A stretch of DNA of 39,122 bases, from contig CACSIL010000001.1 of NCBI GenBank assembly GCA_902705825.1, positions 190,937 to 230,058 on the forward strand, written 5' to 3'. Origin of the DNA: Halioglobus japonicus (GTDB lineage Bacteria > Pseudomonadota > Gammaproteobacteria > Pseudomonadales > Halieaceae). The notes under the pieces were generated by a model, which was given only the letters and a program-made list of their open reading frames with translations, was not told where the DNA came from and searched no databases. Made by a program: the position numbers and the translations under genes. Below, piece after piece: positions 1-39,122 of the stretch (its first letter is position 1; each line of letters starts with the position of its first letter).

Positions 1-273
1 AAAAGCCGTTATCCAACCGATTCCAGCGATCACGGTAATCTGGCGATCTTGGTCGCTTTGAGCTTTTTAGTTTTCGAGCTTGGGTACTGGAGTCCCCCAA
101 GCAAGCCAACTCTGCTATCCGCTTCTGACCCCATCCAATATAAAAGCACCGTTTTGCCGCTAGCAGCGCTCCATACAATATTCCGTGTTTCAGCTCAAAA
201 GACATAATGTTATTATAATATAACAATTACCCGACGCATCCCTGTCGGGCGTCCAGTTTGCGGAGGAATACAC
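1..273. other. Upstream region of the first CoA-transferase gene
   Basis: No confident gene is seen. Frame 1 is open from base 1 to a TAA at 205-207, which could be the C-terminus of an upstream protein, but nothing in its translation is recognisable. A 7-bp stem (GCTTGGG at 78-84, CCCAAGC at 96-102) lacks a T-run on either strand. The AT-rich stretch 201-225 holds the first copy of the recurrent 13-bp operator-like motif. A GGAGG ribosome binding site lies just before the ATG at 274. Confidence 0.5.
201..225. promoter_or_regulatory. Operator-like site A (13-bp motif)
   Basis: Bases 201-213 read on the minus strand as ATAACATTATGTC, the motif also found at 7819-7831, 15243-15255 and 21672-21684. 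The site contains a perfect 10-bp palindrome (211-220) and TGTTAT/ATAACA arms at 208-213 and 220-225. It lies about 50 bp before the CoA-transferase start, in the promoter zone. The best candidate binder is the HutC-type GntR protein encoded at 11866-12645; this is inference from autoregulation logic (see site D). Confidence 0.6.
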
Positions 274-1488
274 ATGAGTAACTTGCCACGGCCTTTAGAA
301 GGTTTGCGAGTGGTGGAGATGGGACAGCTTCTGGCGGGACCGTTCACCGGTACGCTTTTGTCCTACTTTGGCGCTGAAGTAATTAAGGTCGAACCTCCGG
401 GAGGTGACCCGATTCGCAAGTGGCGTGTTGTGCGTGGGGACACTTCGCTGTGGTACTACAGCCTGGGCCGCAACAAGAAAAGTGTCACTATGGATCTGCG
501 GGCCGAGAAGGGTCGGCAGCTGGCGCGACAGTTACTCGATACGGCAGACGTGGTGGTGGAAAACTTCCGCCCTGGCTTGATGGAGAGCTGGGGCCTTGGT
601 CCAGAGGATATGAAAAAAACCAATCCGGGCCTCATTTACACGCGTATTTCGGGTTACGGTCAAACCGGGCCCTATGCCAACAAGCCCGGGTATGCCTCAG
701 TGACTGAGGGCTTTGGTGGGTTCCGTTATATCAACGGCGAGCCCGGTCAACCGCCAGTGCGTCCCAATATCAGTATGGGAGACACGCTGGCGGCTATTCA
801 TGCGGCACTGGGTATTGTACTGGCGATTGTGCAGCGCGCACGCCCGGAAACGGAGGGTGGTGGCATTGGCCAGGTTGTCGACGTGGCACTGTACGAGTCA
901 GTGTTCAGTCTGATGGAAGGTATGGTTCCTGAGTTCGATGGTGCGGGCGTGGTGCGAGAGCCTTCTGGTACAACGGTAACCGGCATTGTGCCGACCAATA
1001 CGTATGCTTGTAGTGACGGCAAGCACGTCATTATTGGCGGCAATGGGGACTCGATTTTCAAACGTCTTATGGTCGCGGCGGGGCATCCGCAAATGGCTGA
1101 GAACCCGGAGATGGCCGACAATGAAGGGCGCGTGCGACACGAGCCTGAAATCGACAAGGCTCTCGCCGATTGGTGCGCTGCAAACACTTCTGCCTACATC
1201 ATTGAAACACTTGAAGAGGCGCGTGTGCCCGTTGGTCCGATCTACAGTGTGGAAGACATGCTCGGCGATGAGCACTACCAGGCGCGCGGTATGTTTGAGT
1301 CGGTGGAGATCGATGGGCAGCCATTGAAAATTCCAGCGATTATGCCGAAATTGTCAAATACTCCAGGTCGCACTGACTTTCCCGGGCAGCCCGTGGGCAG
1401 CCACAACGAAGAGGTCCTCAAGGGGATTCTCGGTCTCGGGGATGAGGAAATTGCAGCGCTGGCCGGTGAGGGTGTGATCACCGGATAG
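274..1488 (+). CDS. Family III (CaiB/BaiF) CoA-transferase 1
   Basis: Cytoplasmic enzyme that would move CoA from a donor such as succinyl-CoA to a carboxylic acid. At 404 aa the length is normal for the formyl-CoA transferase/CaiB family. It opens with the Rossmann-like LRVVEMGQLLAGPF block, carries VENFRPG near residue 96 and has the catalytic aspartate at D170 in SMGD. The start is a good ATG behind GGAGG. It ends four bases from the convergently transcribed HMG-CoA-lyase-like gene. Site A lies just upstream. With the neighbouring LeuCD-like hydratase and lyases, the likely substrate is a malate- or citramalate-like diacid, as in succinyl-CoA:citramalate CoA-transferases. The family call is firm; the substrate is inferred. 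Confidence 0.9.
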   Translation: MSNLPRPLEGLRVVEMGQLLAGPFTGTLLSYFGAEVIKVEPPGGDPIRKWRVVRGDTSLWYYSLGRNKKSVTMDLRAEKGRQLARQLLDTADVVVENFRPGLMESWGLGPEDMKKTNPGLIYTRISGYGQTGPYANKPGYASVTEGFGGFRYINGEPGQPPVRPNISMGDTLAAIHAALGIVLAIVQRARPETEGGGIGQVVDVALYESVFSLMEGMVPEFDGAGVVREPSGTTVTGIVPTNTYACSDGKHVIIGGNGDSIFKRLMVAAGHPQMAENPEMADNEGRVRHEPEIDKALADWCAANTSAYIIETLEEARVPVGPIYSVEDMLGDEHYQARGMFESVEIDGQPLKIPAIMPKLSNTPGRTDFPGQPVGSHNEEVLKGILGLGDEEIAALAGEGVITG

Positions 1489-1492
1489 CGTA

Positions 1493-2410
1493 TCAGGCCA
1501 GGGAGCGGCCCTTTTCCAGTTGCAAGCGGCGCCAGCGGTCTGCGCGGCCGCCGGTACAGGTGCCGGTGAGTTCGCCGGCCAGCTGTCCCGCAGCCATCAA
1601 TTTCACCAGGTCTATTCCGGTTTCAAAGCCCATTTGGTGGAGCATCATTACCAGGTCTTCTGTGGCGACGTTACCCGTGGCACCCGGTGCGAACGGGCAA
1701 CCGCCGAGGCCGCCGACTGAAGAATCGAAGTGTCGGATGCCTGTCTGTAGCGCGGAGAATGCGTTGGCCACACCCATGGCGCGGGTGTCGTGGAAGTGAC
1801 AGGCGAGCTTGTCAGCGCCGTGTTCAGCCACCAGATCTGACATCAGTTCTGCCACTGCCAGCGGGTTAGCCGCGCCGATGGTGTCGGCGATGAGCAGGCG
1901 GCTGGCGCCCATGTCCAGAAACTGTCGCGCCATCTTTTTTACTTGCGCCGGGTCGGTTTTGCCCTCAAACGGGCACTCCCAGGCTACCGCAATACAGGCG
2001 ATAACCTCGATACCTTCCTCGTTGGCGCGTTTGATGACTTCTCCGGCAGCCGCCATGGAATCATCGATTGATGCGCGTATATTTTTCTGGTTCATGGTTT
2101 CGGTGGCGCAGACAAAGACTTCCAGTACCTTCGCGCCAGCGTCACGGGCCAGTTCGTAATACTTCATGGTCGGCACCAGAGCGGAGTACCTGACTTTGTC
2201 CGGTGCCGGGAGCTGCCTGAATATCTCCCCGGTACCGGCCATTGCCGGTACGGCTTTCTCTGAGACGAAGCTGCCCGCTTCAATGGCTGTGACGCCGGCA
2301 TCTACCAGCGCCTCTATCAATTGCAGCCGTTGTGCCGGAGTCAGGACAGTGGCCTGATTCTGCAGGCCATCCCGGGGGCCGACATCGTTGATGTATACCG
2401 TGTTATCCAT
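1493..2410 (-). CDS. HMG-CoA lyase-family enzyme 1 (citramalyl/malyl-CoA-type lyase candidate)
   Basis: A 305-aa TIM-barrel aldolase of the HMGL-like family. Visible catalytic elements are R13-D14 in GPRDGLQ, E45, the metal-binding HFHDTR at 205-210, and the glycine-rich loop with C238 (GGCPFAPG). The family cleaves 3-hydroxy-3-methylglutaryl-CoA or related 3-hydroxyacyl-CoAs such as citramalyl-CoA. No leucine-degradation genes (MCC or IVD) accompany it. Instead it sits beside CoA-transferase 1 and eight bases after the cupin gene, with which it probably forms an operon. The context favours cleavage of a malyl-CoA analogue made by a CoA-transferase. The exact substrate cannot be read from the sequence. 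Confidence 0.88.
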   Translation of the reverse strand: MDNTVYINDVGPRDGLQNQATVLTPAQRLQLIEALVDAGVTAIEAGSFVSEKAVPAMAGTGEIFRQLPAPDKVRYSALVPTMKYYELARDAGAKVLEVFVCATETMNQKNIRASIDDSMAAAGEVIKRANEEGIEVIACIAVAWECPFEGKTDPAQVKKMARQFLDMGASRLLIADTIGAANPLAVAELMSDLVAEHGADKLACHFHDTRAMGVANAFSALQTGIRHFDSSVGGLGGCPFAPGATGNVATEDLVMMLHQMGFETGIDLVKLMAAGQLAGELTGTCTGGRADRWRRLQLEKGRSLA

Positions 2411-2418
2411 GTCTCGCT

Positions 2419-3318
2419 CTACATATAGTCCGGACGTTTCATCGGTCCTACTGATTTTGAGCGCACCGGCAAGACAAACTCGGGGGGCTCAGTGTTGGGA
2501 TAACCATCACCCCAGTTTACCGGGTCACCCTTGAGTTCGGCACTGGCGTTATCGGTGTACCAATCGACAAGTTGTCCATCACAACGCAACAGCCATACGG
2601 TGCCTTCTTCACCGGCGGAGAAATCACCGTGGCGAATTCCTTTGGGCCTGAAGAAATACTGCCCCTTTACCATCTCACCGAAGTTGTAATCAAAGGTGCC
2701 GTCAAGGCAGTAGGCCTCCTCGAAACAGGGGTGATGTGCAAGAGGGTGCTCGCGCCAACCCGGCTTGGCCTTGATCAGGCGGGTGTAGAAACCGGTTTCA
2801 ATATCGTGGTACAGCATCTTGATGAACAGCCCCGGTACCGGTGTGCCGCCGCGTTCGAAATCCATCGGGCTGCCGTGCTCTGGGTCGGTCACATCGTACC
2901 AGTCCTGGCCGCCTGCGCTGCATACTGTAAGTTCGTCAAATTCTCTGGCCTCGGGGCCATTGCTGTCCGCCGGGTTGAAGGTCCAGTCACCGTACTCCCG
3001 AAACAGCAGGATAATAGTGCCCGCTTTAACTTTAAGAGCCGGTGTGAGTATGCCCTTGGGCGCACACCAGTAATCGTTGGCGGTGAGGGTTTTGTCGCCA
3101 AGCTGAACCTCGCCTTCGATGATGTACCATTCGGTAAAGGCCGCGTGCAGTCCTGCAGGGCGTGACCAGTCAGTCACAAATTCTACACGCAGGGACGCTG
3201 AACCATCCTCTTCATCGTAGCTCAGGTTTTGTTGTCTGGCATCGCCGGTCGCATGGCTGAATTCAGCGATGTGCCAGATCAGGTCTTTTTCATCGACTAA
3301 TTCTACGTGGGGTCTCAT
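2419..3318 (-). CDS. Double-cupin protein of unknown function
   Basis: A 299-aa soluble protein with two cupin-like halves. The first spans roughly residues 45-110 (EWYIIEGEVQLGDKTL) and the second roughly 180-255 (EEAYCLDGTFDYNFGEMVKGQYFFRPKGIRHG). Histidine and glutamate residues in the second half (HPLAHHPCFEEAY) could bind a metal. There is no signal peptide. It is the first gene of a two-gene minus-strand unit with HMG-CoA-lyase-like gene 1 and is divergent from the LysR gene, which probably controls it. Cupins include dioxygenases, isomerases and sensors, so an oxidative or isomerising role in the catabolic route is possible but unproven. Confidence 0.75.
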   Translation of the reverse strand: MRPHVELVDEKDLIWHIAEFSHATGDARQQNLSYDEEDGSASLRVEFVTDWSRPAGLHAAFTEWYIIEGEVQLGDKTLTANDYWCAPKGILTPALKVKAGTIILLFREYGDWTFNPADSNGPEAREFDELTVCSAGGQDWYDVTDPEHGSPMDFERGGTPVPGLFIKMLYHDIETGFYTRLIKAKPGWREHPLAHHPCFEEAYCLDGTFDYNFGEMVKGQYFFRPKGIRHGDFSAGEEGTVWLLRCDGQLVDWYTDNASAELKGDPVNWGDGYPNTEPPEFVLPVRSKSVGPMKRPDYM

Positions 3319-3442
3319 GACATGGGTTCCTCAATTGACGGATAGAAAATCTACAACCGTTATCCTACAAAAACCAATACATAAATAAAAATTGAAATTA
3401 TGATATAAATATATAGATAAACATCTATGCATAGAGGCGGCT
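3319..3442. promoter_or_regulatory. Divergent promoter region, cupin gene / LysR gene
   Basis: A very AT-rich 124-bp divergent intergenic stretch. The AT tract around 3380-3430 contains short dyads such as CTATGCATAG. This is the normal place for LysR-type autoregulatory and target binding, with T-N11-A-like spacings possible, but no single box stands out. The 13-bp GntR-type motif is absent here, so this unit is probably under LysR control. Confidence 0.45.
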
Positions 3443-4432
3443 ATGAGTCGATCCAAAGACATGACTGAATCGCTTGATTCGCGCCTTCTGGCGCGGCTGG
3501 GTACCCTGCGCCAACTGGAAATATTCCTGAAGGTGGCCGAAGTCGGCGGCATCGCGCAGGCTGCGCAGCAGCTGCACCTGTCCCAGCCCAGCGTGTCGAT
3601 ACAGGTACGCAAGCTCGCCGAGGCGGCCGGCCTGCCTCTGTATGAGGTGATTGGACGGCAGCTCTCCCTGACTGAGGCGGGGCGGCGTGTACAGGAGTCG
3701 GGTCGCGAGTTGGTGGAATTACTGGATCGCCTTGATACCAGCCTGGGCGATCTCAAAGGGGTGAGGGCGGGGCGCCTGCGTCTGGCGGTGGATTCCAGTG
3801 CCAAGTATTTTCTGCCGCAGCTGCTGGGGCCATTCCTGCAACGTTTTCCCGGCATTGAACTCAACTTTGTTGAAGGTAAGCGCAGTGAGTTACTGGAGCG
3901 CATCAAGGACAACCGGGACGACTTGTACATTTTTAACCGGGTTCCCAAGCATCTGGACATTACTCATCACCCCTTTCTGCCCAACCCTCTGGTAGTGGTC
4001 GCGCGCAAGGATAATCCGCTGGCACAGCGCAAACAGCTGACATGGCAAGACCTGGCTGGAGAGCGCATTATTTTGCGCGATACCGGCTCTGGTTCGCGCC
4101 TGGCACTGGATGAGCACCTGGTCAGTAACGCCCTGGTGGTCGAGCGGCCCCTCGTGATGGCGAGTTCGGAGGCGATCAAGTTGTCGGTAATGGCGAATAT
4201 GGGGGTGGGGATACTCTCCGCCTATGCGTTGGTTTATGCCGATGCAGATGGTCTCGTTCAGTTGCCGGTCAGCGGCTTCCCTGTCACTACGCAGTGGCAC
4301 GTCATACATCTCAGGCAGAAACAGTTGTCGCCGGTTGCTGCGAGCTTCTTACAGTTCATGCTGGAGGAGGGTAGAAAGCACCTGCCAATGAAACGTATTG
4401 AAGCCCGCCTGCGACAGGCACGCGGTCGTTAA
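3443..4432 (+). CDS. LysR-family transcriptional regulator
   Basis: A 329-aa regulator with an N-terminal winged helix-turn-helix at about residues 18-80 (LRQLEIFLKVAEVGGIAQAA, then LSQPSVSIQVRKL). A periplasmic-binding-protein-like effector domain follows from about 105 to 305. The ATG at 3443 has a GAGG-type site upstream; an in-frame ATG at 3461 is an alternative. It is divergent from the cupin/lyase unit and precedes the leuCD-like pair on the same strand with a 90-bp gap. It likely activates both in response to a carboxylic-acid intermediate (inference from LysR family behaviour and position). Confidence 0.92.
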   Translation: MSRSKDMTESLDSRLLARLGTLRQLEIFLKVAEVGGIAQAAQQLHLSQPSVSIQVRKLAEAAGLPLYEVIGRQLSLTEAGRRVQESGRELVELLDRLDTSLGDLKGVRAGRLRLAVDSSAKYFLPQLLGPFLQRFPGIELNFVEGKRSELLERIKDNRDDLYIFNRVPKHLDITHHPFLPNPLVVVARKDNPLAQRKQLTWQDLAGERIILRDTGSGSRLALDEHLVSNALVVERPLVMASSEAIKLSVMANMGVGILSAYALVYADADGLVQLPVSGFPVTTQWHVIHLRQKQLSPVAASFLQFMLEEGRKHLPMKRIEARLRQARGR

Positions 4433-4434
4433 GC

Positions 4435-4440
4435 TATAAT
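4435..4440 (+). promoter_or_regulatory. Possible -10 box before the leuC-like gene
   Basis: A perfect TATAAT lies just after the LysR stop codon, with a weak GCGACA -35 candidate 18 bp upstream at 4411-4416. It would give the leuCD-like pair its own transcript. This is pattern matching only. Confidence 0.3.
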
Positions 4441-4522
4441 GCTATGCGTATATATCATTTGGTCTGGCGGGCATTAAAGCTGACTGTCTGGACGCGTGCT
4501 AAAGGAGCGGCAACGTAGAGTT

Positions 4523-5956
4523 ATGGCGCTAACGCTATTTGAAAAATTGTGGCAGGAACACCTGGTTGAATCTTCAGTGGATGGGGATGACCTGATCTAT
4601 ATTGATCGTATCTTTCTGCATGAACGCACCGGCTCTATAGCGTTGTCCAGCTTGGCGGCGGATGGTCGCAAAGTGTTTTATCCCGAGCACGTATTCTGCG
4701 TGATGGATCATATTGTTGATACTTATCCCGATCGCACTGATGACACCACCATGCCCAGTGGTCGTGATTTTATTGTTGCTACGCGCGAGGGTGCCAGGGA
4801 AGCTGGCCTGACGCTGTTTGATCTCGATGATCCGCGCCAGGGTATTGTGCACGTGGTATCGCCAGAACAAGGTATTGCGCAACCGGGGCTGACCCTGGTG
4901 TGCCCGGATAGCCACACCTGTACTCAGGGCGCATTGGGCGCCCTGGCATGGGGTATCGGTTCCAGCGAGGCGGAGCACGCGCTGGTCACGAAAACATTAC
5001 GGGTAAAGCGTCCCGGTACAATGCGGGTGCGTTTCGAGGGTGAGCTTGCACCCGGAGTTACCGCGAAGGATATGATCCTGCACCTCATCGGTCGTTATGG
5101 CGCCGGTGGCGCCTCTGGCTACGCGATGGAGTTCGCAGGCTCGGCAGTGGAGGCTCTGGATATTGAAGGGCGTATGACGCTGTGCAATATGGCGGTGGAG
5201 TTTTCCGCCTTTACCGGGCTTGTTGCGCCGGACAGCAAAACGATTGAGTACCTCCGGGGGCGTCCCTATGCGCCACAGGGTGAGCAATGGGATTTGGCCG
5301 AGGCTCATTGGCGCGGGCTTGTCAGCGATCCAGATGCGGTGTTCGACAAAGAGCTGGTGATAGATTGCGACACGCTGGAGCCGCAAGTGACCTGGGGTAC
5401 GAGCCCGCAGCACACAGTGGCCATCAGTGGAAGCGTTCCCGTACCGCGCGATGCCGATAACGCGGACGATAAAAGCTCAGCCACGCGCCAGGAGCTGGAA
5501 CGGGCGCTGCAGTACATCGGGCTGGAGCAAGGTGTGCCGCTGCAGGGCAATGCCATCGACTGTGCGTTCATCGGTTCCTGCACTAACGCGCGAATTTCAG
5601 ATCTTCGCCTGGCAGCTGCAATCCTGCGCGGAAAGCAAGTGAAAAAAGGGGTGCGCGCGATTTGCGTCCCGGGCTCAATGATCGTTAAAGCGCAGGCTGA
5701 GGCAGAGGGCCTGGACAGGATTTTCACAGACGCCGGATTTGAATGGCGTTCTTCAGGCTGCTCCATGTGCTTTTACGCCGGAGGTGAGCACTTCGGCGAA
5801 CGCGAGCGGGTAATCAGCACAACCAATCGAAACTTTGAATCGCGGCAGGGTCCGCAGACCCGCACTCACCTTGCCAGTCCCGCAACGGTAGCGGCATCGG
5901 CTATAGCAGGGGCTATCGTCGATCCGCGTGGATACCTGCCAGAGGAGTACCGCTAG
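4523..5956 (+). CDS. leuC: LeuC-type hydro-lyase large subunit (aconitase superfamily), probably catabolic
   Basis: Large subunit of a [4Fe-4S] hydro-lyase, 477 aa. Cluster cysteines are C353 (GSCTNAR), C413 and C416 (GCSMC). Family motifs VTWGTSPQ (289-296), PDSHTC (128-133) and STTNRNFESRQG (432-443) are present. The ATG at 4523 matches the usual start of the family (xLTLFEKLW); an upstream in-frame GTG at 4496 lacks a ribosome site. Differences from biosynthetic LeuC are visible: CSMC is followed by FYAGG rather than the usual LAMN, and the N-terminal block reads HERTGS. There is no leuA or leuB nearby. Together with CoA-transferases and lyases this suggests hydration of a maleate-type diacid, as in dimethylmaleate hydratase or citraconase, rather than leucine synthesis. 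It overlaps the small subunit by one base. Confidence 0.85.
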   Translation: MALTLFEKLWQEHLVESSVDGDDLIYIDRIFLHERTGSIALSSLAADGRKVFYPEHVFCVMDHIVDTYPDRTDDTTMPSGRDFIVATREGAREAGLTLFDLDDPRQGIVHVVSPEQGIAQPGLTLVCPDSHTCTQGALGALAWGIGSSEAEHALVTKTLRVKRPGTMRVRFEGELAPGVTAKDMILHLIGRYGAGGASGYAMEFAGSAVEALDIEGRMTLCNMAVEFSAFTGLVAPDSKTIEYLRGRPYAPQGEQWDLAEAHWRGLVSDPDAVFDKELVIDCDTLEPQVTWGTSPQHTVAISGSVPVPRDADNADDKSSATRQELERALQYIGLEQGVPLQGNAIDCAFIGSCTNARISDLRLAAAILRGKQVKKGVRAICVPGSMIVKAQAEAEGLDRIFTDAGFEWRSSGCSMCFYAGGEHFGERERVISTTNRNFESRQGPQTRTHLASPATVAASAIAGAIVDPRGYLPEEYR

Positions 5957-6570
5957 TGGAGAAATTCGAACAACATGAGGGCGTGGCGGCACCGATACTG
6001 CGCGGCAATGTCGATACCGATGCGATCATCCCGTCGCGCGAAATGAAGCGTGTGTCCAAGCTGGGGTTGGGTGAGGGGCTGTTCGCCGGCTGGCGATACC
6101 GTGAGATCGGCGGGCGCGAGGTGAACCCGGACTTTGTCCTCAATCGGCCGGAGTATGCGGGCGCCAGTATTCTGTTATCCGGGTCTAACTTTGGTTGTGG
6201 TTCGTCGCGCGAGCACGCGGTGTGGGCGCTAAAAGAATACGGTATTCGCGCCGTAATCGCGCCGAGCTTCGGTGCGATCTTCGCCAACAACTGTATTCGT
6301 AACGGCCTGCTGCCGCTAGAGCTGGCCGAGCAGGCGATTGCAGCGATAGCCGCGTGGGTGGCCGAGGCTCCGCAGGCCAACCAGCCACTGATTGACCTCC
6401 CCGGGCAGAGTGTAGAGGCCAATGGGCAACGCTACGTGTTCGATATTGAGGCAGGTGCCAAACGTATGCTGGTGGAGGGCCTCGATGCGATTGCGCTGAC
6501 CCAGACTCACTGGCCTGTGATCGAGCAGTTCCATGAGCAGCGCAAACATAAATACCCCTGGGTTTACTGA
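5956..6570 (+). CDS. leuD: LeuD-type hydro-lyase small subunit
   Basis: A 204-aa swivel-domain subunit that completes the hydratase encoded just upstream. Family motifs are NVDTDAIIPS (18-27), FGCGSSREHAVWAL (79-92) and IAPSFGAIFANN (101-112). The start is GTG at 5956, sharing one base with the leuC-like TAG stop, which implies translational coupling and a stoichiometric heterodimer. The C-terminus (HKYPWVY) is intact, and the gene ends 10 bases from the convergent CoA-transferase 2 gene. Substrate specificity follows the large subunit; the substrate is inferred to be a substituted maleate. Confidence 0.87.
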   Translation: MEKFEQHEGVAAPILRGNVDTDAIIPSREMKRVSKLGLGEGLFAGWRYREIGGREVNPDFVLNRPEYAGASILLSGSNFGCGSSREHAVWALKEYGIRAVIAPSFGAIFANNCIRNGLLPLELAEQAIAAIAAWVAEAPQANQPLIDLPGQSVEANGQRYVFDIEAGAKRMLVEGLDAIALTQTHWPVIEQFHEQRKHKYPWVY

Positions 6571-6580
6571 ATAGCCGGGT

Positions 6581-7774
6581 TCACTCGGGGGTGATAATGC
6601 CAGCAGTCAGTAACGCTTCCACGCGGGTGCTGTCGATGCCCAGGCGCTGCAGGTACTCAAGTCCGCCCTGTCCCGGCTTTGGCAGTTGCCGGTAAATACC
6701 CGCTTTCGCGCCGTCAAACTCCACCGGCAGTGCGGGCAGTCGGATGCTCTCCCCATTGTTGAGTTCGATATCCAGTAGGCCGCCAGCCTGCATATGTGGA
6801 TCGTCGACCAGATCGATGGGTTTGTTGATAGGGGCAAAGGGCAGGCCGGCGCGGTCGAGGCGCATGGTCAGTTCATCTATGTCTATCGTGTCAAAAAGTG
6901 CCTGAACTGCCGGAATGATGGTGTCTCGACGCTGTACGCGCGCGTTGTTGGTGGCCAGTGATTCATCTGTCGCCCACTCATCGAAACCGAACTCTTCGCA
7001 AAACCGTTGCCACAGGCTGTCGCTTACGACACCCACGAATACGCGGCTACCTTCTTTGCAGGTGAAGATGTCGTACACCGACCAGGCGCTGCGCCGCACA
7101 CTCATCGGTGGTGGCTCGTCTCCCAGGACACCCTGTTGCGCAATGTGTTGTCCCACCATGAACGCAGTAGTCTCGAACAGTGAGCTGGTGACATGACGGC
7201 CGGTGCCTGTGCGGTGGCGCTCCTGCAGCGCCGACAGGATGCCAATAACGCCGAACATACCGCCGGTAATGTCGATGACAGAGCTTCCCGCACGCATGGG
7301 TTTATCCGGCAATCCCGTCATGTAGGCAAGACCGCCCATCATCTGTGCGACCTCGTCCAGTGCGGTGCGGTGTTCGTACGGTCCGCTGAGAAAGCCCTTG
7401 AGGGAGCAGTAGATCAGCCCGGGGTTATTGGCCCTGAGAGCGTCGTAACCCAGACCCAGTTTGTCCATTGCGCCGGGGCGGAAGTTTTCGACCATAATAT
7501 CGCTACGGCTGACTATGTCCTGTGCCAGGGTAAGCCCTTCGCTGGACTTAAGGTCGAGGCACAGGCTGGATTTGTTGCGGTTGTACATTGCAAAGTAGCC
7601 GCCTCCAGAGCCCTGTAGGCGCCGCGTGTTGTCGCCTTTGGGAGGTTCTATCTTGATCACGTCTGCGCCCAGATCCGCGAGGATCAGGCCTACGGTAGGT
7701 CCCATAACCATGTGAGTAAATTCGACGACTTTGATGCCGTCCAGTGGTCGAACCTTTCCTGTTGTTGCTGTCAT
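6581..7774 (-). CDS. Family III CoA-transferase 2
   Basis: A 397-aa CaiB/BaiF-family CoA-transferase. The start at 7774 is chosen over an ATG 18 bases earlier because GGAGG sits four bases before it. Visible motifs are the LDGIKVVEFTHMVMGP opening, VENFRPGAM, and the catalytic aspartate in GSSVIDITGG (about residue 168 from this start). Its sequence differs clearly from transferase 1, so the two probably act on different acids or with different donors. It is divergent from HMG-CoA-lyase-like gene 2 and shares an operator-like site with it. A transferase-lyase pair is the usual arrangement for activating and then cleaving hydroxy-diacids. Confidence 0.9.
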   Translation of the reverse strand: MTATTGKVRPLDGIKVVEFTHMVMGPTVGLILADLGADVIKIEPPKGDNTRRLQGSGGGYFAMYNRNKSSLCLDLKSSEGLTLAQDIVSRSDIMVENFRPGAMDKLGLGYDALRANNPGLIYCSLKGFLSGPYEHRTALDEVAQMMGGLAYMTGLPDKPMRAGSSVIDITGGMFGVIGILSALQERHRTGTGRHVTSSLFETTAFMVGQHIAQQGVLGDEPPPMSVRRSAWSVYDIFTCKEGSRVFVGVVSDSLWQRFCEEFGFDEWATDESLATNNARVQRRDTIIPAVQALFDTIDIDELTMRLDRAGLPFAPINKPIDLVDDPHMQAGGLLDIELNNGESIRLPALPVEFDGAKAGIYRQLPKPGQGGLEYLQRLGIDSTRVEALLTAGIITPE

Positions 7775-7813
7775 ATTGCCTCCGGATTTCATCGAGCAAT
7801 CTTAAATGATAGT

Positions 7814-7831
7814 ATGTTATAACATTATATC
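7814..7831. promoter_or_regulatory. Operator-like site B (perfect 12-bp palindrome)
   Basis: ATGTTATAACAT at 7814-7825 is a perfect palindrome, and 7819-7831 reads ATAACATTATATC, one mismatch from site A. The site sits in the 115-bp divergent gap, 40 bp from the CoA-transferase 2 start and 65 bp from the lyase 2 start, so one regulator could control both. The likely binder is the GntR/HutC protein of the neighbouring operon (inference). Confidence 0.62.
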
Positions 7832-7889
7832 TTATTGCCTGGCGTGGCGTCTGCAATGCCTTATAAACAGGTCACAGGAGTTTTAAGCA

Positions 7890-8837
7890 GTGTCATCTAT
7901 CGACATCGAAATTAGCGAAGTGGGCCCGCGTGACGGCCTGCAAAGTATCGACACCATCATGCCAACCGAGGCAAAAAAACGCTGGATTACTGCGCTGGCA
8001 GCGGCGGGTATTCCCGAGGTTGAGGTAGGCTCTTTTGTGCCTGCAAAAGTGTTGCCGCAACTGGCGGATACGGCAGAGCTGGTAAAGCACGCGCGGCAGA
8101 TCGAGGGTCTGGCGGTGGCAGTGTTGGTGCCCAACTTGCGCGGCGCCGAGAATGCGCTTGCTGTTCGCCCGCACAAAATGACCGTGCCGTTGTCTGTGAG
8201 TGAAACCCATAGCCTGAAGAACCTTAAGCGCACCCACGTGCAGGTGCTGGAGGAGGTGCGTGGAATTCGCGCCGCTATTGATGAGCTGCCCGTAGCGGAG
8301 CGACCGAAACTGGAGGGCTCGCTGTCCACCGCTTTTGGTTGCACCCTGGAGGGCGAAGTGCCGCTGTCCAAGGTTCTTGAGATGGCAGAGAAGTTGGCGG
8401 CGGCGGGCTGTGATGAGGTGGGTCTGTCCGATACTACCGGTTTTGCCAGCCCGGTTCAGGTGCGCGAGTATACGCGCCAGATTCACCAGTTGTTGGGGCC
8501 GCAAATGCTCAGTGGCATCCATTTACACAACACGCGAGGGCAGGGCCTGGCCAATGTGATGGCTGCGCTTGATGCCGGTCTGACCACAGTTGACGCGTCC
8601 ATGGGGGGTATCGGTGGTTGCCCGTTTGCCCCGGGCGCCAGCGGTAACATCGTCACTGAGGATCTTGTCTTTCTGCTGGAGAGTATGGGGCTTAAGACCG
8701 GTGTGAACTTTGAGCGCTTGATGGCGGCGCGCAAGGTGCTGGCAGATGCCCTGCCACAGGTAGAGCTCTACGGCTTCACGCCCGAGGCGGGATTGCCCAA
8801 AGGTTTTCGTCCGGCAACGGATCAGTCCGGGGGCTGA
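7890..8837 (+). CDS. HMG-CoA lyase-family enzyme 2
   Basis: A 315-aa second member of the HMGL-like family. The start is GTG at 7890 behind AGGAG with a nine-base gap. Catalytic elements are R14-D15 (GPRDGLQ), E45, the metal motif HLHNTRG (211-217) and C244 (GGCPFAPGASGN). HLHN in place of HFHD, and a sequence well separated from enzyme 1, suggest a different acyl-CoA. It is divergent from CoA-transferase 2 with operator site B between them. It is likely to cleave a hydroxyacyl-CoA made by that transferase into a 2-oxoacid and a short acyl-CoA; the substrate is inferred. Confidence 0.88.
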   Translation: MSSIDIEISEVGPRDGLQSIDTIMPTEAKKRWITALAAAGIPEVEVGSFVPAKVLPQLADTAELVKHARQIEGLAVAVLVPNLRGAENALAVRPHKMTVPLSVSETHSLKNLKRTHVQVLEEVRGIRAAIDELPVAERPKLEGSLSTAFGCTLEGEVPLSKVLEMAEKLAAAGCDEVGLSDTTGFASPVQVREYTRQIHQLLGPQMLSGIHLHNTRGQGLANVMAALDAGLTTVDASMGGIGGCPFAPGASGNIVTEDLVFLLESMGLKTGVNFERLMAARKVLADALPQVELYGFTPEAGLPKGFRPATDQSGG

Positions 8838-8840
8838 AGC

Positions 8841-8867
8841 TTCCTGCCGGGGCTGGTGCGGCAGGAA
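8841..8867 (+). terminator. Possible hairpin terminator after lyase 2
   Basis: TTCCTGCC (8841-8848) and GGCAGGAA (8860-8867) form an 8-bp GC-rich stem with an 11-base loop, directly after the lyase 2 stop codon. No T-run follows, so this is at best a weak or factor-assisted terminator, or an RNA-end stabiliser. Confidence 0.35.
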
Positions 8868-9015
8868 CATGTCGGGCGAGCTGTAGGGTCCCAGAGCAAC
8901 AATCACGGCCATGATCAGCAGGCAGGTACTGATCCAGCAAATGGTAACGCGTCACTAATGCTCCTCCTAAACGGCTACCGCACAGGCATGAAGCGCGCTG
9001 CCTCAGTGTTGCGGA

Positions 9016-10038
9016 TTAACGGCGTTTGAGGCGGGCGAACTCACCCGTTGTTTCGGTCAGGCTGTCGCTGTACAGCAGATCGTGGGCGTCAGGGTTATTC
9101 TTCAGGTAGTTATCGAGAAAGGCGGTGGTCGCAATGTGTACCATGGTCAGCGCGTCGTCCTGCGGTGGTTGCTCCCGGTCGGTCCTGCAGATCAGGTTTC
9201 CCAGGTAGTGATCTGCTCCCTCCACCACCAGTGCGTATTTGTCGCCGGGTACCGCACCTTCAAAAGACATCAAATGGTCGCGCCAGTCGGGCCAGAAGGT
9301 CGGTTGGCTGTCCCAGGTGCCGGTGGTAATCAAGGTTGGGGTTGCGAGTCCGCTCCAGCTGTCCGCCGTGATCTCGTCAAACATGGGGCCCGGTGGCGAC
9401 AGTGCCACAATTGCGCTCACTCTGGTATCCAGTGCGTCCTGATATTGCCCGCTGTCAGGGTCCAGTGCTGCGGCACCGCCGAATTGTTGTGCGCTGAAGG
9501 CGCCAAAGGAGTGGCCTGCGAGGGCGATGCGCTGTCGGTCAATCTTTCCCTTGAGCCCGGACACGGTTTCTGCGAGCTGGGGCAGATCGTTCAGCAGGCG
9601 GTTCAGGTCGTCGACACGGGCCTGAATCAGCCCGAGGTTACCGTAGCGCAGGCTGTTGATAATCCCTCTTGCCATGCCGCAGCAATCGAGGTGGTCGGGC
9701 GCGATAACGACGTAACCGTGGGACACCCAGTGTTCAATCAGGCGGTCGTAGCTGTGGCGATCAGACCAGTTGCCGTGGGAGAAGAGAATCAGTGGGAACG
9801 GTCCGCTGGCATCGGGGTAATAGATGCTTAATGACAGCGCGCGCTGATCACCTGCTTCTGGTAGCTCAAAATTCTCAATGGCTGACACCGCATACGGCCC
9901 GACTTGTGCGGCGTACAGTGCTGCAATCTCCGCTGGCTCAGCCTGCAGCGGTTCCGCCGGTGGCAGTTCAGGTTCTTTGGCGCAGGCGCTGAGTAACATC
10001 AGCGCGGCCAGCAACGGTATTGCAACGCGGTTTATCAT
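9016..10038 (-). CDS. Lipoprotein alpha/beta hydrolase, PAF-AH/chlorophyllase/dienelactone hydrolase-like
   Basis: A 340-aa exported hydrolase. A signal sequence ends in the lipobox LLSAC (Cys19), so the enzyme is probably anchored to a periplasm-facing membrane. The core has FSHGN (oxyanion region, near 87), the nucleophile elbow GHSFG with S177, an acid candidate in TGTWDS and a histidine in GADHY. This resembles the PAF-acetylhydrolase and chlorophyllase-like branch. It is the last gene of the imidase operon, overlapping the upstream hydrolase by four bases (ATGA). It could cleave an ester such as a methyl or phytyl propionate of a tetrapyrrole, but the sequence only supports a serine ester hydrolase. 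Confidence 0.85.
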   Translation of the reverse strand: MINRVAIPLLAALMLLSACAKEPELPPAEPLQAEPAEIAALYAAQVGPYAVSAIENFELPEAGDQRALSLSIYYPDASGPFPLILFSHGNWSDRHSYDRLIEHWVSHGYVVIAPDHLDCCGMARGIINSLRYGNLGLIQARVDDLNRLLNDLPQLAETVSGLKGKIDRQRIALAGHSFGAFSAQQFGGAAALDPDSGQYQDALDTRVSAIVALSPPGPMFDEITADSWSGLATPTLITTGTWDSQPTFWPDWRDHLMSFEGAVPGDKYALVVEGADHYLGNLICRTDREQPPQDDALTMVHIATTAFLDNYLKNNPDAHDLLYSDSLTETTGEFARLKRR

Positions 10039-10982
10039 GGCAGTTGCTCCAGGAACTCTATGGCATCAGCTGCTGATTGCTGCGGTGCTTCCAGAGGAAT
10101 CACGTGGCCCACACCGGGGTAGATAACCGTTGTGATGGCGGCGGCATTGGTCAATTGCTCCCGGTATAGGGCGGCATGGGCGACGGGCAGCTGTGGGTTG
10201 TCTTCCCCCCACATAATGAGCGTGGGCGCGCTGATGAGTTGTAACTCTGCGCTGATGTCCGAGGGCTGCCAGCTGCTCATGCGTTCAAATTCAGCCCAAC
10301 GGTTGCCTTCCCCCCGGTACATGCGGTGTATCTCGCTCGCCAGTTCATCGGTGACGGTGGCCGGGTCTGCAACAGCGGCAGCGAGAAACGGCTTGAACAG
10401 GCTCTCGGGTAGCAGGTAGAAAAGGTAGCCGAACCAATCAGGCATGCCCCGTTCCATATACGGGTTGCTTGGCCTGGGCATGCCCGGCGTGTTGATAAGC
10501 ACAAGAGCGCTCACCCTGTTGCGGTGGGTTGCGGCGAAGCGCCTTGCGACTGCACCACCAGTGGATGATCCCACCAGCGCTGTGGTTTCGATGCCGAGGT
10601 GGTCGAGAAGTGCGGTAAGCAGTTGCACGCCGCGGTCATAGGAGTAATCGCCGGAGGGGTCGGCGCCGGTGAGTCCGTGGCTGGTCAGATCGTAGCGGAT
10701 TACCGTGAAGTGTTTTGACAGTTGTTCGGTCCACGCCTCCCACTGACGCATGGTATAGAAATGGGAGTGGATCAGTACCACCGGTGGGCCGCTGCCACTG
10801 ACCCGGTAGGCGAGATTAACGCCATCGATTTCAAGCCGTTGCAGGTCGTTGCCGCCGTATTCCTGCTCCAGTTGGGCCATCGGAATATCGCGGTTGCTCC
10901 ACCACAAAAAGGTGATTGCCAGCACGACAAGCAGGACAAGTGCCAGCAGGCCTCGTGTTATCCAGCGCAGGGCTATCCACAT
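10035..10982 (-). CDS. Membrane-anchored alpha/beta hydrolase
   Basis: A 315-aa alpha/beta-hydrolase-fold protein. One N-terminal transmembrane segment (about residues 10-28, rich in Leu and Val) probably anchors it with the catalytic domain outside the cytoplasm. Motifs are VLIHSHFYT (oxyanion loop), GSSTGG with nucleophile S140, a late acid in WGEDN and a histidine in GVGHVIP. It starts three bases after the lyase-family stop and overlaps the next hydrolase by ATGA, so it is co-transcribed and probably translationally coupled. The cap region (YMERGMPDWFGYLFYLLPE) is hydrophobic, which fits a lipophilic ester. The substrate is unknown. Confidence 0.85.
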   Translation of the reverse strand: MWIALRWITRGLLALVLLVVLAITFLWWSNRDIPMAQLEQEYGGNDLQRLEIDGVNLAYRVSGSGPPVVLIHSHFYTMRQWEAWTEQLSKHFTVIRYDLTSHGLTGADPSGDYSYDRGVQLLTALLDHLGIETTALVGSSTGGAVARRFAATHRNRVSALVLINTPGMPRPSNPYMERGMPDWFGYLFYLLPESLFKPFLAAAVADPATVTDELASEIHRMYRGEGNRWAEFERMSSWQPSDISAELQLISAPTLIMWGEDNPQLPVAHAALYREQLTNAAAITTVIYPGVGHVIPLEAPQQSAADAIEFLEQLP

Positions 10983-10985
10983 AGT

Positions 10986-11873
10986 CTAGTCGCCCTTGTA
11001 GTTGTCGGCGGTCGCCAGCAGCTCCGGCGCACCCAGCAATTGATTGATGCGGGAGATGTCGAGCATGTCGCTGTGTTGATCGACCGTGCTGCCCTTATTG
11101 GCGATGGTTTGCAATAGATTCTGCATCGCCGGGATGGCGCGGTGTAGCAGGGCGACAGGAAACAGGGCGATACGAAAGCCTGCCGCTTCTACGTCGCCCG
11201 CCGTGGAGATGGGGCTATTGCCACCCTCCAGCAGGTTGTACACCAGCGGGGTGCGGCTTCCGAAGCGCTCGCCGATACGGTTGATCTGGTCAATATTACC
11301 CGGTGCTTCGATGAACAGCGCGTCGGCGCCCGCTTCCAGATAGCGCTCGCCGCGCTCCATAGCGTCGTCGAAGCCATTGACGGCCAGTGCATCGGTGCGG
11401 GCAACTACCAGAGTGTGCTCGTGCTCGCGTGCATCCAGTACGGCATGTATTTTGCCCACCATCTCGCTGGTGGAGATGACACTCTTACCCGCCATATGGC
11501 CGCAGCGTTTGGGAAAGGTCTGGTCCTCCATCTGTACAGCCGACGCGCCGGCCCGTTCGAACTCACGCAGCGTGCGTTGCGCATTCAGCGCGTTGCCAAA
11601 CCCGGTGTCCATATCCACAATAAGCGGGATATCCACGCGCTCGCGCATAGCGGCCACTGTAGCTGCAACTTCACTGGCGGTCACCAGCGCCATATCGGGT
11701 CTGCCGTAGCGTGCGAAAGAGATCCCCGCACCAGATACGAACGCGCACTCGAAACCAGCCTGCTCAACCAACAACGCTGTCAGGGCATCGTAAACACCAG
11801 GTGCTTTGAGTACGGTTGGCAGTGCCAGACGCAGCCGCAGGCGGGTGCGGTGTGGTTCAGGTGAGTCAGCCAT
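10986..11873 (-). CDS. Isocitrate lyase/PEP mutase-family C-C lyase (2,3-dimethylmalate or 2-methylisocitrate lyase-like)
   Basis: A 295-aa TIM-barrel enzyme of the ICL/PEPM family. Metal-binding aspartates sit in IVDMDTGFGN (D87, D89). The catalytic loop KRCGH (122-126, C124) marks it as a true lyase rather than a mutase or hydrolase. Relatives split 2-methylisocitrate or 2,3-dimethylmalate into pyruvate plus a short acid. No 2-methylcitrate synthase or dehydratase is nearby, but a LeuCD-type hydratase is. In nicotinate-fermenting clostridia exactly that pair (hydratase plus dimethylmalate lyase) handles dimethylmaleate. It overlaps the GntR stop by eight bases within the operon. Family call firm; dialkylmalate substrate inferred. 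Confidence 0.85.
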   Translation of the reverse strand: MADSPEPHRTRLRLRLALPTVLKAPGVYDALTALLVEQAGFECAFVSGAGISFARYGRPDMALVTASEVAATVAAMRERVDIPLIVDMDTGFGNALNAQRTLREFERAGASAVQMEDQTFPKRCGHMAGKSVISTSEMVGKIHAVLDAREHEHTLVVARTDALAVNGFDDAMERGERYLEAGADALFIEAPGNIDQINRIGERFGSRTPLVYNLLEGGNSPISTAGDVEAAGFRIALFPVALLHRAIPAMQNLLQTIANKGSTVDQHSDMLDISRINQLLGAPELLATADNYKGD

Positions 11874-12645
11874 CGAGCGTCAGGTCCATCTGGTATTGAA
11901 ATCTGTCCGGGTGGTAGAACACCTGCAAATAATCTGCGAGTTGTTCCTGTCCCCGAACGGTTTTGAAGGAGTGGCGAACCAGGCTTAGAAGCGGAGCGCC
12001 AACGTCCATGTCGAGAGATTCGGCGAGCTCTGCCGTGGCGGCGGTGGCGCTGATGGTCTGGGTAACATGAGTGATCTTCAAACCCTGTTTGCGAAAGATG
12101 GCCAGACGCGGTGAGGTCTGAAAATCTTTCTTGCTCACCGTCTTTTTGAGCCCGTTGGTCCAGCTCATGTAGTAGCCGAAGGGCTGGCCGTCACGGTACC
12201 GTACCCGCTCCAGTTGTAGAACCTTGTCGCTGGCGCCGACACCCAGCGCTTCACGGATTGGTGCAGGGGGGAGTTGCATTCGGCATTTCAGTACTTTGAC
12301 ATCGGAGTGACGGGCCATGCTCTCGATTTCCTGCAGCATGCCAATCAGCGGCGCCTGTACCGGTTTGGGAGTGTATTCATAGGTGACGTGCGTGCCTTTG
12401 CCACGGCGTCGCTCAACCAGCGTTTCCGCTGCCAGTTCGTCCATCGCGCGTTTGGCGGTGATACGCGAGACATTGAAGGTCTCCGCCAGTTGCTGTTCCG
12501 TGGGCATCTGTGCGCCGTTTTCGATGGTGCCGTCCAGAATCGCGCCCTTCAGCAGGCTGTAGAGTTTGTAGTAGAGCGGCGTTGGCGTATCCCGTTCCAG
12601 CGTGTGTAGCTTGGTGTCCTTGAACAGATTGGCTATCGCGTTCAT
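11866..12645 (-). CDS. GntR-family (HutC/UTRA) transcriptional regulator
   Basis: A 259-aa repressor-type protein. The N-terminal winged HTH is at about residues 22-88 (PTEQQLAETFNVSRITAKRA). A UTRA ligand-binding domain follows from about 95 to 245, with the family-typical VLQLERVRYRDGQPFGYYMSW block. Translation starts at an ATG behind GGAG. It lies inside the imidase operon, so it is expected to control its own promoter. The 13-bp motif at sites A-D is the best candidate operator. The ligand is probably a pathway intermediate such as an imide, maleamate or dialkylmaleate (inference). Confidence 0.9.
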   Translation of the reverse strand: MNAIANLFKDTKLHTLERDTPTPLYYKLYSLLKGAILDGTIENGAQMPTEQQLAETFNVSRITAKRAMDELAAETLVERRRGKGTHVTYEYTPKPVQAPLIGMLQEIESMARHSDVKVLKCRMQLPPAPIREALGVGASDKVLQLERVRYRDGQPFGYYMSWTNGLKKTVSKKDFQTSPRLAIFRKQGLKITHVTQTISATAATAELAESLDMDVGAPLLSLVRHSFKTVRGQEQLADYLQVFYHPDRFQYQMDLTLDG

Positions 12646-12654
12646 TAAAGCTCC

Positions 12655-13584
12655 TCAATCCTGCTGTTTTCTCCAGCAGTCATAAATTTCCCCTGCGTGG
12701 GCTGACCAAACGCCGTCCAGGTGACTCAGATAGGCCAGGGCCTTTTCAAGTGTACCGATACGGTGTGGTTGACCCATAAGCCAGGGGTGGATATTGAGCG
12801 CGAGAATGCGCGCACTGTTGCCACTCTTTGCCTCGGCGAGTAAAAAGTCTGCTGCATCGCATACCTGCTCCAGCCACGACTGCTCAGAATGGAAGTTGTT
12901 CATCAGTACGAAACGGTCTTCCAGTTCGTTGGACAGGGGCATGGCGACCAGTGGCCCGTTGTCCGTGCGAAACTCAAAGGGCATGTCATCGTTCACCCAA
13001 TCACAGAAATACTCTACACCATTGGCGGCTAACAGTTCGGGTGTTTGCTCACTCTCATTGCGTGCCGGGCTAAGCCAGCCGCGCACGGCCTGCCCGCTGA
13101 GCTCGCGAAGCCGGGTAACAGAGCGCTCTACCAGCTCGCTTTCGTCACGCTGGTCCATACCGCCGTAGTGCAGGCTGTCCATATTCCAGCCGTGACAGAG
13201 GATTTCGTCACCGCGTGTGGCTATTTTGTCCAGCAGGTAAGGGGCGCGCTCAGCCAGTTCGGTGTTGAAAGCGAAACTGGCGCGGATGTTGTTTTGGTCG
13301 AAGGCCTTCAGCAGCCGATAGATACCAACCCGGTTGCCATAGTCGCGCAGTGAATAATGTCTGAAATCCGGGTATGGCATGGTCATGCCGCCGGGTACCG
13401 CAAAGGGCTCGCCTTTCTGATTCAATGGGAAAAACTGTAGGCCGACATTGATCCACAGGGCCAGTTTCTTTTCGCCCGGCCAGCTGACCGGTTTGCGCTC
13501 TGACAGCAGGCTCCAGTCATAGCGCTCATGGTCCATGCCGTAGTGGCGCTGCGGGTATTCGAGGTGTTCTTTGTCCAGTGTCAT
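12655..13584 (-). CDS. Polysaccharide-deacetylase-fold hydrolase 1, allantoinase(PuuE)/cyclic imidase-like
   Basis: A 309-aa cytoplasmic NodB-fold protein with no signal peptide, so a cell-wall deacetylase role is unlikely. It resembles the PuuE allantoinase and cyclic imide hydrolase branch: RDYGNRVGIYRLL (80-92), GDEILCHGW (125-133) and a late HPWLMGQPHRIGTLEKAL block. Enzymes of that branch open five-membered ureide or imide rings. It overlaps the paralogous gene upstream by four bases (ATGA) and lies nine bases before the GntR gene. With the amidohydrolase at 14522 it would turn a maleimide or succinimide into a half-amide and then a diacid. Ring-opening activity is inferred from family and context. 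Confidence 0.8.
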   Translation of the reverse strand: MTLDKEHLEYPQRHYGMDHERYDWSLLSERKPVSWPGEKKLALWINVGLQFFPLNQKGEPFAVPGGMTMPYPDFRHYSLRDYGNRVGIYRLLKAFDQNNIRASFAFNTELAERAPYLLDKIATRGDEILCHGWNMDSLHYGGMDQRDESELVERSVTRLRELSGQAVRGWLSPARNESEQTPELLAANGVEYFCDWVNDDMPFEFRTDNGPLVAMPLSNELEDRFVLMNNFHSEQSWLEQVCDAADFLLAEAKSGNSARILALNIHPWLMGQPHRIGTLEKALAYLSHLDGVWSAHAGEIYDCWRKQQD

Positions 13585-14522
13585 GCCCGAGCCCCCCGTG
13601 CTGCGATGTCCTGCAGGCTCTCGTCGTAGTGATTTGCAATAAAGTGTTGTGCAATCTCACGCCCGGTGGTCACCCACACGTCCGAGTGCCCGGTGATGTA
13701 CTCGAGCGCTTCTTCGAATGCCTTCATCCGGTGTGGGCAGCTCACCTGGTAGTTGTGGGTGGGAATACACATCACCGTGCCGGATTGCTCTCCCTCCGCG
13801 TAAAGGCGATCGAAATTGTCTTTGAGCATCTGTCCGTATCGCCGGGGCTCCACCCGATTGACTACGTAGGCAATGGTGTCGTTCATTTCCAGCGAGTAGG
13901 GAATGGATACAAAGCGTTTGTCACTGCGCAGCCTGATGGGTGTGGGCTGATCGTCGTGGAACAGATCGCAGGTGTAGAAGCCGCCATTGTCTCCAAACAG
14001 CTCCGTGCCGACCTCGGCGAACAAGTCAAGGGTCAGTTCTGAATGGGACAATGCCGGGGCCAGATAGCCAGCGCACTGCTGCCCCGTATGCTTATGAATA
14101 CTCTCCATGGCATCGCGGATCATATCCCGCTCCTGCGCTTCGGACATCCCGTAGGTATAGCGTGTGTTATAGATGCCGTGACTGAAAAATTCCCAGTCGC
14201 GCTCGGCGCACAGGGCAATAAGCTCCGGGTGATGGTCGCACAGCGCGGTGGAGAGGGATACCGAGCCACGCACGCCGTACCGCTCCAGTACCTCCATCTG
14301 CCTCATGTGGCCCACGCGGTTGCCGTAGTCGCGAATACTGTAACCCTGGGTTGCGGGATAGGGTTGTGGCCAGGCCTTGCGATAGGGGTTGGCAGGCGGG
14401 TTCAGCTCGTAGAACTCGATATTCGGTGCCACCCAGAACGCGATTCTGGCACCGTTGGGCCATTCGATTTTGGGACGGTCCTCGTAGGGCCAGTAGTCAT
14501 AGAATCCGGGGTCGGCTTTCAT
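13581..14522 (-). CDS. Polysaccharide-deacetylase-fold hydrolase 2, allantoinase/imidase-like
   Basis: A 313-aa paralogue of the downstream gene with the same layout: WPNGARIAFWVAPNIEFYE near the N-terminus, IRDYGNRVGHMRQMEVL (63-79) and WEFFSHGIYN (110-119). There is no export signal. Its start codon overlaps the stop of the amidohydrolase gene by one base (TAATG). The two copies could form a hetero-oligomer or divide substrates, for example methyl-ethyl-maleimide versus carboxyethyl (hematinic) imide. The CE4 metal ligands are not fully conserved by eye, as in metal-independent allantoinases. The imide role is inferred. Confidence 0.8.
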   Translation of the reverse strand: MKADPGFYDYWPYEDRPKIEWPNGARIAFWVAPNIEFYELNPPANPYRKAWPQPYPATQGYSIRDYGNRVGHMRQMEVLERYGVRGSVSLSTALCDHHPELIALCAERDWEFFSHGIYNTRYTYGMSEAQERDMIRDAMESIHKHTGQQCAGYLAPALSHSELTLDLFAEVGTELFGDNGGFYTCDLFHDDQPTPIRLRSDKRFVSIPYSLEMNDTIAYVVNRVEPRRYGQMLKDNFDRLYAEGEQSGTVMCIPTHNYQVSCPHRMKAFEEALEYITGHSDVWVTTGREIAQHFIANHYDESLQDIAARGARA

Positions 14523-15208
14523 TATTTTGCGTCCACCTGTTCACTGTTCTGTTTGGCCAGCCAGTCGAGCACCTCATCCACCTCCACTACATCGGCATAC
14601 TTCAGCGACAGGTCGGTCAGGTTGGCGAAGTGATAACTCTCGTGCTTGTCTGCCACGCACTGCTCGGGAACAATGGTACGGTAGCCTCGGGACAGGCTGT
14701 CCACGGCTGTGGCGCGAATACACCCGGAGGTGGAGCCGCCCGTCAGGATCACGGTGTCGACCTTGTGCCAAACCAGCAGTGATTGCAGTTGTGTCTCGAA
14801 AAAAGCGGATGGCATTTTCTTCAGGTAGATGACGTCGCGTTCAGGTTGGATGTCGAGGCGGTCGTCAAATTCCGAGCGCTCTGAATCGAACTTGATATTC
14901 TGCAGGGAGTCGGGCGTGTCGGTACGCGTGCCCCAGATACCGGCATCTTCACCCGAATTCATATAGGCGACATGCGTCCACACGACCGGCCAGTCGAGCG
15001 CGCGAAAGTGGCTGGCGAGCTGGTTCACATAATCAAGCTGCTTGGGGTCTGTTTCATAGGCTGTGGCAAACAGATCGGTGCGAGTATAGGCTTTTTGTGG
15101 GTCGATATTGACCAGTACGGCTTTGCTGCCGAATCCGAAGCGCTTGCGTGCCGGATTGTTCTTTATCTCCTGGTAGATTTCCCGTGCTGTCTTGTTGCTG
15201 GTTTCCAT
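14522..15208 (-). CDS. Isochorismatase-fold amidohydrolase (N-carbamoylsarcosine amidase/maleamate amidohydrolase-like)
   Basis: A 228-aa cysteine hydrolase. The catalytic triad is visible: D36 (VNIDPQKAY), K130 before MPSAFF, and C163 in GGSTSGCIRATAVDSL with the cis-peptide-type GS preceding it. The STSGCxRA(T)xxD block is typical of N-carbamoylsarcosine amidases and NicF-type maleamate amidohydrolases, not of siderophore isochorismatases. It is the first gene of the seven-gene operon and is divergent from the GST with site D between them. It would hydrolyse the half-amide released by the two imidase-like enzymes, giving ammonia and a diacid. Family branch fairly sure; substrate inferred. 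Confidence 0.85.
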   Translation of the reverse strand: METSNKTAREIYQEIKNNPARKRFGFGSKAVLVNIDPQKAYTRTDLFATAYETDPKQLDYVNQLASHFRALDWPVVWTHVAYMNSGEDAGIWGTRTDTPDSLQNIKFDSERSEFDDRLDIQPERDVIYLKKMPSAFFETQLQSLLVWHKVDTVILTGGSTSGCIRATAVDSLSRGYRTIVPEQCVADKHESYHFANLTDLSLKYADVVEVDEVLDWLAKQNSEQVDAK

Positions 15209-15238
15209 TCATTGTTCTCCTGCTGTGTATCTTTGAAA

Positions 15239-15255
15239 AGATATAATATTATGTC
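15239..15255. promoter_or_regulatory. Operator-like site D before the imidase operon
   Basis: Bases 15243-15255 read ATAATATTATGTC, one mismatch from site A, and include the 10-bp palindrome ATAATATTAT. The preceding AAGAT gives the same extended sequence as site B read on its minus strand. It lies 35 bp before the amidohydrolase start and about 50 bp before the GST start, so it can govern the operon containing the GntR gene itself. Confidence 0.62.
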
Positions 15256-15301
15256 TTTAAGGTATATAGTCGAATCGCTGTAACATCAATCGGAGGGTTC
15301 C

Positions 15302-15937
15302 TTGAAACTGTTCAATCTTGATCATTCGCCCTATGCAACGCGTGTGCGTATACAGATAAAACACGGCCAGTTACCGCTAGCGGTAGAGGCTCCGCCAGTG
15401 CAGCTGCGCACGCCAGAATTTGTGGCGCAATTTCCCTATGGGAAAATCCCGATACTGCAACTGGATGATGGCTCTCACCTGGCGGATTCCTGGGTAATTA
15501 TGGAATATCTTGAAAGCTGTTTTGCAGACAGTGGCCTGCTGCCCGCTGATGCACTGGAGCGCGCGCGAATGCAGACACTGGCTCGCTGTGCCGATACCTG
15601 CCTGGGGCCGGGTGCTGTGTTTCCGATGTTCGCGGCAGTGGCCAAGCGCGATAATGCGGTGACTCTGGTGGAAAACATGGATGCAGAATTGCAGCGTCTC
15701 GATCACGTGCTTGCAGGGCAGGGAGATGTGACGGCGCGTTCACTGCATCTGGGCGATGTTGCGCTGGCGCCACACCTGTCCTACCTGTTGCTGCTGGCAC
15801 CTTTGTTTGGTGCCGATGATGCGCTGGGTGGGTACGATGCAGTATCCGCCTGGTGGCAGTGGGTGAATACGGATGCAGCAGTGGCTGAGGAGTTGGGCGT
15901 GATGCAGCAGGCGGCTGCGGCTTTCTTTAAAAAATGA
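15302..15937 (+). CDS. Glutathione S-transferase family protein
   Basis: A 211-aa GST. The thioredoxin-like N-domain has S9 (DHSPYATRV) as probable catalytic residue, followed by the cis-proline GKIPIL and the glutathione-gamma-glutamyl motif DSWVIMEYLE. A helical C-domain follows. The start is TTG at 15302, supported by GGAGGG five bases upstream. It is divergent from the imidase operon and shares operator site D. Possible jobs are glutathione-dependent cis-trans isomerisation of a maleate-like acid (as maleylpyruvate isomerases do), reductive conjugation, or protection from reactive maleimides, which alkylate thiols. The last would suit the proposed pathway well. Family certain, role open. 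Confidence 0.87.
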   Translation: MKLFNLDHSPYATRVRIQIKHGQLPLAVEAPPVQLRTPEFVAQFPYGKIPILQLDDGSHLADSWVIMEYLESCFADSGLLPADALERARMQTLARCADTCLGPGAVFPMFAAVAKRDNAVTLVENMDAELQRLDHVLAGQGDVTARSLHLGDVALAPHLSYLLLLAPLFGADDALGGYDAVSAWWQWVNTDAAVAEELGVMQQAAAAFFKK

Positions 15938-15942
15938 GTTTT

Positions 15943-15975
15943 GCTGAAGGCTCCTCACACGCTGAAGGCTCCTCA
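15943..15975. repeat. Two 15-bp direct repeats, period 18
   Basis: GCTGAAGGCTCCTCA occurs at 15943-15957 and again at 15961-15975, in the 35-bp gap between the convergent GST and Crp/Fnr genes. The second copy contains the Crp/Fnr stop codon. It looks like a small slippage duplication. Confidence 0.8.
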
Positions 15976-16656
15976 ATCCGCCAGTGCCAGCTCTTCGATT
16001 GTTGCCATGTCGCGAATTTCGATGGTGTGGGCGGAGTACACGTCGATCAGGCCCTCACGTTTCAGCTTGGAAAATGCCCGGCTGACAGTTTCAATCGTCA
16101 AACCCAGATAGTCGGCGATATCCTGCCTGGTCATTATCAGCTCAATGGAGTGACAGCGCTCTGAGGGCAGCCTGTCTGAAAGCTGCTTTAGTAGAAAGCA
16201 TACCCGTTCATGGGCCTTTTTCTGGCCCAGTGCAAATACCTGATCCAGCGTGTGGGCGAGGATGTTGCCGCCTATGCGCCGGACGTTTTCCTTGAGTTGT
16301 GGTACATCGTCCTGCAACTTCACAAAAGCTTTCAGCGGAATCTCGTAGACCGTGGATTTAGCCAGCGCCGACACGGTGAAGTCGTAGTGCTCGTTGTGTG
16401 TAATGCCGATGTAATTGCCCGGATGCATAAACGCCATGACCTGCCGCCGCCCGGTGGAAGAGGAGCGCTCCATCATCAGCATGCCCGCTTCCAGCACGTA
16501 CACGGACTTCGCCGGTGTATGCTGCAGGAACAGGTATTCTCCCGGCGTCAGGGTGCGCTGCCCAGTGATGCTTTCCAGGGTTGTCACCGCTACAGCATCG
16601 AGGCCATTGTAGATGGTCAGAAGCGGTTGCCGTATGTGTGGGGGTTGTGTTACCAA
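15973..16656 (-). CDS. Crp/Fnr-family transcriptional regulator (FNR/FixK-type DNA reader)
   Basis: A 227-aa regulator. A cyclic-nucleotide-binding-like beta-roll spans about residues 15-115, then a dimerisation helix, then an HTH at about 174-203. The recognition helix carries E189, S192 and R193 (IETVSRAF), the E-xx-SR pattern of FNR, which reads TTGAT-N4-ATCAA sites. The FNR cluster cysteines are missing; only C153 and C168 occur, so it is not an FNR-type iron-sulfur oxygen sensor. The annotated start is TTG at 16656 with no strong ribosome site. A 33-bp inverted repeat lies five bases upstream. FNR-type boxes at 18834-18847 and 21021-21040 are likely targets. Confidence 0.88.
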   Translation of the reverse strand: MVTQPPHIRQPLLTIYNGLDAVAVTTLESITGQRTLTPGEYLFLQHTPAKSVYVLEAGMLMMERSSSTGRRQVMAFMHPGNYIGITHNEHYDFTVSALAKSTVYEIPLKAFVKLQDDVPQLKENVRRIGGNILAHTLDQVFALGQKKAHERVCFLLKQLSDRLPSERCHSIELIMTRQDIADYLGLTIETVSRAFSKLKREGLIDVYSAHTIEIRDMATIEELALAD

Positions 16657-16660
16657 AATC

Positions 16661-16693
16661 TTTACCAGCAGGTTGCGCTACCTGCATGGTAAA
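16661..16693. promoter_or_regulatory. 33-bp inverted repeat before the Crp/Fnr gene
   Basis: Arms TTTACCA-GCAGGT (16661-16673) and ACCTGC-A-TGGTAAA (16680-16693) pair over 13 bp with a single bulged base and a 6-base centre. Its closeness to the TTG start suggests an autoregulatory operator or an mRNA hairpin that limits translation. It does not match an FNR box. Confidence 0.6.
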
Positions 16694-16717
16694 GATTTCA
16701 GGGGATGCTGACCAGCT

Positions 16718-17689
16718 TTAGTCGACGTAACTGGCCGCGAGTACGTTTTCACCCGGTTCGAAGCGCAACACCCCGAATGTGGTGTATTCCTCCTTGGAGG
16801 AGCGAATGAACTGCCAGGCGCAGACCATGGTGTAGTCGGCGTCCACTATTGTCTCGCGGGACCACATTTTGTGGGCTTTGCCGTACTCGTGGCGTGTGCT
16901 GTACAGATAGCGGCCATAGGACTTGCCGTTACCGTACAGGTCGGGGCCGTGGAACTGGTGGCTGCCGCCATTGCGGGTGCGCATCGCCGTCCACTTGTGG
17001 TTGATCACCCCCTCCAGTTCGATGGTCTGCTCTGAGTGCAGCAGATTGATGGGGCGGTGGTGGATGGTCACTTGGGTGTGGCCGACAAATTCCTGGTTTG
17101 CGTCGTATACCTCGAATTCGCCGCGGAATACGCCTGCGTGTTTTACCGGCAGGTTGAAGGGCATACGACCCTCGCGTTTCTCGCTCTCTATCCAGTCGTT
17201 TACGCGTTGCTGCGTTTCGGGATTGGTTTCGTGATCCTGGGTGACGATGTACAGACCGTTGAAGACGCCCACGAGGGTGTCCGCTTCAAACAGTTGCGAA
17301 GAGTAAACCTGCATGCCCAGTTCTGGCACCACGTGATTGACGGTGCGCAGATCCACATTCCAGCCTGGTGAATAGTAGCGTGAGTCAACCAACAATCCGA
17401 AGGGGCGGCCGGAGCCGATAAAATCTGGCCCGGTGTAAATACGATCCTGGTCGGAGTCTATGACGCCGAATTCCATACGCGAGCCGATCTCGAATCGATC
17501 CATCAGTGGGCCGATGGCGTCAAACTTGGTATCCATCCAGTAGGTGGTGCGCCCATCCTTGAACTCGCTGGCACGGCTTACCTTGTTGGTGCCTACATGG
17601 GTGCCATCGTGTTCGAACAGGGAGGGGCAGCCGTGCCACTCACCTTCAATAGCCTGCTGCCAGTTACTGGGTTTTTGCTCGTCGGACAT
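16718..17689 (-). CDS. Uncharacterised protein, probable beta-barrel (calycin/DUF3598-like?)
   Basis: A 323-aa soluble protein with no signal peptide and no clear catalytic motif. It is rich in beta-prone segments with two apparent halves. The first starts at IEGEWHGCPSLFEHDGTH and the second near residue 185 with HAGVFRGEFEVYDANQEFVG. A G-x-W-H motif near the N-terminus recurs in the 21062 protein. Such short W/G-rich strands recall lipocalin-like or DUF3598/CpeT-type barrels, some of which handle tetrapyrroles; this is a weak resemblance. The ATG has GAAGGG upstream. It follows the chlorophyllase-like gene on the same strand after 71 bp, so the two are probably co-transcribed. A tetrapyrrole carrier role is possible. 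Confidence 0.65.
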   Translation of the reverse strand: MSDEQKPSNWQQAIEGEWHGCPSLFEHDGTHVGTNKVSRASEFKDGRTTYWMDTKFDAIGPLMDRFEIGSRMEFGVIDSDQDRIYTGPDFIGSGRPFGLLVDSRYYSPGWNVDLRTVNHVVPELGMQVYSSQLFEADTLVGVFNGLYIVTQDHETNPETQQRVNDWIESEKREGRMPFNLPVKHAGVFRGEFEVYDANQEFVGHTQVTIHHRPINLLHSEQTIELEGVINHKWTAMRTRNGGSHQFHGPDLYGNGKSYGRYLYSTRHEYGKAHKMWSRETIVDADYTMVCAWQFIRSSKEEYTTFGVLRFEPGENVLAASYVD

Positions 17690-17760
17690 TGGGGATCCCT
17701 TCTACAGTCATTTATCAGTATTGCGTCGTATGGTGGCGACTCAGCGGTGGATAATCTTTG

Positions 17761-18759
17761 CTAATTATCAATTCCGGGGCGCAACTCGCCCCTTGCGATC
17801 AGTGGGTGTTTGCTCTCAAGTGTCTGTTGTAACTGGTGACGCGCCGCAGCGTCATTGCGGACGTAACCGCTGATGAAGCCCCTGATCAAAGACAGCAGCA
17901 GTTCGCGTATGGCTTCGTCGGGCGCGGTGGTATCCATGTCAATGAAGGGCCTGCCGGTGCTCTCGTCGGCGGGATACGCCATAGAAAAGTGGTTGGCGCC
18001 TTCGATCAGGGCCAGTGCGCAATCGGCGCGATTATCGACCATCGCCTCGTCGAACGTGCGCTCCACTCGCTCAGTGGGCGATGCCTGCCCGTCCCCGTAG
18101 CGCCCGGCGCTGCCTGCAATGCAGCCATCCCGGGTGCCGCCCATCAGCAGCGTGGGGACTTCCGTAGGTGTGCCAAAAAAACTGTCCTGGGGATAACCCA
18201 TGGCCGCGGCCGCGGCAGTGTGTGCGCCGTAGCTGAAGGCGCCACAGATACCCCGGAACCAGTCTGGCCTGGCATTGAGCAGGGCCACGGTGCCGCCGGC
18301 GGAGTGGCCGCCCAGTACTATGCGCCCAAGATCGAGGCAGCCCGCCAGTACGCCGGTTTTGTTCATGTGTGCGAGGTCTTCAAGAATTGGCCCGACGGCG
18401 GTCGCGCTGGGTGACTTTGCGTAGTTATCGGGTAACAGCGCCGGTATCGCAAGCCCCGGCGTAAGGCTGATATAGCCGGGCATCTCTTCTGCCACCAGTG
18501 TGAAGGTTACGGCCACTACGCCGTGTTCTGCGAGCCCTTTTGTCAGCCAGCCATAACTTTCGGGCCCGACGTTGATACCGGGAAGCAGGATGACAACAGG
18601 AAAGGGGGCGCGTTCACTCTCGGCGGGGATGACGCCCGTATTGCGCTCCTCTTCGGTGTCGCCGTAGCAGGCGGGATAAAACACCTTCAGCGATGCGCGA
18701 TCATACGGTGGCTCGGCGCCAGGAATGGCGATAGCCCGGTAAACAGCCCTGATAGTCAT
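17761..18759 (-). CDS. Chlorophyllase-like alpha/beta hydrolase
   Basis: A 332-aa serine hydrolase with no export signal. Triad candidates are S153 in the elbow GGHSAGG, D211 in GGTRDG and H257 in GANHFS. The FPVVILLPGINVGPESYGWL region with a following AEHGVVAVTF strand matches the layout of plant chlorophyllases (a glycine-rich oxyanion turn, then SHGFIV-type strand), and GHSxGG matches their lipase motif GHSRGG. Dienelactone or PAF-AH-like hydrolases share this fold. It is divergent from the Rieske gene with an FNR-type box in between. It could remove phytol or the methyl ester from chlorophyll derivatives. Hydrolase certain; chlorophyllase activity inferred. Confidence 0.8.
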   Translation of the reverse strand: MTIRAVYRAIAIPGAEPPYDRASLKVFYPACYGDTEEERNTGVIPAESERAPFPVVILLPGINVGPESYGWLTKGLAEHGVVAVTFTLVAEEMPGYISLTPGLAIPALLPDNYAKSPSATAVGPILEDLAHMNKTGVLAGCLDLGRIVLGGHSAGGTVALLNARPDWFRGICGAFSYGAHTAAAAAMGYPQDSFFGTPTEVPTLLMGGTRDGCIAGSAGRYGDGQASPTERVERTFDEAMVDNRADCALALIEGANHFSMAYPADESTGRPFIDMDTTAPDEAIRELLLSLIRGFISGYVRNDAAARHQLQQTLESKHPLIARGELRPGIDN

Positions 18760-18833
18760 TCCCGAAATGATTCCCGATTGGTTGGTTTGGCTTGTGAGTG
18801 GGCATCATGCTGCCACGGCGAAGCGCAAAAAAA

Positions 18834-18847
18834 TTGATAAAAATCAG
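18834..18847. promoter_or_regulatory. FNR-type box between hydrolase and Rieske genes
   Basis: TTGAT-AAAA-ATCAG differs from the FNR consensus TTGAT-N4-ATCAA by one base. It sits centrally in the 173-bp divergent promoter region, about 75 bp before the hydrolase start and 92 bp before the Rieske start. The Crp/Fnr protein encoded at 15973-16656 has the matching E-xx-SR reading helix. Confidence 0.6.
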
Positions 18848-18932
18848 TTTGATTGCTCCTCTATAAGAGAATAATAAAATTTCGTAAGCGTGTCTTGAAA
18901 CTTTACGTTGATGAACTAATTGGGGAAAACTG

Positions 18933-20090
18933 GTGCTGATTAATCTGTGGTATGTGGCTGAGTGGTCCGACAAAGTGGGCGTGGACCCGGTGCGGGTCAA
19001 AATGCTCGGTCAACAGCTGGTGCTCTTCCGTGACGAGGCCGGCAAGGTGCACTGTCTGGCGGATACCTGCCTGCATCGCGGTGGCTCCCTCAGCAAGGGC
19101 TGGGTAACACAGGGCAACGTCACCTGTCCTTACCACGGCTGGCAGTACAACGGCGATGGCCGCTGCGTGGTCATTCCCTCCGAGATGGAGGAGGGGACAA
19201 AAATTCCCGACAAGGCGCGGGTAGACAGTTACCCCACCGAAGAGCGCTACGGCATGATCTGGGTCTTTATGGGCGATCTGCCCGAAGACGAGCGCTACCC
19301 CATTCCTCCGTTCCCCGAGTTTGGCGACCCGAATTGGCGCGACGTGCGCTCCGAGTGGGTGTGGCAGGCCGATTCTGCCAGGGTGCTGGAAAATGGCATC
19401 GACATTGCCCACGCGTCCTGGGTACACCCGATGTTCGGACACAATCACACCGCGCAGCGCAACAAGATCATTAAGCTGGAGCGCCACGACGGCTGGGCGA
19501 CATCTACCAATGAGATGTACCCGCCTGCACTCAAAGGCGGCTTGCGTCGATTTATACGTAAGGATCAGGCCAAGACTCATGTGCACCCCACCTTCTATAT
19601 GGCGGGGAATACCATTCGGATGCACATCGAGGCCAATGCCAAGATGCACATCATCATGTTTGACGCCAATACGCCGGTGGATGAACACACCACCAAGACG
19701 TTTGCGATACAGGTGCGTAACTTTTTCCGCTCCAAGCTGTTCGACAAGGGCTCATTGAAACGCCTGGAAAAAGTGTTGCGAGAAGATACTGCCATCGTCG
19801 AAGAGACGAGGCCGTTCTACCTGGCTGAGAACCTCCATGGAGAGGTGTCGGTTAAATCAGACCGCTTTATGAGCACTTACCGAAAAATGCGTCGCGACCT
19901 GATTGAGCAACGAGGTTGGCAAATTGATACAGATGCCGTGGAGCAATACCGGGGTAAGCGGATATTTGCCGTTCCTTCAATTTCGCGGCAAAAATCGCGG
20001 GAGGAGGGTGTGGAATTACTGCTGGAGGAAATACCGCTGAAGCCACCAGTTCGCCCAGCTGATCCCGCCGTTGAAGCCGGACCAAACTGA
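18933..20090 (+). CDS. Rieske non-heme iron oxygenase, pheophorbide a oxygenase-like candidate
   Basis: A 385-aa oxygenase component. The Rieske [2Fe-2S] ligands are C46-x-H48 and C65-xx-H68. The mononuclear iron motif is ENGIDIAHASWVH with D157, H160 and H165. After the Rieske centre, GRCVVIPSE, then KIPDKARVDSYPTEERYGMIWVF follows the pattern of the PAO/CAO/TIC55/PTC52 group, though vanillate demethylase-type enzymes share part of it. The C-terminal CxxC and membrane helices of plant PAO are absent. The GTG start has GGGGA seven bases upstream. A separate reductase must supply electrons; none is encoded here. Placed between chlorophyllase-like and RCCR-like genes, macrocycle opening is the attractive role, though this is unproven. 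Confidence 0.85.
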   Translation: MLINLWYVAEWSDKVGVDPVRVKMLGQQLVLFRDEAGKVHCLADTCLHRGGSLSKGWVTQGNVTCPYHGWQYNGDGRCVVIPSEMEEGTKIPDKARVDSYPTEERYGMIWVFMGDLPEDERYPIPPFPEFGDPNWRDVRSEWVWQADSARVLENGIDIAHASWVHPMFGHNHTAQRNKIIKLERHDGWATSTNEMYPPALKGGLRRFIRKDQAKTHVHPTFYMAGNTIRMHIEANAKMHIIMFDANTPVDEHTTKTFAIQVRNFFRSKLFDKGSLKRLEKVLREDTAIVEETRPFYLAENLHGEVSVKSDRFMSTYRKMRRDLIEQRGWQIDTDAVEQYRGKRIFAVPSISRQKSREEGVELLLEEIPLKPPVRPADPAVEAGPN

Positions 20091-20114
20091 GCAAACGCGC
20101 TTCTTTCTGAGGGC

Positions 20115-20936
20115 TTAAGTCCCGTCAGGTCGCGGCAGAGTGCGGGTGCCTCCCCACAGTGTCGCGACCATCGCCTCTGCATTCTCCTTGCCAAACAGCC
20201 TGTCACCCAGGCTGTTTGCGGGGTCGCGCTCACAGATAGTACGGCGGATATGCTCATCGCGCGCGGCGATGGCGGGACGATCCTCAACTGGCGTCGCCTC
20301 CGCTTCGTCTACCCATTTGAGCCAGCGGTCCAGACGGCTCATGGCGATACTTTTGACCTTTTCAAGGACGTCATCTGTTGACGATGCTGTATAGCAAACT
20401 GCGGTAGGTGTGAGGGCAATGCGGGTGTAGAGATCGCGGCTGATGAACGGGTTGAATCGAGAGTCGGCCTGCAGATCCAGGAACTCCTCGTTGACTTCAG
20501 TATGGTAGTGATCGGCGTATTCCGGATTGGCGACAAGATCCACTCTGGGCAGGTAATCCATGTACATAAATAGATCCGGCACTGTACCCAGGGCGAAGCC
20601 GAAGTGCGGTACCAGAGATTGCGGCCCCAGGCTCACCGTGATGTGCATGTTGGTGAACGTGGATTCTGGTGAGCCGATGTAAGAGTGTACATACCAGTCC
20701 ACTTCGGGGCCTGAGTATGTCTTGAGGGAACCTTCGGAGCTTTGCTCGGGCACGCTGATATCTCGATAATCCGCGAAGCGTTCGCTGCAGGGATCCAGAT
20801 TGAGCTCGAAGCGCGCCTGTATCTTGGCGTCCATTTCGGCGAGGATCGCCCACAGTTTGTTAAAAACTTCGCGGTTATCGACATCCGGCGACTGCTCAAC
20901 CAGATCAATGATGGGGGTGAGAATGCGTTCGCTCAT
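20115..20936 (-). CDS. Red chlorophyll catabolite reductase (RCCR)-like protein
   Basis: A 273-aa soluble protein. The start at 20936 is chosen for AGGAAGG eight bases upstream. From memory of Arabidopsis RCCR (ACD2), the two co-align through most of the C-terminal two thirds. The strongest block is residues 127-140 (D-x-LPR-x-DLV-x-NP-x-Y; plant D-LP-R-KDLV-NP-Y). Then come FNPFISRDLYTRIALTPTA (161-179; plant NPYVSPSLF-R--FSPTA) and RRTICERDP...LFG (231-249; plant RRKSIEDD...MFG). D238 lines up with the functionally important plant D291, while plant E154 seems to be replaced by Ala. RCCR belongs to the ferredoxin-dependent bilin reductase family. The gene shares a strand with the 21062 gene and has an FNR-type box upstream. 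No haem oxygenase or phytochrome is present, so bilin synthesis is unlikely. Confidence 0.8.
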   Translation of the reverse strand: MSERILTPIIDLVEQSPDVDNREVFNKLWAILAEMDAKIQARFELNLDPCSERFADYRDISVPEQSSEGSLKTYSGPEVDWYVHSYIGSPESTFTNMHITVSLGPQSLVPHFGFALGTVPDLFMYMDYLPRVDLVANPEYADHYHTEVNEEFLDLQADSRFNPFISRDLYTRIALTPTAVCYTASSTDDVLEKVKSIAMSRLDRWLKWVDEAEATPVEDRPAIAARDEHIRRTICERDPANSLGDRLFGKENAEAMVATLWGGTRTLPRPDGT

Positions 20937-21020
20937 TACTATTACCTTCCTGGGTGGCTGTCTGTCGCCCGCCATGGGGGTGACCTTAGAAGTGTATCTT
21001 AGGGCGAGACCTTCATGCCA

Positions 21021-21040
21021 CGATTGACTAATGTCAATCG
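21021..21040. promoter_or_regulatory. Perfect 20-bp FNR-type palindrome before the RCCR-like gene
   Basis: CGATTGACTAATGTCAATCG has perfect 8-bp arms around TAAT and contains TTGAC-N4-GTCAA, the spacing of FNR/FixK/DNR boxes. It is centred about 95 bp before the RCCR-like start, after the stop of the 21062 gene, and could give the RCCR-like gene its own activated promoter. Confidence 0.65.
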
Positions 21041-21061
21041 TTTGCGATTGTGTTCAGTGTG

Positions 21062-21676
21062 TTATTGGTCTTCCGTCAGGTGTTGCCAGATGGGTGAGCT
21101 GAAGGAGGGTTCATGCACCGGACCCTCCGGTCCGCGCGGGTCCAGCAAGTGGCGACTGTCGCAGGTGGGCAGTAAGCGTGTGCCCTTCGCAGTCAGCGTG
21201 CGTACGGCTTCGCCATTGCGGTACAGCACCGTGTGCCGCACGCGTTCGCCGGGCGCGGTCAGCATGATGAAATCCGGCTCCATATAGACGTCGGTTGCCG
21301 CGCCGAGTTTGCGTGCATTGAAGGTCAGAATGCCGGGTCCGCCAGACATGCCGATATTCTCATAAGCACCGGGTCCCAGTTGATCGAAAACCAGTACGTT
21401 ACCCTGCAGCTTGCCGGTGAAGGTTTTGGCAGACGCTTCCCTGCCGCGAATATGCACATTGGTCAGCGAAAAGCGTTCACCGTCAAAGTCGATGTATACC
21501 AGGTTGTCGAATGGTCCCGGACCAGGGCTGCCGCTGCCTGCAGAAGAATCGTCATCCAGCGGTGTGCCATCGAGATTGTAGAGCTCAATCTGGTCGTGCC
21601 AGGTTCCGCGCAATTGCAGCAGGTTGTACCCGACGGAGCCGATAGGAAATTTGGGATAAGGTCTAGTCATATGCAT
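21062..21676 (-). CDS. Uncharacterised protein, probable small beta-barrel
   Basis: A 204-aa soluble protein (202 if the ATG at 21670 is used). No ribosome binding site precedes either start, so the message may be leaderless. No signal peptide or catalytic motif is seen. A GTWHDQIELYNLDGTPLDD stretch near residue 25 resembles the GEWHG opening of the 16718 protein, and many short beta strands with DFDGERF and NVLVFDQLGPGAYENIG follow. I suspect a lipocalin/DUF3598-like barrel that binds a small hydrophobic ligand; this is inference. It lies upstream of the RCCR-like gene on the same strand and is divergent from the NYC1/NOL-like gene, with operator site C overlapping its start codons. A role with tetrapyrrole intermediates fits. 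Confidence 0.65.
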   Translation of the reverse strand: MHMTRPYPKFPIGSVGYNLLQLRGTWHDQIELYNLDGTPLDDDSSAGSGSPGPGPFDNLVYIDFDGERFSLTNVHIRGREASAKTFTGKLQGNVLVFDQLGPGAYENIGMSGGPGILTFNARKLGAATDVYMEPDFIMLTAPGERVRHTVLYRNGEAVRTLTAKGTRLLPTCDSRHLLDPRGPEGPVHEPSFSSPIWQHLTEDQ

Positions 21677-21695
21677 AATGTTATATCAATATGAC
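21666..21695. promoter_or_regulatory. Operator-like site C, divergent promoter of the NYC1/NOL-like gene
   Basis: The minus-strand reading of 21672-21684 is ATAACATTATGCA, two mismatches from site A. Around it are perfect 7-bp outer arms, GTCATAT (21666-21672) and ATATGAC (21689-21695). The site covers the start codon of the 21062 gene and is about 70 bp before the SDR start. It ties the chlorophyll-type genes to the same motif as the imidase operon. Confidence 0.58.
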
Positions 21696-21707
21696 AAGCT
21701 GTGTCAG

Positions 21708-21719
21708 GTGCAATTGCAC
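21708..21719. promoter_or_regulatory. 12-bp palindrome GTGCAATTGCAC
   Basis: A perfect 12-bp palindrome lies about 45 bp before the SDR start. It is unlike sites A-D and FNR boxes. It could be a second regulator's half-turn site or chance. Confidence 0.35.
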
Positions 21720-21760
21720 AAGTGCTGCAAATAGGTGCGATACATATAACGGAGCAAACG

Positions 21761-22555
21761 ATGAAAACAGTAGTAATAACCGGCAGTACGCGTGGTATTG
21801 GCCGAGGTCTGGCCGAGAATTTTCTCGCCCGAGGTTGCAAGGTGGTTATCAGTGGGCGCAACCAGAGCGCAGTGGACGCGGTATTGGGAGAGTTGAACGC
21901 CGGGGATATGGCGGCGGGTTTTGCCTGTGAAATCTCCGATCCCGCGCAAGTGCAGGGGCTGTGGGATAGCGCGGTACAGCGCTTTTCCCGTGTGGATGTG
22001 TGGGTTAACAATGCGGGTATCAGCGCGCCGCGCCAAAACCTGGCCGATACCGATATCGCCGACATCGAGAAAGTGGTGCAGGTAAACCTGTGCGGGCTGC
22101 TGCTGGCCAACCGCGTTGCTCTGCGAGGTATGGCCGCGCAGGGTGGCGGGCAGGTATGGAATATGGAAGGCTTCGGCAGTGGCGGGCAGACACAGCCGGG
22201 TATGGCGGTATACGGTGCCACCAAGCGGGCAGTTAACTATTTGAACAAGGCCCTGCAGAAGGAGGTGGGTGACTCGGGAGTGCAGGTGTGCACCTTGAGC
22301 CCGGGTATTGTGGTGACGGACCTTCTGGTCGGTGATTACGATACAAGCTCTGCGGAATGGCAAAAGAGCAAAAAAATCTTCAACATTCTCGGCGACAAGG
22401 TCGAGACCGTGACGCCTTTTTTGGTGGACGGTATTCTAAAGGCCAATAAAAGTGGTGCGAAAGTGGCATGGCTGACGGGTGGCAAGGCATTTGGCCGATT
22501 TATGACCGCGGCGTTTAAAAAGCGGGATCTGTTTGCAGATGTAGGTGGGAGTTAG
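21761..22555 (+). CDS. Short-chain dehydrogenase/reductase, chlorophyll b reductase (NYC1/NOL)-like
   Basis: A 264-aa classical SDR. It has TGSTRGIG (7-14) for NAD(P), NNAG (83-86) and the active-site YGATK (151-155). In place of the usual NISS-x-AG segment it has GGQVWNMEGFGSGG then QTQPGMAVYGATKRAV. This matches the plant NYC1/NOL hallmark GGHIFNIDGAGSDG...AAYGATKRSV almost position by position, as does LSPGIVVTDLLV (plant LSPGMVTTDLL). NYC1/NOL reduce the 7-formyl of chlorophyll b to hydroxymethyl, the first step of chlorophyll b breakdown. The ATG has GGAG upstream. Site C lies in its promoter, next to the RCCR-like unit. Sub-family recognised by eye from memory; substrate inferred. Confidence 0.82.
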   Translation: MKTVVITGSTRGIGRGLAENFLARGCKVVISGRNQSAVDAVLGELNAGDMAAGFACEISDPAQVQGLWDSAVQRFSRVDVWVNNAGISAPRQNLADTDIADIEKVVQVNLCGLLLANRVALRGMAAQGGGQVWNMEGFGSGGQTQPGMAVYGATKRAVNYLNKALQKEVGDSGVQVCTLSPGIVVTDLLVGDYDTSSAEWQKSKKIFNILGDKVETVTPFLVDGILKANKSGAKVAWLTGGKAFGRFMTAAFKKRDLFADVGGS

Positions 22556-22580
22556 CTGCAGGGCTGGCGACGCAAGGCGA

Positions 22581-22606
22581 CGGGGCCAGGTCTCCCATTC
22601 CCCGTC
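22581..22606. repeat. REP-like repeat unit, copy 1
   Basis: GGGG(C)CAGGTC(T)CCCATT(C)CCCGTC here matches 24205-24229 at all but about three of 25 positions. It lies between the convergent SDR and aldehyde dehydrogenase genes. GGGGYCAGG-type ends are common in REP/RAYT-associated elements; no transposase is nearby. Confidence 0.55.
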
Positions 22607-22701
22607 TCGTTTTCAGGCGGCAATCAAGCGCGAACGCGTGCTGCGCCCGCTACCGCTTTGATCAGTGCTGCCCTAAGTTACCCCTCTCAGCTTAACTAGC
22701 T

Positions 22702-24141
22702 CTACAGCTTCAGCTTGATCATCAGGCTATACAAAGCTTTGAACACCTTGCCGTAAGGGGGATACATCAGCGGCAGTGCTGAATAACGGAACTGGGAAAA
22801 GATCGGCCGCATCTTGCTGAACTCTATGAAACCCTCATGCCCGTGGTAGTGGCCCATACCCGAGGCGCCGACGCCACCGAAGGGGATGTCGTGTTGGGCC
22901 ACATGGAAGGAGCAGTCATTGATGCTGACCCCACCCGAAATTGTGTTTTTGACTATCATGTCTGTCAGTTGTTTGTCGTTGCTAAACAGGTATAGCCCCA
23001 GCGGCCGATCGCGATTGTTGATGTAGCTCAGCACCTGGTTTATATCGGTATAAGTTCGCACCGGAAACAGAGGGCCGAAAATTTCCTCCTGCATGATTTT
23101 CGCGTCATCCGCGGCATCCAGCACCAGGTGAGGAGGAAGCAGGCGCGTTGCTGCATTGGGCTCGAAATTGGGCGCAAGGTTCACTAATGTCGCCCCCTTG
23201 TTCTGTGCGTCATCCATGGTCGCCACCAGGCGGGTGTAGGAGCTGTCATCTATCACCGTAGTGAACTGGCCGTTGTCCAGTTGTGGATAGCGCTGCGCCA
23301 TAATCTTCTTGGCAGCGGCGACGAAAGCGTCTTTTTTTGCTGCCGGCACGTAAACATAATCCGGTGCCACACAGGTCTGGCCTGCATTCATAAATTTAGT
23401 GAACAGAATCCTGCTGGCAGCCAGTTCCACGTCGAAGTCATCGGCGATAATAGTGGGGGACTTGCCGCCGAGTTCCAGAGTGACGGGAGTCAGGTTTTCC
23501 GCTGCGGCTTTCATCACTGTGCGTCCGGTTTCTGCCGAGCCGGTAAAAATGACGTGATCAAAGGGCAAGGTGGTGAATTCAGAGCCGCGCACACCGGGCA
23601 GCAAGGCCAGTGTGCTCTCGTCAAATTTCTCCCCGATCAATTTGTGCATCAACTCACACAGATTGGCCGAGTTGGCCGCCATTTTGACCATACAGCGGTT
23701 GCCCGCTGCTAAAGCGCTGGCCAACGGGCCCATCACCAGAAACAGGGGATAGTTCCACGGCGCGACGACGCCGACCACACCTTTGGGTTGGGCCAGCACT
23801 TTGTTGCTGGCACCGGCGAACCAGATGGACACGCCGCGTCGCTGTGGCTTCATCCATTTTTTCAGTCGCTTGCGACAGTAGCGAAAGCCGTCGATAGAAA
23901 GAAACAGTTCCAGCAGCTTACTTTCCTCAATTGCCCGGTTGCCAAAGTCTTTGCTGATGGCCTGGGCAATTGCCTCCTGATTGTCTACCAGAATCCGCTC
24001 CAGCTTGAGCAGGTTATCGCGGCGCTCTTCGTAGGAGGGGTACGGGTTGTCCAGATAGGCCAGCCGCTGCAACTGCAGAATACGCTGTGCCTCGTTGCGA
24101 GGTTCAGTAGGAAACTCAGTGATTTGCGCTGTTTGTGCCAT
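22702..24141 (-). CDS. Aldehyde dehydrogenase, class 3/coniferyl aldehyde dehydrogenase-like
   Basis: A 479-aa NAD(P)-dependent aldehyde dehydrogenase. The start at 24141 is supported by GGAGG seven bases upstream. Catalytic residues are N130 (APWNYP), E223 (LELGGK) and C257 (NAGQTC), with the cofactor loop FTGSAETG near 199-206. The late IPFGGVGASGMGHYHG block and a hydrophobic C-terminal tail are typical of class 3/fatty and coniferyl aldehyde dehydrogenases, which act on lipophilic aldehydes at membranes. It is flanked by REP-like repeats and has neither operator type upstream. Oxidation of phytenal from released phytol is conceivable, but general aldehyde detoxification is equally likely. 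Confidence 0.88.
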   Translation of the reverse strand: MAQTAQITEFPTEPRNEAQRILQLQRLAYLDNPYPSYEERRDNLLKLERILVDNQEAIAQAISKDFGNRAIEESKLLELFLSIDGFRYCRKRLKKWMKPQRRGVSIWFAGASNKVLAQPKGVVGVVAPWNYPLFLVMGPLASALAAGNRCMVKMAANSANLCELMHKLIGEKFDESTLALLPGVRGSEFTTLPFDHVIFTGSAETGRTVMKAAAENLTPVTLELGGKSPTIIADDFDVELAASRILFTKFMNAGQTCVAPDYVYVPAAKKDAFVAAAKKIMAQRYPQLDNGQFTTVIDDSSYTRLVATMDDAQNKGATLVNLAPNFEPNAATRLLPPHLVLDAADDAKIMQEEIFGPLFPVRTYTDINQVLSYINNRDRPLGLYLFSNDKQLTDMIVKNTISGGVSINDCSFHVAQHDIPFGGVGASGMGHYHGHEGFIEFSKMRPIFSQFRYSALPLMYPPYGKVFKALYSLMIKLKL

Positions 24142-24206
24142 GGTTAGACCTCCACACACCTGATTGCCAATTAGAGTTGAAAGGTAGCATATTATTGGAA
24201 GTTTGG

Positions 24207-24348
24207 GGTCAGGTCGCCCATTTCCCGTCGCTCACAAAAGCACTAACATTTCGCGACATTGTGCTCTGCCCTTATCAAAATGCGACCATTCCAGTGGGCT
24301 GTGTGCACCATGGCGGGCTCGCGCGGGTGGGAAATGAGAGGACTGACC
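24207..24348. repeat. REP/MITE-like element with imperfect inverted ends
   Basis: The left end GGTCAG-N6-CATTTCCC (24207-24226) and right end GGGAAATG-N6-CTGACC (24329-24348) are inverted copies of each other bounding 142 bp of non-coding sequence. The left end with its flanks repeats copy 1 at 22581-22606. No open reading frame inside is convincing. This looks like a small non-autonomous palindromic element of the RAYT/REP type. Confidence 0.55.
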
Positions 24349-24385
24349 TCGCTGATACGATGAGACTGATGTAATCTGACACCCT

Positions 24386-25105
24386 TCAGAACAGTCCATC
24401 GAGCTCCATTTGCGTCAGTGGCCTGTGTTGCCCCGGCCCCAGTTGTGGATCCAGTGTCACGTTGCCAATAGCAATGCGGTGCAGTGTTAACACCTTGTTG
24501 TTAAACCGGCCGAACATACGTTTTATCTGGTGATAGCGCCCTTCAGTAAGGCGCAGTTCTGCGCTGTGATCGGACAGTATCTTAAGTGAGACAGGGCGGG
24601 TTGTGATGTCCTCAAAGGGAAAGTGCATGCCCTGCGCGAACGCTTCAACGTAACGTTCTGTCAGTGGGTGTTCCAGAGTGACGCGATACACTTTTTGCAC
24701 CGGATTGTTACTGCAGGCCAGTCGCCTCGACCAGCGTCCGTCATTGGTCAGCAGCAGCAACCCCGTAGAGTTGTAATCCAGCCGGCCGGCAATGTGCAGG
24801 CCACTGCCCATGTTCGCATCGAGCAAATCGATAACGGTGCGGTGTTTGTCGTCTCTGGTCGCGCTTACCACGCCACGCGGTTTATTCAGCATGAGGTAGG
24901 TTGCCGCAAAGTCCTGCAGCACCTCACCATCGAGTGTGATATGGCTGAACTGGTCGACCACCTGGTTGATCTCACGGGCCGCCTGACCATCCAAACAGAC
25001 ACGACCACTGGCCAGCAACGCTCTCACATCGCGACGCTTCACACCGACGCGGCTGCTGATAAAGCGATCCAGGCGGAAACGTCTGGGTTGGCCTGCTGCT
25101 GTCAC
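24386..25105 (-). CDS. rsuA: 16S rRNA pseudouridine synthase, RsuA-type
   Basis: A 239-aa housekeeping enzyme that isomerises a uridine in 16S rRNA (U516 in E. coli). The N-terminal S4 RNA-binding domain is RLDRFISSRVGVKRRDVR (11-28) with RVCLDG. The catalytic domain starts at LMLNKPRGVVSAT and has the aspartate D110 in GRLDYNSTGLLLLTNDG. The conserved EGRYHQIKRMF and LHRIxIG blocks are intact. The length equals E. coli RsuA. Related RluE/RluF share motifs, but the S4 domain and overall layout favour RsuA. It is not connected to the catabolic island. Confidence 0.88.
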   Translation of the reverse strand: MTAAGQPRRFRLDRFISSRVGVKRRDVRALLASGRVCLDGQAAREINQVVDQFSHITLDGEVLQDFAATYLMLNKPRGVVSATRDDKHRTVIDLLDANMGSGLHIAGRLDYNSTGLLLLTNDGRWSRRLACSNNPVQKVYRVTLEHPLTERYVEAFAQGMHFPFEDITTRPVSLKILSDHSAELRLTEGRYHQIKRMFGRFNNKVLTLHRIAIGNVTLDPQLGPGQHRPLTQMELDGLF

Positions 25106-25444
25106 TCGGGGTGCTCCGGTGGGTTTGGTGGTTGGTAGGATGAATGATTCAGATGCTGAGGAAGCATATCAAACGCCTGTGTGCTAATACATTCTGGCGT
25201 TCTGGGAAACAGTAGGCCAGATTTGACGGATGGGTCACTTTTTGGCCACTTTCTCCTCTTATACCGCGTACAGATAACGCGTAGGATCGCGCCTTGAGAA
25301 GAGTAGGTTGTCGGGGCCAAGCCGAGCACTGCTAGAGCCGTGCACTCAAATTGAGTACGCCAGACTAGTGGGTAAGATACTAGTCCGCGCAGAGACTGGC
25401 CCAGAATGCTCTGGATAGCGCTCGTCCTATGGAAGGAATTTTTA
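25106..25444. other. Intergenic region before lipoprotein 1
   Basis: 339 bp without a convincing gene; reading frames here are overlaps of shadow type. It contains the dyad ACTCAA-a-TTGAGT (25344-25356) and two ACTAGT hexamers (25364-25369, 25379-25384), of unknown meaning. A GGAAGG ribosome site lies eight bases before the lipoprotein ATG. Confidence 0.5.
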
Positions 25445-27433
25445 ATGTTGCACATTACCAAACTTGTACTGTTACTTTTGTCGGTCAGCCTGGTGGCTTG
25501 CAGCCACCCTCTGGAGAGTGAAGGCAAGGGCGATATTATTTCCTATACCGGCACGCGCGATTGTCTGCAGGAAGATATGCCGTGTGAAAACCTGATCGTC
25601 GGCGAATATTCAGAGGCTTATCAAGGGGTGCCGGCAGATGGCTATGTGTTTGTCGGCTGGCTCAGGTGTGAAGACGAAATACAGCTCGCCTGTTTCTATG
25701 CTGTACCCGCAAACGTAGTTCGCAAAGCCTGGGGCAAGGTCTTGCCGTCGTTGGTGGCTTTGTTCAGGCCCATCAAGTTGCAGCTGACATCTACTGCAGA
25801 GGGCGGTGTTGTTTCGCAGTCAGGTGTCGCCGATTGCACCGGCGAGCAAAACTGTGTTGTCGATGGCGGTGAGAACAATGGTTTCGATGATGTGTTTACC
25901 GCCTTGCCTAGTGAAGGGTTTCGGTTTGTCGGGTGGGACAGTGAGCTCTGGGATTGCGACGATAGCAATTACCCCTGTGCTGTTACGAACCAGCGAATGC
26001 ATGCGAAAGCATGGTCCGATGTTTATAACGAATATGTTCGCGGCGGCGTCGATACCGAGCGTGAAAGGAATGTTGAATTAACCCCCACATTTGTGCCGCT
26101 AACCCCGGGCGGATTCGCGTCTGGACTTGAGCGCGTAGTCAACACACGGACAGAATCCTATCAGCACTTTGTTGACGTCGCTGCGCTGCCCGGCGGTGGG
26201 TACGTAGTAGCGTGGGCGTCGGCTACTTTGGATGAGGGTCTGGGGGATGGCGGTGCGGAAATTTATGCCCAGCGCTATGACGCGGACGGCACGGCCGTCG
26301 GGCAGAATATTCTGGTCAGCGATGATACTTCTGCGTATAGATGGAGGACAGGCGTACTTGCTTTGAGTTCAGATCGGTTTTTGGTGTCCTGGGAATCACG
26401 CAGTCTGGTAACCGAATCCGTTGATATTTTTGCTCGAATTGTTGATACCTCTGGCGCCCCGGACAGCGGGATTATCAGTATCCTGACTGCGGATCAATAT
26501 ACGGAGTACACCGATCCCCGCCCCGTTATAAAGCCCGACGGCGGATTCCTGATCATTTGGAGCGAGAACTATTATGGTTACTTTAACGGGGCTTACGCAC
26601 AGCATTTTGACACTAACGGCCAATTGACGGGCACACCTGTAGACGTCACAGGTATCGGTGATGTCTATTCTGAAATGGCGTACTTCAGTGATGGTGGATA
26701 TATTGTTGCCAACTCTCATGAAGAACTCGGTATCTCTGATTTCCCCATAACTGTTCGTTGCTTTTCCCCTCAAGGGCAGCTTCTGCAGCAAAGTGTTGCC
26801 GGTGATTCCCCGCAATATCTGTCAACTCTGACTGTGTTGAAAGACGAGTCTTTTCTTATTACATGGCAAGCTTTGGACAAGGAGTACCAGGATATCTACG
26901 GGATACATAGGCAATCAAGTGGAGTGTTCGCACGGCGCTTTACCAAAAACTGTACCCCGCTGGATGAGGCGTTTTTGGTCAATACAAAAATCCTCGGAGG
27001 TCAATATGACAGTTCATCGGAGGCCATGGAGGACGGTGGGTTTGTTATAGCCTGGAGCGACGATGACGATGGTGAAGTCTTTGCGCAACGTTTTGACGCG
27101 CAAGGAGAGAGGCTTGGCGGAGAAACACGATTGAACGACGAGACGCTATATTATCCGTACAGCGATCATTACGCGCCTAGGCTAGCCGAGCTAAACAATG
27201 GGAATGTTGCAGCGGTTTGGGTTGCTGATATGAAAACTGGAGACGGGCATGATGTCCATAGCAAGCTCCTGTTTACTGATACAGATGGCGATCTTCTATC
27301 CGACGAATGGGAGTTGGCATACGGTTTGGACCCAGAGTACCCCTATGACGCTCTGATAGACACCGACGGTGACGGCACGCACAATCTGGATGAGTTTAAC
27401 AACGGTGGCAATCCGATAATTGATGAGCAGTAA
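25445..27433 (+). CDS. Large repeat-containing lipoprotein 1
   Basis: A 662-aa surface or outer-membrane lipoprotein. The signal peptide ends in the lipobox LVAC (Cys18). Two related modules follow (about residues 25-110 and 115-205), each with a DC-x-CxxL/CVV start, an EGF/DGY-x-FVGW motif and further cysteines. They recall divergent InlB-type B repeats. Next come several ~60-residue repeats with GGYVVAWAS...IYAQRYDADGTAVG, probably a beta-propeller. The C-terminus carries two aspartate-rich calcium-binding loops of thrombospondin-3 type (TDTDGDLLSDEWE, DTDGDGTHNLDEF). A close paralogue starts at 37775. Function unknown; adhesion or surface binding is a guess. Confidence 0.85.
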   Translation: MLHITKLVLLLLSVSLVACSHPLESEGKGDIISYTGTRDCLQEDMPCENLIVGEYSEAYQGVPADGYVFVGWLRCEDEIQLACFYAVPANVVRKAWGKVLPSLVALFRPIKLQLTSTAEGGVVSQSGVADCTGEQNCVVDGGENNGFDDVFTALPSEGFRFVGWDSELWDCDDSNYPCAVTNQRMHAKAWSDVYNEYVRGGVDTERERNVELTPTFVPLTPGGFASGLERVVNTRTESYQHFVDVAALPGGGYVVAWASATLDEGLGDGGAEIYAQRYDADGTAVGQNILVSDDTSAYRWRTGVLALSSDRFLVSWESRSLVTESVDIFARIVDTSGAPDSGIISILTADQYTEYTDPRPVIKPDGGFLIIWSENYYGYFNGAYAQHFDTNGQLTGTPVDVTGIGDVYSEMAYFSDGGYIVANSHEELGISDFPITVRCFSPQGQLLQQSVAGDSPQYLSTLTVLKDESFLITWQALDKEYQDIYGIHRQSSGVFARRFTKNCTPLDEAFLVNTKILGGQYDSSSEAMEDGGFVIAWSDDDDGEVFAQRFDAQGERLGGETRLNDETLYYPYSDHYAPRLAELNNGNVAAVWVADMKTGDGHDVHSKLLFTDTDGDLLSDEWELAYGLDPEYPYDALIDTDGDGTHNLDEFNNGGNPIIDEQ

Positions 27434-27742
27434 GTTCTTTGCGGACACATTCGGGCGCCCCTGCATTTTGACGCTGTTAAGCAGCAGCGTAGTAGGGTTG
27501 ATTGGGGGCAGAGTGCAAACTCCAGGCTCTAATTTTGATGTCCGCTCAGATACACATCGCAGTGAAGTTCGACTGCCGCCCGAAGTTCTCCAGAGACTGC
27601 ATGGGTAGACAGTCGAGCTGACGTTAACCCGCATCAGGGAGACCCGGGTCCTTGCACCCGTTGCCCGGCTACAATATCGTGTTTGGAGATTATTGCCATG
27701 GGACGATAATAAAATCTCGACCCCCAAGCAGAGAGGCTATTG
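27434..27742. other. Intergenic region between two lipoprotein genes
   Basis: 309 bp with no convincing gene. TTGGGGGCAGAGTGCAAACTC near 27501 resembles ends of REP/RAYT-type elements, without a clear partner. A GAGAGG ribosome site precedes the next ATG. Confidence 0.45.
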
Positions 27743-28861
27743 ATGACTGCCAGCGACTCAGTACTCACCCGTCGACCCAGACTGGGCAGCAAGGCTTATG
27801 TCCTGTTAATGGCCGTGCTCGGCAGCCTGCTGGTCGGCTGCACGGTTGTCGGTCCCGCCGCCATCAGCAGCGGACGACTGGCCTATAACGAGGCTATTAC
27901 CGCTACTGACAACCAGCAGATGCTGATGGTCCTCATCCAGAATCGCTATGGGGAACGCGGCAATCTGCTGACTGTCGCCAGTGTCACCGCCAATGTTAGC
28001 GTGACTACCAGTGGGGGTATTCAGGCAGGGTTTGGCAGTACAAGCGACTATCGAGGCAATCTGGTGCCGTTTTCCGGCAGTGTCGTGTACGAAGAGAACC
28101 CCACTATCTCGTATGTGCCAGTATCCGGTGAAAGGTACCTGCGCCAACTCACCTCGCCAATATCGCTGCTATTGCTAACACAGCTCTCGCGTGCGATGAC
28201 AAACCCTGCTCCGGCGTTGTCCGCTTTCATTACCAGTGTAAACTATATCTACAACCCGAATTTTATTTTCGGCGAGGATCAGGAGGATCCTCGCTTCGAT
28301 AAATTCATACACATTATTGCGACGCTCACCCGCGAGCACCGCCTCCACTGGGTTCAATCTGATGACGACAAGACTAAGTTCTCCATCGTCATCGACCAAT
28401 CCGAGTCCAGACACGCGGCGCAGGTAAAACAATTACTGCAGTTGTTGGGTTTGCCTGCTGCCAGACCTGGCCAGCGGCAGGTTGTTATCCCTGTGTTCAT
28501 GGCCCTGGACGGTGCCGCCAGTGGCGGACTGGGGCTCACCACCCGCTCGGTGTGGGACCTGGTAGAAATACTCTCGGCATCCATCGAGGTTCCAGCATCG
28601 GATGAAGCGGCGGGCGTTGTCGTTCCGTCACCCATTCCGGGGCGCGTTGGACGACAATTGAAGATTGCGTTCTCGACGGAGGAGCCCGAGCACGCCTATA
28701 TTGCAGTGGCAGACCGCGATGGTTGGTTCTATATCGATGAGCGTGACCTGGTTACCAAAGAGTACTTCAGGTTGCTGTCCAGCTTGTGGACTATGACCAT
28801 GTCCAAAGCGATCGGTCAGGGTGCGGTTGCGCCTCTGCTGACAGTCCCGGTAAGCAACTGA
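27743..28861 (+). CDS. Lipoprotein of unknown function
   Basis: A 372-aa exported protein. A positively charged N-terminus, a hydrophobic stretch and the lipobox LLVGC (Cys about residue 34) mark it as a lipoprotein. The start is ATG at 27743, with an in-frame TTG directly before it. The mature part has Ser/Thr-rich stretches (VTANVSVTTSGGIQAGFGST), then a mixed alpha/beta region with no motif I recognise. It stands alone between lipoprotein 1 and the convergent AraC gene. Confidence 0.75.
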   Translation: MTASDSVLTRRPRLGSKAYVLLMAVLGSLLVGCTVVGPAAISSGRLAYNEAITATDNQQMLMVLIQNRYGERGNLLTVASVTANVSVTTSGGIQAGFGSTSDYRGNLVPFSGSVVYEENPTISYVPVSGERYLRQLTSPISLLLLTQLSRAMTNPAPALSAFITSVNYIYNPNFIFGEDQEDPRFDKFIHIIATLTREHRLHWVQSDDDKTKFSIVIDQSESRHAAQVKQLLQLLGLPAARPGQRQVVIPVFMALDGAASGGLGLTTRSVWDLVEILSASIEVPASDEAAGVVVPSPIPGRVGRQLKIAFSTEEPEHAYIAVADRDGWFYIDERDLVTKEYFRLLSSLWTMTMSKAIGQGAVAPLLTVPVSN

Positions 28862-28968
28862 CACCCCGCTTCGAGTATTCAAAGTGGCATAGTCGAAGCC
28901 TCCCCGCCCTGTTCATTGCCCAGCTGGGAGGGGTCGACGGCACAACCGCATTGGTGGAGAGCAGAAAT

Positions 28969-29970
28969 TCAAGTACTCCGGCCACTAAAGCTCTGTCGAC
29001 GAACCGCCGACGGAGTGGCATTGGCCCAGCGCTTGAAGGAGCGCCTGAAATTGGTGGTATCGCTGAAACCGAGCAGGCAGGCTATTTCCGCCACCGGCAG
29101 CGTGGTCTCTACAAGGTATTCATTGGCCAGTCGAAAGCGCACCTGGTCCAGCAGTTGTTGATACCGGCAGCCCTCCTGCGCCAGTCGGCGCTGCAGGGTA
29201 CTTTCACTCATATACAGTTGTTGCGCGACCGCCGCGCAGGTGGGGAATTCGGAGCCGGCCTGTAACAATACCTGTTGCACGCGCTCGCTTACGCCGCCGC
29301 GGCGCCGGTCCAGAGAGGCCAGGCGGTCACACTCGCGGCGGAAAATGTCCTGCGCTATCGGGTTGGCGGTGGTGATCGCGATTTTGGCGCTGGCTGCATC
29401 GAAACTGAGCGCGCAGCGTCCGGCCTGAAAAGCGATCGCCGGGCCGAACACCTGATGGTATTGCCCGGCGTCGCAGGGCGGCGCGTAGTCCAGTTCCAGG
29501 CGGGTCATGACTGTCTGGTCGGCGATCAACAGGCTGCCGTTGTGAATGATCGCGGCATACAGCACTTCGCAGTAAAAGCGCTCCAGATCCAGCGGCAGGT
29601 GTGTGGCGGTGACCAGCACATCTACCCACCCCTCGCGCTGTACCACATCGATGGCGACGCTGGGCATAATCGCACGGCTGTAACGCACCAGCAGTTTGAG
29701 TGCATCTCTCACTGTGGGACTGGTCATCAGGGCATAGCCGAAAATGCCCTGAGCCGAAATATTGAGGTGGGAACCCAACCGCAAACCGAACTGCGGCTCT
29801 GCCGACAGGGCGATCGCATTGGTGCAGATCCGGTCGATCTGCGTGGCCGTGATACCGAAACCCTGCAGCGCATGGATGGAGGTCAGCCCGGTTCCCTGCA
29901 GTAATTGATCCTCACTGACCTTTCTATCCCGCAGCAGGCCGACCATCGTCGACAGGTAGTAGGCGTGCAT
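28969..29970 (-). CDS. AraC-family transcriptional regulator
   Basis: A 333-aa regulator of the OruR/ArgR-like branch. The long N-terminal effector domain (arabinose-binding-like, about residues 15-210) contains QGIFGYALMTSPTVRDAL. The C-terminal double HTH spans about 230-325 with MSESTLQRRLAQEG and IACLLGFSDTTNFRRSFKRW. It is divergent from the propeller/monooxygenase pair at 30169-33482 across a 198-bp gap and is the obvious candidate to activate it. Such regulators commonly control oxidation of lipophilic or alicyclic compounds. It does not appear linked to the chlorophyll-type island. Confidence 0.9.
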   Translation of the reverse strand: MHAYYLSTMVGLLRDRKVSEDQLLQGTGLTSIHALQGFGITATQIDRICTNAIALSAEPQFGLRLGSHLNISAQGIFGYALMTSPTVRDALKLLVRYSRAIMPSVAIDVVQREGWVDVLVTATHLPLDLERFYCEVLYAAIIHNGSLLIADQTVMTRLELDYAPPCDAGQYHQVFGPAIAFQAGRCALSFDAASAKIAITTANPIAQDIFRRECDRLASLDRRRGGVSERVQQVLLQAGSEFPTCAAVAQQLYMSESTLQRRLAQEGCRYQQLLDQVRFRLANEYLVETTLPVAEIACLLGFSDTTNFRRSFKRWANATPSAVRRQSFSGRST

Positions 29971-30168
29971 ACTGATGGTAAGGAGCCCCGAAGTTGACGG
30001 TTTATAACCCTGTGTTTGAAGGTATTTAACCCCTCATCTGGCGTGGCTGTCAATTAGCATTTGGTCTTCAGCCACACGCGGTACTCTCAACGGGAGAAAA
30101 CACATGGGGATATTCGCCTTCGTGTGCGCCCGGTGGACATTGCAACCACAACGGGTCGGTCAACATCT

Positions 30169-32010
30169 ATGAAAAAACTGCTCTTGGTCATCGCTGTGAT
30201 CGCATTGGCAACCTTCTTTGCCTGGCGTGAGTTTACCCAGGCCCCGGTCGCCCGCACAATCGCAGATGACGGCGGCACACGCTGGCGTCCCGAGGGCAAC
30301 CCGACAGTGGGCGCAAGCAACGCGCACATCGCCACGCCGATCACCTTTCGCACCATGCATGTGGGGCTGAACAACACCGATCAACTGTGGATCGCCACTG
30401 CACCCGAGCAGGAACTGGCCTGGGTCGCGGAACAGCAACTGTACATCCCGGAGGGGCCGACCATGGACGACCGGGGCCAGATCTATTTCAGCCCACTGTA
30501 TCCCCCCGAGGACGTGAGCCTGGTGGTGCTGGACCCGGACACCGGTAAACGCCTGTGGAGTCTGCCGCACAAGGGCGACAACAAGGGCGCCGGGGCGCCA
30601 CTGATCATGGATACACCGGGCGAGGCCAGTGCCCAAACGATCTACCACGCCACCTTCCACTGGGCCTGGGCTGTCACACCAGATGGCCAGATATTGTGGC
30701 ACAGGCCGACCGGCCTGCAGTATGCCGGCGCCGATGTACCCCATGCCTGGGGCGTCAACTATGTGCCACAACACGACGCCCTGACTGTGGTCACGGGTAA
30801 CGGCGAGATCGCGGTGCTGGACCGCATCACCGGAGCACAGCGTCTGGCTGCGCCGTTTGCACTACCGGGTGAGAACGCCGCCCAGACAGCGCGGCACATG
30901 CCCTCTGACTGGGTGCTGGAGCGCGGCGACCGACTGGCCGAAGAGCACTTCGGCAAGATGCCGGTGGAAGACGGCCTGCTCACCAGTATGGTACGCATTA
31001 TCTACGGCGCCGGTTCCGAGGTATCTAACTTTTACGCCGTGGACCCCAACAGCGGCAGGCTGTATCTGGCAGCCACGGCCCCGGATGAGGTCGATGGCGA
31101 TGAGGACGGCGTCTCGGCCAACGGCGCGCTGTACGCGCTGGAGTTGGTGGGCAACGGTGACAAGCTGGGCCTGCTGATCGTCGCGCGCTACGACTTTGAT
31201 GGCGGCACGGGCTCCACGCCAACGGTGAGCAATGACGGCCAGCGCCTGTACCTGACGGATGAGAATGGCAATGTCATGGCGCTGGACCGGGATCTCAAGG
31301 AAATCTGGCGGATCAATGTGGGCGAGCAGGTAGCTGCTTCGGTTGCAGTATCGGCAGACAATGGCGAATTGTATGTCGTTACCCGCAAAGACATCTTTAA
31401 GCTGTGGGACCGGGGCAGTCACGCGGAGATGGCGTGGGCGGCCGAGCTGGATGTATTCCCGCAACATGTCAACGTCAACACGCTGACTCCCACGATCACC
31501 GCCAACGGTATCGCCGTCGCAATCGGCGCCAGCCGCGAGCTGGGAGACAACTCACTGCTGCTGGAAAACGGCTTCGGCCTACTGGATCGCGAAACCGGCA
31601 AGGTGCGCGGTTACGTGCAGGGGGTTGAGGAAGGCATCGCCGTGACGGTCGTCGCGCCGGACGGCGGATTCACCATCGCCCATTCACCGGTGCGCAGGCT
31701 GGCCAGCAAGGCCATCTTCGCAGACGCTATATCGCCGCTGATGGGCGGCGTCAGTCGCTACAAACCGAGTAACTACTCACGCCTGGCCCGCGAGGCAAGC
31801 TGCGCCGCCGCTGCTATCAGTGACCGCCAATCGACACAGCGCGGCCAGCCCGGGTACAACAAGGCAGCGCGGCAGTGGGACGATGCCCAGATACAGGCAC
31901 TGATGACTCAGGCGGCCAACGCACTGGCGCAAGCGCGCGTGGCCGTTCCTGCAAACCCGTCGCCACACAGCTGGTGCGACCAACTTCAAACAGCAGGTAG
32001 TACGCTATGA
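30169..32010 (+). CDS. PQQ-like beta-propeller protein, membrane-anchored
   Basis: A 613-aa protein. A single N-terminal hydrophobic segment (MKKLLLVIAVIALATFF) acts as anchor or uncleaved signal, placing the rest in the periplasm. The body shows repeated propeller blades such as LYLTDENGNVMALDRDLKEIWR and ELYVVTRKDIFKLW, as in BamB or PQQ-binding repeats. The calcium-style DGDEDG loop near residue 312 is notable. The start at 30169 is preferred to an upstream frame extension because it begins the signal sequence, although the ribosome site is weak. It overlaps the downstream monooxygenase by four bases (ATGA). Whether it binds PQQ cannot be told; a sensing or scaffold role is also possible. 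Confidence 0.75.
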   Translation: MKKLLLVIAVIALATFFAWREFTQAPVARTIADDGGTRWRPEGNPTVGASNAHIATPITFRTMHVGLNNTDQLWIATAPEQELAWVAEQQLYIPEGPTMDDRGQIYFSPLYPPEDVSLVVLDPDTGKRLWSLPHKGDNKGAGAPLIMDTPGEASAQTIYHATFHWAWAVTPDGQILWHRPTGLQYAGADVPHAWGVNYVPQHDALTVVTGNGEIAVLDRITGAQRLAAPFALPGENAAQTARHMPSDWVLERGDRLAEEHFGKMPVEDGLLTSMVRIIYGAGSEVSNFYAVDPNSGRLYLAATAPDEVDGDEDGVSANGALYALELVGNGDKLGLLIVARYDFDGGTGSTPTVSNDGQRLYLTDENGNVMALDRDLKEIWRINVGEQVAASVAVSADNGELYVVTRKDIFKLWDRGSHAEMAWAAELDVFPQHVNVNTLTPTITANGIAVAIGASRELGDNSLLLENGFGLLDRETGKVRGYVQGVEEGIAVTVVAPDGGFTIAHSPVRRLASKAIFADAISPLMGGVSRYKPSNYSRLAREASCAAAAISDRQSTQRGQPGYNKAARQWDDAQIQALMTQAANALAQARVAVPANPSPHSWCDQLQTAGSTL

Positions 32011-33482
32011 ATATCCGATCCGTATCTGAACGCACCGACTTCGAGGTGATTGTCGTCGGCGCCGGTTTTGCCGGTGTCGGCGCGGCGATAAAATTGCGCG
32101 AGGCGGGCTTTGATTTCGTGGTGCTGGAAAAGGCCGGCCAGATCGGCGGCGTGTGGCGTGAAAACAGTTATCCAGATTGCGCCTGCGATATCCCCTCTGC
32201 GCTGTACTCCTATTCCTTTGCACCCAACCCCAACTGGAGCAGTTTTTTTGCACCCCAGGAGGAGATCCGCCAATACACCGTCGACACCGCGGAAAAATTC
32301 GGTGTGGCAGATGCCATCCGCGTCAATCATGAACTGTTCGAGTCGCGCTGGAATGCACAGACCCGTCGCTGGGAGCTCGACACCAGCGCCGGGCACTACA
32401 GCGCGCGGTTCGTGATCATGGCCTGCGGCCCGATGCACAAACCGGTGACGCCCGCCATCAAGGGCATAGAGAGCTTTCCCGGTGAGCGCTTCCATTCGGC
32501 ACAGTGGAATCACGACTGCGACCTGAGCGGGAAGCGCGTGGCGGTGATCGGTAGCGGTGCCTCGGCTATCCAGTTTGTACCGGCCATCGAAAAAAAGGTG
32601 AAGCAACTGACACTGTTCCAGCGAACACCGCCCTGGGTGCTGCCAAAGATGGATTTCAAGATTCCCCAGAAGTGGCAGCGGCGATTCGCGCGCTTTCCGC
32701 TGCTGCAGTCGCTACTGCGCAAACAGCTATATTTTGTCTTCGAGGCACTGAATCGCAGCCTTAAACACCCCAGGGCGAAACAGCGCTTGCAGGCCCGGGC
32801 AACACAGAATATCCATCGCGCTATTAAAGACGAGGCCTTGCGTGCAAAGGTGACGCCCGCTTACGACGTCGGCTGCAAGCGTATACTGCAATCCAATACC
32901 TGGTATCGCGCGCTGGCCAAACCCCATGTCGATGTGTTCAGTGACGTTGCAGAAATTCAAGGTAACCGTGTTATCGCCAGTGATGGTTCAAGCTGCGAAG
33001 CCGACGTCATTATTTTCGCTACCGGGTTCGAAGTGGCAAACCCGCCGATTGCCGAATGTATCATCGGCGCCAGCGGCATGACGTTGGCGCAGCAGTGGCG
33101 CGGCAGCCCCGAGGTCTATCTGGGCACGGTTGCTGAAGATTGCCCCAACTGCTTTTTAACGTTTGGCCCCAACCTGTATTCCTTCACCTCGGCCTTCGTG
33201 ATTATCGAAGCGCAACTGAACTACATCATCGACGGATTGCATAAGTTGCGATCCAGCAACGTCGCCAGCTTTTCGGTTAACAAGCAGGTCAGTGAGGCCT
33301 ACAACCAGCGCCTGCAATCCTCATTGCAGGACACAGTATGGAACAGCGGTGGCTGCACCAGTTATTTTATCGACAAGAACGGGCGCAACAGCACCAACTG
33401 GCCCTGGACCACGTTCTACATGCGTCTGCGTCTTGCCCGTTTCAGACTTGGTGACTACACCCTGCAGCAAGAGAAAGCATAG
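32007..33482 (+). CDS. Flavin-dependent monooxygenase, Baeyer-Villiger type
   Basis: A 491-aa class B flavoprotein monooxygenase. The FAD site is GAGFAG (18-23) with a glutamate at the end of the second strand (VVLEKA). GGVWRENSYPDCACD follows. The Baeyer-Villiger fingerprint FxGxxxHxxxW is present at 157-167 (FPGERFHSAQW, then N), and the NADPH site is GSGASA (182-187). The late ATGF motif is present (FATGFEV). These enzymes convert ketones to esters or lactones, or oxidise heteroatoms, in the cytoplasm. It is coupled to the propeller gene and divergent from an AraC regulator. The substrate is unknown; an alicyclic, steroid or terpenoid ketone is plausible. Confidence 0.87.
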   Translation: MNIRSVSERTDFEVIVVGAGFAGVGAAIKLREAGFDFVVLEKAGQIGGVWRENSYPDCACDIPSALYSYSFAPNPNWSSFFAPQEEIRQYTVDTAEKFGVADAIRVNHELFESRWNAQTRRWELDTSAGHYSARFVIMACGPMHKPVTPAIKGIESFPGERFHSAQWNHDCDLSGKRVAVIGSGASAIQFVPAIEKKVKQLTLFQRTPPWVLPKMDFKIPQKWQRRFARFPLLQSLLRKQLYFVFEALNRSLKHPRAKQRLQARATQNIHRAIKDEALRAKVTPAYDVGCKRILQSNTWYRALAKPHVDVFSDVAEIQGNRVIASDGSSCEADVIIFATGFEVANPPIAECIIGASGMTLAQQWRGSPEVYLGTVAEDCPNCFLTFGPNLYSFTSAFVIIEAQLNYIIDGLHKLRSSNVASFSVNKQVSEAYNQRLQSSLQDTVWNSGGCTSYFIDKNGRNSTNWPWTTFYMRLRLARFRLGDYTLQQEKA

Positions 33483-33567
33483 CAATATCGACTTTGCATA
33501 TTTTGCTTCTGCCGACAAAATGGCCTATGTTTAAGGGTAACAACACTAATAAGAAAGGTCATGGAAG

Positions 33568-36480
33568 ATGCAATACTCGCTGAAATCAGCAGCCCTCACT
33601 ATTCTGTCCGCACTGGCCCTGTGCGCGCAGGCGGCCCCCGATCTGACTAGCCGTAACACTCTGGACGCTGGTTTGCCCGCAGGTGTGGCGGCCACCGGCG
33701 GTTCCTGGACTGCGGTTGGCGAGAAAACCTGGCGCGCGAACGGATACTGGGGGGCCATCCCCGAGTACTACGATTACAGCGCAAGTGTTCTGGTGACAGG
33801 CCCCTGGGACGGCTCGCCGGTATCGACCCACATCATCCGTTCGCAGAAGCCGCAAGCGCAGGTTTTTGGGGAAGCGCTGTCGCTGGAGGGCAATCGGTTG
33901 GCAATTGGCGCTCCTTCTGAAGGCTTCAGCACCGACGTGTTCTGCGAAGAATATATTTGTGATAGTTATATCTGGCGTATGCGGCATCCCGGTCAGGTAT
34001 ACCTGTATCAATTCGATGGCTCCACATTTGCGCCAGAGCGATCTATTACGCGTGGTAACGAGTTGAGCCGATTTGGGCATGCTCTGGCCTTGAGCCAAGC
34101 GCAGTTGCTGGTAGGCGCGCCTGGGACCGTGCCGGGCATGGCCTATTTGTTCTCCGCCGATACCGGCGATGAGATCCAGGCATTTACCTCGCCGACTACT
34201 GAAGCTGATGACGACTTTGGCTCCGTGGTGGCGTTTGCCAGTGATCTGCTTGTCATCAGTGCGCCAGCCAGTAGCACCGTTTACATCTATGACAATGAGG
34301 GTTCTGGCTGGCACTTATTGGCTGAACTGACTCACCCAGAGGCTTCCGCCGAATTTGGCGCGGCACTCTCGGCGGACAATAGCAGAGTCCTCATTGGAGC
34401 ACCTGGTATCGACAAAGCTTTTCTGTATGACCTCGCAGATATACCGCAGGGGCAGCCAGTGCCTGTTTCAGGCAGCGACTGGTTGGCAGCCGAAGAATTC
34501 AGTGGGCCGGAAGACAGCCGTTTTGGCCATGCTGTCGCATTGCTGGGAGATACCGCCTGGATCTCTGCACCAGCAGAGACTATTGACGGACAGAAGCACG
34601 GCGTTGTGCGGCAATTTGAGTATACGGAAGTTACCGGGTGGGCGATGAGTGACAGCATCACGGCCTCAGCAGTATCGGGCTATTGGAATGATTTTGGATC
34701 GGCAGTGGCAGTCTCCGCTGATCGTCTCACCATCACATCCGTTCGAAGAAAAGAACAAGATATATTCACCTCATTAGGCAAGGTGTACGACCCGGACGGA
34801 GACACGATAGCCCAGATTGCAGATAACTGTATCGACGTCGCAAACATCGATCAGAATGATCTGGATGCCGATGGTATCGGCGATGTCTGCGATGATGATA
34901 TCGATGGCGACAACCTGACTAATGAGGAAGAGGAAATTCTTGGAACGGATCCCCTGAACGCCGACACCGATGGTGACGGCTTGCGCGATGACACAGATCC
35001 CGTACCACTGTTTAAGGACGCTGATAACGATGGTTTGGAAGATCCAAACGACAACTGCCCGATGAATGCCAACCCGCTACAGGAAAACATTGATGGAGAT
35101 CGGTTCGGCGATGTTTGCGATGATGATATTGACAACGATTCACTGCTTAACAGTGATGAAATTGCCAGCGGGAGTGACCCCTTCAAGAAAGACTCCGATG
35201 ACGACGGGTTTCTGGATGACTACGACACCTTTCCAGCCGATGCCAATGACGGTTGGACGAAGGTTTTCCGCTTTCCTCTTAGTTCCTCGGACTATGTGGC
35301 GGTAGATGGCGATCTGGCGCTAGCTGCAAATGAAGTACGTACGGTGCAGGCCTATGCCAGAATGGGTGGGAAGTGGGATCAGATTGCGGCGCCCGATTTG
35401 GCTGCGTTGAACGCATGGCGCATAGAAGGCATGGCGATGTCCGGCACCACGGCGGCGTTTCTTGTTAACGAGTACAATTTCAGACAGCCTGGGGAAAACC
35501 GGCCGGCTGTTCTCATCTACCACTGGAGCCCGCAATCAGGCTGGGTTTATGCGCAGGGTATCAGTCCGCCTTTCCTGCGCAGTTATACGGATGAGATTCG
35601 ATTGAAAGACGATCTACTGGTTATTGTTGGCAGTCCAGAAATTGCTACGACTGGTTCTTCAGCTCTAGTCGAAATTTACCAGAATGTGTCCGGGTCCTAC
35701 CAACACTCGGGTTCGTACTCAACCGACGGAGCCCAGTACATGCTGGAGGCGCAAATTAGCGGCGGCAAAGTCTTTGTAGGAGACGACATAAAACATTCCA
35801 GTGACCCGACCATGCTGCATGTAATGTCTGCTGCTGGTGAAATAGAAGCCAGCATACCTACATCCATCAAGGATTCCACTTCGTCAAGTTCGTGTAGTAA
35901 CCCCTCGAATAGCCCTTTGGTCAGTGCTGATGATGGCAAGATTATAGTGAGCACCGAGGGCAGCGATTACTGGGTGCAACAGTCTGAATCTGACGGCAGC
36001 TGGCAATTGGAGGAAGTGGTGTTCGGCAACAATAACATTGCTGGCCTTGGTAGTGAGAACCGTGTTGGTCTGGAGCATCCTGTTCCACTCGTGCATCCGG
36101 TATCCGGAAAGCAAACCGAATACAATCTGAAGGTGCTGAGTATGGTGGACGGCAGTACGCTCGGTTTGATCCCCGGCAGGAAAAATTACTCCTGTTGGTT
36201 AAATTGGGCGACGGACGGACACACGGTTATTACCGCCAGTGATGACGTTGTGGAGATATACCCATTGGACGACGTTGGTACGCCGGGTGATCTTGACGGA
36301 AACAATCAGGTGGATATCGGTGACTACCTGATCATACGCTCTGCTCTTGGCAGCTGTGAGGGCGATACAGGTTTCATAGGAGAAGCTGATTACACAGGGG
36401 ATAGTTGTGTCGCCTACGATGACTACCAATTCTGGATGCAAAATTATTATGACGCACAATCGCTGCCTCCGGGCTGCTAG
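33568..36480 (+). CDS. Secreted FG-GAP / thrombospondin-3 / dockerin-like protein
   Basis: A 970-aa exported protein with a cleavable signal peptide (ALALCAQA-AP, cut near residue 23). Residues about 90-400 contain FG-GAP-type propeller repeats (FGEALSLEGNRLAIGAP, FGAALSADNSRVLIGAP, FGHAVALLGDTAWISAP). Residues about 407-560 hold calcium-binding thrombospondin type 3 repeats with many D-x-D-x-D-G loops. A second, less regular propeller-like region spans 575-895. The last 65 residues (from 907) contain a dockerin-like pair: DLDGNNQVDIGDYLIIRSALG and a second DYTGDSCVAYDDYQFW segment. The ribosome site is AAAGG nine bases upstream. The next gene encodes a cohesin-like protein, a likely partner. 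Confidence 0.82.
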   Translation: MQYSLKSAALTILSALALCAQAAPDLTSRNTLDAGLPAGVAATGGSWTAVGEKTWRANGYWGAIPEYYDYSASVLVTGPWDGSPVSTHIIRSQKPQAQVFGEALSLEGNRLAIGAPSEGFSTDVFCEEYICDSYIWRMRHPGQVYLYQFDGSTFAPERSITRGNELSRFGHALALSQAQLLVGAPGTVPGMAYLFSADTGDEIQAFTSPTTEADDDFGSVVAFASDLLVISAPASSTVYIYDNEGSGWHLLAELTHPEASAEFGAALSADNSRVLIGAPGIDKAFLYDLADIPQGQPVPVSGSDWLAAEEFSGPEDSRFGHAVALLGDTAWISAPAETIDGQKHGVVRQFEYTEVTGWAMSDSITASAVSGYWNDFGSAVAVSADRLTITSVRRKEQDIFTSLGKVYDPDGDTIAQIADNCIDVANIDQNDLDADGIGDVCDDDIDGDNLTNEEEEILGTDPLNADTDGDGLRDDTDPVPLFKDADNDGLEDPNDNCPMNANPLQENIDGDRFGDVCDDDIDNDSLLNSDEIASGSDPFKKDSDDDGFLDDYDTFPADANDGWTKVFRFPLSSSDYVAVDGDLALAANEVRTVQAYARMGGKWDQIAAPDLAALNAWRIEGMAMSGTTAAFLVNEYNFRQPGENRPAVLIYHWSPQSGWVYAQGISPPFLRSYTDEIRLKDDLLVIVGSPEIATTGSSALVEIYQNVSGSYQHSGSYSTDGAQYMLEAQISGGKVFVGDDIKHSSDPTMLHVMSAAGEIEASIPTSIKDSTSSSSCSNPSNSPLVSADDGKIIVSTEGSDYWVQQSESDGSWQLEEVVFGNNNIAGLGSENRVGLEHPVPLVHPVSGKQTEYNLKVLSMVDGSTLGLIPGRKNYSCWLNWATDGHTVITASDDVVEIYPLDDVGTPGDLDGNNQVDIGDYLIIRSALGSCEGDTGFIGEADYTGDSCVAYDDYQFWMQNYYDAQSLPPGC

Positions 36481-36580
36481 TGAAAGCTGAAGACGCTGTG
36501 TGCGAGGCTTTATGAGAACTGTTCATCAATACACTGAAGTGTGTCTTCAGCTCAAAAATGATCAAAGGCGGGTGAGCCCA

Positions 36581-37123
36581 ATGAAATATATGCTGTGTGT
36601 TGTTTTTTCCTGTTTCGCGGCGAGTGCTTATGCTCTGCCCATGGTGAGCCTGAACCCGTCCACTAGTGTCCTGGGGTTCAATGAGGCGTTTACCGTAGAC
36701 GTACTTGTCAGCGGTATCGAATCCACGGATCAACTGATTGCTTTTGGATTTGATGTCGGGGTTGATACGGGTCTGACCTATAGCGGCGCGACCGTGTCGC
36801 CTTCGTTTTTTGATGACTCAGGATTTTTTCCGACAACGGATGTTGCAGGATCCTCTTTCCCACCGATATCCGGGGACAACATTTTACTGGCCACTTTGTC
36901 CCTGATGACGGGCACTACCTCGGGCCTACTCACTGTTGCAGCCTTGAGTACACCTCTTGATCCAGGTTTATCAGAAGGGTTGTTTACCGTTGCTACCATC
37001 TACGACATCAGTGCGACTGCTACTGTTGAGGTGATGGGTTCCTCTACAGTGCCGTTGCCGTCGACCCTGCTTCTAATTGGCATCGGGCTTTTTGGGGTTG
37101 CTAAACACATTCGAAGAGCATGA
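36581..37123 (+). CDS. Cohesin-like protein with PEP-CTERM-type sorting tail
   Basis: A 180-aa exported protein. The start at 36581 gives a normal signal peptide (ending ASAYA-LP). The mature domain begins VSLNPSTSVLGFNEAFTVDVLVSG and continues LIAFGFDVGVDTGLTYSG, which matches the strand pattern of type I cohesin-like domains (xxVxVGDxFTVDVxxxG, then FxFDLxFDP). The C-terminus is VPLPSTLLLIGIGLFG then a basic KHIRRA, a PEP-CTERM/VPLPA-type sorting signal. It follows the dockerin-like gene by 100 bp. It may be a cell-surface anchor for that protein. Cohesin resemblance is by eye. Confidence 0.78.
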   Translation: MKYMLCVVFSCFAASAYALPMVSLNPSTSVLGFNEAFTVDVLVSGIESTDQLIAFGFDVGVDTGLTYSGATVSPSFFDDSGFFPTTDVAGSSFPPISGDNILLATLSLMTGTTSGLLTVAALSTPLDPGLSEGLFTVATIYDISATATVEVMGSSTVPLPSTLLLIGIGLFGVAKHIRRA

Positions 37124-37190
37124 ATTTGGGGCCAGTCCCCGATATTGTTTGTGCGATACTCAATTTGCCTAAAACAGGACATCGTTCAAT

Positions 37191-37619
37191 ATGAAACATA
37201 GGCTCACCGCGTTATTCCTTGCTCTGCTCGCGACATCTGCCGCAGCAGCGGATGTGAACAGAGGAGACCTGTATGCCTCGTGCATCAAGTATCAAAATGC
37301 CAAGTGGAAAGAAGGTTTTGGCGGCACTTTAAGTTACCTCACTGCGTCGCAGCGTGAAGAGCTGGCGCCCCTGCATTTCGAGGTTATTAGGCAAGAGTGT
37401 AATTGTACTGTCACCGCTGCCTTCAGTTCCCTTTCTGCGAGCACCATTGATGCCTACAATTCTGCTCTGGAAAAAAATGGTGACGGGATCGTGCTTGGCA
37501 CCGATGAAGCCGCGCAAGAGTTCAAAGAAGCCGGAATGATGGATAAGAACATTACGTGCACCGAAAAAAGCCTTGAATCCTCTGAGTACAGTAAAAAATT
37601 GGCGGAACTCTCCAAGTAG
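37191..37619 (+). CDS. Small exported protein of unknown function
   Basis: A 142-aa protein. A signal peptide (MKHRLTALFLALLATSAAAA-DV) is clear. The mature 120 residues are mostly helical, with four cysteines (CIKYQN, ECNCTV, TCTEK) that could form two disulfides in the periplasm. The context SCIKYQNAKW...LGTDEAAQEF is not a family I know. It stands between the cohesin-like gene and lipoprotein 2. Confidence 0.72.
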   Translation: MKHRLTALFLALLATSAAAADVNRGDLYASCIKYQNAKWKEGFGGTLSYLTASQREELAPLHFEVIRQECNCTVTAAFSSLSASTIDAYNSALEKNGDGIVLGTDEAAQEFKEAGMMDKNITCTEKSLESSEYSKKLAELSK

Positions 37620-37774
37620 AAAAGCCTGATCTCTCAAGCAAAACAGCCACCAGCGATGGTAAGCGCCTGTTTGTTGGCTCACGCAGCGCGGAGATAAGCG
37701 TTTATAATCTTCTCCCACGCGCTGAGCTACTGCATGAAAGACCGGATACTACTCATCCATTGAAGGATTATTCA

Positions 37775-39122
37775 ATGTGCCACTTCTCCAAAATAGTACT
37801 GCTAATTTTGTCGGCTAGCCTGGTTGCTTGCAGTCACCCTCTGGAGAGTGAAGGGAAGGGGGATATTGTTTCCTCTTCCGGTACGCGCGATTGCCTGCAG
37901 GACCAAATGCCCTGTGAAAACTTGATCGTCGGGGATTATTCTGAGGTCTATCATGGCGTGCCGGCAGAAGGCTATGTGTTTGTCGGCTGGCTCAGATGTG
38001 AAGATGAAATACAGCTCAGCTGTGTCTATAGCGTACCTGCAAACGTCGTTCGCAAAGCCTGGGGTAAAGTCTTACCTTCATTAGTGGCGCTGTTCAGGCC
38101 CGTCAAGTTACTACTGACATCTACTGCAGAGGGTGGTGTCGTCTCACAATCAGCCTCCGCTGATTGCAGCGGCGAGCAAACCTGTGTTGTCGATGGCGGT
38201 GTGGGCAACGGCTTCGATGATGTGTTTACCGCCGCGCCAGCCGAAGGGTTTCGATTTTTCGGCTGGGAAAGTGGGCTGTCGGATTGTGACGACAGCACTT
38301 ATCCCTGTGCTGTTACGAGTGAGCGCATGCATGCGAAAGCACAGTCAGATGTCTACGACGAGTATGGTCACGGCGGTGTCGATACAGCGCGTGAAAGGAT
38401 TGTCGAACTGACTCCCAGGTTTGTGCCGCTGACACCGGGCGGGTTCGCACTTGGCGCTGAGCGCGTAATAGATTCATTGCCCGAATCCGAGAAGAGCAAC
38501 GGAGATGTCGCGGCACTGTCCGGTGGCGGCTACGTGGTTGCCTGGACATCCAAGCTTGCTAACAGCGGTGACGCAATCTATGCCCAACGCTTTGATGGAG
38601 ACGGTACAGCTGTCGGTGACACCATCCTGGTGAGCGAGGATACTTTCGCTTTTAGATCGCGTACAAACGTCCTCGCATTGGGTTCCGACCGCTTTCTGGT
38701 CTCCTGGGAATTCCGCCCTCCTGTCGTTCCCCAGACGGTAGATATTTTCGCCAGAGTGTATGAGGCATCCGGTGTACCTGTCACGGGAGTTATACGTATC
38801 GAAACCTCGGAGAGCGGCATTGATTTTGTAAATCCACTCAACGTACTTAAACCGGATGGCGGCTTCCTGATCGCCTGGGACAAAATTGACAATCGCTTTT
38901 TTGGCGGTAGTTACGCTCAGCATTTTGACGCTAGCGGCCAACCGGTGGGCACGCCGGTATCCATCACTGGTAGCGATGATACCAATCGCCAAATAGCCTA
39001 TTTTAGTGATGGCGGGTACATCGTCGCCACCTCCCATGAGGCGGGTGGGAACTCTGATGTCCCCATCACGGTTCGATGCCTCTCCCCCGAAGGAGAGTTG
39101 CTGCAGCAACGTGTTGCAGGAG
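37775..39122 (+). CDS. Large repeat-containing lipoprotein 2 (partial, runs off the window)
   Basis: The frame from ATG 37775 is open for 449 codons to the window end. A GAAGGA ribosome site precedes it. The signal peptide and lipobox LVAC are almost identical to lipoprotein 1, as are both cysteine modules (CENLIVG, FVGWLRCEDEIQL, GEQTCVVDGG) and the following GGYVVAWTS...IYAQRFDGDGTAVG repeats. It is a close paralogue in the same orientation, about 12.3 kb away. The C-terminal part lies outside the window. Confidence 0.85.
   Translation, partial: MCHFSKIVLLILSASLVACSHPLESEGKGDIVSSSGTRDCLQDQMPCENLIVGDYSEVYHGVPAEGYVFVGWLRCEDEIQLSCVYSVPANVVRKAWGKVLPSLVALFRPVKLLLTSTAEGGVVSQSASADCSGEQTCVVDGGVGNGFDDVFTAAPAEGFRFFGWESGLSDCDDSTYPCAVTSERMHAKAQSDVYDEYGHGGVDTARERIVELTPRFVPLTPGGFALGAERVIDSLPESEKSNGDVAALSGGGYVVAWTSKLANSGDAIYAQRFDGDGTAVGDTILVSEDTFAFRSRTNVLALGSDRFLVSWEFRPPVVPQTVDIFARVYEASGVPVTGVIRIETSESGIDFVNPLNVLKPDGGFLIAWDKIDNRFFGGSYAQHFDASGQPVGTPVSITGSDDTNRQIAYFSDGGYIVATSHEAGGNSDVPITVRCLSPEGELLQQRVAG

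Follow-up and report, generated by a model that had tools for sequence, protein, structure and literature searches.

A conserved gammaproteobacterial gene block with relatives of plant RCCR and NOL, a probable locus for breakdown of chlorophyll-type pigment

Chlorophyll is reported to be made and degraded each year on a scale of 10^12 kg (PMC7318184). Plants degrade it through the PAO/phyllobilin pathway, which comprises NYC1/NOL, SGR, PPH, PAO and RCCR. RCCR homologues have been reported in the cyanobacteria Nostoc and Anabaena (PMC2716323), and ferredoxin-dependent bilin reductases, members of the same wider superfamily, are reported from heterotrophic bacteria in pre-PcyA clusters with genes for heme oxygenase, V4R and globin proteins (PMC10151467). 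A search of the titles and abstract openings of open-licence PMC papers yielded, among the matches listed, no bacterial gene set dismantling chlorophyll, which is no proof of absence. For the imide module described below, the nearest known counterparts are cyclic imide hydrolase/half-amidase pathways and nicotinate fermentation, which uses a 2,3-dimethylmaleate hydratase/lyase route.

Here we analyse a window of 39,122 nucleotides from Halioglobus japonicus (the whole stretch of DNA under study; contig CACSIL010000001.1, positions 190,937 to 230,058). Its likeness to the plant pathway lies in an RCCR family member, a relative of NOL, a Rieske oxygenase and hydrolases. In contrast to the plant pathway, the genes form an operon-like block with two further proteins, U323 and U204, and a lower imide module, and the Staygreen Mg-dechelatase (PF12638) matched in 0 of 140 genomes, with the control genomes giving no match either. 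The cyanobacterial RCCRs are of the same family (47% identity for Nostoc L016 and L017), but their surroundings differ: CN hydrolase and ALDH genes neighbour RCCR in Nostoc, an FAD protein and a PaO-type Rieske protein lie nearby in Plectonema, and the NOL-like short-chain dehydrogenase (SDR) and U323 were not seen at these loci. The Pfam domains of the heme oxygenase, V4R and globin genes of the pre-PcyA clusters were likewise not found among the window genes scanned.

RCCR-family and NOL-like proteins in the block

The upper block and its regulatory boxes are as follows.

15302..15937, plus strand: glutathione-S-transferase-like protein (Pfam GST_N domains), recurring beside the Crp/Fnr regulator
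15973..16656, minus strand: Crp/Fnr-family regulator with an ETVSR recognition motif, without an N-terminal cysteine cluster
16718..17689, minus strand: U323, predicted tandem beta-barrel
17758..17771: Fnr-type box with one mismatch, upstream of U323
17761..18759, minus strand: alpha/beta hydrolase (GHSAG; Pfam, motif), under the chlorophyllase cut-off
18834..18847: Fnr-type box with one mismatch, between the hydrolase and Rieske genes
18933..20090, plus strand: Rieske non-heme iron oxygenase, VanA_C type (Pfam; a pattern search finds the Rieske and mononuclear iron motifs)
20115..20975, minus strand: RCCR-family protein (RCC_reductase, Pfam PF06405)
21024..21037: perfect Fnr-type palindrome TTGACTAATGTCAA, upstream of RCCR
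21062..21676, minus strand: U204, a conserved protein that matches no Pfam family; its barrel model is of low confidence
21761..22555, plus strand: NOL-like short-chain dehydrogenase with a YGATK active site

By its sequence, the protein at 20115-20975 belongs to the red chlorophyll catabolite reductase family proper, as the sequence-only reading of this DNA had proposed. It scores 70.7 bits against Pfam RCC_reductase (cut-off 24.9), and the only PDB sequences that it matches at E up to 1 are three of Arabidopsis RCCR (best E 3.5e-13). Its probable start at 20936 gives 273 amino acids, a length typical of most homologues. Across 13 aligned RCCR relatives, the column of Arabidopsis Asp291 holds Asp in all 13 and that of Glu154 holds Glu in one; we take both to be active-site residues of the Arabidopsis enzyme. 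A phylum-wide protein search found RCCR in 1 of 398 genomes, the window's own, and the gene is therefore rare there. The same genome contains a second pair, SDR2-RCCR2. F26 of the relatives, at 10.7 bits, falls under the RCC_reductase cut-off and is not claimed as a further RCCR.

The SDR, assigned in the same reading to the NYC1/NOL type, is a relative of the plant chlorophyll(ide) b reductase NOL on the similarity and tree evidence. It is 36% identical to Vitis NOL across 274 residues, and a tree set apart 10 of the 11 other SDRs with a UFBoot value of 100. When plant NOL was searched against 140 genomes of the family (scoring no more than 15 candidates in each), all 13 matches at E<=1e-25 fell in genomes with RCCR, and 12 of them adjoin an RCCR gene. 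These matches and the tree give it reciprocal nearest kinship to plant NOL among SDRs. The gene positions first given also stand, with the probable start of the SDR at 21761 inside an open reading frame of 21701-22555.

The other two plant identities that had been suggested fall away. The Rieske protein has the Rieske and VanA_C domains only, with no match to PaO (PF08417) at E 1e-3, and its nearest solved relatives are NdmA, SxtDIOX and SxtT; a PAO identity is therefore rejected, and the single PaO match of the genome lies elsewhere, on contig C45. The hydrolase at 17761 reaches 15.2 bits against Pfam Chlorophyllase, under the family cut-off of 26, and is not a chlorophyllase by that measure. 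The window gene that does pass this model, at 49.4 bits, is 9016-10038; it passes the PAF-AH, Abhydrolase_6 and PETase models as well, which leaves chlorophyllase activity as a candidate function. With the oxygenase and hydrolase in other subfamilies, the locus does not simply reproduce the PAO/phyllobilin pathway of plants. The part of that proposal which holds is the RCCR and NOL homologies and the conserved block, and with two of the four plant-type homologies upheld in a conserved setting, a bacterial locus for chlorophyll/tetrapyrrole breakdown is the best reading.

Recurrence of the block and its probable substrate

Co-occurrence in related genomes, which the sequence-only reading had named as a test of its idea, is borne out. 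The SDR, U204, RCCR, Rieske protein, hydrolase, U323 and Crp/Fnr regulator co-recur in other gammaproteobacteria, with shuffled order and losses, and chance clustering is therefore rejected. Named bacteria with the conserved cluster are Pseudohalioglobus sediminis, marine gamma proteobacterium HTCC2148, Aestuariicella hydrocarbonica and Paraferrimonas sedimenticola. U323 and RCCR are found in identical genomes, the same 10 of 140 at the level of the family and the same 11 of 361 at the level of the order. The fold model of U323 is a tandem barrel (pLDDT 90) whose single barrels match nitrobindin, CpeS and Ycf58 in structure comparison; its overall fold may be that of the DUF3598/BFA1-type tandem barrels. 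We take the nitrobindin/CpeS-like fold to be one found in tetrapyrrole-binding proteins. Kinship of U323 with U204 is unsupported (profile comparison probability 2.6%).

A search for photosynthesis reaction-centre genes found none in this bacterium. Such genes are present in 53 of the 140 family genomes versus 0 of the 10 with RCCR (Fisher p 0.013), so turnover of the cell's own bacteriochlorophyll is disfavoured. Together with the plant-type enzyme relatives and the enzymes predicted to act on pigment fragments, this suggests that the organism likely feeds on algal chlorophyll. We infer activity on chlorophyll from these kinships and propose that the conserved cluster probably degrades an external (algal) chlorophyll-type pigment in a heterotroph.

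The main rival, which we regard as unlikely, is that heme-derived bilins or phycobilins are degraded instead of chlorophyll, with RCCR behaving as a bilin reductase and the imide module taking up maleimides and hematinic acid. The ferredoxin-dependent bilin reductases are reported to have RCCRs as their outgroup (PMC10151467), the RCCR homologue P0092 additionally carries the bilin-reductase domain PF05996, the U323 barrels are similar to CpeS, a phycobiliprotein lyase, and less strongly to the UnaG fold, and heme also is reported to yield hematinic acid (PMC7318184). The SDR paired with RCCR, however, is akin to NOL, a chlorophyll enzyme family, and no heme oxygenase was found among those window genes that were scanned with Pfam.

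An adjoining imide-type module and a candidate pathway

U323, U204 and an imide/dialkylmaleate-type module, none of which figured in the sequence-only reading, appear to belong to the chlorophyll-type locus. The module lies beside the upper block.

274..1488, plus strand: class III CoA transferase 1 (Pfam, NCBIfam)
1493..2410, minus strand: HMGL-type lyase 1 (Pfam, NCBIfam)
4496..5956, plus strand: LeuC-like large subunit, candidate dialkylmaleate hydratase
5956..6570, plus strand: LeuD-like small subunit (Pfam, NCBIfam)
6581..7792, minus strand: class III CoA transferase 2 (Pfam, NCBIfam)
7890..8837, plus strand: HMGL-type lyase 2 (Pfam, NCBIfam)
9016..10038, minus strand: alpha/beta hydrolase that passes the Pfam Chlorophyllase model; judged by eye, its N-terminus is lipoprotein-like
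10035..10982, minus strand: alpha/beta hydrolase (Pfam)
10986..11873, minus strand: PEP-mutase/isocitrate-lyase-superfamily lyase (KRCGH), candidate dialkylmalate lyase
11866..12645, minus strand: GntR-family regulator with UTRA domain (Pfam)
12655..13584, minus strand: PDA1, second PuuE-type protein
13581..14522, minus strand: PDA2, PuuE/cyclic-imide-hydrolase-type protein (family placing from PMC9304392)
14522..15208, minus strand: isochorismatase-family hydrolase, candidate half-amidase (Pfam)

In its predicted enzymes, the stretch 274-15208 looks like a dialkyl-maleimide pathway. PuuE is the best model for PDA1 and PDA2 (110.7 and 115.4 bits, under the equivalog cut-off of 424.6), and the PDB matches of PDA2 are PuuE and 3qbu; by these matches both are akin to PuuE and cyclic imidases at the level of the superfamily. 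The lyase at 10986-11873, a candidate for the 2,3-dimethylmalate lyase/petal death protein group with KRCGH at the K-x-CGH loop, has 1zlp as its best PDB match, with methylisocitrate lyases and 3fa3 close behind, and prpB as its best NCBIfam model (256 bits, under the cut-off of 354.4). The LeuD-like subunit passes the NCBIfam LeuD cut-offs, and the LeuC-like subunit clears PRK12466 and PRK05478 yet falls short of leuC TIGR00170 (549.4 versus 560.25). The LeuCD-like pair is probably the second in the genome, which has a further LeuC-like gene with 49% identity. NCBIfam names both HMGL-type proteins hydroxymethylglutaryl-CoA lyase, over the cut-offs; this name and that of LeuD would suit normal leucine or acyl-CoA metabolism as well. 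The module shares enzyme superfamilies and the order of the chemistry with the cyclic imide hydrolase/half-amidase pathways and the dimethylmaleate route, but the matches are at superfamily level and its hydratase is nearer to bacterial LeuCD than to the DmdAB-type models. Unlike either of these routes, it is linked to RCCR.

Tentatively, and as something that we judge possible rather than probable, the two halves may form a complete bacterial pathway that mineralises chlorophyll as a source of carbon and nitrogen, with an RCCR/NOL-type upper half, which would open and reduce the macrocycle and have barrel-type pigment carriers of its own, and a dialkyl-maleimide lower half, in which imidase, half-amidase, dialkylmaleate hydratase and dialkylmalate lyase may lead into central metabolism. 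Within the main, probable reading of the locus, esterases would take off the ester groups, and the NOL-like SDR would reduce a macrocycle carbonyl, either the 7-formyl or the ring-E keto group. Oxidative opening of the macrocycle would follow, with the VanA-type Rieske enzyme and an oxygenase encoded elsewhere as alternative candidates. The linear tetrapyrrole would be reduced by RCCR, with U323 and U204 binding or carrying the poorly soluble pigment. Further oxidation could then give methyl-ethyl- or methyl-vinyl-maleimide and hematinic acid, a candidate cut with no gene assigned. Maleimides and hematinic acid are reported as oxidation products of chlorophyll, and in the leaves described in the same source hematinic acid was found and maleimides were not (PMC7318184). 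PDA1/PDA2 would open the imide ring, the isochorismatase-type enzyme would free ammonia, and the LeuCD-like pair would hydrate the dialkylmaleate. Cleavage, yielding a 2-oxo acid together with a short acid, would be due to the PEP-mutase-type lyase, or to a CoA transferase with an HMGL-type lyase.

If true, breakdown of chlorophyll by this locus would give bacteria a way to recycle the planet's main green pigment. The complete pathway, if it exists, would explain the fate of part of the ocean's chlorophyll and would mean that bacterial counterparts of plant RCCR and NOL already work as a pair. The cluster bears on the origin of those two plant enzymes, and RCCR with U323 would provide marker genes for metagenomes.

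A further alternative, improbable in our view, separates the halves: the upper block would detoxify or partly use a chlorophyll-type pigment, and the imide module would separately serve some other imide or dicarboxylate. In 14 phototrophic genomes of the family and 7 others the module stands without RCCR (two of them with gene maps, L091 and L092), RCCR blocks lack an imide module nearby at L012, L013, L022, L113 and L120, and the module was not found in genome G041. Set against this are the enrichment of PDA2, the key gene of the module, present in 9 of 10 RCCR genomes of the family versus 21 of 130 others, and its linkage to RCCR: in 7 of 16 RCCR genomes the two lie no more than 20 kb apart, and two of these genomes, G729 and G765, are from a second family with a different gene order. 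Least probable of the three is that the RCCR-like and NOL-like proteins have been recruited to act on something other than a tetrapyrrole, for instance a different heterocycle, the block being a general oxidative pathway: the Rieske enzyme's likeness to demethylases and saxitoxin oxygenases, the FAD monooxygenase, acyl-CoA-dehydrogenase-like protein, CN hydrolase and ALDH added to relatives' blocks and the lack of conservation of Glu154 would suit it, but relatives of two plant chlorophyll enzymes stand as a pair at two loci of one genome, the RCCR-bearing genomes of the family have no reaction-centre genes, and U323 has a fold that we presume to be shared with tetrapyrrole-binding proteins.

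Regulatory sites

Regulation of the chlorophyll-type block would fall to the Crp/Fnr protein. The regulatory sites that its genes had been said to share are not significant by number, since the window holds three Fnr-type boxes versus 3.70 expected, with no excess over chance; only conserved position counts. In position the boxes are conserved between relatives, and the palindrome upstream of RCCR is perfect in 7 of the 11 gammaproteobacterial loci that hold that stretch.

RCCR and the NOL-like SDR

The sequence-only reading called one protein RCCR-like, and membership of the RCCR family stands on comparison of the proteins: RCC_reductase is its sole Pfam family (70.7 bits), and its PDB matches, at E up to 1, are three, all Arabidopsis RCCR. 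Across 13 aligned relatives, Asp291 of the Arabidopsis enzyme is conserved in all 13 and the residue that we take to be Glu154 in one. The closest named loci lie in two MAGs, one of Halioglobus (91%) and one of an unclassified gammaproteobacterium (89%), with further named homologues in Halioglobus maricola and Parahaliea maris; the bacterium is presumably a member of Halieaceae. RCCR homologues have been reported from Nostoc and Anabaena (PMC2716323, excerpt), and RCCRs with related sequences serve as an outgroup for bilin reductases (PMC10151467, excerpt).

The SDR, read earlier as NYC1/NOL-type, holds up as NOL-like, being 36% identical to Vitis NOL over 274 aa; the Pfam and NCBIfam models that it matches are those for SDRs in general. 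The strongest test of this apparent kinship is a reciprocal search of 140 family genomes with Capsella NOL (P0242), in which the best candidates, up to 15 per genome, were scored. At E<=1e-25 it gave at least 13 matches in nine genomes, every one among the 10 RCCR genomes; 12 of the 13 adjoin an RCCR gene, and the thirteenth (locus L074) adjoins an MFS gene of a family that accompanies RCCR elsewhere. In G041, the one remaining RCCR genome, the SDR at L035 is weaker (40% to that of the window). An SDR tree covered 38 sequences: 8 plant NOL, 10 main-type SDRs including the window's, 9 of the SDR2 type and, from these same loci, 11 other SDRs. Of these 11 others, 10 split from the remainder with UFBoot 100, and the eleventh, a 181-residue ORF in L111, groups with the NOL-like set.

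The window's genome (G000; 5.05 Mb, 53 contigs, 93% complete) has a second locus, in which an epimerase-like gene is followed by SDR2 (45%) and RCCR2 (32%), side by side:

G000 C1:378401-379012; L004:7568-10111: epimerase-like gene, SDR2 and RCCR2

The SDR2-RCCR2 pair is also found in G591, G613, G682, G830, G048 and G027. Two paralogous SDR-RCCR pairs suggest that both enzymes act on related substrates. In other genomes an MFS gene often comes after the pair.

Two further assignments were not borne out. The supposedly PAO-like Rieske protein carries the Pfam domains Rieske and VanA_C, without PaO, and the putative chlorophyllase at 17761 falls under all Pfam cut-offs (Chlorophyllase, 15.2 bits). 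The genome's sole PaO-domain Rieske protein (G000 C45:236711-236959; L005:9051-10337) lies away from the block, with a methyltransferase and an acyl-CoA dehydrogenase as neighbours; a relative in the cyanobacterium Plectonema (L021:6371-7609) is about 2.4 kb from RCCR. Staygreen homologues have been noted in non-photosynthetic bacteria (PMC8531759, excerpt).

Recurrence and regulation of the block

The expectation that the block genes would co-occur in related genomes was confirmed among 18 RCCR loci from named records: gammaproteobacterial L006-L015 and L022 retain SDR, U204, RCCR, Rieske, hydrolase, U323 and Crp/Fnr genes wholly or partly, with rearrangements, and some of the loci are truncated by contig ends. 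Beyond the family, U323, hydrolase, RCCR, Rieske and SDR are adjacent in G613 and G830. On an Anaerolineae contig (L018), U323 and RCCR are retained along with genes for an MFS transporter and an acyl-CoA-dehydrogenase-like protein. At the five cyanobacterial loci (L016, L017, L019-L021) no more than distant relatives of the ALDH or Rieske genes accompany RCCR, and no other window genes were found at L023 (RCCR 32%). Among the open-licence PMC papers listed by our literature searches, none described this cluster, and the main text of a Halieaceae genomics paper (PMC10100682) lacks the words chlorophyll, RCCR, bilin, tetrapyrrole and pheophorbide. Two protein families that match nothing significantly in Pfam, F26 (L008:3172-3939) and F15 (L008:5891-6553), are found repeatedly in the RCCR blocks of relatives. 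In Nostoc, RCCR is followed by CN-hydrolase and ALDH genes (L016:10001-13459; L017:9983-13506), gene types that also accompany gammaproteobacterial RCCR.

The Crp/Fnr protein has cysteines at 153 and 168 only and an ETVSR motif, which we presume to be linked to TTGAY half-sites. Upstream of RCCR there is a perfect TTGAY-N4-RTCAA in seven of the 11 gammaproteobacterial loci holding this stretch, some of them closely related (the window, L006, L007, L008, L009, L011 and L015); in L010 and L022 the site carries a single mismatch, no such site lies near RCCR in L012 and L013, and non-gammaproteobacterial L016, L017 and L018 have no perfect copy. A long inverted repeat, AATCTTTACC...GGTAAAGATT, occupies the regulator-U323 gap (window 16657-16700), possibly as a terminator or operator.

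U323, phototrophy and redox partners

In the family, RCCR and U323 occur in the identical 10 of 140 genomes (Fisher p 1.7e-15, kinship uncorrected), and in an even draw of the order in the identical 11 of 361, five of which overlap the family set. Because strong matches to the two lie far apart in G591 and G682, this co-occurrence is not mere linkage. A phylum draw of 398 genomes had RCCR in the window's genome only. G682 also carries, beside a weak RCCR match, a U323 copy in several pieces, apparently decaying (C2:2336840-2338447), and an intact U323 elsewhere.

Of the 140 family genomes, 53 have reaction-centre genes, and no RCCR genome is among them (0 of 10; p 0.013), which fits a pigment of outside origin.

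A rubredoxin plus rubredoxin-reductase gene stands between RCCR and U323 in L012 and L013. Downstream of U323 there is a flavin-reductase gene in these two loci and in L010 and L022, and genes of both kinds flank U323 in G729 and G765. Such neighbours, of which the window showed no recognisable example, fit an electron supply for a reductase.

The neighbouring imide/dialkylmaleate-type module

The stretch 274-15208 encodes CoA transferases, HMGL-type lyases, a LeuCD-like pair, two alpha/beta hydrolases, a PEP-mutase/isocitrate-lyase-type lyase, GntR and LysR regulators, two PuuE-type proteins (PDA1 and PDA2), an isochorismatase-type hydrolase and a cupin. The isochorismatase-type enzyme best matches 4l07 in the PDB, presumably the maleamate amidase of P. 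putida S16; for the PEP-mutase-type lyase the top match is petal death protein 1zlp, closely followed by methylisocitrate lyases and the 2,3-dimethylmalate lyase 3fa3. PDA2 matched five PDB sequences, PuuE and 3qbu among them; according to an excerpt of PMC9304392, HpPgdA (3qbu) and PuuE lie close to HxnM, a cyclic imidase of fungi, and to the cyclic imide hydrolase of Pseudomonas putida. A second LeuC-like gene on contig C45, 49% identical to the window's, would leave the LeuCD-like pair of the window available for a different dialkylmaleate; against such a role, curated models assign the small subunit of the pair to LeuD and the two HMGL-type proteins to hydroxymethylglutaryl-CoA lyase. An excerpt of PMC7318184 counts methyl-ethyl-maleimide, methyl-vinyl-maleimide and hematinic acid among the degradation products of chlorophyll and heme; in leaves, its authors detected hematinic acid and no maleimides. 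We infer that the predicted imidase, half-amidase, hydratase and lyase would suit maleimides and hematinic acid.

Counted at E of 1.3e-120 or better, PDA2 is present in nine of the 10 family RCCR genomes (it was not found in G041) versus 21 of 130 without RCCR (Fisher p 2.8e-6). Those 21, 14 phototrophic and seven others, indicate that the imide module is separable from RCCR; the 14 are bacteria with reaction centres of their own. In neither of the two such genomes that were mapped (L091, L092) did the 20 kb around PDA2 show the PEP-mutase-type lyase. PDA2 lies within 20 kb of RCCR in seven of 16 RCCR genomes (G000, G127, G028, G030, G034, G729, G765) and elsewhere in the assembly in four (G120, G027, G048, G134); G041 gave no match, and in G591, G613, G682 and G830 the count covers the surroundings of RCCR. 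G729 and G765 belong to another family, and in them one 20 kb stretch holds half-amidase, PDA2, PDA1, GntR, CN hydrolase, MFS, RCCR, PEP-mutase-type lyase, ALDH, HMGL-type lyase and CoA transferase genes; the NOL-like SDR is present in that of G729 and was not seen within that of G765.

At 33568-37123 the window encodes a large FG-GAP/thrombospondin-3 repeat protein and then a PEP-CTERM protein, surface-protein genes that are apparently unrelated.
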